In this document: in pieces, positions 1-64,000 of the stretch
Numbering within the stretch: position 1 is the first letter of the stretch
Layout: each line of letters starts with the position of its first letter
From: Eutreptiella sp. 'Long Island Sound 2002'
Lineage: Eukaryota > Euglenozoa > Euglenophyceae > Eutreptiales > Eutreptiaceae
Direction: 5' to 3'
DNA: 64,000 bases
Assembly: GCA_964036045.1 (NCBI GenBank)
Contig: OZ038385.1
Location: 57,507,919 to 57,571,918 of the forward strand
The notes under the pieces: generated by a model
The model's input: only the letters and a program-made list of their open reading frames with translations
Database searches by the model: none
Told to the model about the DNA's origin: nothing
Program-made: the position numbers and the translations under genes

Positions 1-127
1 CAGCACTGATGTGAGTGACACCAGGCGACAACGCAAGAAGCGAAGGCTCAGGAAGCGCAGGAACTCAGGACAGGGTCGATAGTAGCCCCTGCACAATGGT
101 GCAGACACCTCGCACAGTCTGAAGCAC

Positions 128-230
128 CTGTGTTCTGACGCAGAATTTGCAACACATGAGCTGCGTCTTGTCGCAGTAGAGCCTGCGACACACGAGCTGT
201 GTTCTGTCGCAGTGAGCAGCAACACGCACA
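128..230. repeat. Imperfect tandem repeat, about 33-35 bp, three copies
   Basis: Three copies of a unit beginning CTGYGTYYTG and containing a CGCAG block start at 128, 161 and 196. They sit just upstream of the open frame at 287. The copies differ by several substitutions and small indels. No function is apparent. Confidence 0.6.
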
Positions 231-286
231 GGAGAACACCAAGCAGCTGAACGCCGCGTCCTGTCGCGGACAGGCACCCAGGCGTC

Positions 287-886
287 ATGCCGTCTGGGAA
301 GACGCAGCAGGAGAAGGGAACTCACCAGCAGCGGTATGGCCCGTACACACACATCCAGTTCAAGGTGCAAGCACTGAGTCAGCTGGACGCCATTGCGAAC
401 GAAGGACTGCAAGCAGTTGAAGCAGAACTGACCACAATGGCCTGGGCCCGCAATCAGCAGATCTGGATCCGACTGGACCAACCACATGGCACCAGGATGC
501 ACTGTGAGATTGTGGACAACCATGGGGAACCGCTGCAGATGAGCAATCAGGAGCTCTATTCGGTGATGGTCCAGATCAACTGGACCCTGAAGACCCAGGC
601 TTTGGCGAACATGCAGGTCCAGTGGCGACCCAAAAGTGCAGGCAAGTGGCACCCGTTCCAGTGGGAGGCGATCCTCCACTGTCCGACAGCAGAAGGGCAT
701 AGAGCGGTGCCCTCCTCGGTAAGCAGAATTGGCGATTGCATGCATGTGTGGCTGGCAGGCCGAGCGGACCTCTTGCGACTGTTCCAAAGAACGCTCTTCA
801 GGCAGGCGGACCCGGTACCCGGGGACGCTGTGCGGTCCCTTTACACACTGCTGAACACACCCCCATGCGAAAGAAGATATGCATGA
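287..886 (+). CDS. Hypothetical protein, 199 aa, family not recognised
   Basis: This is an uninterrupted ATG-to-stop frame of 199 codons. The protein has mixed, protein-like composition with few low-complexity stretches: a basic, Gln-rich start (MPSGKTQQEKG), a charged middle part with several Trp residues (WARNQQIWIRLDQPHGTRM, then NWTLK and WRPK), and a C-terminal part with an LLRLFQRTLF segment. No signal peptide, membrane segment or catalytic motif was seen, and I do not recognise the family. The compositional contrast with the surrounding repeat-rich DNA favours real coding, either as a single-exon gene or as one exon of a longer gene. The last residues, near 840-886, may be read-through past a splice donor. 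Short tandem repeats lie directly upstream and an 8-bp tandem repeat lies just downstream. Confidence 0.45.
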   Translation: MPSGKTQQEKGTHQQRYGPYTHIQFKVQALSQLDAIANEGLQAVEAELTTMAWARNQQIWIRLDQPHGTRMHCEIVDNHGEPLQMSNQELYSVMVQINWTLKTQALANMQVQWRPKSAGKWHPFQWEAILHCPTAEGHRAVPSSVSRIGDCMHVWLAGRADLLRLFQRTLFRQADPVPGDAVRSLYTLLNTPPCERRYA

Positions 887-921
887 CAGGGGGTGACAAC
901 AAGGAGAAGAAGAGTGAAGCG

Positions 922-969
922 CATGGTGCCATGGTGCCATGGTGCCATGGTGCCATGGTGCCATGGTGC
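922..969. repeat. 8-bp tandem repeat (CATGGTGC)6
   Basis: Six uninterrupted copies of CATGGTGC are present, each junction creating the palindrome CCATGG. It is a typical slippage microsatellite and lies immediately 5' of the tRNA-like module. Confidence 0.9.
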
Positions 970-975
970 AGATGA

Positions 976-1045
976 CCCATCGTCGTGGCCCAGTGGATAC
1001 ACCGCACCTCTTCTGTCCCGTGGAGGATGGTTCGAACCCCGGGGG
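976..1045 (+). other. tRNA-like Pol III module (SINE head or tRNA pseudogene)
   Basis: A perfect box A match, TGGCCCAGTGG, lies at 986-996 and a near-perfect box B, GGTTCGAACCC, at 1029-1039. The spacing is what an internal type 2 Pol III promoter requires. The anticodon arm and acceptor stem do not pair cleanly, so this is more likely a tRNA-derived SINE head or a decayed tRNA than a working tRNA gene. A poly-G run follows the T-arm region directly. No Pol III T-run terminator is obvious; the first short T run lies in the CCCCCTTTTTT block near 1080. Confidence 0.45.
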
Positions 1046-1796
1046 GGATAGAAATGCACCAAGCAACCCGAACCCCCTTTTTTGGGCGCGGGAGAGAGGG
1101 AAAGAGACACAGAGTTAGAGAGAGAGAGGGTAGAGCACGGTGAGAAAGGAACAGAGAGGCGCAACAGTAGAGGATGAGCAGGGGAGAGCACGAGAGAATG
1201 AGGGAGAGAGTAGGAGAGAGACCCACAGAGCGAGAGACCGGGGCTAACCGGCGCAAAGGGAGGTGGTGGGTTCGAGCTGACCAGGGTTCGGGCTGAGCAG
1301 GGTGGGTTCGAGCAGAGCGAGGTGAAAGGGACGCCACGGAGACACGGAACAGTCAAGAAATGAAAAAGCAGGGCGCCGTAGCGCCCCTGAGCCACAGGCA
1401 CAACACGTTGTCACGTGTTGCACAGCCAAAGCACGACTGGGGCGGCGAGAGTGCGGCCCATGTGAGGATGACGAAAGCAAGTAGACATGAATGTGTGGGC
1501 GGCATGCGCATGCATCGTGGGGAGCAGACGTGGTATGCGCCACACGCATAACAGCAATGACTTGTTGAGTTGCCTGACAGAGGGAGCGCATGCTGAAATT
1601 CTGAGACGCCTTTGCGCCAACCAAGGCGCCATTGCGCCCCTAAGGATGGAGTTTGACACGACCTCACGACCTGCAGGGCAAGGGTTAGAGACTAACCGGC
1701 ACTGTGGGTGGGTGGTGGGTGCGAGCTGACCTCGATGTCCAGAGGAACAGTGCCAATGCACAGCCAGCAGCCACCTGGTGTGGTACAGAACTGGTC
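1046..1796. other. Non-coding stretch with purine-rich tract and GC hairpins
   Basis: Positions 1085-1215 form a strongly purine-rich GAGAG/GGGAGA tract. From 1262 to 1320 the phrase GGTTCGAGC or GGTTCGGGC recurs three times. Two similar small hairpins read GGCGCCNTNGCGCCCCT, near 1371-1388 and 1625-1642. A short inverted repeat CAACACG/CGTGTTG is present near 1399-1419. I see no convincing gene. Confidence 0.5.
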
Positions 1797-1912
1797 TACG
1801 CTGCAGTGCAGCAAGCAAAACACTGAACAATGTGGTTATGACCATGCGCCTGTGACACGGGGGCGTATGCGAGCCCAGTTTCCGTTGCCTCATGGCCCCC
1901 CGTGCTTCTGAA
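1797..1912 (+). repeat. Dispersed repeat A, copy 1
   Basis: About 116 bp starting GCTGCAGTGCAGCAAG is clearly similar to 19841-19956 in the same orientation. Shared blocks include TATGACCAT, GCCTGTG, a CACGG block, TATGCGAG, CAGT and CCGTTG. The copies are diverged by substitutions and small indels. They probably belong to an interspersed element family of unknown class. Confidence 0.6.
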
Positions 1913-2141
1913 GGCCTCGCTAGGCCCAGGCCTTGGTGCCTCTAGGCCCTAGTTGGGTTGTGACAAGGCCGGCACTCATGGCCCCTGCGTGAGCGCACTG
2001 GGGCCTCATTGAACTCCCAACCCTTGCATGGGAGCACACTAGGGCCTCATTGAACTCATCGCCGTGTAGGGACTGATTGAACTCCTGGCCCTTGCGTGGG
2101 AGCGCATTGGGGCCTCGTTGAACTCTTGGCCCTGCTGGGGG

Positions 2142-2330
2142 GTAGTGGGTAGTGGGACTCCTGTGCACTGCCACGCTGCTTGGGGGCAGTGGGCAGTGGA
2201 ACTCCTGATGTACACTGCCACACTCCTCGGAAGCAGTGGGCAGTGGGATTTCTTTAGTACACTGCCTCATTGCTGAGGGGCAGTGGGCAGTGGGACTCCT
2301 TTAGTGCATCGCCACACCGTTGGGGAGCGC
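2142..2330. repeat. 44-47 bp tandem repeat, four copies
   Basis: The phrase GCAGTGGGCAGTGG (first copy GTAGTGGGTAGTGG) starts at 2142, 2186, 2233 and 2280, so the periods are 44, 47 and 47 bp. Each copy continues with an ACTCCT-like block and a CACTGCC-like block. A second phrase, GGGCCTCATTGAACTC, recurs at 2001 and 2042, with variants near 2111 and 2335. No coding potential. Confidence 0.75.
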
Positions 2331-2407
2331 ACTGGGGCCTCTTTGAAGTCATGGCTCCTGTGTTGGAGCGCACTGGGACCACTTCGAAGTAATGGCCCTA
2401 GCGCGTG

Positions 2408-2465
2408 AGATGTGATGTGATGTGATGTGATGTGCAGCAATGCGACGCGATGCGGTGTGATGTGT
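2408..2465. repeat. TGATG-type microsatellite
   Basis: GATGTGATGTGATGTGATGTG and degenerate continuations (GCGACGCGATGCGG) form a short simple repeat just upstream of the retroelement remnant. Confidence 0.7.
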
Positions 2466-2574
2466 TGCCTTGTGTTGTAAGCCTTCGTCCACCAGGCTGT
2501 GAGTAGTGTTGAACGAACGGTGGGCAGGCATTCGTGAACGACTACATTGAAGACGGCCCGGGACCGAGCGGAAT

Positions 2575-3290
2575 GTATTTCTGCAAGTTGGACGTGTCCA
2601 ACATGTTTTGGAGCTGCTATCTACCCCTGGCGGAGAGGGGGGTCCATACACATTGGAGTATTTAAAGAAGTCTACGGCTTTCATAGCTTACCGTTTGGAT
2701 GGACACACCGCCCTGCGATGGCCACATAACTGCTATTGATTACGCTGGCGAAATTCAAGATGTAGGGGGTGAAGACGGTCTAGTACATTGATGATATACT
2801 GGTGTATGGAGAAGACAGAGAGGTAGTAGGACGTGCGGGACAGCAACTCCGAGACCTGGGACTCCTGTGGGCGGATAGACCCAGCAGGGAAGCCAGCCCG
2901 CCCACGGCATGGATAATGTGGGGGCATGTGAATGCAAAGTACACGCCGCAACAAGTTCTGTGGGCCCCGGCAGAGGCGATCGCCATGATGATGCAGCCAT
3001 GGACAACGTGCTGACGAGACACAACAGAGGAGATATGGTCGTATGTTGATGCCGCGGAGCAGGGCGGCGCATACATGGTGGGTATGTGGTCAGACGAGAT
3101 AGGGGCCCGGCTGTGGGAGGTGGTCCCGGAAGTATGGAACAAGCGAGCCGCGGAACTGCATGGAGTTGAGAGGGTAGTAAAGCTGGCGGCACACCTGGGC
3201 TCAAGGATTTACACCTCGGGTTGGACAACTTCGCAGCCATTTGGGCCGTTTTGTGTAGGAGGACAAAGATATACCATTGGGCTAGTGAAA
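2575..3290 (+). pseudogene. Decayed retroelement: reverse transcriptase plus RNase H
   Basis: Motifs of a reverse transcriptase occur in order but in different frames. Motif A is KLDVSNMFW (Asp at 2591). The motif B region is LPFGWTHRPAMAT (about 2690-2728). Motif C is YIDDILVYGEDRE (YIDD at 2784-2795) and is directly preceded by an in-frame TAG. An RNase H-like block follows: YVDAAEQGGAYMVG (Asp at 3048), a RAAELHG segment (Glu at 3153) and LDNFAAIWAVL (Asp at 3223), which reproduces the D-E-D order of RNase H active sites. Frameshifts lie between motifs A and B and between B and C, and stops include the TAA after MAT, the TAG before YIDD and the TGA at about 3013. The copy is therefore dead. 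RT followed by RNase H is usual for LTR-type and DIRS-type elements; I could not decide the class. No protease, integrase or LTRs were identified. Confidence 0.8.
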
Positions 3291-4560
3291 ATTTTACTTG
3301 GAGGGGAGGGGGGCCCTTGGAACCCCCGCAATTTTGGGGGGGGGTTGCGGAAAGGGGCTCTAAGGGCCACAAGCTGATTTCCTCAATACAAATGTGTGAA
3401 ATCTTGCCTCCAACGATTTGGGGGGGGGGGCAGTGCATGTTCACAAGGCACAACCCCCCCCCCCCCCCATTCCGGTCGCCGGAAATGCCAGAACATGCCG
3501 GAACAATTTGCCGGAACATTGTGATTCTGTGAGGCTTGATGTTCTTCAGTGAAAATACTTGCTTTTGGTGTTTTGCTCTTATTGCATGGGGGCATTTTAC
3601 TTTGGGGGGGGATTTGGAATATTAATGAAAAATATTGAATAAAGAGAGCCAGCCCTTGGGGGGAGTATCAGACGCGGTGCGCGCGCGGTGCATGCGCGGT
3701 GCGGGTACTGGGGTTGTTCCGTAGACCCTTTCATCCAGAGCCAATCAGGGGGAATGGTAATGCCTCAAGAGCCCACCAGGTACCATTTACAACTCCTCTC
3801 CCAGTAGACCATCTCCGAGGGAAGTTGTTCAAATACCTGACGCGGTGCGGATGCGGTGCGCGCGCGGTGCACGCGCGGTGCGCGCGCGGTGCGGATACTC
3901 CCCCTTGGAGCCTCCTCCAGGGGGGGCGGGGTTGGAAAAGGGGCTCCAAGGGCCCCCCACCCCCCAAATATATTTTTCGGGAGCCCCTGGACAGAGCTAC
4001 GATTGTGAGACACATCCAACAGACCCGTATGTAGAGTGGAATTCATCTTAAATTATCTTATGTACTGTCACGGTGGAATCCGGCGGATGCCATCTCCAGG
4101 ACTTTTGCATGGGGTGGGGCAGTGTGCGCGGTGGTGGAGGCCAGGGCCACAAACCTGGCTCTCAGAACACTGTGGCATGTGCCCTGCACACCCATGGCGT
4201 CCACATGTTATAGGGGTTCGGGACTGGTTTCTCTTTTTCATGTCTTCTGATACTCTTTATTTTTCTGTTGATGGCACCTGTGGCAGGCGGCTACGGGCGG
4301 GCCACTCCCAGCAGCCATTTCTCTAGGAGCTCCCCTGCTACCAGTGCTGTATGACAGTTGTTTTGGTGCCTGGAAATTTGGTTGCCACGGCCATCAGAGT
4401 TTGGCGTATGGGGGGAGGACAGGACCACAGACACATGTGCAGACGTCCCACGGACACATGTGCAGACGTCCTAGCAAAGGGCAGCATGCAGACAGCGACT
4501 ACATGTGTGAGTGACCAGAGTTTATATAAACCAGTGTACTGCATTGATCTCTGTGATAGT
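3291..4560. other. Non-coding, G/C homopolymers and GCGGTGC repeats
   Basis: The stretch contains runs of ten or more G or C (near 3420 and 3460) and two blocks built from GCGGTGC heptamers and GCGCGC (3671-3707 and 3840-3893). Around the blocks the sequence is partly inverted: CTTGGGGGGAGTATC lies before the first and GATACTCCCCCTTGG after the second. It may be retroelement flank. I see no gene in 3910-4560. Confidence 0.45.
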
Positions 4561-4926
4561 TGCATGGGAAGAGCTGTACATGGCTGGCTGGAGACAGGTG
4601 CATTTGAACGACTGTGGAATGCTGACTATTGCAGAGAGGGACAGGGCTGGTGTCGCAGCAAAACCGACGTTTTGCCAAAAACACATGTTTTGCATTCCTT
4701 CCCAGAATTTTCTCTGTTTGTGGCCCACCCACCTACCCAGCGGGGTGGGGCCTTATTTCAGAGCAGTGTAGGTTTCACTTTGAGCCAACGACAGATGTTG
4801 GCACTCCAGCCCGTGTCAGACCTGCATGGGAAGAGCTGTACATGGCTGGCTGGAGATAGATGCATTTGAATGACTGCGGAATGCTGACTATTGCAGAGAG
4901 GGACAGGGCTGGTGTCGCAGCAAAAC
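4561..4926 (+). repeat. Pair of 104-bp direct repeats
   Basis: Positions 4561-4664 and 4823-4926 share a 104-bp sequence, TGCATGGGAAGAGCTG... to ...GTCGCAGCAAAAC, with only a handful of differences. They are 262 bp apart. This is a recent local duplication with no recognised coding function. Confidence 0.9.
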
Positions 4927-5247
4927 AATGGCTGCAGGGACCCAGAAATTGTTGTTGAGTACCTACTCCGATACCTACTCCTACTCCGTTCTGGTAGTTG
5001 ACTCTGATGTGTGTTGAGTTGCACGGGTCGTGTGTAGGCTGTGCATGTTCAGGGTGTCTGATACCTCTGCAAGGTATGAGCATAAAGAGATGAATGCTAA
5101 TTTGGCAGCTCAGAAAACAATTTTTCCTCCACCACTACAATATACCTAGCAAGACAAGGCAGTGGTGGCTCATTTTCAGTTGGACACTTCTTTGGGTTTT
5201 TTACAATATTTGTAGTGGTTTCGGGCCGCTTCAAACAGCTTTGCACC

Positions 5248-7278
5248 ATGCACCATGGCGCATGGTGTACCACACAGCCACAGTTGGACTACGCACTGTC
5301 CTGCTTGCAACCCTCGCAGCCGGTCATGTCGCCGCCATTGATCCTTGAGCTATGGGAATTTGTTGCTGCGTTCCTGCAGTCTGATTCGCTCAGCCAAGTT
5401 TGTACGAAACTGCGGCGTTTACTGGGCAGACGGTACCTGCAGATGCTGTGCAGCTCAGACCACGCTGCTGCCCATGTCGCGTCCCTTGCAGGGACTCTGC
5501 GGTCCGTTCGGTTAAAGATGCCATCCCATGTTCCCACTGCAGTGCTCTGGGCGCGTGCTGTGGCTGATGCCCTCGGAGCAGCGTCCCATTTGCATTCCTT
5601 GACGCTGACCTACGGGCCTTTTGGAGCGCCGGGAGGGGACAGCACCGCCCGCATCGATGCCACAGTCCCGCTTGTGCTGCACTCCCCCACCATCTTTGAG
5701 AGTCCCTACAAAGTGGGGCCTGCGGGGGCTGTGGCGCTGGTGGCATTGAAGCATGCCCCAGTGCTGCACACGCTGGCTATCGACCTGTACAACAGTGAAG
5801 TGGCGAATGCAGGGGCGGAGGCCATTGCGGTACTCAGGGAATGCCCGACCCTCCACATCTTGACTCTTGATCTCCGGTGGAATGAAATTAGTGTCCGTGG
5901 AGCTCAGGCACTTGCTGGGCTGAAGGACGCTCCTGCCCTGCAGTGCCTGGTGCTTAACCTCCGCAACAATAGGGTGGAAGACAGTGGGGCGCAGGCGCTT
6001 GCCACCCTGAAGGATTGTGCGACCTTGCACACCCTGACCCTTGATCTTGGGTCAAACAGAGTGGATACAACAGGGGCGCTGGCACTTGCCGCACTGAAGG
6101 ATGCGCCCCTACTGCACACCCTGACCCTCGACCTCTACAACAATGTAGTGGGGGATGCAGGTGCGCATGCGCTGGCTGCACTGAAGGATGGACCAAGGCT
6201 GCGGTCTTTGACCCTGGACATAGGGTCAAATGAGATAGGCAACAGCGGTGCACAGGCCCTTGCAGCATTCAAGCATGCTCTGGTGCTGGAGTCTTTGACC
6301 CTCAATCTGCGCAACAACCGCATTGGAGATATGGGTGCACAGGCGCTTGTTGCACTGAAAGATGCCCCTGCACTGCAGGCACTGAAACTGGATCTGCGAC
6401 TGAACAAAATTGGTGACAGTGGTGCACAAAGTTTTGCTGCTCTGAAGGATGCCTCCACAATGCACACGCTTACACTTGACCTATATAACAATCTCGTGGG
6501 AGACATTGGTGCAGAGGCTTTGGCGGAACTCAAATGGGCTCCTTCTCTTCACACTTTGACCCTGGATCTCAGGTCAAATGAAGTTGGCAACCGTGGTGCC
6601 TTGGTGCTCGCGACGTTGAAAGAGGCCCCTATGCTGCAGAATCTGACGCTCAATCTTCGCAACAATAGATTGGGGGACGTTGGTGCCCAGGCGTTGGCCG
6701 GATTTAAGGATGCACCTGCTCTTCAGACCCTGAATCTGGATTTTAGATCAAATGAGATCAGTGACATTGGTGCTCAGGCACTTGCTGCCCTGAAGGGTGC
6801 CACTGTACTGCACACGCTGAGCCTTTTTCTTTACAATAACAGATTGGGAGACACTGGTGCGTGTGCTCTGGCTGCCTTTAAGGATGCACCAGCCCTCCAC
6901 ACTCTCAACCTTGATCTCAAGTCCAATGAAATCGGTGACGCTGGCGCACAGGCGCTTGCTGCTCTAAAGACTGCCCCTGCACTGAATACCCTGACTCTTG
7001 ATCTCTGCAACAATTTTGTGGGAAATACTGGCGCACAAGCACTTGCCACCCTCAAGGATGCCACAAGCCTGCAGGCCCTGCACCTTGATCTCGAGTCAAA
7101 CAAAGTGGGTGATGTTGGTGCTCAGGCGCTTTCGGCATTGAAGGATGCCCCCATGTTGCACACACTGAACCTGGATCTGAGATGGAATGAAATTGGTGAC
7201 ACTGGTGCACAGGCGCTTGCGGCATTGCAGGATAGCTCCGCAATGCATATCTTGACCCTTGATTCTTTCGATCTTTGA
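5248..7278 (+). CDS. F-box-like leucine-rich repeat protein (17 x 29-residue LRR)
   Basis: This uninterrupted frame starts at the outermost ATG (5248); a second candidate ATG at 5326 directly precedes the first recognisable domain. From that second Met, MSPPLILELWEFVAAFLQSD followed by an arginine-rich segment resembles an F-box. A short divergent LRR-like part follows. From 5761 to 7239 there are exactly 17 repeats of 29 codons (87 bp) without one indel, then a partial repeat and a stop. The consensus is LHTLTLDLxxNxxGDxGAQALAALKDAP, the ribonuclease-inhibitor (RI/NLRC-like) class of LRR. LRR domains of this kind bind proteins; with an F-box they commonly recruit substrates to SCF ubiquitin ligases, which here is an inference. 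No membrane segment was seen. A polyT tract lies near 7431. It is the most convincing intact gene in the window. Confidence 0.88.
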   Translation: MHHGAWCTTQPQLDYALSCLQPSQPVMSPPLILELWEFVAAFLQSDSLSQVCTKLRRLLGRRYLQMLCSSDHAAAHVASLAGTLRSVRLKMPSHVPTAVLWARAVADALGAASHLHSLTLTYGPFGAPGGDSTARIDATVPLVLHSPTIFESPYKVGPAGAVALVALKHAPVLHTLAIDLYNSEVANAGAEAIAVLRECPTLHILTLDLRWNEISVRGAQALAGLKDAPALQCLVLNLRNNRVEDSGAQALATLKDCATLHTLTLDLGSNRVDTTGALALAALKDAPLLHTLTLDLYNNVVGDAGAHALAALKDGPRLRSLTLDIGSNEIGNSGAQALAAFKHALVLESLTLNLRNNRIGDMGAQALVALKDAPALQALKLDLRLNKIGDSGAQSFAALKDASTMHTLTLDLYNNLVGDIGAEALAELKWAPSLHTLTLDLRSNEVGNRGALVLATLKEAPMLQNLTLNLRNNRLGDVGAQALAGFKDAPALQTLNLDFRSNEISDIGAQALAALKGATVLHTLSLFLYNNRLGDTGACALAAFKDAPALHTLNLDLKSNEIGDAGAQALAALKTAPALNTLTLDLCNNFVGNTGAQALATLKDATSLQALHLDLESNKVGDVGAQALSALKDAPMLHTLNLDLRWNEIGDTGAQALAALQDSSAMHILTLDSFDL

Positions 7279-9216
7279 CCTGGAATCCCAACTGTTGGTG
7301 GGCTGATGGCTCATGAATGCACTCACTGTCGTTGCACAGGTATGCAGGTTTTGATCAACAAAAGATTTTTCTTTCTGCCTTTTTACCTTCTCCTCAAAGT
7401 TCACCCCTAATCATTTTTATGTGGCGAGCTTTTTTTTTTTTTTCATCCCATCATCAGGTTGCTCGAGACATCCCCCAGCCCTTCGAATTCACTACTAGCT
7501 TTCTGTTGGAGTTTGATTGCTTTGTTGTGGAATCACAGGCATGCAAGTGCGACAGAATGTTGGTGATGGACCATTCCTCTCTTGTCAAACAGTATAAAAA
7601 GGCAGAGCTGACAAACAAAGCTCACTAAAAAAATTGATCAGCTGTCTTATTGAACCCTGGATGCAAATTCCTTCCTCGGTACCAGCCACTGGGTGGTCTG
7701 GAGCACCACGTGCTTTTTGTGCCCAGGTCAGAAGCCATTTGTTGGGCCGCCATCTGTTGGCCAGGGTTGGGATCAATGTGTACCGGCCATGTATTTGGCA
7801 GTCATTGATATACAAGCTCCTCATTCTTGGGCAGGCATTTCCGCATGCATGGGCCGGGAATAGTTTTGGCGTGAACACCACTGCTAGTGTCCATACTGTG
7901 GAAACCTCTCAAACAGACTTCGTGTTGTGAGCATTCGTGCCGTTGAGCTGCATGATCCGTCAGTCAAGTTTCTGTTTGGCCCCTCATGCGTGCTTTGTTG
8001 CTGGGTATTGATACTGACACACACGTGCTGTGCTAGTGTATATTGAACAGATGTCCAGTTTATACCCCTCTCCCCAATGCCATGTGTCTCGAAAATGTGG
8101 TTGCAAGGGGGCTCATCGATGGATTGGGCTTCATGTAACTGTGGAAAGATGGCCTGTTGGCGTGCAATGCTTGAATTATCAAAGGGAATTGAACCAGCTC
8201 AAAATGACTTGAAAACATCTGCTTGAGCGTCCCAAGGGATCCAACTACATGTTTGCAACGGCGCATTTTTGACCCTGTTTTTGACAATCTTTTTGGTCCT
8301 GAAATGAATGGGCACGCTAAATCCAAACAGCATCAAAACGGCAAAAAAGATCCAGTCAAGCATCTCCAGAATCGCTTTTTGAAAATGCGCTTTTGGGCGT
8401 TTCTGACAGCGTGGGCACAGTGCACGCACAGTGAGCGCACAGCGCCCAATCATAAGTTAGATTCCAGACCACCCTGGAAACCACGCACCAGATCGAGATC
8501 GAGGGCTGAGTGAGCAGTGAGGCGGTGAATTGGAAAATGGGTTGGCGAAGGAGATTTAATCCATCTTGAAGTGCTGATTCACTGCCTTCACCACATCAAT
8601 CCTTCTGTAGCAGTCTCAACCGAGATGAGGTGGAAAATATGATGTCCTGCAGCAGTGACTGTAAAAATGTATCACCATGTTTGGCCAAATGACAGCAATG
8701 GCTGAGTAATTGCTGCAATATGGAGGAAAGCAGGTCAAAAATGCCCTACACAGCGCATGTTGCACCCCCTTTGACCCATTATGAGTCTCAAGATGGCCAC
8801 CTTGGACCTAACCTGGGCCCACAACATTCTTACCACACAGATTGTAACATATTGCAAACCAGTGACCCACCCACATAATATTTCTTTCATATCTTAGTGG
8901 AGCACCCAACTAAGAAGAGAGTGCATATGATAATATTCAACCAATTCAAGGACTAATGGCTAAACTGTCTATGGTGGGGATGTTTAGGTTATCATTCATT
9001 CAGTCAGTCGGATATTCAGTGTATCAGAACTGACCATTGGCCCCCAAACCTCGGCCAGGTCCCCAAAATCAGAGCTCTGCAGGTTCAAGTGGGTAAACAA
9101 TCACAACACATGTGTGCATGACTCCATGTAATTGGCAGATTTGTCATCAAAACCATGTCTTATGCGGTTGCACTACATTTCATACCGAATTAAATTAGAT
9201 ACAGAATTAATACGGT
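7279..9216. other. Gene-free stretch after the LRR gene
   Basis: AT-richer sequence with a T run near 7431-7443, presumably including the 3' UTR of the LRR gene. Only short frames without protein-like character are present. No repeat family or RNA gene was recognised. Confidence 0.4.
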
Positions 9217-10068
9217 CCCTACGCCTGCTGTAGCTCAGACAAGGCCGTAACTTAGCCATAGAACGACGATGATCGTCACCCTCCGGAACCACTCCGGGAA
9301 CACTCGCAAGGCCATAGCTTAGCCATAAAACGACAATGGTCGTCACCCTCCGGAATCACTCTGGTAACACACTCAAGGCCATAGCTTAGACAAGGGGGGG
9401 GGGTAAAGTGCTCGGTCAGAAGGACCAGGTCAAGCTGACAGCCAAAATACAACATATTTTATCCTGTGTGAGACACAGCTCGCATGCCACCTGCGTGGTG
9501 GGACATATATTTGGACTTTGTTTACCTGTCACCTGTCCGTGCAGCAAGATGTTGCTGCCACGCTACGGGGGCAACTCAAAGAATGAGAAATGGTGACAGA
9601 TCACTACTATGTGTCTTGGCATGTAGTCCACCTGCAATTTCCAACTTTTTGTGGTCTCGAACGCTCAGAAGGCCGAAACAGCTGACCTCCGCACTAGGTT
9701 GTGCTTGGCTCTGGCAACAGGGCATACAGAATCCATATTTGTGCTTTATCTTCCCCTATCTTGGTGGTGGTGTGCGTGCCGGTAGTTGTATGTGTTGCTT
9801 GCAAGCTACGGCCTTGTCTAAGCTACAGTAGATGCACGGGACTTGCACACACACTTGGTGGCGGCTTTGCCGCTTTGCTGGACTCGTGGACGCGGCTCTG
9901 CCGCGTTTGAATGATTTGTGGACGCGGCTCTGCCGCGCTTCTGGAACAAACGAACAGTGTTTTCCTGCCAGTGGGATACCAGGGATGACGGCCATCGTTG
10001 GATTATGGCTAAGCTACAGTAGGCGTAGGGGTTGTGTTGATTTTGTGTAGCTTAGACAAGGGGGGGGA
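9217..10068. mobile_element. Foldback/MITE-like non-autonomous element
   Basis: The left end, CCCTACGCCTGCTGTAGCTC (9217-), reappears inverted at the right, with GAGCTACAGCAGGCGTAGGG-like sequence ending near 10030. The inverted similarity continues inward through the TTAGCCATA, ACGAYGRYCGTCA and CC-rich blocks. A further inverted copy lies at about 9801-9835. The left end also carries two tandem copies of a unit of about 70 bp (9243-9390). The direct phrase TAGCTTAGACAAGGGGGGGG occurs at both sides (near 9382 and 10048). The inside has no coding frame. This is the structure of a foldback or MITE-type DNA element. I could not define a target site duplication, so the exact ends are uncertain. 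Confidence 0.6.
9860..9937. repeat. Three GC-rich perfect hairpins
   Basis: GGCGGCTTTGCCGC (9860-9873), ACGCGGCTCTGCCGCGT (9890-9906) and ACGCGGCTCTGCCGCG (9922-9937) each form a short perfect stem with a 3-nt loop. The second and third lie in tandem copies of a unit of about 32 bp (GTGGACGCGGCTCTGCCGCG). They lie inside the foldback element. Confidence 0.8.
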
Positions 10069-11132
10069 GGGTACAAGGCACAAGTAAGTCTAAGAGAAAA
10101 AAAAAGAATTGCAGGTGGACTGTGTGCCTTGGGAATCATAATCTTGAGCCACGCAGCCCGAGATACTGCATAATTTTGTTTGTTTCCATTTGGCTGTTGT
10201 GGCTAAAATGTGCATGTTTTGGGCTGTGTTGGGCAACTTCAAGCGTTGTTTGGTCTCATCACGTAGGAAAGTAGTGAAACAATGTTCATTGACACTGGCA
10301 AAATAAGCTGGTTGACACGTGCTTGTTTTTCATGGTTTTGCCAAGTTTGGGCTCTTTTGGACTATGGTTGGCCAACAAAGGCCCAAACTGGGCCATTTGT
10401 TTAGCGTCCCTAGCCTCTCGGACGTGGTCGGCCTGGGTGAAATTTCTGGATCAAACTCTAGATTTGGGATGGCATGGGTCCACATGTGCACAACATGGTA
10501 AACTAGAGACGGCAAATCAGAGGAGGTCAAAGTGTTGCGACGAAGTTGTGGCCAAAACAATGAGAGATGTGCTTTTTGTGTGGTAGATTTAAGGGCAGCG
10601 GGGTGCCTGGACAGGTGCACCCGTTCTAAATTCTCAATTTCCTTGTTTTCCCAACCTTGACCACACCGCAAGTGTTGAAGTGGTGGGGGGGTGTGGGGAA
10701 TGGCAACAATTTGTCAGCACAGCTCAGGATTCAGGGTGTTCACCCCCGCTTACATTTTCTTATTTATGTGTAAACCCTTCTGCCTGGCATCTTGAGTTTT
10801 GGGCTGACAAGACAGGACAAAATTGAATATAGCAACGAATGGATCAGCATCTGAAAAATCAACCTTGTTACTTGAGATTCTTCACACTTTGCATCACTAG
10901 TTGGGCTTGCATTTTGGAATGCAATTCTGGTGTTGAGTCTCATTGAATGCTGGGTGTGGCTGTATTTCTGGAGCACATCACTGGATGAGATTGTAAAAGG
11001 AGCCAGTGATGGAGGAGCTTGCAATTGTATCTCTTGGGCTTGCACTTTTGAAAGTTGATGCAGTTGTTGTGGACAGACAAGCAATTTAGGGTTGACACAC
11101 ACCTGTGTGCCTTTTTGCTTTGCAGTGTGACG
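10069..11132. other. Gene-free stretch
   Basis: Only short frames in all directions, none with a recognisable motif. No repeat, tRNA-like or element-end structure was seen. Confidence 0.35.
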
Positions 11133-11188
11133 AAGCCTCTGACAGCACACTAAGCCTCTGACAGCACACTAAGCCTCTGACAGCACAC
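11133..11188. repeat. 19-bp tandem repeat, three copies
   Basis: AAGCCTCTGACAGCACACT is repeated at 11133, 11152 and 11171; the last copy is slightly truncated. The copies are otherwise identical, which suggests recent slippage or duplication. Confidence 0.9.
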
Positions 11189-12290
11189 AATTGTTTGAGT
11201 GGGTTAATTAACTTGGTTCGCAGTTTGGCAGTTTGGCAGAAGTACTGGGGATGTGCTTTTCTGTGTGATGTGTAGTATGTATTGTCTTTCTTCCTCTCTT
11301 GTTTGGAAAATATATGTTGAATTTGGTCGGCAGCTGCGAAAGTGTGGTCACAAAATTACCAAATGTCCACCCTTGTGTATGCATTCACTTGTTGAGATAC
11401 CACAACCCCCAGCAACAGCGTATTGGGGAAGATGCTTTTGATGCCAAGTGCAAGAAAGTGCAGTGTAGATGTTTCTTGACAGGTGCAAACAGTCAAATCG
11501 TGTCTCTGCACGTGCAAACAGACTAAGGTACAAAGGTGCACCTCAGCTGCTGTTGACCACTGAATCTTCAGCGGAACCTACCGCAAGTTCCAAAATTTTT
11601 GAATCCACTATGTGTATCAAGCGCAAGTATGCCCCTGTTGTTTGAGTGCTCCATCCCACACTGCCATGCTTTCAGGAATTTTGGATATATTTGCACAATA
11701 GGGACAGGGATTGGGTACAACGATGTATGAACAATGAAATGAATTGGGTCTAACAATGTGCCCAACAGTTAGACTAGCTCCTATTTGTTGCCCAAACCCT
11801 GTATTTTACATTATTGGATACATTATTAAAATGTGACACAGTAGTTGATGTGGAACGTTGTTTGCTATTGCTTATGGGGCGCCTTAATCGCAATGCGCGC
11901 GTAGTACGACTATTTGGGCGCCTGGCCGGAGTAGAAACCCATCCTTTGTGGTGCTTTGGGCATCTTGTTGTTTGGTGGTAGGTTTTAATGCATTGGGGAT
12001 TCACCCTGTAGCCGGGGCATCTGCTCTTTGAGGAGTGGCGCAGCAGTGTCCGTATTTCAAGGGTGTGTTCTCTTGTGGTTGCAGGTGAACACCCAATGCC
12101 ACGAAAACATGCTCCTGTGGGTCGCCTGGAAAGAAGTTGCCGGTGGGTATTCCGGTGCCCGAAAAAATTAGCTTGCTTTTCCCCAGCCAAAGGAGCCCCC
12201 GATATAGGGTAGGTCCACATCGGTCCCCGGCCGGAAAATCCTGTGGCCTAGCTCAGTGCCGCACTCCGTGGAAGAAACACCGCCCTTAGA
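11189..12290. other. Gene-poor stretch; weak minus-strand open frames near 11.8-12.2 kb
   Basis: On the minus strand a 148-codon frame covers 11774-12220, but its Arg/Ser/Thr-rich translation shows no motif. An alternative minus frame in the same place is broken by stops. I do not call a gene here. Confidence 0.3.
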
Positions 12291-12586
12291 AATCACCTCG
12301 AAGAGAGGTTGTTAGATCAAGCGCAGGCGCGGGCGTCGTATACCCCCCTTTTTGGGGGTCATTCGCGTAGCATACTCCAAGGCATGATATTTGATGTCCA
12401 ACCCCTTGTAAACTCATTATTTTGCCCAATAAGACCATCCCCTGATGGATTTTTTGATTCTGAGGCCCCTATCCCCTAAAACTGGATATCACTTTTTTGA
12501 GGGGGGGGTGGGGGGGTGGGGGGGTCAAAAGTTTTCGCTCACAAGGCTCCAAGCAGTGGGGTGGCCCATTGCTGTCACATCGAACG

Positions 12587-12652
12587 CCGGTCGAATGGTA
12601 ACGCAGCAGACTGCAAAGTCTTAGGTCGGCGGTTCAAATCCTAGTCGGCCGA
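12587..12652 (+). other. tRNA-Cys-like sequence (decayed tRNA or SINE head), plus strand
   Basis: The sequence has a D-arm-like GAATGGTAACGC, an anticodon loop CTGCAAA identical to a canonical tRNA-Cys(GCA) loop, and a perfect box B, GGTTCAAATCC (12631-12641). The anticodon and T stems pair poorly and the acceptor has a mismatch, so it is unlikely to be a functional tRNA. Confidence 0.45.
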
Positions 12653-12664
12653 CTGTCTTCGGCG

Positions 12665-12752
12665 CCGCCGCCACCATGTTCGCCCAACCGGGGTTTGAAC
12701 CGCCGACCAAAAAGTCTGCAGTCAGTTGCATTACTACTCGGCCACTACTTGT
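12665..12752 (-). other. tRNA-Cys-like sequence (decayed tRNA or SINE head), minus strand
   Basis: On the minus strand box A is TGGCCGAGTAG (12734-12744), the loop is CTGCAGA and box B is GGTTCAAACCC (12691-12701). The block GTCGGCGGTTCAAA is shared with the plus-strand copy next to it, so the two form a tail-to-tail inverted pair. Stems are degraded. Confidence 0.45.
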
Positions 12753-13172
12753 CTTAAGCCGCAAGTCCTCCCCACTGCTTGGGGCCGCGTGTGCCACTGA
12801 CAAAAAACCCAAACTATGTGTTTGTGTGTGACTGGCTACTGGCCTGGCTAACTGACTGATTGGCTGACTGTCAGCCTCTCTTCGAGGTGCGCAGCCGAAG
12901 GCAATAGAATCACCTCGCAGAGGTTGTTAGATCAAAGCCAGGCAGGCGTATATAGGGGAAAACGCCACATACCCCCCCATTTTGGGCCTTTTTGGGCCTA
13001 TTTGCATACCCTACCCCAAGGGGTTGAATTGTTAATCTAACCCCTTGTAAAATCATTATTTTGTCCAATCAATGCATCCTCCAATGAGTTTTTGGTCTGG
13101 ACCCCCGCAGACCCCCCCGACTTGAAACCCACTTTTTTGAGGTTTTGAGGGAGGTGGAGGGGGGGTCAAAAA

Positions 13173-13628
13173 ATGACCCCCCCTGAGAGCGCCATGTCTA
13201 CCCCGCGAAGGGACAGCACTCAGAGTGCGTCTGATGAGGACGTGCAACAGTATGCCGTCCGGTGTTCTACCCCCCCCGATCTGCCCCCCACCCCGCTGGC
13301 GCCACTTTTTGAGAGCGTGATGTCTGCCTCACGAGCGGACAGCACCCATCTTGAGTGCGATGAGGACATGGGTCAGTACGAAGTCCAGTACTCTACCCCA
13401 CCCTCCGTGGGGGAGTGGCCCCCTAACCCCTTTACCTTTCCCTCTCTTCGCGGAGCACAGCGTCTCTGCACGGAAGTGCCTGGCATGGCCCGACAGGGCC
13501 AGGGATGGGTTCGTGACCCCCATGCACGACACTCCACCATGCTGTACAGCATGCATGAGGGTGCTCTGTCTTCCAACAGCGCGGAGGGGCTCATGAAGCA
13601 TGGACGGGCCTCACGTGAGGCAACCTAA
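13173..13628 (+). CDS. Small protein with a duplicated 42-residue module, 151 aa
   Basis: This is an ATG-to-stop frame of 151 codons. Two tandem modules start at 13185 and 13311, exactly 126 bp (42 codons) apart. Both share ES-x-MS-x2-R-x-DST, an acidic DED block, Q-Y-x-V, then STPP and a Pro-rich part. Conservation of the amino-acid pattern while the DNA has diverged supports coding. The C-terminal part (about residues 90-151) is not repeated. No catalytic or membrane motif was seen. The Ser/Thr-Pro content and acidic clusters suggest a disordered, possibly phosphorylated protein or exon; this is an inference. It may be one exon of a larger gene, because the upstream DNA is a diverged direct repeat. 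Confidence 0.5.
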   Translation: MTPPESAMSTPRRDSTQSASDEDVQQYAVRCSTPPDLPPTPLAPLFESVMSASRADSTHLECDEDMGQYEVQYSTPPSVGEWPPNPFTFPSLRGAQRLCTEVPGMARQGQGWVRDPHARHSTMLYSMHEGALSSNSAEGLMKHGRASREAT

Positions 13629-14097
13629 AGGACGGAGGGGGGAGCCTCTTGTCATACAGGGCGGCAGCTCTCCAGAAACCCGCGCGACTTGCCCCTTGGG
13701 TGAGTTTGGGGGCTGGAATGGGTAGAAGCCCCATGGACTATTGCTCCTAAATATGATTTCCTTCCTTTTTATGGGTTGAAAATCATGAATCTTTTGGTTT
13801 TTTTTCGATTTTGAGCCGAAAAAGTGTTTCCGGGTCCCGACTCCATGGGGTTTGTATGGGGCGGAGTGGGACGAGCACTTTATGCAGTTTATGCACTTTT
13901 CAGCCATTTTTGCTATTTTGGCCACCTCGGTGACCCCATGCTACCCACTTTGAGGGGTGTGAGTGGGGATGTTGTGACAGTATATGCCTACTAGGATACG
14001 AAAGGACGTTTTTTGCTGTCTGTAGCCTTGCGAAGGGCCGGTCAAAACCCGTGCCAAAGACGCGAAATGACTGTTTCCACCAATAATGGCCTAGTGA

Positions 14098-14665
14098 ATG
14101 GGCTGGTGCACAACCCGCTTATGCAGTTTTTCATCTTGGGTAGCTCAAAAATGGAAGTTTCTGAAACTTATTTTTTTGATACCGTGGTCACCTAAAATGA
14201 CCATCCAAGGTATGTAAAGCATGTTTCAGCCGTGTTCATGTGTTTATCACCCTATTTGGGTATTGGGTGCAAGGGGGGGGGGGTCAAACGGGATTGGTAC
14301 ACAACCTGGAGGGGGGTCAAACGGGATTGGTACACAACCTGCTTATGCAGTTTTTCAGCCTGTACAGCTCAAAAATCGAAGTGTCCGAAACTTATTTTTA
14401 TGATATTGTGATCACCCAAAATGACTATCCAAGATACTTAAAGCATGTTTTAGCCCGTATTTATGTAGTTTTTCCCCTATTTTGGGTGTGTGTTGCTTGG
14501 GGTAGATTCTCTGCGAGGTGGATAGCCGAAGGCAATAGAATTTTCGAAACTTATCTCTAATCACCTAAAATGACCATCCAAGATACGGAAAGCATGTTTC
14601 AGCCCGTATTTATGTGTTTTTCACCCTATTTGGGTATTTGGTGCTGGGGGGGGGGGTCCAAAGGG
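14098..14665 (+). repeat. Tandem repeat of about 223 bp, two full copies and one truncated
   Basis: The phrase GCTTATGCAGTTTTTCA lies at about 14118 and 14341, and AAAGCATGTTTCAGCC-like phrases at about 14216, 14440 and 14588. Each copy ends with CACCCTATTTGGGTATT-like sequence and, in two of them, a long G run. A 31-bp phrase around GTCAAACGGGATTGG is also doubled. Nothing coding was seen here or in 13629-14097. Confidence 0.75.
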
Positions 14666-15712
14666 CCCTTTGCTCCACCAGCCCATCAGCCTTTGGCAAA
14701 GTGGCGTCCAAATTAGCATGCACCGTGCCTCTACTTCCAAGCACAATCTCAATGGGGGGTCACGCAGGACTAATTCTCTGATAACCTCAAAACACCAAAA
14801 CCTACCATAAGAAGAAAAAACCACCATTCAACAATTTGGGGTATTTGTTCGCAACAATGGTACCAAGGGGGGTGCACGTTGACCTTTTTTCTTTAAGATG
14901 GACTCAAACTGTTCAAAACAGAGTACTCAAGACAGTTGGAAAGCAGGGATGGGACTCATATGATACACTGGATCTCTGGCAAATCAGGGCACAAAGGCAT
15001 TGACCCATAGCTCAAGAGGTGCACGGCATGGTGCTCTCCGTACAACCCTGCTCTTCCTTCAACCTAGCAGCTTGGACCCGTTCCCTGAACAGTGCATGCA
15101 TGCACGCACAAGCCATGTGCCACACATTCCAGCCATGTCACTCCATTGTTCAGCTGGACATTGTCCCAATTTTTTGTTTTCAGTGCCTCAAGGGTTCGCT
15201 CTTCGCCCCTGTTTTCACTACTTGCGGAATGCTGTCTCTTTCACCAAAATGGGGTTATGTGCGTTCAGTTCCGGTGGGTAGTTTCAGCCATCTAAGATTC
15301 TTAACCTGTGGCCTTGGTTTTCCAACACGAGCTCCATGGACAGGTCAAAAGGGGACATACACAATCAGTGAAAACGTGCAACTGGTTTGCAGTCCATACG
15401 TACACTTCTTACTTGTTTACTTGCTTGCTTACTGTCTGTCCTAGATCTTGGCTGATGGCCATGGGCCCTAGCAGACATTACACTGCAAATGGACGTGCAG
15501 TGTATATCTTTTGTGTATGTTATTGTAATGAAGTCGCCTAGTTCATAGTGTGATACATTCGCACAAACTGTTGCAAGCAGGGCCATTTCACCACAGCCCC
15601 AACATTGCTTGCGGTGTGGCTGGTTTTTTATTGCATGGTGAAAGATTCAGTGCCCTACTTTGATAGTGCAGTGCATGAACTCAACGCAATGTTCACTGCT
15701 GGAGCAGAGTGG
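14666..15712. other. Gene-poor stretch
   Basis: An open frame of 141 codons on the plus strand (15019-15444) is Cys/Ser/Leu-rich without a recognisable domain, and I do not call it a gene. No repeat family was seen until the element starting at 15721. Confidence 0.3.
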
Positions 15713-16368
15713 CTCAATACCATACCTCATGCTAGCGTCCGTTTTGATATGGGTACCCGTCCGTGTGCGTCCGTTTTGATTTTGGGGAGCGTCCGTTTGC
15801 GTCCGTTTCAGTTTTGGGGTGCGTCCGTTTGCGTCCGTTTCAGATTTTGGGGGGCGAAATCAGAAATTGCCGGCAACAAAGAGTGTCGCGGGCTGGCATG
15901 ATACCCCCGCCGATGGTTGAGCGGATAATAGGAAATGTAAGCACGAAGGTGAACACCTGAGCGTCAGAACGTATTTCTTTCTCTGTGCATGCTGTAGGAG
16001 ATTGGGGCAGTAGTACAGCGGTATATGCCCAGGTTTCAATAATAGGGGCCGTGGGTTCCATCCCCGCTGGACCCAAACTGCTGGCGCTCTTTTTTTCATC
16101 AGTCCAGACAGTAATCAGCTGGCGCTCTGTTTTTCATCAGTCCAGACAGTAATCACCAAACACCAGTCACCAGACACCAGACGGTATTCCCCAGACACCC
16201 TGCATGAAAGGTGCAGAAGTTGTGAGGGCACAGCCATGGTATGATTGGGGAGCGTCCGTTTGCGTCCGTTTCAGTTTTTGGGTGCGTCCGTTTGCGTCCG
16301 TTTCAGATTTTGGGGGGCGTCCGCAACCGTCCGGAAAAACGGACGCTAGCATGAGGTATGCTCAATAC
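15713..16368. mobile_element. 640-bp MITE with 25-bp perfect TIRs and 8-bp TSD
   Basis: The element spans 15721-16360. Its first 25 bp (starting CATACCTCATGCTAGCGTCC) and last 25 bp are perfect inverted complements. The flanks carry the 8-bp duplication CTCAATAC at 15713-15720 and 16361-16368. An 8-bp duplication is typical of hAT elements and also occurs in P, Merlin and KDZ families; the family cannot be fixed from the ends alone. Inside are two nearly identical direct copies of a block of about 74 bp built from GCGTCCGTTTGCGTCCGTTT (15785-15857 and 16246-16319), a tRNA-like module and a doubled CAGTCCAGACAGTAATCA phrase (about 16100-16155). There is no transposase frame, so it must have been moved in trans. 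Confidence 0.85.
16004..16074 (+). other. tRNA-like Pol III module inside the MITE
   Basis: A box A-like TAGTACAGCGG (16011-16021) and a box B-like GGTTCCATCCC (16054-16064) with a T-stem that pairs (GTGGG/CCCGC). The anticodon arm does not fold well. The spacing of the boxes is at the short end for a tRNA. It could be a captured tRNA relic. Confidence 0.35.
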
Positions 16369-16438
16369 TGCATCCAACGCAACATTCTGGTTGAACTTGG
16401 GCAATTCGTTCATGCCTCCCTACTGGAATCAACAATAA

Positions 16439-16815
16439 TCACCCCATCCAACAACAAATGTCCAACTGCATGCCCTGTCCACCTCTTGCTGTAAAGTACC
16501 GTGCAGGTTTGGAAAGGTTGCAGGAGGTTGGAGAGGAATCACAGAGGATTGAATGATGTTGTTCAACAGGCACTTCCCAATGGGATGTAGAAAAGCCTTG
16601 CAATGGCTTGGGTAGTTGACACCCTTTGCAAAACTTGTTTGTGGTGGCATGATGTGTACAGCTATCGCAAATGAAAGATGGGGTGTTGAGTAGATTAGCT
16701 GATGTAACCTGTAGGTAATTGTGACATCCACATTGTGTGCAAGTGGTAGCAATTTGCATAGAAGTATCTCTTGGGGACATTCGTTGTGCGCCAACACGGT
16801 GAGTTTTGGCACTTT
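16439..16815 (-). pseudogene. Possible zinc-finger coding remnant, minus strand
   Basis: One minus frame encodes a Cys/His-rich segment, TCTQCGCHNYLQV followed by FICDSCTHH and FCKGCQ, that is three C-x2-C pairs within about 45 residues. The frame ends at 16439. No start or full domain is visible, and the family is unknown. It may be a decayed exon or a chance pattern. Confidence 0.25.
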
Positions 16816-16989
16816 TCCTGGTTTTTATGAACTTTTGGTCCACTGCGCCAAAATTTCGTCCCGTTGGGGGGGGGGGGGGGTATGTGTGGACTTTTTGAAA
16901 TCTGTGAGGGTAGATGATCGCATTTTTGAGCAAATGGAGCTGCAAAGTGGACGATGCACAAGACAGGGCAATGCTTGAGGGACCACTGA

Positions 16990-17371
16990 TTATTCTGAAT
17001 CTGAATCGTCCTCATTGTTGCCCCCTTCCACAATAGCAGGGACCCCATTGGGGCACACATCCCCCTGCTTGTGAATTGGAACATATTTTTTCGGTTTTTC
17101 CCCATCCTGCAGCCTGCGTGCCTTGACTGGCACCCACCCTGTGTTGAGAGGCATGGCCCACAGACCGTCAGTTGTGAGTTTGGTGCTCCTTGTGGGTGCA
17201 TGCAGGTTGCTGCGAACCGGCTGTACGGGGCTTTTTTGCCTGGCTGCCAGGCCGGTGCCGAGTCACTTTCACCCACTCTGCACCCCCAGAGCGAGCCCTT
17301 TTACGCACCAAAGGCTTTTGTGGTGCATCCGGGCAAGCAACAGCCTGTGGAGTGAATTTGTATGTGGACAT
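16990..17371 (-). pseudogene. Minus-strand terminal exon remnant with acidic tail, one frameshift
   Basis: Reading leftward, a likely acceptor (TTTTTGTCAACAG near 17385) is followed by ATG at 17371, the N-terminal stretch MSTYKFTPQAVACPDAP and a basic KRARSGGAEWVKVTRHRPGS segment. After a shift of frame the sequence continues with TDGLWAMPLNTGWVPVKARR and KKYVPIHKQGDVCP, and ends in an acidic NNEDDSDSE tail at a TAA (16990-16992). Both halves look protein-like, so this is a broken gene or an exon with a missed intron. The function is not recognised. Confidence 0.4.
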
Positions 17372-19840
17372 GGTAGCTGCCTGTTGACAAAAAGAGGCAG
17401 CAAGCAACACAGGCATCATCCAAAACGGACGAAAATCTCAAACATGTTGTCAGTACAGCATGCAGACCCGGGTGTTCCAAATAGCCCTTTTCAAGGGCTT
17501 TCCGAATATACCCCACATACCCCCACCTACGGAACACTCAGTTGGCAGAAATCAGGCAACAATGACACCAACCCCTGAAAACCCACCGCGTTGGCGCAAT
17601 AAGCGACGTCCCCGAGAGATATGGATGCTTTATAGCAATACCCGACGAGAGTGTGAGGATTGAAGATAGTTGGAGAGTTGGAGAGGGTTGGAGAGACCGT
17701 ACTGGGTTGAGAGGGTTGTTGAGAGTGGATGGGGTTGGCTAGGATAGCGTAGGCCGAAAAGGCTTGTAGATGGCGTTGCGGTACTGAAGAGTCCATCAGG
17801 GATGATCCAGCAAGTTGAATTACATGCACCCACTCACATTTTCTCGCACAGCGCTTTTCTTCAGTTGATGGTCCCGTTGTTGTGCTGAAAGACACGTGCC
17901 ATCCTTGCAACTTATATATTCCCAACCAGCAGTTTCTCTGGCTATATATTATCACCCTATATATAGTCTAGTGGACAGTCTCTCTGACGCAGTTGCTCCA
18001 AATTTCATGATGCGCTCAGACGTTTTCAGGGATATCCTGCCAGGCCCCGCCAATCCGGAGTGCCCTCCATCCAGGTCCTCCTGCTTCACCTGTCTGTGCG
18101 CTACTTCCTTATCCCTAGCTTGGCATTCCTCTAATTTGTGTGGTGGCAAGTGGCCATGAACAAACTCCAGTTTCCTCAGCAATTTAAGCCTGCGGACCAT
18201 CCAGAGAGGCTAACAATCGATCCCTTGCATAAGCCTGTTTCAGTGTGGGCTGTAGTGTGCGTGTGAGGGGGGGGTGTCAAAGCGAAAAGAGTGGTTTGAT
18301 TTTTTAGGATGGTCCTTTGCAAGTGCAGGCAACTGCAGTGCATCATTATTATTGTAAAAGGGAACAGTGTGTTATTGTCATGTGACAGCCATTTGCAAGG
18401 GCATAGGTCTGGGGCAGTTGTCTGCTACGTAACGCCAACAGCTTCACATGGTTGCATGCACCCGATACCTTCTACAACCCAGTGCCATGAGCCGAAAAGT
18501 AGTAAAGGATACACTTGCACACAAACCATCACAAAGAGACTTTGATTCCACTATGGAATGAGCAAGCCACACAGCCATCTCTTTGTGAGATGCCAAATCA
18601 ACCACCACATGATCAATCATTAAAACACGATCACAGCAGAAAGATTTGTTCTCAGAAAATGCAATGCGTTATCCAAAAAGCTACCTACATCATCATCATC
18701 CTTGCCATGAGGAGCAAGAAAGCAAAACAGCCAAGAGGTGGCAAACTGTCCAAAACAGTTCAGTGACAGGAAGAATTTGTTGTGGTTGTTGTTGTGGTTG
18801 TTGTGGTTGTTGTTGTTCTTGTGGTGCATAAGATTTGGCAAGGCGAGAATTCGCCTGATGCCCTTGGCTTGTTTTCTTCTTCCCTTGGCAAACTGATGAA
18901 ATAAATTCAATCCCATTCCAACCATCATGGCAAATCGGTTTGCTCAGTGTCATGTTGTAACTGGCACCCCAACCCCAATCTATTGGCAAATTAAGCTTGG
19001 GGCAGGTTGGGAAAAATTGAACCCTGAGCCACAGTGGAATGGGGTTGATGTGAAGCACCTTAGTCCCCTACACACTAGGTTGGCCCCGCGGCTGCGCAAG
19101 TTGGGAGAATTTTGCGTGCAACCCCCATACCCCCCTCCGGTCTCAATAGTGTTGTTCCCAGTAGGCTGTGACAACTGGAGGGTGGAGATACGAGCCAATC
19201 TTGCTGGACCCTCAAATGGGCCGGTCGGCATGGTGTGTCATTCCTCTCCAAATGGTGCCCCCATTTTTTTTCTCTAGATTTAGCACCACATGAGGGATGG
19301 GACCTGCCACAATCGTTGGCGCGGATTCTTTTTAGTCCGGTGGGGTGCATTGTCGAAAAACCTTGCCCAAAGGGTCACTCATGGCGGAGAAAACTTCCCC
19401 ACCTTTTTGCAAGTTAGGGTGGTCTGCTACCTAGGTGTCACCTGGTGAGCCGCCAACCAGTGGCACTGTCTCAAGCACGAGCAGGAGGCCTTGCGATTGC
19501 CAAAAGCGGGCCTTAAATCAGGAGGCAAGCTCCCCCCCATCCCCTGTGACCAACTGTTGTCAGCTAAACGCCAACCTCTGGCGACTGCTGTCCATTTGTT
19601 GGTCAATCATCAGCAACCTGTTGGGGCCTGGGGCCACCGGTTGACCAACCTACTGTTGCGTTGTGGCTCTTTTTTCAATCCCTGAAATTGGACGTCCACA
19701 GTTTTCATATTTTTTTCATTAAGGGACGTACTGAGGGGCAGGGTCTGGGGCGGAGTGAAACAATGTCCCCCACTCTGCACCCTCAGAATTCTTTTACCCA
19801 ATAATAACCCCCCCCCCCCCTTTCTCCGCTGATCTGGTTT
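17372..19840. other. Gene-poor stretch with simple repeats
   Basis: GGTTGGAGAG-type degenerate repeats occupy 17660-17735. A (TGTGGTTGT)-type GTT/TGG simple repeat lies at 18778-18823. Several short frames have no motif. The plus-frame sequence at about 19600-19780 has some protein-like character and could be an upstream exon of the gene at 20 kb, but no splice model was established. Confidence 0.35.
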
Positions 19841-19956
19841 GCGCTGCAGTGCAGCAAGTCGAATCAATGTACTGAGATGCATGGCTATGACCATATGCCT
19901 GTGTCACGGTGGTATATGCGAGCTCAGTATCCGTTGCTCATGGCCTTTCTCCGCTA
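19841..19956 (+). repeat. Dispersed repeat A, copy 2
   Basis: This is the second copy of the element at 1797-1912, in the same orientation 18 kb away. It is preceded by a poly-C run and lies about 50 bp upstream of the first exon of the multi-exon gene. Confidence 0.6.
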
Positions 19957-20007
19957 CTGCCTTCAAAATCCAAGGCAGCTAGCAACAGCCTTACTTTGAT
20001 CAAACAG

Positions 20008-22472
20008 GTTCCCCCACGCCGCGTTGGGTACACCCGCGATGGAAGATTACAGGTCTGCTGAGGACACCTTTGCTTCCATGGGTTTGGATTACAACAAAAA
20101 TGGCTACCACAACAACATCATGGCCCATGTACCGCAGCTGCGAGAAGGACGATGCCGGGATGAGGCCAATGTCATTGAAAGTGCCTACCGCATCCTTGAG
20201 ACGCGCCAGAACCTTTTGCCCCACGTCTCCATCAACAACGGTGGACACTGTTGGGCTGGGCAATTCAGGCCTGTGCACGAGGATACGGAGCGCCACGGCG
20301 TTGCGCTGGAAGTGGCACCTCAGAGCCAGTCACTGCAAAACAGCCCCATGCTTTCTCAGACCGCAGCCTCGGCGCACTCAGACCTTGGGGCGCTTTTGGC
20401 GGTGGCGCACTTATTGGTGTTCAACAACGACCCTGCGGGCTGTGAGGTGGGGCGACTTGTGGAAAGCATTGGGTGGCTTACAGGCCCAGAGTCTTTGCTG
20501 CAGGTATCGGCAATGTGAGTATTGGTGCTCCACACCCATGGAGGGGGATTATTTCTGCAGGAAACAGCTCCATGAGGATTTTGCAAACCATTGCTTTTTT
20601 CCTTGGCTGCTTGTACGCCAAGAACAGAACCCCTCACCTCCAATTTTCAGACCCCCCGCCCCCTGGGTTTTAGCAGGTACCCCCCCCCCCCCTGTCCTGT
20701 CCCTGAGGAACAATGGCTGGAAGTGTCTATGGCGGGGACATCCAGCTCAGCCTACCGACCAATTGAAGCCCCTGTCCTGTCCCACCCCTTGTCCTTCCCC
20801 TGGGGGGGGCTGGGGGACCGTCACTTGGTCAACACAAATTTTTTTGTTGCTGCTCACTGTGTTGTTGTGTGGGTGACTGTGTTGTGGGGCACTGCCACTT
20901 GTATCCCTTGTACTCTTGGCAGGACATTTTGCTCACTTTCGCTGAAATGGAACTTGACAGTACAACCATGTTTCCCCCTGGGACAAATGTAGTGTTCATC
21001 CGCTCCACAGGGGAACTTGTTTTGGCACAGGTCGTTGGACATTCGGAGCATGGTGATGCATATCGCCGCGTCACTTATGATGCGCCTGATGCGCCCACAA
21101 CAGATGATGATAGTGATCTGAATTCTGACACGGAGATGGTGTGGGTGAAGAGTGCCCGTGATGTGGGGGGTATGGGACACAGTGTGACCCTGTGTGAAGG
21201 TACAGTGAGGTACACAAAGATTCTCTTGTGTCTCAGTATGATTTGCAGCCCCTTGGGGGACATCCCCCACCCAGGCCTTCATCCAATGGCAGGTTCCAAG
21301 GCACACACAACAATACACCACTACACATAACGCCAGCATATGATGTACATACGATAGTGGAGCACCCCAACCAAGAAGGGGGCGTGTGATTGCTGTGCAA
21401 GAACTACTGGACCAATTTTCGGGGGGTCCCATTTGGGGGGTCGTACCCTCACTCCGGCTGTGCCACTGAACATCCTGGAGCTGTGTTTTGAGAGCTGAGT
21501 ACACTAGCAGTTGTGTATGTACGATTGAGGTCAAGAATGTCAAGAAGATCAAGGAACAACTGTGGGCCGCAGTGCGTAGTGTCTCTGTGCATTGTGCGTC
21601 CCATGGTCTCAGCCTGTGCCCAAATTTTGCTGACCACACTCCTCAACGTGGACGCACTTTAGAATTTGAGTGATTCAGCCGTGTAGGTTAAGTACACGTT
21701 GGGTCGCAGTAATGGTGGTATGCTGGTCTCCTAATTCGAAACCCCATGGGTGTTGGAGATGACCATCAAGGACGATCAGTGTGTACAGCTGCTCCAACCG
21801 CGGGTGGGGGGTTGTACCACTGTTTTCCCCTACGCTGCTTGCTTTACCCTTTCCTGTACTGTCCTGTGCTGTGCTGCCCCGTCCCCTTTTGCCCATACCC
21901 CTGCCCTGCAGGCTGTCTCAGCGCACCCGCAGTGGTTCCAGGTGCACACTGGCAATGCAACAACCATATCCCTGTCCAAGATCATGCAGGACCGCATGCA
22001 CCACCATAATGTCATGGACCCCCACATGCCGAAGGTGCTGCACCACACCATGCAAGACACGCTGCAGCGCACCCAGCAGGCCTTGATGGCAATTGTTGGC
22101 ATCTTGGCCTTGGAGCCCAACAAAGCTGTCAGCTACAAGAATCTGAGGCACCAGGTCCTTAGGGCTGGGTGGGGTTGTATTCTCTTTCGTATTGACTTGC
22201 GGATGTCTTTGAAGAAGGAATTTCGTGCAAAATGATGATGCAGCACGCATCTAGAATTCTCTTGTTGATCTTTCCAATCTGTGTCTTTGTTGAGTTCAGT
22301 CACTGAGTTGCTCAGTCAATCATCATCTTCCTGCTCTCAGGTGAAATGGGACGCCCAATTTATGCCCTATTTTGGGAATATCAAGGATTTCCTTGCACAG
22401 TTTCAGCAGTGGTTCAACCTCACCACCAGCCACCTACGAGCCCGCAACGGTCTGCCCTGCCCTCCGTCCTGA
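20008..22472 (+). CDS. Multi-exon gene of unknown function (partial model)
   Basis: Exon a runs from an acceptor (GATCAAACAG, 20007) to 20503 (CAG|GTATCG) and includes ATG at 20039. Its protein starts MEDYRSAEDTFASMGLDYN and ends GRLVESIGWLTGPESLLQ. Exon b starts at 20923 after a pyrimidine-rich TTGTACTCTTGGCAG, in matching phase 0, and includes FPPGTNVVFIRSTGELV and an acidic DDDSDLNSDTE part. Its 3' end, near 21199, is unsure. Exon c (21912-22154) follows a long pyrimidine tract ending CCCTGCCCTGCAG, and exon d (22341-22472) follows CTTCCTGCTCTCAG; both junctions are phase 0. Exon d ends at a TGA. An exon between b and c is probably missing from the model. The exon b region resembles small chromatin-reader barrels (Tudor-like) only loosely. 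I do not recognise the family. It could be a host gene or cargo of the decayed element downstream. Confidence 0.5.
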
Positions 22473-24035
22473 ATCACCAGCATTGAACTTTAAGGCAGTG
22501 TGAGGGTCACGTACTCTGTGAAACCATACCAAGCCAATACTCAGTGGAAGGATGTTGGTTCGGCCTGCTTCAAACTTTTTGCTGTGTGCAAAATGATCTA
22601 CCAGCTCCCACCCTGTGCTGCGAAGAACAACACTGATCCAGGGCAGTACGGTTCCATCAACCACATGACGCACTCCTCCTTCGTGTTCGGAGGAATGTGC
22701 TTTCTTGCTGGGATTTCGGCTCGTCTCTGCCAGTGGAGTGGTGGTGCACATTTCAAGGCTGAGTAATGACAGTGTGACTTCTGGTCACAGATTGTTCTCT
22801 GGCGAGCTGAAGAAGCAAGATACTGAGCCTGCACCACTGCGTAAAATGAATGTGCCCTGGACACGGTCACCACAGACAAACAAACATACTGCAAGAATCT
22901 TGGCCAGAAAGTGCAAAACACCACTGACCCAGTGGGCTCCCGATCTTGGAGCAATGAACAGTGTGATTTTAGACTTACTAGTCATGACCATTCCAATTCT
23001 GTTCTATGGAGGCAACGCTGCAATGGAAGTGCAGAGGAGGTCCTTGAGCAACTATTCACTCATGGGCCCTCTAACGAGTAAGCAGCGCTTCACCACTTTC
23101 ACAACCCTCAATGCCCCACCCAACAACTCCTACCATGCAGGGCTGCTGGTCTACTGCATTCCCGGGGAGCCCCCCCCCCCCCCCCCGCTGTTCCCTCCCT
23201 GTTTGAATGAAGGGGAGGGGAAAGGGGGGGGTTTGTAGGAAACAGGCTCAAAGAGCCAAGCAGTAAAATTTCCCATAATGGTGTGCCCCCGCAAGGGTTG
23301 GCTCAGGGCAAAGGCGTGGAACTCTACGGGGACCCTTGAGTGGGCTGGTTGGAGCCGATACAACATGTCTGTGCCAATAAGCATCCAGAAGCCTCCAGGC
23401 GGCGACTGCAACCAACCAAAGGCCCACAGGAAACAACCACCACCATTCGCAGTCAATGCTTGTTGTGCCACAATCTGGGAATTTTGTGCCAAATTTTTCA
23501 GTGGTATTTAAGAAATGGTGCCAAATTTTATCTGCACCGAGTTTCGCTATTTCAAATTTCGGACCCCCCCCCCCCCCCAAGCGGCCAAAAGCCTCCCGCA
23601 ACGATGAGGAAGCCTCCGCCAACATTTCTCCTCAGGGTGCATTGGAAAGGGGCAGCCCCCTCCCCCAACTAGGGGTAGTTGGTTTGGACCAGTGGGTGCA
23701 GCGCCCTTCCCCAACTGGGGGACACTGTGCATCTGAGTTATGATGCTGTATGGGGGGGTGGGGTGCATTTTTGTGGACCCAGCCCCGAGAGCCCAATAAG
23801 GTGGTGGTGGGGGGGGGTTGGAAAACAGTCTTGGAGGGCCCCCCTGCCCGGTTGCCTTGTGCATAATATGCACAAGCATGCATCCCCCCCCCCCCCCAAC
23901 ACACACACCAGCGGAAGGACCAACCAGCATTTTCACTCAGCCTTGATGGCAGTGTCAAGCGTAAGTCATTTGTTCTTTTCTTGGTGTAAGTTGCGAAATT
24001 TTTTTGGGGGGTGAGTTGAGTGTGGAAACAAAAAC
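22473..24035. other. Unresolved stretch with long C/G runs
   Basis: Open, partly protein-like frames occur (plus 22500-22766; plus 22840-23165) but without motifs or clear splice sites. Homopolymer C or G runs of ten or more lie near 23170, 23566, 23810 and 23884. I cannot support a specific gene. Confidence 0.3.
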
Positions 24036-24290
24036 TTGAAAATGTATGGCACACGACCTATGCTTTTTTTTGTGACACAACCTGCACCTGAGAAAAATTT
24101 ACATGATTTACACTTTTTTCTAAAAAAAATACGTGATTTACGCTCTTTAAGAAAAAGTTACATGCTTTACGCCTTTTCTGTTACGCCACCTACGCCAAAA
24201 AAACGTGAATTCCGCTTTTGAAAAAAAAATTGATTCACGCTTCAAAAAGTATGCGATCTATGCCTTTTCAAAAAAATCGTGACTTGGGAC
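24036..24290. repeat. AT-rich degenerate tandem repeat with TACGCC/ACGTGATTTACGC phrases
   Basis: About seven degenerate copies of a unit of roughly 30 bp combine an A or T run with ACGTGATTTACGCTTTT-like sequence. The same type of sequence (GCGACGTACGCCCAAAAAAAA, TTATGCGAGTTACGCC) recurs at about 26515-26560, on the other side of the Ulp1-like pseudogene. By analogy with the palindromes of the 34.6-47.5 kb element these may be subterminal repeats of a related element; this is an inference. Confidence 0.5.
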
Positions 24291-24700
24291 AAAATCAGCA
24301 AAGGCCCACAAGTGGGCACATTGGCTACATAACCTCTGCCATCTCGGGGGTCCCCAACGCTTCCAAGCGGGGGACGAAATCAGCAATGGCCCACAAGTGG
24401 GGAGCGGGGGGGGGGGGGGGGTTGTTTTTTGGCGTCCGCTGTGAAGCGTTGGGGACTCCCGAGATGGCAAGGGTTATGCACCCAATGTGCCCACTTGTGG
24501 GTCACTGCTCATTTTGTCCCCGGCTCTGAAGCGTTGGGGTTATGTAGCCAATCTGCCCGCTTGTGGGCCATTGCTGATTTTGTCCCCCGTCCCCCCGCTC
24601 TGAAGCGTTGGGGACCCCCCCCCCCCAATGGCGGCGGTTGTGTAGCCAATCTGCCCATTTGAGGGCCACTGCTGACTTTATCCCCTGCTGTGAAGCGTTG
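24291..24700. repeat. Degenerate copies of the 85-bp minisatellite unit, both orientations
   Basis: The phrases GTAGCCAATCTGCCC, CTTGTGGGCCATTGCTGAT, TTTTGTCCCCC and GCTCTGAAGCGTTGGGG match the 85-bp unit that fills 34811-46260. The first part (24291-24400) is inverted (GGCCCACAAGTGGGCACATTGGCTAC); from about 24430 the copies are direct. Roughly five diverged units are recognisable, interrupted by C or G runs. Confidence 0.8.
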
Positions 24701-24707
24701 GGGTGTC

Positions 24708-24900
24708 GGACTCCCACACTTTAGCGTGGCCCCTCGAGTTGGGCTGATGGACTCCCACGCTTTGGCGTGGCCCCTAGAGTAGGGGTGATGGACTCCCACA
24801 CTTTGGCGTGGCCCTTGGAGATGGTGTGGTGGACTCCCACGCTTTGGTGTGCCCCCTTGAGTTGGGGTGATGGACTCCCACGCTTTGACAACCCCTCAAG
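24708..24900 (+). repeat. 41-bp tandem repeat, five copies
   Basis: GGACTCCCACGCTTTGGCGT-type units start at 24708, 24749, 24790, 24831 and 24872, exactly 41 bp apart; the last is partial. It lies between the 85-bp unit relics and the Ulp1-like pseudogene. Confidence 0.9.
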
Positions 24901-24949
24901 TTGGGATCTAGGACTAGCTACTTCTGACATTTGTCCCTTGCATTGGGGC

Positions 24950-26110
24950 TCTACTAGTCGATGGAACTAAGCCTCTTGTCGTGGGAGATGGGATGATTGA
25001 CAAGGACATTATTGCGTGGCTTAACCACAAGTTGTACCATAGTGAAATCGGTGAGCCACAGGCATAGACTACAACGGTGACATACGTTGTGTCCCGCCTG
25101 AACATTATGAAGAAGTACAAAGGTGGCCAGGGAATCAGTCACACAATCGTTGGTTTGGCCTAGAGGCACCAGCAGGCACATATTTATTGTTAATAGTGAC
25201 GATTGCGAAGTGCTCCATTGGTTTGTTTGTGCCATGGATCGTAGAGTGCTAGTATGGGCCTTCAAAGTCTAGATTTGGATGCCACTTCCTGGTACTTCCT
25301 TGGTCCGGCCAATGTTGAAACGCCTCCAGCAAAACAGAGTTTCCACACATGTTCAGGCGTTGGGTTTTCACACGAATGGTTGGTCATGCAGTTTTGAATC
25401 GTTGCATCTTTGTGATGAGGTGGTTGGCCATCAGGGAAGCCTTGAGGATGTTGATGTTATCCTGGTGCCTTTGCTGAAAGGATTCATCGAGGAAGCATGG
25501 CGCATCATCAATGCGGATCGCTCCGTCCAAGTCCCTTGCACCATCCGGGAGAATGGATGGGAGGGGGAAATGAGATGCTGAAAGCCTGGAGAATCTCCTC
25601 CTGCCCTAGCCTCCCACTCTCACTCCCCGCCCCCATCTGCTTCCCCCCTCCTTTTTGACGAAGAGGACCCTCTTTTGCAACCTGAGGGCAATATTGCTAC
25701 CTCCTCCTCAGAGTCGAAAGCCGGAGAATATCTTGCCTCCTCAGGCTCCAACTTTGAGGACGTGCCCCCAAATGGGAAGTTAGTGAAGGGCAATTTTGAC
25801 CCCCCCCCCCCCCAAACAATCCTGCAATCGGCTGCTGCCTCTTCTAACCCCCCCCCCCCCCCCCCACATGTAATGACGCCCATCCATACGTGCTCATCTG
25901 TGGGAAGCGATTTGAGGTCCCCGAGGTGTACCCAGTGGCTCAGAGGGTCGGTTGGTGAACGACCAACAGCTTATTGAAGAGCTAGAAAATTACCTTGTGA
26001 AGGATATCTGTGACGCTCGTGCGCGGAACAACAATCCGCGTTCAAAGCCGAAGTCATCAAACACGAAGTCTAATCTAATTTACAAGCCCGTGTTTGCCGA
26101 CTTCTTGTAG
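24950..26110 (+). pseudogene. Ulp1/SENP-like (C48) cysteine protease pseudogene with a conserved C-terminal tail
   Basis: The order of elements is that of a Ulp1 fold. DKDIIAWLNHKLYHSEIG is the W-L-N segment, VSRLNIMKKYK follows, and IFIVNSDDCEVLHWFVCAMD holds the V-N...H-W block (His at 25216). TNGWSCSFESLHLCDEVV has the active Cys at 25387, 57 codons after the His. In-frame stops (TAG after EPQA, TAG at 25270) and at least two shifts of frame make it a pseudogene. The Asp position after the HW strand reads VWAF and the Gln before the Cys reads His, so catalytic residues also seem lost. After an acidic and Pro-rich linker interrupted by poly-C runs, a tail follows: PYVLICGKRFEVPEVYP, then in a shifted frame GRLVNDQQLIEELENY, then KSNLIYKPVFADFL and a stop at 26110. 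This tail is homologous to residues of the gene at 46388-47329. Ulp1 domains are known as cargo of several DNA transposon groups (Zisupton/KDZ, some Mutator-like elements). Confidence 0.75.
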
Positions 26111-26254
26111 TTGGCACGCCATTATGGTCACATATGAAGAATGTAGTTGGCCCAAGGTGAACAGACTTAGGTGGTATCGTTGGCTTGAGCTTCGCAGCCA
26201 GTGGTGCTAGCAGCAATATATTCACTTTGATACCACGTGCCAAAGGCAGAAGGG

Positions 26255-26490
26255 CAAATTGCATTTTTCGTTTGCCATCATGATGAGCACCTCATATGGG
26301 TGTGCTCCAACATTCTTTCCGCCATTTGCAAGCGATGCGTATAAAACCCACCCTTCACGCCACAGCTCCATTGCTTTCCCCGTGCCAGAGGTACGCAAAA
26401 TGTCTGTGGGGGCTACCTCCTTCACCTCCTCCGGTAGCAATGGCGGTTGTCGGGTGGTTCTTGTGTTTTTTCTAGGTAATCTCCCTTTTT
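26255..26490 (+). CDS. Possible 5' part of a further element gene (low support)
   Basis: A frame with ATGs at 26278 and 26281 begins after TTGCATTTTTCGTTTGCC. That context resembles the start of the gene at 46388 (TTGCACTTCGTGTTTGCAAC before the ATG; 17 of 24 aligned bases agree). The translation is Ser/Phe/Pro-rich (CAPTFFPPFASDAYK) with no motif and runs into a T-rich stretch. It may be the decayed 5' end of a second gene of the same element family. Confidence 0.25.
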
Positions 26491-27339
26491 CTCAAAAAAT
26501 TTTTTTTTTTCCATATGCGACGTACGCCCAAAAAAAAAAGGTTTATGCGAGTTACGCCTAAAGGAGATTTCTGTCGGAGAAAAAAACGAAAATTAAGCCA
26601 AAAAATAACGCGACATTTTTTTCTGCAATCGAGCCACACTTTCCTCTTGATGGCACACCTTCTCCACACAGGAGCCAGGAGAGTAGCAACATCTCAGGGC
26701 TTTGTCCCAACCCCCCCTTCCCCACCCACAATCTGGCAGCACGCCACCACAACCAAATGTGTGAAACTGGAAGTATGGTTTACCCCAGGGACAAGGAAGG
26801 GGAGGAGGGTTGGAATACGGTGACACAGGTCCACACCGCAGAAGGGTAAATAAAGCCCCACTTTTGCGCTTAATCCGTCCCCATCCCCCACCCGCAGTGC
26901 AGTATCCAGGTTTCCAATGGAAGGGGGGGGGGTGTTGTGTGTGTACATAGCACTGCAGTGGGCTGGTTTTCCTGTCCGTTCTCGGATCTTGAATTTTGGA
27001 GGGTGCCCTCCACTACTGATGTGGGAATTGTAACATAGGGCTACAGGTTTCCAGATCACCAAGTGTTACACATAGTAGTGGCCTGTGTTTGCAGGCATTT
27101 TGCCCATGGTGTCCTGGGTGGAGTGTGCCCCCTGTGCCATCGGCTGGCAGCTGGCAGCTGGCGGCTGGCAGCACTGGCAGGGGAGTGGACACCATCGGGG
27201 CAGTGTGCTGCAACTGTGAGCATCAGGACACAGTTTCCATTCTCAGCCACAAAATTGCACTCCCCCAATCCCCCTCCCCTTTCCACAAACACCACCGCTC
27301 CCCATGATACTGTAGACGAGCAATTTCGTAAGGAGGAAC
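26491..27339. other. Non-coding stretch with T/A runs and GGCTGGCAG repeats
   Basis: A/T runs and TACGCC phrases occupy 26495-26600, possibly the right subterminal region of the element at 24.0-26.6 kb. A degenerate GGCTGGCAGCT repeat lies at 27138-27185. No gene is supported. Confidence 0.35.
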
Positions 27340-27800
27340 ACCCACCCCTTGGTGTGAAACCGAAAGCACCAACTGGCAAACCCACTTTGCCCTTATGGTT
27401 TACCCCCCAAACTACCATCCAACACATATCCGAAGCTTTTATGGCGATCCCACCCCCTCTCCCGGACACATGGGAACAGCAAGGCATGCAAAAGACGCTT
27501 TTGGCTCTTGGACCATAGTTGTAGGGGGCGCAAGGTGCGGCCAAAGGCAGATTTCTGAGTTTGGCCCCTCCGGTACAAGGGACCCGGAGGCCCCGCCCAC
27601 GGAGTGCCAAGTGCAGCAGTACAACAGTGCCAAGCCCTTCCTTTTCCTCAAAAGGCAAATTGTCTGGAAATGCTGAGCACCACAGAGGGGCAACACTTGG
27701 TGATCTGGTTCCATGGTTCCAGCCCCGTGTTGCATTCCCCACGTCAGTGGTGGTGAGCACCCTCCAGACTTCGCTGTGTTGTGAAACACTGAAGTTTTGT
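27340..27800 (+). pseudogene. Decayed coding remnant, function unknown
   Basis: Plus-strand segments read as protein in changing frames: GVKPKAPTGKPTLPLWFTPQ and ISEAFMAIPPPLPDTWEQQG up to a stop near 27518, then QISEFGPSGTRDPEAPP and VQQYNSAKPFLFLKRQIVWK to about 27675. Stops separate the pieces. The composition is unlike the surrounding simple-sequence DNA. No family is recognised. Confidence 0.3.
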
Positions 27801-27897
27801 GTGAAGCGACCCGGGGCTAAAGCAGCACCTGTAAGCAGAGATCAGGGCTGTCCTTAAGAAGCCCAATTTTTTTTTTGCTAAGGACAGCCCTTAAGGA

Positions 27898-28085
27898 CAG
27901 CTCCCAGGAACCACCAACTGCCAACCGCTGCCAACTGTCAACTGCGACCAACTGCCAACCCCTGCCAACCGCCAACTGCCAACCACCACCAACCGCCAAC
28001 TGCCAACCACCACCAACCGCCAAACGCCATCAACCACCAACTGCCAACAACCACCAACCGCCAACTGCCAGCCACCAACCTTTGA
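27898..28085 (+). repeat. CCAACTGCCAACCACCA simple repeat
   Basis: A run of CCAACTGCCAAC, CCACCAACCG and related short words, with a pair of nearly identical copies of 24 bp at about 27967-28015. It can be read through on both strands (QPPTAN-like on plus), as simple repeats often can, and this is not evidence for a gene. Confidence 0.8.
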
Positions 28086-29669
28086 AGAAGACAAGGTCCC
28101 ATGACCATGAGGCAGAGAGCGTCCCCGTGAACGTTCGTTTCAGTTGGCGTTACGAAGGTCTTCCCCCCCCGCCCCCCCTCCCCTTTAAGGACAGCCTTGG
28201 CAGAGAGACAACTGTCCCACTGTGTGGCAAAAATTGCAGACGTTTTCATTCTGAAAATCCGAACCAGTGCATACATCCAAAAGCACTGACCGTCACATTT
28301 CTCAGCTTTTAAACCCAGACCCTCAAGTCCAAGCCCCCTTCCCCTTCCAAAGCCCCCAAAAGTTGGAAATGCTGGGGCTAAGAAAAGAATCTAGGCATTG
28401 TCAACACCTGTGTGTTCGCTCATGTTACCCTCAACAAATCTTGAGAAACCTCAGCAACTGGAAACAACCCTTGGCAACTGATATTCAACAACCCTTCACC
28501 ACCTTCCCCAACCTTCCACGTGGTACCAATCATCTACAACCTCAGCAGCTTTTGTCAACCCTTAGCAAACTCTCTCCAGCCCTTCAGAAACCTCAATGTG
28601 ACTCCTCGACTCCTCAACCCTCCACGTCGTTTCGTTGTGGCTGGCCTCCTTTGAAGAAATTGGCATGGACTTATGCTGCTCATTAAAACAATTTCATCAC
28701 CAGATTGATGCCGGATGCTGGGACTACTAAGACAGCAGTCTGCTCCATTGGGTATGAAAGGAAACTTGGAGTGCAGTTTTCTACGGTTTTTTCCATTAAG
28801 CAGACAAAATCATGGAAGATTTTCTTCATTTTGTCGAACAAACAACCCCTCTGATCAGCCACTGCATCAAAGCTGCCTCTGTTTCCATGTGATTGCTGAC
28901 CCTGTCCCTCGCCATCAATCAATCTCATATGCTGCAGGGCTGTTTGACGATGTCCGCACTAATGTCCAACCGGCAGAGAAAAATGCTGGACAGTTGTGCG
29001 GCAGTTTTAGTGGAAGTGAGAAAAGCGATTCTAATGAGGTATACATGCTGTGTACTGAGTATCACCCAGTGCAAGTGTGCCCCCTCACCCCTCAGTACTG
29101 CAATGCTACTGCTCACCCTTGTCCAAGAGATGCCTTTGTCCAAGTTACAATAGGTGTCCTGATTGTATTGATTTGGGCCTAATTGTAGTTCGGTACCAAA
29201 TGTTGTGATGCATGGAGAAGCAACCGCTCGTGTGAAGGTTGCCCTGTTCTAGGGCACGTGTCCCCCAATTCAGCACACCAGAGGCTCTGCTGTTGCATGA
29301 GGTTTTTTCCAAGTCTGATGCATGCTGTGATTTATCCTGTGCCCTATTCCGGTCCATATTTGTTGTTCCCACACATGTGTGCAGGAAACGCTCTTGTCCA
29401 AGGTACAGGAGGCGTCAGGATCATATTGGTTGGGGATCTGGACGTCTGCTGGACAATTCCGGGGGGGATGGGGGGGGGCGGCTATGGGGCTATCCACTGT
29501 AGTTCCGCTATTTCCGCTCAACGGATGTCCACCGCCGGCTTTTGCCCAAGGCTGAAGACCACCATACAGTATATGCTGCAATATTTAGCTTCGAAAAAGG
29601 CCCTTTTGCACAGCTTGGGTTGGGATGCAGGTTGGAGTGCAGCAGAAGCCTCTTCTTCGCCTTCTGCAG
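28086..29669. other. Unresolved stretch before an exon
   Basis: CAACCC-rich degenerate sequence (28435-28630) and several open but motif-free frames (for example plus 28715-29182). The last part, ending GCCTCTTCTTCGCCTTCTGCAG at 29669, looks like an intron end. No separate gene is called. Confidence 0.35.
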
Positions 29670-30212
29670 GCCTCTGATGACAAACCTCAGCAGGTGTATT
29701 ATCGCTGCTCGAAACATGGCAAAAAGCGGCAGAGCATTTATCTGGAGATGGATCCGCAGACCGGCGAATGGGTCTGTGCTCCTGGACGCGAGTGCAAGCA
29801 TAGCGCCAGAGCCACTGCTGAGGCCGCTGCAGCAGAGAAGGCCGCAGAAGAGAAGGCTGCACAAGAGAGAGCAGTTGATGAGAAGGCAGCAGAGGACGAC
29901 CCTCTACATTGGATGGAGCTGAAGGGCATGCAGCCGGGGATGGGTACAGGGTTGTTTGAGCTCTCCAATTACATGCCGCCGCCAGCGTTAGTTGCCCCTG
30001 ACTCTTCACGGCACAAGATCAACGGTGATGATGATGACTGTGGTCCCAAACTGAACCATGTGTCTCTCAAACATGTCCAGGACAACAGCGTGGTCTTCAG
30101 CCCCAAGGGCGAGGGGTCCAGAGGCATGCCAGGGGACGGTGATCTACAGCATGACCTGCAGCGCCTTGCTTTTGAGGCCCTGGCCACTGCTACTTTGGGC
30201 TCACCAGATCAG
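29670..30212 (+). CDS. Internal exon encoding a Cys/His motif and an Ala/Glu-rich helix, 181 codons
   Basis: The segment is bounded by a strong acceptor (TCTTCTTCGCCTTCTGCAG|GCC) and a donor (AGATCAG|GTGATT). It is exactly 543 bp and open throughout, so both boundaries are phase 0. The protein begins ASDDKPQQVYYRCSKHGKKR, a C-x2-H-G-K-x-R motif, followed about 20 residues later by WVCAPGRECKH (C-x5-C-x-H); together these could bind zinc. A predicted helix of Ala/Glu/Lys repeats follows (ATAEAAAAEKAAEEKAAQER), then a linker with an acidic NGDDDDCG. The upstream and downstream exons were not identified. The satellite begins about 50 bp beyond the donor, so if the donor is used the downstream intron would enter the satellite. 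The function is unknown; a nucleic-acid-binding role is only a guess. Confidence 0.55.
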
Positions 30213-30261
30213 GTGATTTCTAGTCCTTGCTGACCCATTCTCACATTGCATGATAATCCAT

Positions 30262-33200
30262 TGCACACATGATGCAAGTGCCTCCGGTTCACGGTATCTG
30301 ACCCTCGCAATATGGACAGTGTACCGCCAGTGTTGCACAAGATTGTAGGCAAAACCACGGAGGCTCGGCATGAGTGGCTTTGAGGGTTGTCTTGTAGGTG
30401 ATTTGCCATGACATGTTGGGAGTTTTTTTTTTGTTTTGTGCAGAGTCCAAATGTTCAAAATCATGCTACATTGTGCATGTGCTGATCATGAGGTTGATGC
30501 ATAGCTGTCGGATGTTGTTCTGTGAGTGCATGCAAGCACCCCAGTGCCATATGGACATTGTACTATTGGCGTCAGAGTAGATGACATTGCAGGCCAACTC
30601 AGGCAGCATAGGATGAGAGCTCTTGTTTGATGGTTGGTAGATGATTTGCTGTTGTGATGGAGGTTTTGTGATTAATCACATGCCAAATGTCTAGGATGTG
30701 CTTGTTTGTGTGTGTGGGTGCTTTGATTTGCACTCTGCAACTCACAGCAGCTAGTCCCCAATTTACTAGCAATGTTGGTTGGGCCACTGGCCAGCACAGG
30801 CCAAGTAGGATTGGTGGCACTGCTGCTGGTTTGGTGGCCTACCACTGCTCTCAATGCAATCTTATTCAACAGTGGTGACACATTGTGCAGATGGCAAGGT
30901 CACACTACCATAAAGCTGAAGCTCTCATACACCACACAAAGTAGATTCCCTCTAAGCATTCTAGACACTTTGTGTGCGGCAGATCAATTAGTAGGATTTT
31001 GCTTTTTGACATGAGTGCCTGAGCTTCACAGCACATATAAGCCATGTATCACCAGTTTTGTGCAAGAGTATTGTACCAGTATTGTACCACAGCACTGAAC
31101 ATTTGCAGGGTTATCATGAACAGTCAAGATTGGCCTGTATGATGGTTATGTAGGTCAGATTACAGCCTCATCCATCGATTGCCTATTACTCTTGTCAATC
31201 AAAGCATCATGTTTGCATTGCAAATCACGTGTATGTGATGATGCAAGTGCCTTTGGTTCACGGTATCTGACCCTCGCAATATGGACAGTGTACCGCCAGT
31301 GTTGCACAAGATTGCAGGCAAACCATGGAGGCTCGGCATGAGTGGCTTTGAGGGTTGTTTTGTAGGTGATTTGCCATGACACGTTGGGAGTTTTTTTTTG
31401 TTTTGTGCAGAGTCCAAATGTTCAAAATTATGCTACATTGTGCATGTGCTGATCATGAGGTTGATGCATAGCTGTTGGATGTTGTTCTGTGAGTGCATGC
31501 AAGCTCCCCAGTGCCATATGGACATTGTACTATTGGCGTCAGAGTAGATGACATTGCAGGCCAACTCAGGCAGCATAGGATGAGAGCTCATGGTTGATGG
31601 TTGGTAGATGATTTGCTGTTGTGATGGAGGTTTTGTGATTAATCACATGCCAAATGTCTAGGATCTGCTTGTTTGTTTGTGTTAGTGCTTTGATTTGCAC
31701 TCTGCAACTCACAGCAGCTAGTCCCCAATATACTAGCAATGTTGGTTGGGCCACTGGCCAGCACAGGCCAAGTAGGATTGGTGGCACTGCTGGTGGTTTG
31801 GTGGCCTACCACTGCTCTCAATGCAATCTTATTCAACAGTGGTGACACATTGTGCAGATGGCAAGGTCACTGTACCATAAAGCTGAAGCTCTCATACACG
31901 ACACAAAGTAGATTCCCTCTAAGCATTCTAGACACTTTGTGTGCGGCAGATCAATTAGTAGGATTTTGCTTTTTGACATTAGTGCCTGAGCTTCACAGCA
32001 CATATAAGCCATGTATCACCAGTTTTGTGCAAGAGTATTGTACCAGTATTGTACCACAGCACTGAACATTTGCAGGGTTATCATGAACAGTCAAGATTGG
32101 CCTGTATGATGGTTATGTAGGTCACATTACAGCCTCATCCATCGATTGCCTATTACTCTTGTCAATCAAAGCATCATGTTTGCATTGCAAATCACGTGTA
32201 TGTGATGATGCAAGTGCCTCCGGTTCACGGTATCTGACCCTCGCAACATGGACAGTGTACCGCCAGTGTTGCACAAGATTGCAGGCAAACCATGGAGGCT
32301 CGGCATGAGTGGGTTTGAGGGTTGTTTTGTAGGTGATTTGCCATGACATGTTGGGAGTTTTTTTTTTGTTTTGTGCAGAGTCCAAATGTTCAAAATCATG
32401 CTACATTGTGCATGTGCTGATCATGAGGTTGATGCATAGCTGTTGGATGTTGGTTGTTCTGTGAGTGCATGCAAGCTCCCCAGTGCCATATGGACATTGT
32501 ACTATTGGCATCAGAGTAGATGACATTGCAGGCCAACTCAGGCAGCATAGGATGAGAGCTCATGTTTGATGGTTGGTAGATGATTTGCTGTTGTGATGGA
32601 GGTTTTGTGATTAATCACATGCCAAATGTCTAGGATGTGCTTGTTTGTGTGTGTGGGTGCTTTGATTTGCACTCTGCAACTCACAGCAGCTAGTCCCCAA
32701 TATACTAGCAATGTTGGTTGGGCCACTGGCCAGCACAGGCCAAGTAGGATTGGTGGCACTGCTGGTGGTTTGGTGGCCTACCACTGCTCTCAATGCAATC
32801 TTATTCAACAGTGGTGACACATTGTGCAGATGGCAAGGTCACTGTACCATAAAGCTGAAGCTCTCATACACGACACAAAGTAGATTCCCTCTAAGCATTC
32901 TAGACACTTTGTGTGCGGCAGATCAATTTGTTGGATTTTGCTTTTTGACATTAGTGCCTGAGCTTCACAGCACATATAAGCCATGTATCACCAGTTTTGT
33001 GCAAGAGTATTGTACCAGTATTGTACCACAGCACTGAACATTTGCAGGGTTATCATGAACAGTCAAGATTGGCCTGTATGATGGTTATGTAGGTCAGATT
33101 ACAGCCTCATCCATCGATTGCCTATTACTCTTGTCAATCAAAGCATCATGTTTGCATTGCAAATTGCGTGTATGTGATGATGCAAGTGCCTCCGGTTCAC

Positions 33201-34585
33201 GGTATCTGACCCGCGCAATATGGACAGTGTACCGCCAGTGTTGCACAAGATTGCAGGCAAACCATGGAGGCTCGGCATGAGTGGCTTTGAGGGTTGTTTT
33301 GTAGGTGATTTGCCATGACACGTTGGGAGTTTTTTTTTTGTTTTGTGCAGAGTCCAAATGTTCAAAATCATGCTACATTGTGCATGTGCTGATCATGAGG
33401 TTGATGCATAGCTGTTGGATGTTGTTCTGTGAGTGCATGCAAGCACCCCAGTGCCATATGGACATTGTACTATTGGCGTCAGAGTAGATGACATTGCAGG
33501 CCAACTCAGGCAGCATAGGATGAGAGCTCATGGTTGATAGTTGGTAGATGATTTGCTGTTGTGATGGAGGTTTGGTGATTAATCACATGCCAAATGTCTA
33601 GGATGTGCTTGTTTGTGTTAGTGCTTTGATTTGCACTCTGCAACTCACAGCAGCTAGTCCCCAATATACTAGCAATGTTGGTGGTTGGGCCACTAGCCAG
33701 CACAGGCCAAGTAGGATTGGTGGCACTGCTGGTGGTTTGGTGGCCTACCACTGCTCTCAATGCAATCTTATTCAACAGTGGTGACACATTGTGCAGATGG
33801 CAAGGTCACTGTACCATAAAGCTGAAGCTCTCATACACCACACAAAGTAGATTCCCTCTAAGCATTCTAGACACTTTGTGTGCGGCAGATCAATTAGTAG
33901 GATTTCGCTTTTTGACATTAGTGCCTGAGCTTCACAGCACATATAAGCCATGTATCACCAGTTTTGTGCAAGAGTATTGTACCAGTATTGTACCACAGCA
34001 CTGAACATTTGCAGGGTTATCATGAACAGTGAAGATTGGCCTGTATGATGGTTATGTAGGTCAGATTACAGCCTCATCCATCGATTGCCTATTACTCTTG
34101 TCAATCAAAGCATCATGTTTGCATTGCAAATCACGTGTATGTGATGATGCAAGTGCCTTTGGTTCACGGTATCTGACCCTCGCAATATGGACAGTGTACC
34201 GCCAGTGTTGCACAAGATTGCAGGCAAACCATAGAGGCTCGGCATGAGTGGCTTTGAGGGTTGTTTTGTAGGTGATTTGCCATGACACGTTGGGAGTTTT
34301 TTTTTTGTTTTGTGCAGAGTCCAAACGTTCAAAATTATGCTACATTGTGCATGTGCTGATCATGAGGTTGATGCATAGCTGTTGGATGTTGGTCTGTGAG
34401 TGCATGCAAGCTCCCCAGTGCCATATGGACATTGTGCTATTGGCGTCAGAGTAGATGACATTGCAGGCCAACTCAGGCAGCATAGGATGAGAGCTCATGT
34501 TTGATGGTTGGTAGATGATTTGCTGTTGTGATGGAGGTACAGCTAGGATTGGTGGCACAGCTGGTGGTTTGGTGTCCTACCACTG
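30262..34585 (+). repeat. 966-bp satellite array, left part (about 4.4 units)
   Basis: Units of about 966-973 bp are repeated head to tail; the landmark GATGCAAGTGCC recurs near 30268, 31237, 32205, 33178 and 34144. Each unit holds a T8-T9 tract followed by GTTTTGTGCAGAGTC, the 12-bp palindrome GTGATTAATCAC, a doubled GTATTGTACCA and CAGCACATATAAGCC. Open frames of 60-108 codons recur in both strands but overlap and shift with indels, so they are by-products of homogenised repeats. The last unit has lost about 135 bp (between GATGGAGGT and TAGGATTGG) and is then cut at CCTACCACTG by the 12.97-kb insertion. Confidence 0.95.
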
Positions 34586-34593
34586 GGTCTGTA

Positions 34594-34810
34594 GTGAAAC
34601 CTAGTAAAAAATTTTTTTTCCCAAAAAAATTTTTTTACTAGGTAACAGCTTACTAGGTAACACGTTTTTTTACTAGGTATTGGGAACCTAGTAAAAAAAA
34701 AAGTTTTTTTTTTACTAGGTTTCAAAACCTAGTAAAAAAAAATTGTAAAATTTTTTTTTTTGGTTTTTACTAGGTTTCAGAACCTGGTAAAATTATTACT
34801 AGGTTACTGG
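34594..34810. repeat. Left subterminal ACTAGGT palindromes
   Basis: The words CCTAGTAAAA and TTTTACTAGG alternate in both orientations about nine times, separated by A/T runs. They form several potential hairpins (AACCTAGTAAAAAA / TTTTTTACTAGGTT). The block ends with ACTAGGTTACTGGG directly before the minisatellite. Such subterminal repeats are commonly transposase-binding sites; for this element that is an inference. Confidence 0.85.
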
Positions 34811-37800
34811 GTAGCCACCTTGCCCACTTGTGGGCCACTTCTGATTTTGCCCCCCGCTCTGAAGCGGTGGGGCTCCCCGATACGGCAGGGGTGAGGTAGC
34901 CACTTTGCCCATTTGTGGGCCACTTCTGATTTTGCGCCCCGCTGTGCAGCGGTGGGGCTCCCCGATACGGCAGGGGTGAGGTAGCCAATTTGCCCACTTG
35001 TGGGCCACTTCTGATTTTGCCCCCCGCTCTGCAGCGGTGGGGCTCCCCGATACGGCAGGGGTGAGGTAGCCAATTTGCCCACTTGTGGGCCACTTCTGAT
35101 TTTGCCCCCCGCTCTGAAGCGGTGGGGCTCCCCGATACGGCAGGGGTGAGGTAGCCACTTTGCCCACTTGTGGGCCACTTCTGATTTTGCCCCCCGCTCT
35201 GCAGCGGTGGGGCTCCCCGATACGGCAGGGGTGAGGTAGCCACTTTGCCCACTTGTGGGCCGGTTCTGATTCTGCCCCCCGCTCTGCAGCGGTGGGGATC
35301 CCCGATACGGCAGGGGTGAGGTAGCCACTTCGCCCACTTGTGGGCCACTTCTGATTTTGCCCCCCGCTCTGCAGCGGTGGGGATCCCCGATACGGCAGGG
35401 GTGAGGTAGCCACTTTGCCCACTTGTGGGCCACTTCTGATTTTGCCCCCCGCTCTGCAGCGGTGGGGCTCCCCGATACGGCAGGGGTGAGGTAGCCACTT
35501 TGCCCACTTGTGGGCCACTTCTGATTTTGCCCCCCGCTCTGCAGCGGTGTGGATCCCCGATACGGCAGGGGTGAGGTAGCCACTTTGCCCACTTGTGGGC
35601 CACTTCTGATTTTGCCCCCCGCTCTGCAGCGGTGGGGATCCCCGATACGGCAAGGGTGAGGTAGCCAATTTGCCCACTTGTGGGCCACTTCTGATTCTGC
35701 CCCCCGCTCTGCAGCGGTGGGGATCCCCGATACGGCAGGGGTGAGGTAGCCAATTTGCCCACTTGTGGGCCACTTCTGATTTTGCCCCCCGCTCTGCAGC
35801 GGTGGGGCTCCCCGATACGGCAGGAGTGAGGTAGCCACTTTGCCCATTTGTGGGCCACTTCTGATTCTGCCCCCCGCTCTGCAGCGGTGGGGATCCCCGA
35901 TACGGCAGGGGTGAGGTAGCCAATTTGCCCACGTGTGGGCCACTTGTGATTCTGCCCCCCGCTCTGCAGCGGTGGGGCTCCCCGATACGGCAGGGGTGAG
36001 GTAGCCAATTTGCCCACTTGTGGGCCACTTCTGATTTTGCCCCCCGCTCTGCAGCGGTGGGGCTCCCCGATACGGCAGGGGTGAGGTAGCCACTTTGCCC
36101 ACTTGTGGGCCACTTCTGATTTTGCCCCCCGCTCTGAAGCAGTGGGGCTCCCCGATACGGCAGGGGTGAGGTAGCCACTTTGCCCACTTGTGGGCCACTT
36201 CTGATTCTGCCCCCCGCTCTGCAGCGGTGGGGCTCCCCGATACGGCAAGGGTGAGGTAGCCAATTTGCCCACTTGTGGGCCACTTCTGATTTTGCCCCCC
36301 GCTCTGCAGCGGTGGGGCTCCCCGATACGGCAGGGGTGAGGTAGCCACTTCGCCCACTTGTGGGCCAGTTCTGATTCTGCCCCCCGCTCTGCAGCGGTGG
36401 GGCTCCCTGATACGGCAGGGGTGAGGTAGCCAATTTGCCCACTTGTGGGCCAGTTCTGATTCTGCCCCCCGCTCTGCAGCGGTGGGGATCCCCGATACAA
36501 CAGGGGTGAGGTAGCCAATTTGCCCACTTGTGGGCCACTTCTGATTCTGCCCCCCGCTCTGCAGCGGTGGGGCTCCCCGATACGGCAGGGGTGAGGTAGC
36601 CAATTTGCCCACTTGTGGGCCACTTCTGATTTTGTCCCCCGCTCTGCAGCGGTGGGGCTCCCCGATACGGCAGGGGTGAGGTAGCCAATTTGCCCACTTG
36701 TGGGCCACTTCTGATTTTGCCCCCCGCTCTGCAGCGGTGGGGCTCCCCGATACGGCAGGGGTGAGGTAGCCAATTTGCCCACTTGTGGGCCACTTCTGAT
36801 TCTGCCCCCCGCTCTGCAGCGGTGGGGCTGCCCGATACGGCAGGGGTGAGGTAGCCAATTTGCCCACTTGTGGGCCACTTCTGATTTTGCCCCCCGCTCT
36901 GCAGCACTGGGGATCCCCGATACGGCAGGGGTGAGGTAGCCACTTTGCCCACTTGTGGGCCACTTCTGATTTTGCCCCCCGCTCTGCAGCGGTGGGGATC
37001 CCCGATACGGCAGGGGTGAGGTAGCCACTTTGCCCACTTGTGGGCCACTTCTGATTTTGCCCCCCGCTCTGCAGTGGTGGGGCTCCCCGATACGGCAGGG
37101 GTGAGGTAGCCACTTCGCCCACTTGTGGGCCACTTCCGATTCTGCCCCCCGCTCTGCAGCGGTGGGGATCCCCGTTACGGCAGGGGTGAGGTAGCCAATT
37201 TGCCCACTTGTGGGCCACTTCTGATTCTGCCCCCCGCTCTGCAGCGGTGGGGCTCCCCGATACGGCAGGGGTGAGGTAGCCAATTTGCCCACTTGTGGGC
37301 CACTTCTGATTTTGCCCCCCGCTCTGAAGTAGTGGGGCTCCCCGATACGGCAGGGGTGAGGTAGCCACTTTGCCCACTTGTGGGCCACTTCTGATTTTGC
37401 CCCCCGCTCCGCAGCGGTGGGGTTCCCCGATACGGCAGGGGTGAGGTAGCCACTTTGCCCACTTGTGGGCCACTTCTGATTTTGCCCCCCGCTCTGCAGT
37501 GGTGGGGCTCCCTGATACGGCAGGGGTGAGGTAGCCAATTTGCCCACTTGTGGGCCACTTCTGATTCTGCCCCCCGCTCTGCAGCGGTGGGGATCCCCGA
37601 TACAACAGGGGTGAGGTAGCCAATTTGCCCACTTGTGGGCCACTTCTGATTCTGCCCCCCGCTCTGCAGCGGTGGGGCTCCCCGATACGGCAGGGGTGAG
37701 GTAGCCAATTTGCCCACTTGTGGGCCACTTCTGATTTTGTCCCCCGCTCTGCAGCGGTCGGGCTCCCCGATACGGCAGGGGTGAGGTAGCCAATTTGCCC

Positions 37801-40800
37801 ACTTGTGGGCCACTTCTGATTTTGCCCCCCGCTCTGCAGCGGTGGGGCTCCCCGATACGGCAGGGGTGAGGTAGCCACTTTGCCCACTTGTGGGCCACTT
37901 CTGATTCTGCCCCCCGCTCTGCAGCGGTGGGGCTGCCCGATACGGCAGGGGTGAGGTAGCCAATTTGCCCACTTGTGGGCCACTTCTGATTTTGCCCCCC
38001 GCTCTGCAGCACTGGGGATCCCCGATACGGCAGGGGTGAGGTAGCCACTTCGCCCACTTGTGGGCCACTTCCGATTCTGCCCCCCGCTCTGCAGCGGTGG
38101 GGATCCCCGATACGGCAGGGGTGAGGTAGCCACTTTGCCCACTTGTGGGCCACTTCTGATTTTGCCCCCCGCTCTGCAGTGGTGGGGCTCCCCGATACGG
38201 CAGGGGTGAGGTAGCCACTTCGCCCACTTGTGGGCCACTTCCGATTCTGCCCCCCGCTCTGCAGCGGTGGGGATCCCCGTTACGGCAGGGGTGAGGTAGC
38301 CAATTTGCCCACTTGTGGGCCACTTCTGATTCTGCCCCCCGCTCTGCAGCGGTGGGGCTCCCCGATACGGCAGGGGTGAGGTAGCCAATTTGCCCACTTG
38401 TGGGCCACTTCTGATTTTGCCCCCCGCTCTGAAGTAGTGGGGCTCCCCGATACGGCAGGGGTGAGGTAGCCACTTTGCCCACTTGTGGGCCACTTCTGAT
38501 TTTGCCCCCCGCTCCGCAGCGGTGGGGTTCCCCGATACGGCAGGGGTGAGGTAGCCACTTTGCCCACTTGTGGGCCACTTCTGATTTTGCCCCCCGCTCT
38601 GCAGTGGTGGGGCTCCCTGATACGGCAGGGGTGAGGTAGCCAATTTGCCCACTTGTGGGCCAGTTCTGATTCTGCCCCCCGCTCTGAAGCGGTGGGGATC
38701 CCCGATACAACCGGGGTGAGGTAGCCAATTTGCCCACTTGTGGGCCACTTCTGATTCTGCCCCCCGCTCTGCAGCGGTGGGGCTCCCCGATACGGCAGGG
38801 GTGAGGTAGCCAATTTGCCCACTTGTGGGCCACTTCTGATTTTGTCCCCCGCTCTGCAGCGGTGGGGCTCCCCGATACGGCAGGGGTGAGGTAGCCAATT
38901 TGCCCACTTGTGGGCCACTTCTGATTTTGCCCCCCGCTCTGCAGCGGTGGGGCTCCCCGATACGGCAGGGGTGAGGTAGCCACTTTGCCCACTTGTGGGC
39001 CACTTCTGATTCTGCCCCCCGCTCTGCAGCGGTGGGGATCCCCGATACGGCAGGGGTGAGGTAGCCACTTTGCCCACTTGTGGGCCACTTCTGATTTTGC
39101 CCCCCGCTCTGCAGTGGTGGGGCTCCCCGATACGGCAGGGGTGAGGTAGCCACTTCGCCCACTTGTGGGCCACTTCCGATTCTGCCCCCCGCTCTGCAGC
39201 GGTGGGGATCCCCGTTACGGCAGGGGTGAGGTAGCCAATTTGCCCACTTGTGGGCCACTTCTGATTCTGCCCCCCGCTCTGCAGCGGTGGGGCTCCCCGA
39301 TACGGCAGGGGTGAGGTAGCCAATTTGCCCACTTGTGGGCCACTTCTGATTTTGCCCCCCGCTCTGAAGTAGTGGGGCTCCCCGATACGGCAGGGGTGAG
39401 GTAGCCACTTTGCCCACTTGTGGGCCACTTCTGATTTTGCCCCCCGCTCCGCAGCGGTGGGGTTCCCCGATACGGCAGGGGTGAGGTAGCCACTTTGCCC
39501 ACTTGTGGGCCACTTCTGATTTTGCCCCCCGCTCTGCAGTGGTGGGGCTCCCTGATACGGCAGGGGTGAGGTAGCCAATTTGCCCACTTGTGGGCCAGTT
39601 CTGATTCTGCCCCCCGCTCTGAAGCGGTGGGGATCCCCGATACAACCGGGGTGAGGTAGCCAATTTGCCCACTTGTGGGCCACTTCTGATTCTGCCCCCC
39701 GCTCTGCAGCGGTGGGGCTCCCCGATACGGCAGGGGTGAGGTAGCCAATTTGCCCACTTGTGGGCCACTTCTGATTTTGTCCCCCGCTCTGCAGCGGTGG
39801 GGCTCCCCGATACGGCAGGGGTGAGGTAGCCAATTTGCCCACTTGTGGGCCACTTCTGATTTTGCCCCCCGCTCTGCAGCGGTGGGGCTCCCCGATACGG
39901 CAGGGGTGAGGTAGCCACTTTGCCCACTTGTGGGCCACTTCTGATTCTGCCCCCCGCTCTGCAGCGGTGGGGCTGCCCGATACGGCAGGGGTGAGGTAGC
40001 CAATTTGCCCACTTGTGGGCCACTTCTGATTTTGCCCCCCGCTCTGCAGCACTGGGGATCCCCGATACGGCAGGGGTGAGGTAGCCACTTTGCCCACTTG
40101 TGGGCCACTTCTGATTTTGCCCCCCGCTCTGCAGCGGTGGGGATCCCCGATACGGCAGGGGTGAGGTAGCCACTTTGCCCACTTGTGGGCCACTTCTGAT
40201 TTTGCCCCCCGCTCTGCAGTGGTGGGGCTCCCCGATACGGCAGGGGTGAGGTAGCCACTTCGCCCACTTGTGGGCCACTTCCGATTCTGCCCCCCGCTCT
40301 GCAGCGGTGGGGATCCCCGTTACGGCAGGGGTGAGGTAGCCAATTTGCCCACTTGTGGGCCACTTCTGATTCTGCCCCCCGTTCTGCAGCGGTAGGGCTC
40401 CCCGATACGGCAGGGGTGAGGTAGCCAATTTGCCCACTTGTGGGCCACTTCTGATTCTGCCCCCCGCTCTGCAGCGGTGGGGCTCCCCGATACGGCAGGG
40501 GTGAGGTAGCCACTTTGCCCACTTGTGGGCCACTTCTGATTTTGCCCCCCGCTCTGCAGCGGTCGGGCTCCCCGATACGGCAGGGGTGAGGTAGCCACTT
40601 TGCCCACTTGTGGGCCACTTCTGATTTTGCCCCCCGCTCTGAAGCGGAGGGGATCCCCGATACGGCAGGGGTGAGGTAGCCAATTTGCCCACTTGTGGGC
40701 CACTTCTGATTTTGCCCCCCGCTCTGCAGCGTTGGGCTTCCCGATACGGCAGGGGTGAGGTAGCCAATATGCCCACTTGTGGGCCACTTCTGATTCTGCC

Positions 40801-43800
40801 CCCCGCTCTGCAGCGCTGGGGCTCCCCGATACGGCAGGGGTGAGGTAGCCACTTTGCCCACTTGTGGGCCACTTCTGATTTTGCCCCCCGCTCTGAAGCG
40901 GTGGGGCTCCCCGATACGGCAGGGGTGAGGTAGCCACTTCGCCCACTTGTGGGCCGATTCTGATTTTGCCCCCCGCTCTGCAGCGGTGGGGATCCCCGAT
41001 ACGGCAGGGGTGAGGTAGCCAATTTGCCCACTTGTGAGCCACTTCTGATTTTGCCCCCCGCTCTGAAGCCGAGGGGCTCCCCGATACGGCAGGGGTGAGG
41101 TAGCCAATTTGCCCACTTGTGGGCCACTTCTGATTCTGCCCCCCGCTCTGCAGCGGTGGGGATCCCCGATACGGCAGGGGTGAGGTAGCCAATTTGCCCA
41201 CTTGTGGGCCACTTCTGATTCTGCCCCCCGCTCTGCAGCGGTGGGGCTCCCCGATACGGCAGGGGTGAGGTAGCCACTTTGCCCACTTGTGGGCCACTTC
41301 TGATTTTGCCCCCCGCTCTGAAGCAGTGGGGCTCCCGGATACGGCAGGGGTGAGGTAGCCACTTTGCCCACTTGTGAGCCACTTCTGATTTTGCCCCCCG
41401 CTCTGCAGCGGTATGGTTCCCCGATACGGCAGGGGTGAGGTAGCCACTTTGCCCACTTGTGGGCCAGTTCTGATTCTGCCCCCCGCTCTGCAGCGGTGGG
41501 GATCCCCGATACGGCAGGGGTGAGGTAGCCAATTTGCCCACTTGTGGGCCACTTGTGATTCTGCCCCCCGCTCTGCAGCGGTGGGGCTCCCCGATACGGC
41601 AGGGGTGAGGTAGCCAATTTGCCCACTTGTGGGCCACTTCTGATTTTGCCCTCCGCTCTGCAGCGGTGGGGCTCCCCGATACGGCAGGGGTGAGGTAGCC
41701 ACTTCGCCCACTTGTGGGCCACTTCTGATTTTGCCCCCCGCTCTGCAGCGGTGGGGCTCCCAGATACGGCAGGGGTGAGGTAGCCACTTTGCCCACTTGT
41801 GAGCCACTTCTGATTTTGCCCCCCGCTCTGCAGCGGTATGGTTCCCCGATACGGCAGGGGTGAGGTAGCCACTTTGCCCACTTGTGGGCCACTTCTGATT
41901 TTGCCCCCCGCTCTGCAGTGGTGGGGCTCCCCGATACGGCAGGGGTGAGGTAGCCAATTTGCCCACTTGTGGGCCAGTTCTGATTCTGCCCCCCGCTCTG
42001 CAGCGGTGGGGATCCCCGATACGGCAGGGGTGAGGTAGCCAATTTGCCCACTTGTGGGCCACTTCTGATTCTGCCCCCCGCTCTGCAGCGGTGGGGCTCC
42101 CCGATACGGCAGGGGTGAGGTAGCCAATTTGCCCACTTGTGGGCCACTTCTGATTTTGCCCCCCGCTCTGCAGCGGTGGGGCTCCCCGATACGGCAGGGG
42201 TGAGGTAGCCACTTCGCCCACTTGTGGGCCACTTCTGATTTTGCCCCCCGCTCTGCAGCGGTGGGGCTCCCCGATACGGCAGGGGTGAGGTAGCCACTTT
42301 GCCCACTTGTGGGCCACTTCTGATTCTGCCCCCCGCTCTGAAGCGGAGGGGATCGCCGATACGGCAGGGGTGAGGTAGCCAATTTGCCCACTTGTGGGCC
42401 ACTTCTGATTTTGCCCCCCGCTCTGAAGCGGTGGGGCTCCCGGATACGGCAGGGGTGAGGTAGCCACTTTGCCCACTTGTGGGCCACTTCTGATTTTGCC
42501 CCCCGCTCTGCAACGCTGGGGCTCCCGGATACGGCAGGGGTGAGGTAGCCAATTTGCCCACTTGTGGGTCACTTCTGATTTTGCCCCCCGCTCTGCAGCG
42601 GTGGGGCTCCCCGATACGGCAGGGGTGAGGTAGCCACTTTGCCCACTTGTGGGCCACTTCTGATTTTGCCCCCCGCTCTGCAGCGGTGGGGCTCCCCGAT
42701 ACGGCAGGGGTGAGGTAGCCACTTCGCCCACTTGTGGGCCACTTCTGATTTTGCCCCCCGCTCTGCGGCGGTGGGGCTCCCCGATACGGCAAGGGTGAGG
42801 TAGCCAATTTGCCCACTTGTGGGCCGATTCTGATTTTGCCCCCCGCTCTGCAGCGGTGGGGCTCCCCGATACGGCAGGGGTTAGGTAGCCACTTCGCCCA
42901 CTTGTGGGCCACTTCTGATTTTGCCCCCCGCTCTGCAGCGGTGGGGCTCCCCGATACGGCAGGGGTGAGGTAGCCACTTTGCCCACTTGTGGGCCACTTC
43001 TGATTTTGCCCCCCGCTCTGCAGCGGTGGGGTTCCCCGATACGGCAGGGGTGAGGTAGCCACTTCGCCCACTTGTGGGCCACTTCTGATTTTGCCCCCCG
43101 CTCTGCAGCGGTGGGGCTCCCCGATACGGCAGGGGTGAGGTAGCCACTTTGCCCACTTGTGGCCCACTTCTGATTTTGCCCCCCGCTCTGCAGTGGTGGG
43201 GCTCCCCGATATGGCAGGGGTGAGGTAGCCAATTTGCCCACTTGTGGGCCACTTCTGATTCTGCCCCCCGCTCTGCAGCGGTGGGGATCCCCGATACGGC
43301 AGGGGTGAGGTAGCCACTTCGCCCACTTGTGGGCCACTTCTGATTTTGCCCTCCGCTCTGCAGCGGTGGGGCTCCCAGATACGGCAGGGGTGAGGTAGCC
43401 ACTTCGCCCACTTGTGGGCCACTTCTGATTTTGCCCCCCGCTCTGCAGCGGTGGGGCTCCCCGATACGGCAGGGGTGAGGTAGCCACTTTGCCCACTTGT
43501 GGGCCACTTCTGATTTTGCCCCCCGCTCTGCAGCGGTGGGGATCCCCGATACGGCAGGGGTGAGGTAGCCACTTTGCCCACTTGTGGGCCACTTCTGATT
43601 CTGCCCCCCGCTCTGCAGCGGTGGGGATCCCCGATACGGCAGGGGTGAGGTAGCCAATTTGCCCACTTGTGGGCCACTTCTGATTCTGCCCCCCGCTCTG
43701 CAGCGGTGGGGCTCCCCGATACGGCAGGGGTGAGGTAGCCAATTTGCCCACTTGTGGGCCACTTCTGATTTTGCCCCCCGCTCTGCAGCGGTGGGGCTCC

Positions 43801-46260
43801 CCGATACGGCAGGGGTGAGGTAGCCAGTTCGCCCACTTGTGGGCCACTTCTGATTTTGCCCCCCGCTCTGCAGCGGTGGGGCTCCCAGATACGGCAGGGG
43901 TGAGGTAGCCACTTTGCCCACTTGTGGGCCACTTCTGATTTTGCCCCCCGCTCTGCAGCGGTATGGTTCCCCGATACGGCAGGGGTGAGGTAGCCAATTT
44001 GCCCACTTGTGAGCCACTTCTGATTTTGCCCCCCGCTCTGCAGCGGTATGGTTCCCCGATACGGCAGGGGTGAGGTAGCCACTTTGCCCACTTGTGAGCC
44101 ACTTCTGATTTTGCCCCCCGCTCTGCAGCGGTATGGTTCCCCGATACGGCAGGGGTGAGGTAGCCAATTTGCCCACTTGTGGGCCACTTCTGATTTTGCC
44201 CCCCGCTCTGCAGTGGTGGGGCTCCCCGATACGGCAGGGGTGAGGTAGCCAATTTGCCCACTTGTGGGCCAGTTCTGATTCTGCCCCCCGCTCTGCAGCG
44301 GTGGGGCTCCCCGATACGGCAGGGGTGAGGTAGCCACTTTGCCCACTTGTGAGCCACTTCTGATTTTGCCCCCCGCTCTGCAGCGGTATGGTTCCCCGAT
44401 ACGGCAGGGGTGAGGTAGCCACTTTGCCCACTTGTGGGCCACTTCTGATTTTGCCCCCCGCTCTGCAGCGGTATGGTTCCCCGATACGGCAGGGGTGAGG
44501 TAGCCAATTTGCCCACTTGTGAGCCACTTCTGATTTTGCCCCCCGCTCTGCAGCGGTATGGTTCCCCGATACGGCAGGGGTGAGGTAGCCACTTTGCCCA
44601 CTTGTGAGCCACTTCTGATTTTGCCCCCCGCTCTGCAGCGGTATGGTTCCCCGATACGGCAGGGGTGAGGTAGCCAATTTGCCCACTTGTGGGCCACTTC
44701 TGATTTTGCCCCCCGCTCTGCAGTGGTGGGGCTCCCCGATACGGCAGGGGTGAGGTAGCCAATTTGCCCACTTGTGGGCCAGTTCTGATTCTGCCCCCCG
44801 CTCTGCAGCGGTGGGGATCCCCGATACGGCAGGGGTGAGGTAGCCAATTTGCCCACTTGTGGGCCACTTCTGATTCTGCCCCCCGCTCTGCAGCGGTGGG
44901 GCTCCCCGATACGGCAGGGGTGAGGTAGCCAATTTGCCCACTTGTGGGCCACTTCTGATTTTGCCCCCCGCTCTGCAGCGGTGGGGCTCCCCGATACGGC
45001 AGGGGTGAGGTAGCCACTTCGCCCACTTGTGGGCCACTTCTGATTTTGCCCCCCGCTCTGCAGCGGTGGGGCTCCCCGATACGGCAGGGGTGAGGTAGCC
45101 ACTTTGCCCACTTGTGGGCCACTTCTGATTCTGCCCCCCGCTCTGAAGCGGAGGGGATCGCCGATACGGCAGGGGTGAGGTAGCCAATTTGCCCACTTGT
45201 GGGCCACTTCTGATTTTGCCCCCCGCTCTGAAGCGGTGGGGCTCCCGGATACGGCAGGGGTGAGGTAGCCACTTTGCCCACTTGTGGGCCACTTCTGATT
45301 TTGCCCCCCGCTCTGCAACGCTGGGGCTCCCGGATACGGCAGGGGTGAGGTAGCCAATTTGCCCACTTGTGGGTCACTTCTGATTTTGCCCCCCGCTCTG
45401 CAGCGGTGGGGCTCCCCGATACGGCAGGGGTGAGGTAGCCACTTTGCCCACTTGTGGGCCACTTCTGATTTTGCCCCCCGCTCTGCAGCGGTGGGGCTCC
45501 CCGATACGGCAGGGGTGAGGTAGCCACTTCGCCCACTTGTGGGCCACTTCTGATTTTGCCCCCCGCTCTGCGGCGGTGGGGCTCCCCGATACGGCAAGGG
45601 TGAGGTAGCCAATTTGCCCACTTGTGGGCCGATTCTGATTTTGCCCCCCGCTCTGCAGCGGTGGGGCTCCCCGATACGGCAGGGGTGAGGTAGCCACTTT
45701 GCCCACTTGTGGGCCACTTCTGATTTTGCCCCCCGCTCTGCAGCGGTGGGGATCCCCGATACGGCAGGGGTGAGGTAGCCACTTTGCCCACTTGTGGGCC
45801 ACTTCTGATTCTGCCCCCCGCTCTGCAGCGGTGGGGCTCCCCGATACGGCAGGGGTGAGGTAGCCACTTTGCCCACTTGTGAGCCACTTCTGATTTTGCC
45901 CCCCGCACTGCAGCGGTGGGGATCCCCGATACGGCAGGGGTGAGGTAGCCAATTTGCCCACTTGTGGGCCACTTCTGATTTTGCCCCCCGCTCTGCAGTG
46001 GTGGGGCTCCCCGATACCGCGGGTGAGGTAGCCAATTTGCCCACTTGTGGGCCACTTCTGATTCTGCCCCCCGCTCTGCAGCGGTGGGGCTCCCCGATAC
46101 GGCAGGGGTGAGGTAGCCACTTCGCCCACTTGTGGGCCATTTCTGATTCTGCCCCCCGCTCTGCAGCGGTGGGGCTCCCCGATACGGCAGGGGTGAGGTA
46201 GCCACTTTGCCCACTTGTGGGCCACTTCTGATTTTGCTCCCCGCTCTGCAGCGTCGGGGG
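34811..46260. repeat. 85-bp minisatellite array, about 135 copies, 11.45 kb
   Basis: The unit runs GTAGCCAATTTGCCCACTTG, TGGGCCACTTCTGATT, a TGCCCCCCGCTCTGCAGC block, GGTGGGGCTCCCCGATACGG and CAGGGGTGAG, 85 bp in all, head to tail. Copies differ at a limited set of positions (CCAATTTG/CCACTTTG/CCACTTCG, ATTTTG/ATTCTG, GGGCTCC/GGGATCC, GAAGC/GCAGC). One unit near 40730 lacks 1 bp, and one near 46017 (GATACCGCGGGTG) lacks several bases. The minus strand has no stop codon in any frame across most of the array, giving open frames up to 3778 codons. Because 85 is not a multiple of three, such a frame cycles through all three readings with a period of 85 residues. I treat it as non-coding. Confidence 0.97.
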
Positions 46261-46350
46261 TTTCGGAACCTAGTAAAAAAAAAGTTTTTGTTTTTACTAG
46301 GTTTTAGAACCTAGTGAAAACAAAAGTTTTTTTTTTACTAGGTTACTGGG
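46261..46350. repeat. Internal ACTAGGT palindrome block
   Basis: GGAACCTAGTAAAA, TTTTACTAGGTTTTAGAACC, TAGTGAAAAC and TTTTACTAGGTTACTGGG lie between the minisatellite and the gene. The ACTAGGTTACTGGG end is the same as the one that precedes the minisatellite on its left, so the array is bracketed by copies of one sequence. Confidence 0.85.
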
Positions 46351-46387
46351 CCTCCCCTTTTTCCTTTTGCACTTCGTGTTTGCAACA

Positions 46388-47329
46388 ATGTCCTCCAAGC
46401 AAAGCTCTGCGGAAGGCACTGAGGCAGGCACGAAGAAATCGGGCACGGATGACACCCTCTACTCCACCTTCCTACATCAGGACGACGGTGTGAGCTGCCA
46501 TCCTGCCTACCTTCTGATGCTACATTGCCTTTTGTCTAGGCGTGTTGTCAACGGTAGCATCCAACTTCCACAAGACAGATTGTGGTTGTTGCGTGAGATT
46601 GCACAGGCAGCTTTGCACTATCGCAGTTCTCCGCCTGCCCCCCCTTTTGAGACCACACGCAGTTGGGCCTTGGCACGGATGTATGCTACGCCCTATTGTT
46701 CACCCAGCCGTTCGTCGTGCTTTTTTTGCGACGACATAGCCCACATCACGTGCCCTAAATGTGGAGTTTATCAGTGTGCCCTGCATGCTTCCGGTTTCTG
46801 TTCCACGGAGATATGTGTGGCATTGCGCAAATGGAGAGTGCAATTTACTGCCACACTGGCATGCATTGTGTTGGCATTCGCCTTGGGTGACCGGCTTGTG
46901 GTTGACAAGCCGCCTTCTGTAGATGAGGTCCGTCCAAAGGTGGTGATCCGTGGTGAAGAATTTTTTGTTCCAGAGCATTACCCCAAACATGCCTGTGGGA
47001 GATTGGAGTATGACAAAAATCTAATCAAAGAGTTGGAAGAAAAGACCACGGGCGTGATTCGCAACATGTGCAAGCACAACCCTCCCTCTGCACAACCCAC
47101 CTACAAAGACAAGAAGTCGGACCTCATCTACAAGCGCGTGTTTTGCGACTTCATATTAAGCACACGTGTATGCACCTCATATATGTATATATATATTTAT
47201 CATATAAAAGCTCCTTCTTTTCTTGAGCCTCATTTTATTTTTGCTGACCTTGCAATACACGGTTTGGCCCGGGTGGGGCGCCACTTACACAAGTGGCCTG
47301 GAATAGACCAGGGGGCACCATGCCCTTAA
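46388..47329 (+). CDS. Element-borne Cys-rich protein, 313 aa
   Basis: The first ATG of the frame (ACAATGTCC) lies 38 bp after the palindrome block. The N-terminal part is hydrophilic (SSKQSSAEGTEAGTKKSGTDD). A middle part (YLLMLHCLLSRRVVNG, then RLWLLREIAQAALHY) is helical. A Cys cluster follows: CFFCDD, then CPKCGVYQCALHASGFCSTE (C-x2-C-x7-C-x2-C-x4-C-x2-H), similar in spacing to HIT-type fingers and to the C-terminal Cys-rich domains of piggyBac-like transposases. A hydrophobic stretch (TATLACIVLAFALGD) precedes the C-terminal part, RPKVVIRGEEFFVPEHYP, GRLEYDKNLIKELEEK and KSDLIYKRVFCDFI, which matches the tail of the Ulp1-like pseudogene at 25888-26110. The last 55 or so residues, after FIL, look like read-through, because the related copy stops there. 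No DDE triad or Ulp1 domain was seen. Role unknown; likely an accessory or truncated transposition protein. Confidence 0.65.
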   Translation: MSSKQSSAEGTEAGTKKSGTDDTLYSTFLHQDDGVSCHPAYLLMLHCLLSRRVVNGSIQLPQDRLWLLREIAQAALHYRSSPPAPPFETTRSWALARMYATPYCSPSRSSCFFCDDIAHITCPKCGVYQCALHASGFCSTEICVALRKWRVQFTATLACIVLAFALGDRLVVDKPPSVDEVRPKVVIRGEEFFVPEHYPKHACGRLEYDKNLIKELEEKTTGVIRNMCKHNPPSAQPTYKDKKSDLIYKRVFCDFILSTRVCTSYMYIYIYHIKAPSFLEPHFIFADLAIHGLARVGRHLHKWPGIDQGAPCP

Positions 47330-47554
47330 ACATAAATACCACCTACCGTTGACCCCCCCCCCCCCCCATAAACTTGGTTTTTTTTGTTCAAATTCAAGTC
47401 CAAATTTGTAAATACCTAGTAACCTAGTAAAAAAAAATTTTTTTAAAAAAATTTTTTAAAAAAAATTTTTTTACTAGGTTTTGCTACATTGTACTAGGTT
47501 TTGCTACATTTTACTAGGTTTTGCTACGTGCATACTAGGTTTCACCAAATGCCC
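47330..47554. repeat. Right subterminal and terminal region of the element
   Basis: A poly-C run (47345-47367) is followed by ACCTAGTAACCTAGTAAAAA, a long A/T palindrome (47430-47475), and then four direct copies of ACTAGGTTTTGCTAC or ACTAGGTTTCAC before the end GCCC at 47554. The ACTAGGTTTTGCTACATT phrase is a short tandem repeat of about 21 bp, not present at the left end. Confidence 0.8.
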
Positions 47555-50500
47555 CCTACCACTGCTCTCAATGCAATCTTATTCAACAGTGGTGACACAT
47601 TGTGCAGATGGCAAGGTCACTGTACCATAAAGCTGAAGCACTCATACACGACACAAAGTAGATTCCCTCTAAGCACCCTAGACACTTTGTGTGCGGCAGA
47701 TCAATTAGTAGGATTTTGCTTTTTGACATTAGTGCCTGAGCTTCACAGCACATATAAGCCATGTATCACCAGTTTTGTGCAAGAGTATTGTACCAGTATT
47801 GTACCACAGCACTGAACATTTGCAGGGTTATCATGAACAGTCAAGATTGGCCTGTATGATGGTTATGTAGGTCAGATTACAGCCTCATCCATCGATTGCC
47901 TATTACTCTTGTCAATCAAAGCATCATGTTTGCATTGCAAATCACGTGTATGTGATGATGCAAGTGCCTCCGGTTCACGGTATAGTGTACCGCCAGTGTT
48001 GCACAAGATTGCAGGCAAACCATGAAGGCTCGTCATGATGATTTGTCCGCATTTGGGCGCCATGTGTGCACTGCACACCAAGTTTCTGTGATGATGCAAG
48101 TGCCTCCGGTTCACGGTATCTGAACCTCGCAATATGGACAGTGTACCGCCAGTGTTGCACAAGATTGCAGGCAAACCACGGAGGCTCGGCATGAGTGGAT
48201 TTGAGGGTTGTCTTGTAGGTGATTTGCCATGACACGTTGGGAGTTTTTTTTTTGTTTTGTGCAGAGTCCAAACGTTCAAAATCATGCTACATTGTGCATG
48301 TGCTGATCATGAGGTTGATGCATAGCTGTTGGATGTTGTTCTGTGAGTGCATGCAAGCTCCCCAGTGCCATATGGACATTGTACTATTGGCGTCAGAGTA
48401 GATGACATTGCAGGCCAACTCAGGCAGCATAGGATGAGAGCTCATGTTTGATGGTTGGTAGATGATTTGCTGTTGTGATGGAGGTTTTGTGATTAATCAC
48501 ATGCCAAATGTCTAGGATGTGCTTGTTTGTGTTAGTGCTTTGATTTGCGCTCTGCAACTCACAGCAGCTAGTCCCCAATATACTAGCAATGTTGGTTGGG
48601 CCACTGGCCAGCACAGGCCAAGTAGGATTGGTGGCACTGCTGGTGGTTTGGTGGCCTACCACTGCTCTCAATGCAATCTTATTCAACAGTGGTGACACAT
48701 TGTGCAGATGGCAAGGTCACTGTACCATAAAGCTGAAGCTCTCATACACCACACAAAGTAGATTCCCTCTAAGCGTTCTAGACACTTTGTGTGCGGCAGA
48801 TCAATTAGTAGGATTTTGCTTTTTGACATTAGTGCCTGAGCTTCACAGCACGTATAAGCCATGTATCACCAATTTTGTGCAAGAGTATTGTACCAGTATT
48901 GTACCACAGCACTGAACATTTGCAGGGTTATCATGAACAGTCAAGATTGGCCTGTATGATGGTTATGTAGGTCAGATTACAGCCTCATCCATCCATTGCC
49001 TATTACTCTTGTCAATCAAAGCATCATGTTTGCATTGCAAATCACGTGTATGTGATGATGCAAGTGCCTCCGGTTCACGGTATCTGACCCTCGCAACATG
49101 GACAGTGTACCGCCAGTGTTGCACAAGATTGCAGGCAAACCATGGAGGCTCGGCATGAGTGGCTTTGAGGGTTGTTTTGTAGGTGATTTGCCATGACACG
49201 TTGGGAGTTTTTTTTTTGTTTTGTGCAGATTCCAAATGTTCAAAATCATGCTACATTGTGCATGTGCTGATCATGAGGTTGATGCATAGCTGTTGGATGT
49301 TGTTCTGTGAGTGCATGCAAGCTCCCCAGTGCCATATGGACATTGTACTATTGGCGTCAGACTAGATGACATTGCAGGCCAACTCAGGCAGCATAGGATG
49401 AGAGCTCATGTTTGATGGTTGGTAGATGATTTGCTGTTGTGATGGAGGTTTTGTGATTAATCACATGCCAAATGTCTAGGATGTGCTTGTTTGTGTTAGT
49501 GCTTTGATTTGCACTCTGCAACTCACAGCAGCTAGTCCCCAATATACTAGCAATGTTGGTTGGGCCACTGGCCAGCACAGGCCAAGTAGGATTGGTGGCA
49601 CTGCTGGTGGTTTGGTGGCCTACCACTGCTCTCAATGCAATCTTATTCAACAGTGGTGACACATTGTGCAGATGGCAAGGTCACTGTACCATAAAGCTGA
49701 AGCTCTCATACACCACACAAAGTAGATTCCCTCTAAGCATTCTAGACACTTTGTGTGCGGCAGATCAATTAGTTGGATTTTGCTTTTTGACATTAGTGCC
49801 TGAGCTTCACAGCACATATAAGCCATGTATCACCAGTTTTGTGCAAGAGTATTGTACCAGTATTGTACCACAGCACTGAACATTTGCAGGGTTATCATAA
49901 ACAGTCAAGATTGGCCTGTATGATGGTTATGTAGGTCAGATTACAGCCTCATCCATCGATTGCCTATTACTCTTGTCAATCAAAGCATCATGTTTGCATT
50001 GCAAATTGCGTGTATGTGATGATGCAAGTGCCTCCGGTTCACGGTATCTGACCCTCGCAACATGGACAGTGTACCGCCAGTGTTGCACAAGATTGTAGGC
50101 AAACCCCGGAGGCTGGGCATGAGTGGCTTTGAGGGTTGTTTTGTAGGTGATTTGCCATGACACGTTGGGAGTTTTTTTTTGTTTTGTGCGGAGTCCAAAT
50201 GTTCAAAATCATGCTACATTGTGCATGTGCTGATCATGAGGTTGATGCATAGCTGTTGGATGTTGTTCTGTGAGTGCATGCAAGCTCCCCAGTGCCATAT
50301 GGACATTGTACTATTGGCGTCAGAGTAGATGACATTGCAGGCCAACTCAGGCAGCATAGGATGAGAGCTCATGTTTGATGGTTGGTAGATGATTTGCTGT
50401 TGTGATGGAGGTTTTGTGATTAATCACATGCCAAATGTCTAGGATGTGCTTGTTTGTGTTAGTGCTTTGATTTGCACTCTGCAACTCACAGCAGCTAGTC

Positions 50501-51870
50501 CCCAATATACTAGCAATGTTTGTTGGGCCACTGGTCAGCACAGGCCAAGTAGGATTGGTGGCACTGCTGGTGGTTTGGTGGCCTACCACTGCTCTCAATG
50601 CAATCTTATTCAACAGTGGTGACACATTGTGCACATGGCAAGGTCACTCACTGTACCATAAAGCTGAAGCTCTCATACACCACACAAAGTAGATTCCCTC
50701 TAAGCATTCTAGACACTTTGTGTGCGGCAGATCAATTTGTTGGATTTTGCTTTTTGACATTAGTGCCTGAGCTTCACAGCACGTATAAGCCATGTATCAC
50801 CAGTTTTGTGCAAGAGTATTGTACCAGTATTGTACCACAGCACTGAACATTTGCAGGGTTATCATGAACAGCCAAGATTGGCCTGTATGATGGTTATGTA
50901 GGTCAGATTACAGCCTCATCCATCGATTGCCTATTACTCTTGTCAATCAAAGCATCATGTTTGCATTGCAAATCACGTGTATGTGATGATGCAAGTGCCT
51001 CCGGTTCACGGTATCTGACCCTCGCAATATGGACAGTGTACCGCCAGTGTTGCACAAGATTGCAGGCAAACCATGGAGGCTCGGCATGAGTGGCTTTGAG
51101 GGTTGTTTTGTAGGTGATTTGCCATGACACGTTGGGAGTTTTTTTTTTGTTTTGTGCAGAGTCCAAATGTTCAAAATTGTGCTACATTGTGCATGTGCTG
51201 AGCATGAGGTTGATGCATAGCTGTTGGATGTTGGTTGTTCTGTGAGTGCATGCAAGCTCCCCAGTGCCATATGGACATTGTACTATTGGCGTCAGAGTAG
51301 ATGACATTGCAGGCCAACTCAGGCAGCATAGGATGAGAGCTCATGTTTGATGGTTGGTAGATGATTTGCTGTTGTGATGGAGGTTTTGTGATTAATCACA
51401 TGCCAAATGTCTAGGATGTGCTTGTTTGTGTTAGTGCTTTGATTTGCACTCTGCAACTCACAGCAGCTAGTCCCCAATATACTAGCAATGTTGGTTGGGC
51501 CACTGGCCAGCACAGGCCAAGTAGGATTGGTGGCACTGCTGGTGGTTTGGTGGCCTACTACTGCTCTCAATGCAATCTTATTCAACAGTGGTGACACATT
51601 GTGCAGATGGCAAGGTCACTGTACCATAAAGCTGAAGCTCTCATACACCACACAAAGTAGATTCCCTCTAAGCATTCTAGACACTTTGTGTGCGGCAGAT
51701 CAATTAGTAGGATTTTGCTTTTTGACATTAGTGCCTGAGCTTCACAGCACGTATAAGCCATGTATCACCAGTTTTGTGCAAGAGTATTGTACCAGTATTG
51801 TACCACAGCACTGAACATTTGCAGGGTTATCATGAACAGTCAAGATTGGCCTGTATGATGGTTATGTAGG

Positions 51871-54800
51871 TCAGATTACAGCCTCATCCATTGATTGCCT
51901 ATTACTCTTGTCAATCAAAGCATCATGTTTGCATTGCAAATTGCGTGTATGTGATGATGCAAGTGCCTCCGGTTCACGGTATCTGACCCTCGCAACATGG
52001 ACAGTGTACCGCCAGTGTTGCACAAGATTGCAGGCAAACCATGGAGGCTCGGCATGAGTGGCTTTGAGGGTTGTTTTGTAGGTGATTTGCCATGACATGT
52101 TGGGAGTTTTTTTTTTGTTTTGTGCAGAGTCCAAATGTTCAAAATCATGCTACATTGTGCATGTGCTCATCATGAGGTTGATGCATAGCTGTTGGATGTT
52201 GTTCTGTGAGTGCATGCAAGCTCCCCAATGCCATATGGACATTGTACTATTGGCGTCAGAGTAGATGACATTGCAGGCCAACTCAGGCAGCATAGGATGA
52301 GAGCTCATGTTTGATGGTTGGTAGATGATTTGCTGTTGTGATGGAGGTTTTGTGATTAATCACATGCCAAATGTCTAGGATGTGCTTGTTTGTGTTAGTG
52401 CTTTGATTTGCACTCTGCAACTCACAACCACTAGTCCCCAATATACTAGCAATGTTGGTTGGGCCGCTGGCCAGAACAGGCCAAGTAGGATTGGTGGCAC
52501 TGCTGGTGGTTTGGTGGCCTACCACTGCTCTCAATGCAATCTTATTCAACAGTGGTGACACATTGTGCAGATGGCAAGGTCACTGTACCATAAAGCTGAA
52601 GCTCTCATACACCACACAAAGTAGATTCCCTCTAAGCATTCTAGACACTTTGTGTGCGGCAGATCAATTAGTAGGATTTTGCTTTTTGACATTAGTGCCT
52701 GAGCTTCACAGCACGTATAAGCCATGTATCACCAGTTTTGTGCAAGAGTATTGTACCAGTATTGTACCACAGCACTGAACATTTGCAGGGTTATCATGAA
52801 CAGTGAAGATTGGCCTGTATGATGGTTATGTAGGTCAGATTACAGCCTCATCCATCGATTGCCTATTACTCTTGTCAATCAAAGCATCATGTTTGCATTG
52901 CAAATTGCGTGTATGTGATGATGCAAGTGCCTCCGGTTCACGGTATCTGACCCTCGCAACATGGACAGTGTACCGCCAGTGTTGCACAAGATTGCAGGCA
53001 AACCATGGAGGCTCGGCATGAGTGGCTTTGAGGGTTGTTTTGTAGGTGATTTGCCATGACATGTTGGGAGTTTTTTTTTTGTTTTGTGCAGAGTCCAAAT
53101 GTTCAAAATCATGCTACATTGTGCATGTGCTCATCATGAGGTTGATGCATAGCTGTTGGATGTTGTTCTGTGAGTGCATGCAAGCTCCCCAATGCCATAT
53201 GGACATTGTACTATTGGCGTCAGAGTAGATGACATTGCAGGCCAACTCAGGCAGCATAGGATGAGAGCTCATGTTTGATGGTTGGTAGATGATTTGCTGT
53301 TGTGATGGAGGTTTTGTGATTAATCACATGCCAAATGTCTAGGATGTGCTTGTTTGTGTTAGTGCTTTGATTTGCACTCTGCAACTCACAACCACTAGTC
53401 CCCAATATACTAGCAATGTTGGTTGGGCCACTGGCCAGAACAGGCCAAGTAGGATTGGTGGCACTGCTGGTGGTTTGGTGGCCTACCACTGCTCTCAATG
53501 CAATCTTATTCAACAGTGGTGACACATTGTGCAGATGGCAAGGTCACTGTACCATAAAGCTGAAGCTCTCATACACCACACAAAGTAGATTCCCTCTAAG
53601 CATTCTAGACACTTTGTGTGCGGCAGATCAATTTGTTGGATTTTGCTTTTTGACATTAGTGCCTGAGCTTCACAGCACATATAAGCCATGTATCACCAGT
53701 TTTGTGCAAGAGTATTGTACCAGTATTGTACCACAGCACTGAACATTTGCAGGGTTATCATGAACAATCAAGATTGGCCTGTATGATGGTTATGTAGGTC
53801 AGATTACAGCCTCATCCATCGATTGCCTATTACTCTTGTCAATCAAAGCATCATGTTTGCATTGCAAATTGCGTGTATGTGATGATGCAAGTGCCTCCGG
53901 TTCACGGTATCTGACCCTCGCAACATGGACGGTGTACCGCCAGTGTTGCACAAGATTGCAGGCAAACCATGGAGGCTCGGCATGAGTGGCTTTGAGGGTT
54001 GTTTTGTAGGTGATTTGCCATGACACGTTGGGAGTTTTTTTTTGTTTTGTGCAGAGTCCAAATGTTCAAAATTATGCTACAGTGTGCATGGGCTGATCAT
54101 GAGGTTGATGCATAGCTGTTGGATGTTGTTCTGTGAGTGCATGCAAGCTCCCCAATGCCATATGGACATTGTACTATTGGCGTCAGACTAGATGACATTG
54201 CAGGCCAACTCAGGCAGCATAGGATGAGAGCTCATGTTTGATGGTTGGTAGATGATTTGCTGTTGTGATGGAGGTTTTGTGATTAATCACATGCCAAATG
54301 TCTAGGATGTGCTTGTTTGTGTTAGTGCTTTGATTTGCACTCTGCAACTCACAACCACTAGTCCCCAATATACTAGCAATGTTGGTTGGGCCACTGGCCA
54401 GAACAGGCCAAGTAGGATTGGTGGCACTGCTGGTGGTTTGGTGGCCTACCACTGCTCTCAATGCAATCTTATTCAACAGTGGTGACACATTGTGCAGATG
54501 GCAAGGTCACTGTACCATAAAGCTGAAGCTCTCATACACCACACAAAGTAGATTCCCTCTAAGCATTCTAGACACTTTGTGTGCGGCAGATCAATTAGTA
54601 GGATTTTGCTTTTTGACATTAGTGCCTGAGCTTCACAGCACGTATAAGCCATGTATCACCAGTTTTGTGCAAGAGTATTGTACCAGTATTGTACCACAGC
54701 ACAGAAAATTTGCAGGGTTATCATGAACAGTCAAGATTGGCCTGTATGATGGTTATGTAGGTCAGATTACAGCCTCATCCATTGATTGCCTATTACTCTT

Positions 54801-57652
54801 GTCAATCAAAGCATCATGTTTGCATTGCAAATTGCGTGTATGTGATGATGCAAGTGCCTCCGGTTCACGGTATCTGACCCTCGCAACATGGACAGTGTAC
54901 CGCCAGTGTTGCACAAGATTGCAGGCAAACCATGGAGGCTCGGCATGAGTGGCTTTGAGGGTTGTTTTGTAGGTGATTTGCCATGACATGTTGGGAGTTT
55001 TTTTTTTGTTTTGTGCAGAGTCCAAATGTTCAAAATCATGCTACATTGTGCATGTGCTCATCATGAGGTTGATGCATAGCTGTTGGATGTTGTTCTGTGA
55101 GTGCATGCAAGCTCCCCAATGCCATATGGACATTGTACTATTGGCGTCAGAGTAGATGACATTGCAGGCCAACTCAGGCAGCATAGGATGAGAGCTCATG
55201 TTTGATGGTTGGTAGATGATTTGCTGTTGTGATGGAGGTTTTGTGATTAATCACATGCCAAATGTCTAGGATGTGCTTGTTTGTGTTAGTGCTTTGATTT
55301 GCACTCTGCAACTCACAACCACTAGTCCCCAATATACTAGCAATGTTGGTTGGGCCGCTGGCCAGAACAGGCCAAGTAGGATTGGTGGCACTGCTGGTGG
55401 TTTGGTGGCCTACCACTGCTCTCAATGCAATCTTATTCAACAGTGGTGACACATTGTGCAGATGGCAAGGTCACTGTACCATAAAGCTGAAGCTCTCATA
55501 CACCACACAAAGTAGATTCCCTCTAAGCATTCTAGACACTTTGTGTGCGGCAGATCAATTAGTAGGATTTTGCTTTTTGACATTAGTGCCTGAGCTTCAC
55601 AGCACGTATAAGCCATGTATCACCAGTTTTGTGCAAGAGTATTGTACCAGTATTGTACCACAGCACTGAACATTTGCAGGGTTATCATGAACAGTCAAGA
55701 TTGGCCTGTATGATGGTTATGTAGGTCAGATTACAGCCTCATCCATCGATTGCCTATTACTCTTGTCAATCAAAGCATCATGTTTGCATTGCAAATTGCG
55801 TGTATGTGATGATGCAAGTGCCTCCGGTTCACGGTATCTGACCCTCGCAACATGGACAGTGTACCGCCAGTGTTGCACAAGATTGCAGGCAAACCATGGA
55901 GGCTCGGCATGAGTGGCTTTGAGGGTTGTTTTGTAGGTGATTTGCCATGACATGTTGGGAGTTTTTTTTTTGTTTTGTGCAGAGTCCAAATGTTCAAAAT
56001 CATGCTACATTGTGCATGTGCTCATCATGAGGTTGATGCATAGCTGTTGGATGTTGTTCTGTGAGTGCATGCAAGCTCCCCAATGCCATATGGACATTGT
56101 ACTATTGGCGTCAGAGTAGATGACATTGCAGGCCAACTCAGGCAGCATAGGATGAGAGCTCATGTTTGATGGTTGGTAGATGATTTGCTGTTGTGATGGA
56201 GGTTTTGTGATTAATCACATGCCAAATGTCTAGGATGTGCTTGTTTGTGTTAGTGCTTTGATTTGCACTCTGCAACTCACAACCACTAGTCCCCAATATA
56301 CTAGCAATGTTGGTTGGGCCACTGGCCAGAACAGGCCAAGTAGGATTGGTGGCACTGCTGGTGGTTTGGTGGCCTACCACTGCTCTCAATGCAATCTTAT
56401 TCAACAGTGGTGACACATTGTGCAGATGGCAAGGTCACTGTACCATAAAGCTGAAGCTCTCATACACCACACAAAGTAGATTCCCTCTAAGCATTCTAGA
56501 CACTTTGTGTGCGGCAGATCAATTTGTTGGATTTTGCTTTTTGACATTAGTGCCTGAGCTTCACAGCACATATAAGCCATGTATCACCAGTTTTGTGCAA
56601 GAGTATTGTACCAGTATTGTACCACAGCACTGAACATTTGCAGGGTTATCATGAACAATCAAGATTGGCCTGTATGATGGTTATGTAGGTCAGATTACAG
56701 CCTCATCCATCGATTGCCTATTACTCTTGTCAATCAAAGCATCATGTTTGCATTGCAAATCACGTGTATGTGATGATGCAAGTGCCTCCGGTTCACGGTA
56801 TCTGACCCTCGCAACATGGACGGTGTACCGCCAGTGTTGCACAAGATTGCAGGCAAACCATGGAGGCTCGGCATGAGTGGCTTTGAGGGTTGTTTTGTAG
56901 GTGATTTGCCATGACACGTTGGGAGTTTTTTTTTGTTTTGTGCAGAGTCCAAATGTTCAAAATTATGCTACATTGTGCATGGGCTGATCATGAGGTTGAT
57001 GCATAGCTGTTGGATGTTGTTCTGTGAGTGCATGCAAGCTCCCCAGTGCCATATGGACATTGTACTATTGGCGTCAGAGTAGATGACATTGCAGGCCAAC
57101 TCAGGCAGCATAGGATGAGAGCTCATGGTTGATGGTTGGTAGATGATTTGCTGTTGTGATGGAGGTTTTGTGATTAATCACATGCCAAATGTCTAGGATG
57201 TGCTTGTTTGTGTTAGTGCTTTGATTTGCACTCTGCAACTCACAACCACTAGTCCCCAATATACTAGCAATGTTGGTTGGGCCACTGGCCAGAACAGGCC
57301 AAGTAGGATTGGTGGCACTGCTGGTGGTTTGGTGGCCTACCACTGCTCTCAATGCAATCTTATTCAACAGTGGTGACACATTGTGCAGATGGCAAGGTCA
57401 CTGTACCATAAAGCTGAAGCTCTCATACACCACACAAAGTAGATTCCCTCTAAGCATTCTAGACACTTTGTGTGCGGCAGATCAATTTGTTGGATTTTGC
57501 TTTTTGACATTAGTGCCTGAGCTTCACAGCACATATAAGCCATGTATCACCAGTTTTGTGCAAGAGTATTGTACCAATATTGTACCACAGCACTGAACAT
57601 TTGCAGGGTTATCATGAACAGTCAAGATTGGCCTGTATGATGGTTATGTAGG
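51871..57652 (+). repeat. Higher-order repeat: two copies of a 2,891-bp trimer of satellite units
   Basis: Diagnostic variants recur at an offset of 2,891 bp. CCATTGATTGCC lies near 51888 and 54779, GGGCCGCTGG near 52463 and 55354, GGACGGTGTACC near 53927 and 56818, and CATGGGCTGATC near 54087 and 56978. Three successive units were therefore duplicated as a block. The third unit of each trimer has the shorter T tract. Confidence 0.85.
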
Positions 57653-60600
57653 TCAGATTACAGCCTCATCCATCGATTGCCTATTACTCTTGTCAATCAA
57701 AGCATCATGTTTGCATTGCAAATCATGTGTATGTGATGATGCAAGTGCCTCCGGTTCACGGTATCTGACCCTCGCAACATGGACAGTGTACCGCCAGTGT
57801 TGCACAAGATTGCAGGCAAACCATGGAGGCTCGGCATGAGTGGCTTTGAGGGTTGTTTTGTAGGTGATTTGCCATGACGTGTTGGGAGTTTTTTTTTTGT
57901 TTTGTGCAGAGTCCAAATGTTCAAAATCATGCTACATTGTGCATGTGCTCATCATGAGGTTGATGCATAGCTGTTGGATGTTGTTCTGTGAGTGCATGCA
58001 AGCTCCCCAATGCCATATGGACATTGTACTATTGGCGTCAGAGTAGATGACATTGCAGGCCAACTCAGGCAGCATAGGATGAGAGCTCATGTTTGATGGT
58101 TGGTAGATGATTTGCTGTTGTGATGGAGGTTTTGTGATTAATCACATGCCAAATGTCTAGGATGTGCTTGTTTGTGTTAGTGCTTTGATTTGCACTCTGC
58201 AACTCACAACCACTAGTCCCCAATATACTAGCAATGTTGGTTGGGCCACTGGCCAGAACAGGCCAAGTAGGATTGGTGGCACTGCTGGTGGTTTGGTGGC
58301 CTACCACTGCTCTCAATGCAATCTTATTCAACAGTGGTGACACATTGTGCAGATGGCAAGGTCATTGTACCATAAAGCTGAAGCTCTCATACACCACACA
58401 AAGTAGATTCCCTCTAAGCATTCTAGACACTTTGTGTGCGGCAGATCAATTTGTTGGATTTTGCTTTTTGACATTAGTGCCTGAGCTTCACAGCACATAT
58501 AAGCCATGTATCACCAGTTTTGTGCAAGAGTATTGTACCAGTATTGTACCACAGCACTGAACATTTGCAGGGTTATCATGAACAATCAAGATTGGCCTGT
58601 ATGATGGTTATGTAGGTCAGATTACAGCCTCATCCATCGATTGCCTATTACTCTTGTCAATCAAAGCATCATGTTTGCATTGCAAATCACGTGTATGTGA
58701 TGATGCAAGTGCCTCCGGTTCACGGTATCTGACCCTCGCAACATGGACAGTGTACCGCCAGTGTTGCACAAGATTGCAGGCAAACCATGGAGGCTCGGCA
58801 TGAGTGGCTTTGAGGGTTGTTTTGTAGGTGATTTGCCATGACACGTTGGGAGTTTTTTTTTTGTTTTGTGCAGAGTCCAAATGTTCAAAATCATGCTACA
58901 TTGTGCATGTGCTGATCATGAGGTTGATGCATAGCTGTTGGATGTTGGTTGTTCTGTGAGTGCATGCAAGCTCCCCAGTGCCATATGGACATTGTACTAT
59001 TGGCGTCAGAGTAGATGACATTGCAGGCCAACTCAGGCAGCATAGGATGAGAGCTCATGTTTGATGGTTGGTAAATGATTTGCTGTTGTGATGGAGGTTT
59101 TGTGATTAATCACATGCCAAATGTCTAGGATGTGCTTGTTTGTGTTAGTGCTTTGATTTGCACTCTGCAACTCACAGCAGGTAGTCCCCAATATACTAGC
59201 AATGTTGGTTGGGCCACTGGCCAGCACAGGCCAAGTAGGATTGGTGGCACAGCTGGTGGTTTGGTGGCCTACGACTGCTCTCAATGCAATCTTATTCAAC
59301 AGTGGTGACACATTGTGCAGATGGCAAGGTCACTGTACCATAAAGCTGAAGCTCTCATACACCACACAAAGTAGATTCCCTCTAAGCATTCTAGACACTT
59401 TGTGTGCGGCAGATCAATTTGTTGGATTTTGCTTTTTGACATGAGTGCCTGAGCTTCACAGCACATATAAGCCATGTATCACCAGTTTTGTGCAAGAGTA
59501 TTGTACCAGTATTGTACCACAGCACTGAACATTTGCAGGGTTATCATGAACAGTCAAGATTGGCCTGTATGATGGTTATGTAGGTCAGATTACAGCCTCA
59601 TCCATCGATTGCCTATTACTTTTGTCAATCAAAGCATCATGTTTGCATTGCAAATCACGTGTATGTGATGATGCAAGTGCCTCCGGTTCACGGTATCTGA
59701 CCCTCGCAACATGGACAGTGTACCGCCAGTGATGCACAAGATTGCAGGCAAACCCCGGAGGCTGGGCATGAGTGGCTTTGAGGGTTGTTTTGTAGGTGAT
59801 TTGCCATGACACGTTGGGAGTTTTTTTTTTGTTTTGTGCAGAGTCCAAATGTTCAAAATTATGCTACATTGTGCATGTGCTGATCATGAGGTTGATGCAT
59901 AGCTGTTGGATGTTGGTTGTTCTGTGAGTGCATGCAAGCTCCCCAGTGCCATACGGACATTGTACTATTGGCGTCAGAGTAGATGACATTGCAGGCCAAC
60001 TCAGGCAGCATAGGATGAGAGCTCATGTTTGATGGTTGGTAGATGATTTGCTGTTGTGATGGAGGTTTTGTGATTAATCACATGCCAAATGTCTAGGATG
60101 TGCTTGTTTGTGTTAGTGCTTTGATTTGCACTCTGCAACTCACAGCAGCTAGTCCCCAATATACTAGCACTGTTGGTTGGGCCACTGGCCAGCACAGGCC
60201 AAGTAGGATTGGTGGCACTGCTGGTGGTTTGGTGGCCTACCACTGCTCTCAATGCAATCTTATTCAACAGTGGTGACACATTGTGCAGATGGCAAGGTCA
60301 CTGTACCATAAAGCTGAAGCTCTCATACACGACACAAAGTAGATTCCCTCTAAGCATTCTAGACACTTTGTGTGCGGCAGATCAATTTGTTGGATTTTGC
60401 TTTTTGACATTAGTGCCTGAGCTTCACAGCACGTATACGCCATGTATCACCAGTTTTGTGCAAGAGTATTGTACCAGTATTGTACCACAGCACTGAACAT
60501 TTGCAGGGTTATCATGAACAGTCAAGATTGGCCTCTATGATGGTTATGTAGGTCAGATTATAGCCTCATCCATCGATTGCCTATTACTCTTGTCAATCAA

Positions 60601-61606
60601 AGCATCATGTTTGCATTGCAAATTGCGTGTATGTGATGATGCAAGTGCCTCCGGTTCACGGTATCTGACCCTCGCAATATGGACAGTGTACCGCCAGTGT
60701 TGCACAAGATTGCAGGCAAACCATGGAGGCTCGGCATGGGTGGCTTTGAGGGTTGTTTTGTAGGTGATTTGCCATGACACGTTGGGAGTTTTTTTTTTTG
60801 TTTTGTGCAGAGTCCAAATGTTCAAAATCATGCTACATTGTGCATGTGCTGATCATGAGGTGGATGCATAGCTGTTGGATGTTGGTTGTTCTGTGAGTGC
60901 ATGCAAGCTCCCCAGTGCCATATGGACATTGTACTATTGGCGTCAGAGTAGATGACATTGCAGGCCAACTCAGGCAGCATAGGATGAGAGCTCATGTTTG
61001 ATGGTTGGTAGATGATTTGCTGTTGTGATGGAGGTTTTGTGATTAATCACATGCCAAATGTCTAGGATGTGCTTGTTTGTGTTAGTGCTTTGATTTGCAC
61101 TCTGCAACTCACAGCAGCTAGTCCCCAATATACTAGCAATGTTGGTTGGGCCACTGGCCAGCACAGGCCAAGTAGGATTGGTGGCACAACTGGTGGTTTG
61201 GTGGCCTACCACTGCTCTCAATGCAATCTTATTCAACAGTGGTGACACATTGTGCAGATGGCAAGGTCACTGTACCATAAAGCTGAAGCTCTCATACACC
61301 ACACAAAGTAGATTCCCTCTAAGCATTCTAGACACTTTGTGTGCGGCAGATCAATTTGTTGGATTTTGCTTTTTGACATGAGTGCCCGAGCTTCACAGCA
61401 CGTATAAGCCATGTATCACCAGTTTTGTGCAAGAGTATTGTACCAGTATTGTACCACAGCACTGAACATTTGCAGGGTTATCATGAACAGTCAAGATTGG
61501 CCTGTATGATGGTTATGTAGGTCAGATTATAGCCTCATCCATCCATTGCCTATTGCTCTTGTCAATCAAAGCATCATGTTTGCATTGCAAATCACGTGTA
61601 TGTGTA

Positions 61607-61990
61607 GATGCAAGTGCCTCCGGTTCACGGTATCTGACCCTCGCAATATGGACAGTGTACCGCCAGTGTTGCACAAGATTGCAAGCAAACCATGAAGGCT
61701 CGTCATGATGATTTGTCCGCAATTGGGCGCCATGTCTGCACACACCAAGTATCTGTGATGATGCAAGTGCCTCCGGTTCACGGTATCTGACCCCCGCAAT
61801 ATGGACAGCGTACCGCCAGTGTTGCACAAGATTGCAGGCAAACCATGAAGGCTCGTCATGATGATTTGTCCGCATTTGGGCGCCATGTCTGCACTGCACA
61901 CCAAGTTTCTGTGATGATGCAAGTGCCTCCGGTTCACGGTATCTGACCCCCGCAATATGGACAGTGTACCGCCAGTGTTGCACAAGATTG
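61607..61990 (+). repeat. Local duplication of a block of about 155 bp inside one satellite unit
   Basis: GATGCAAGTGCCTCC starts at 61607, 61760 and 61916, so one satellite unit carries two extra copies (153 and 156 bp) of the part with CACGGTATCTGACCC, GTACCGCCAGTGTTGC and GGCTCGTCATGATGATTTG. A single extra copy of about 135 bp is found at 47958-48092, and the start of another at the end of the window. Confidence 0.85.
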
Positions 61991-64000
61991 CCGGCAAACC
62001 ATGGAGGCTCGGCATGAGTGGCTTTGAGGGTTGTTTTGTAGGTGATTTGCCATGACATGTTGGGAGTTTTTTTTTTGTTTTGTGCAGAGTCCAAATGTTC
62101 AAAATCATGCTACATTGTGCATGTGCTGAGCATGAGGTTGATGCATAGCTGTTGGATGTTGGTTGTTTTGTGAGTGCATGCAAGCTCCCCAATGCCATAT
62201 GGACATTGTACAATTGGCGTCAGAGTAGATGACATTGCAGGCCAACTCAGGCAGCATAGGATGAGAGCTCATGTTTGATGGTTGGTAGATGATTTGCTGT
62301 TGTGATGGAGGTTTTGTGATTAATCACATGCCAAATGTCTAGGATGTGCTTGTTTGTGTTAGTGCTTTGATTTGCACTCTGCAACTCACAGCAGCTAGTC
62401 CCCAATATACTAGCAATGTTGGTTGGGCCACTGGCCAGCACAGGCCAAGTAGGATTGGTGGCACTGCTGGTGGTTTGGTGGCCTACCACTGCTCTCAATG
62501 CAATCTTATTCAACAGTGGTGACACATTGTGCAGATCGCAAGGTCACTGTACCATAAAGCTGAAGCTCTCATACACCACACAAAGTAGATTCCCTCTAAG
62601 CATTCTAGACACTTTGTGTGCGGCAGATCAATTAGTTGGATTTTGCTTTTTGACATTAGTGCCTGAGCTTCACAGCACATATAAGCCATGTATCACCAGT
62701 TTTGTGCAAGAGTATTGTACCAGTATTGTACCACAACACTGAACATTTGCAGGGTTATCATGAACAGCCAAGATTGGCCTGTATGATGGTTATGTAGGTC
62801 AGATTACAGCCTCATCCATCGATTGCCTATTACTCTTGTCAATCAAAGCATCATGTTTGCATTGCAAATCACGTGTATGTGTAGATGCAAGTGCCTCCGG
62901 TTCACGGTATCTGACCCTCGCAATATGGACAGTGTACCGCCAGTGTTGCACAAGATTGCAGGCAAACCATGGAGGCTTGGCATGAGTGGCTTTGAGGGTT
63001 GTTTTGTAGGTGATTTGCCATGACACGTTGGGAGGTTTTTTTTTTGTTTTGTGCAGAGTCCAAATGTTCAAAATCATGCTACATTGTGCATGTGTTGATC
63101 ATGAGGTTGATGCATAGCTGTTGGATGTTGGTTGTTCTGTGAGTGCATGCAAGCTCCCCAGTGCCATATGGACATTGTACTATTGGCATCAGAGTAGATG
63201 ACATTGCAGGCCAACTCAGGCAGCATAGGATGAGAGCTCATGTTTGATGGTTGGTAGATGATTTGCTGTTGTGATGGAGGTTTTGTGATTAATCACATGC
63301 CAAATGTCTAGGATGTGCTTGTTTGTGTTAGTGCTTTGATTTGCGCTGTGCAACTCACAGCAGCTAGTCCCCAATATACTAGCAATGTTGGTTGAGCCAC
63401 TGGCCAGCACAGGCCAAGTAGGATTGGTGGCACAACTGGTGGTTTGGTGGCCTACCACTGCTCTCAATGCAATCTTATTCAACAGTGGTGACACATTGTG
63501 CAGATGGCAAGGTCACTGTACCATAAAGCTGAAGCTCTCATACACCACACAAAGTAGATTCCCTCTAAGCATTCTAGACACTTTGTGTGCGGCATATCGA
63601 TTTGTTGGATTTCCCTTTTTGACATGAGTGCCTGAGCTTCACAGCACATATAAGCCATGTATCACCAGTTTTGTGCAAGAGTATTGTACCAGTATTGTAC
63701 CACAGCACTGAACATTTGCAGGGTTATCATGAACAGTGAAGATTGGCCTGTATGATGGTTATGTAGGTCAGATTACAGCCTCATCCATCCATTGCCTATT
63801 ACTCTTGTCAATCAAAGCATCATGTTTGCATTGCAAATTGCGTGTATGTGTAGATGCAAGTGCCTCCGGTTCACGGTATCTGACCCCCGCAATATGGACA
63901 GTGTACCGCCAGTGTTGCACAAGATTGCAAGCAAACCATGAAGGCTCGTCATGATGATTTGTCCGCATTTGGGCGCCATGTCTGCACTACACGCCAAGTA

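Follow-up and report, generated by a model that had tools for sequence, protein, structure and literature searches.

In a 64,000-nucleotide stretch of genomic DNA (the window, meaning the whole stretch analysed), a ~967-bp satellite is interrupted by 12,970 bp, and the question that this locus raises is whether the interruption is a mobile unit and, if so, of which kind. We find that the insertion is a member of a large, young, dispersed transposon family. The family is probably MULE-like and non-autonomous, being mobilised in trans, with an internal array that changes in length and short-array copies that are deletion derivatives.

The insertion and its target site

The target satellite has a unit of 964-972 bp and lies on the forward strand on both sides of the insertion, at 30268-34575 on the left and from 47564 to the window end (64000) on the right. 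The insertion occupies 34585-47554 and is bracketed by a 9-bp target site duplication, CCTACCACT, at 34576-34584, with its identical copy at 47555-47563. The original prediction had recognised an insertion flanked by a repeated word at 34576-47564; its limits are corrected here because GGG starts all 20 copies of the element that we read, and the tenth base of the word, G, is assigned to the element as its own first base. With this shared G, the duplication can be read one to two bases longer in the window copy and in four others. The empty site is present in the same window, since CCTACCACTG occurs 20 times within it, twice bracketing the element and 18 times in the unbroken context tggtttggtggCCTACCACTGctctcaatg. 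Both the predicted insertion into a satellite array and the suggestion that empty sites might be found in other satellite units are thus borne out. The left flank is an imperfect satellite unit, since the unit at 33744-34575 is ~135 bp short and the base preceding the left duplication is t, not g.

The inserted copy (forward strand, GGGTCTGTAG...AAATGCCC) shares its boundaries with every other copy for which both ends are in reach but L023, in which the right end is altered. Its terminal inverted repeats are GGGTCTGTAGTGAAACCTAGTA (34585-34606, forward strand) and TACTAGGTTTCACCAAATGCCC (47533-47554, reverse strand); GGGTCTGTAGTGAAACCTAGTA and GGGCATTTGGTGAAACCTAGTA agree by eye at 18 of 22 positions, and the ends are of the GGG...CCC type. 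Inverted ends had been correctly predicted, but the shared block that was called terminal (GTGAAACCTAGTA/TACTAGGTTTCAC) lies subterminally, from the tenth base inward at each end, and the nine bases outside it, GGGTCTGTA and GGGCATTTG, agree at five of nine. Internally, the copy consists of subterminal A/T-rich palindromic repeats with a 41-bp unit (AACCTAGTA...TACTAGGTT, 34594-34809), an 85-bp minisatellite on the forward strand (34810-46253), a second block of the 41-bp palindromic repeats that closes the array (46259-46350), as it does in L012, L017, L021, L022 and L024, a gene remnant with an ATG frame (46388-47329, forward strand), and right subterminal palindromic and 20-bp repeats (47414-47545). 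The ACTAGGT palindromes noted earlier are confirmed, the first 225 bp holding nine ACTAGGT/ACCTAGT words where shuffled sequence averages 0.014. So is the array of 135 copies: TRF reports 134.7 copies of the 85-bp unit with 95% matches, 132 of the 134 spacings among 135 anchors are exactly 85 bp, and pairwise unit identity is 95.1%. The array accounts for 11,444 of the 12,970 bp, or 88% of the element, as had been estimated.

A dispersed family of copies

A search of the genome that carries the element yielded 1,224 candidate left ends, of which 40 were scored and 20 of those 40, including the window copy, were read. All 20 copies open with GGGTCTGTAGTGAAACC and share their first 26 bp, save for one base in one copy. 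The left boundary is sharp, since element bases agree in 19-20 of 20 copies over 26 columns and flank bases in 6-10 of 20. The order of left end, palindromic repeats and 85-bp minisatellite is the same in every copy, with the left palindromic block matched in all 20.

Sixteen copies have both ends in reach; the right ends of L013, L016, L019 and L024 could not be judged. Identical 9-bp duplications flank 14 of the 16 (L009-L012, L014, L015, L017, L018, L020, L022, L025-L027 and the window copy), so that 13 of the 15 other both-ended copies have them, with a sequence that differs between loci. The duplication copies of L021 differ solely in the length of a poly-C run, and L023 lacks its final bases at the right end and has no duplication. 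Of the 16 right ends reached, 15 carry the right terminal repeat and L023 differs; because the 15 were located by requiring their last 17 bp to match exactly, they are alike partly by construction. L017 and L024, 31.6 kb apart and with one common duplication sequence, are treated as a single insertion copied by segmental duplication. Further pairs of these ends with flanking duplications, which had been proposed as a check, thus exist, contrary to what the stated refutation would require, and mobility of the element as a unit, previously inferred, is supported by the recurrence of the same ends and array, and nearly always gene sequence, at many loci with different flanks and identical 9-bp duplications.

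Array length and the protease-motif gene

The array stands in one place and one orientation behind the left end in all 20 copies, with from 2.9 to more than 231 units, and the notion that it is confined to the window was rejected. That the minisatellite arose from other parts of the element was also rejected, since matches between them, searched at E up to 1, do not exceed 11 bp. Exact stretches are duplicated inside the window array, one spanning 1,009 bp at an offset of 2,805 and another 965 bp at an offset of 935. Among 737 units from 10 copies, a comparison that omits L024 and copies with fewer than eight such units, 68% of best-matching units come from the same copy, compared with 16% when labels are shuffled; units are on average 0.941-0.973 identical within copies, which is only slightly more than between copies (0.953). 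The exact duplications and the same-copy matches suggest that the array may grow and shrink in place, via unequal exchange, slippage or gap repair.

Copies that keep the array-closing block (n = 6) have 29.4 to 134.7 units and those without it (n = 12) between 2.9 and 24.9, so that the two groups do not overlap; L017 and L024 are counted separately here, although we treat them as a single insertion. Ten of the 12 block-less copies have the minisatellite running directly into the gene or the stretch just past it, and half of these 10 array-to-gene joints have no microhomology. The separation in size and the position of the joints are consistent with imperfect gap repair, which would remove stretches from inside the array into the gene and so yield short copies.

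We note that the 85-bp repeat has a diverged relative beyond the element, in both orientations at 24286-24703, and that a diverged relic of the same gene follows 1.2 kb downstream of it at 25860-26107. The association thus looks old; a search for the ends of this older relic at 24-26 kb found none.

Of the 18 copies read as far as the end of the array, 17 have gene sequence behind it, and L026 retains solely the stretch after the frame. The window copy had been described as carrying one gene; gene sequence is indeed there, but as the 3′ remnant of a longer gene. Positions 46457-47155 are homologous to the 3′ part of an Ulp1/C48-motif family and include its Q, C and Cys-rich region, ~2 kb of upstream sequence is absent between ~46442 and 46455, and the frame continues beyond the point where L022 and many homologues stop. 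The gene is 5′-truncated in all copies but L022, the fullest copy (10,818 bp), in which one long open frame encodes a protease-motif, zinc-finger-like protein of 747 aa. The catalytic order His, Asp, Gln, Cys is present in homologues (H-W, D-P, Q...C): in a 10-sequence alignment H220 and D240 are invariant, Q300 is conserved in at least 90%, and C306 in 8 of 10, with Tyr in its place in P0087 and that stretch missing from P0030. The window copy retains Q and C alone. The Q-to-C spacing of 6 is that of yeast Ulp1, and by its motif the family is classed as putatively Ulp1/C48-like. Pfam searches of the window frame and homologues gave nothing above cut-off for the gene and no C48 match, PDB gave no significant match by sequence, and structural comparison with the Ulp1 fold showed only a weak likeness. 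An AlphaFold model of P0058 had a pLDDT of 38.9. No gene relatives were confirmed in viral contigs.

The gene family is very large, with P0178 standing for 110 sequences and P0179 for 175. The largest matching gene segments of 14 copies contain no in-frame stop; L020 has a compensated pair of one-base indels and L012 a 30-bp deletion. Over 78 non-independent pairs from 13 of the 14 segments (L009 is too short), mean dN is 0.0164 and mean dS 0.0133, a dN/dS of ~1.2 that is based on few changes. This ratio and the widespread 5′ truncation are as expected of a passenger, and we take the gene to be one.

Superfamily, alternative explanations and known relatives

MULEs make target site duplications of 9-11 bp, and most members have terminal inverted repeats. 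The set of copies described here has such inverted ends (18 of 22 by eye) and, immediately next to them, nine identical duplicated bases in 14 of 16 cases, plus L021 with its poly-C difference and L023 with none. MULE transposases are abundant in the genome: all 150 hits scored exceed the Pfam cut-off, two of them have an inner stop, and open frames reach 1,068 aa. No Pfam transposase was found in the first 605 aa of the L022 frame or in its 575-aa homologue P0178, and no copy with both these ends and a MULE transposase was found among the 40 left ends compared with 133 of the 150 hits, the nearest pair being 56 kb apart; the superfamily assignment thus rests on duplication length and general plan. 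The supply of open MULE frames suggests that transposases encoded elsewhere in the genome could move the family in trans by cut-and-paste. The window copy would then be a long-array member that lost ~2 kb round the 5′ part of its gene and landed in a satellite unit. A more speculative reading, which we consider doubtful, makes the array a working part of the transposon life cycle and no mere ballast: the mobile form would be satellite-sized, reaching more than 19 kb and consisting mostly of repeat, and its array would grow where it stands, travel to new sites and serve as a landing zone for post-excision repair. Elements of this kind might seed satellite DNA around the genome, and the protease-like protein might permit this by acting, at arrays or ends, on chromatin or SUMO.

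Several alternatives bear on this assignment. It is unlikely that the insertion and its duplication, real as they are, belong to another superfamily, such as Merlin, which makes 8-9-bp duplications, or other 8-9-bp groups, or that no living transposase is left; no transposase has been tied to these ends, but the nine identical bases in nearly all both-ended copies and the abundant open MULE frames argue against it. Distinctly unlikely is an autonomous family, and a new superfamily, moved by its own product, with the L022 protein as an unrecognised transposition enzyme or part of one. Its single long frame with no Pfam transposase, the size of the gene family and the stop-free segments would suit such an enzyme, whereas the dN/dS and truncation fit a passenger, H-D-Q-C is the motif of a protease and not of a DDE enzyme, and MULE transposases are plentiful.

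That the minisatellite is a separate repeat, present in the element by accident, is very unlikely: its diverged relative outside the element speaks for this, but that relative lies just upstream of the gene relic, and the array keeps its place and orientation in every copy read. Least credible is an assembly join, with an array pasted beside unrelated satellite and a chance duplication. Long arrays are hard to assemble and the left satellite unit is short; against this, both ends recur elsewhere in the genome beside different sequence, copies of 0.9 to 4 kb with short arrays keep the same part order and identical duplications, and the window copy's left end, at one of the junctions in doubt, matches the others up to the same base. 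With the ends recurring and the duplications seen at other loci, this explanation was rejected.

The proposed non-autonomous MULE-like family has parallels in described systems. Rehavkus, in the portion of PMC6446971 that treats it, is MULE-related with a 9-bp duplication, terminal inverted repeats, a minisatellite before the 3′ end and a transposase with a PHD finger, and has arthropod and annelid hosts. The present family shares the duplication length, the inverted repeats and a minisatellite near one end; it differs in that no transposase was found in the element and in that the array separates the left end from the gene and reaches more than 231 units. In all 20 copies the array is at one end, upstream of the gene, a 3′ end being definable only with a transposase. 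Kaonashi (KI) MULEs of Arabidopsis, as outlined in PMC2528002, are likewise high-copy and carry a ULP cysteine-protease domain, in reverse orientation, where ours has an Ulp1/C48-like motif; they are non-TIR plant elements, from which our family departs by its inverted ends, and that outline mentions no minisatellite. Tetris of Drosophila virilis, a foldback element, is summarised in PMC4079207 as having ~220-bp repeats within long inverted repeats and no apparent coding capacity, unlike the single long array between left end and gene seen here. A Porphyromonas gingivalis MITE, as characterised in part of PMC4596501, also has an internal minisatellite but is a bacterial miniature element. To call the insertion an undescribed element type, as originally proposed, was therefore too strong, because a 9-bp duplication fits MULEs and both minisatellite-bearing and ULP-bearing MULEs are described; a categorically new type is weakened by Rehavkus, KI-MULEs and Tetris. 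The present family itself, or a minisatellite and ULP-type gene together with an array of this size, was not found in the open-licence literature.

The copies form a natural series of one transposon (20 read, 1,224 first-look candidates) that varies mainly in array length and gene truncation, most having a clean insertion site. The birth and spread of satellites by mobile elements, and internal deletion during DNA transposon repair, are therefore testable in one genome. The family also adds this large, protist-like, possibly euglenid, genome to the hosts of minisatellite-bearing MULE-like elements. Rfam and tRNA scans of the 64-kb window returned no matches; the window also encodes a leucine-rich-repeat protein.

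A dispersed element family with an internal minisatellite

The original prediction placed a 12.97-kb insertion in the satellite, flanked by a duplication and made up of an inverted block shared by both ends, a minisatellite of 135 copies and one gene. Every one of these features is present in the sequence, and the element is a member of a real, dispersed, multicopy family. Searching its own genome for the left end yielded 1,224 first-look candidates; 40 were scored, and 20 of the 40 were read, including the window copy. The left end is followed by the subterminal palindromic repeats (41-bp-unit A/T-rich blocks) and then by the 85-bp minisatellite in all 20 copies, with neither order nor orientation changing. 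Coding sequence of the gene, of the Ulp1/C48-motif family, is kept behind the array in 17 of the 18 copies whose array end was reached; in the other, L026, only the stretch after the gene's frame remains there. End-to-end length ranges from 947 to 12,970 bp (15 values).

The minisatellite holds 134.7 units in the window copy, 3.0 in L009, 3.7 in L010, 8.2 in L011, 98.6 in L012, 14.3 in L013, 9.0 in L014, 4.0 in L015, more than 231 in L016 (an array of more than 19 kb), 4.8 plus 30.8 in L017, 3.6 in L018, more than 113 in L019, 2.9 in L020, 108.6 in L021, 84.4 in L022, 13.8 in L023, 29.4 in L024, 24.9 in L025, 3.4 in L026 and 8.3 in L027. The L017 array is split by an insert at about 738-6592 that contains 13 copies of a 319-bp satellite, and its sister copy L024 is without this insert. 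We note that in L013 a 195-bp satellite (38 copies, 2573-10000) lies directly after the gene, at the expected place of the right end.

Element ends and the insertion site

At the left end, all 20 copies agree over the first 26 bp save for one base in one copy, and the flanks vary. Because all copies start with GGG, we place the window element at 34585-47554 (12,970 bp), with a 9-bp target duplication, CCTACCACT; the 13-bp inverted block first taken for its termini does exist, albeit subterminally and not as the outermost sequence. An alternative reading makes the duplication 1-2 bases longer in the window copy, L010, L011, L014 and L015, since the base that follows it is also G. Both ends could be reached in 16 copies, and identical 9-bp duplications flank 14 of them; L013, L016, L019 and L024 are outside this count. 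In L021, which sits in a poly-C run, the two duplication copies differ in run length only, and L023, which has lost the final bases of its right end, is without a duplication. The left ends of L017, L024 and a third copy lie at 31.6-kb spacing (G000 C15:20478639, 20510258 and 20541923). The same duplication sequence flanks the two that were read, L017 and L024, which are therefore taken as one insertion; all three probably go back to a single insertion that was copied within a tandem segmental duplication.

The satellite, with a unit of 964-972 bp, spans 30268 to the insertion and resumes after it up to the window end. Of the 20 occurrences of the word CCTACCACTG in the window, two are at the junctions and 18 lie within unbroken satellite context, so that the window holds its own empty sites. 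The adjoining unit at 33744-34575 falls short of its neighbors by about 135 bp, with the deficit just left of the target site, and a simple insertion does not account for this missing stretch. Some longer units (1,100 and 1,277 bp) are also included in 30268-64000, and these seem to contain additional internal copies of a stretch of about 153 bp.

Array dynamics

The arrays change in place. In a comparison of 737 units from 10 copies, leaving out L024 and copies with fewer than eight such units, the best-matching unit lies in the same copy in 68% of cases, versus 16% with shuffled labels, and within the window array stretches of 1,009 bp and 965 bp are exactly duplicated; both observations point to change within the array. 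Mean identity among the 132 window units of exactly 85 bp is 95.1%. Units of one copy are, however, only slightly more alike on average (0.941 to 0.973) than units of different copies (0.953).

A second palindromic block closes the array in six copies (L012, L017, L021, L022, L024 and the window copy), whose arrays range from 29.4 to 134.7 units; those of the 12 copies without it range from 2.9 to 24.9. The minisatellite abuts the gene directly (in L026, the stretch just after the gene) in 10 of these 12, at 10 different positions, and microhomology of 1 to 4 bp is seen at five of the 10 joints and is absent from the other five. In L020 and L027 the joint contains other sequence. The most economical interpretation is that copies began with long arrays, and that short arrays are deletion derivatives with the left breakpoint inside the array. 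The window copy retains its array end and has lost about 2 kb around the 5′ part of the gene.

Relatives and a candidate transposase

Diverged relatives of the minisatellite, in both orientations, are found at 24286-24703, and a diverged relic of the 3′ end of the same gene at 25860-26107 (best piece in the window frames, E 5e-11 with profile A1 and 5e-7 with profile A2). The pairing of repeat and gene therefore looks older than the young family, and the two may be what is left of an earlier element with this plan; a search for element ends around them found none. Directly after the old minisatellite relatives is a 41-bp tandem repeat (4.7 copies, 24697-24887).

Rehavkus is related to Mutator-like elements (MULEs) and has 9-bp duplications and a minisatellite before its 3′ end (PMC6446971), and Kaonashi MULEs carry a ULP domain (PMC2528002). 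The present family combines the minisatellite and 9-bp duplication of Rehavkus with a gene that resembles the Kaonashi ULP domain by motif only; its array lies between the left end and the gene and exceeds 19 kb in L016. Literature searches among open-licence papers found none describing this family.

From the 9-bp duplication and the element plan, we infer that a MULE transposase moves the element in trans. The genome contains 150 scored MULE transposase matches out of 739 candidates, every one above the Pfam cut-off, with an inner stop in two and frames of up to 1,068 aa. No match lies less than 56 kb from any left end, as compared for 133 of the 150 against the 40 left ends. Four matches at an exact spacing of 2,946 bp (G000 C2:10452318, 10455264, 10458210 and 10461156) form a tandemly repeated transposase unit, and another cluster, of 13 matches, lies at G000 C16:6.45-6.82 Mb. 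Elsewhere in the window, 5215-7278 is a 687-aa open frame built of leucine-rich repeats; it has two relatives named with the prefix EG_transcript.
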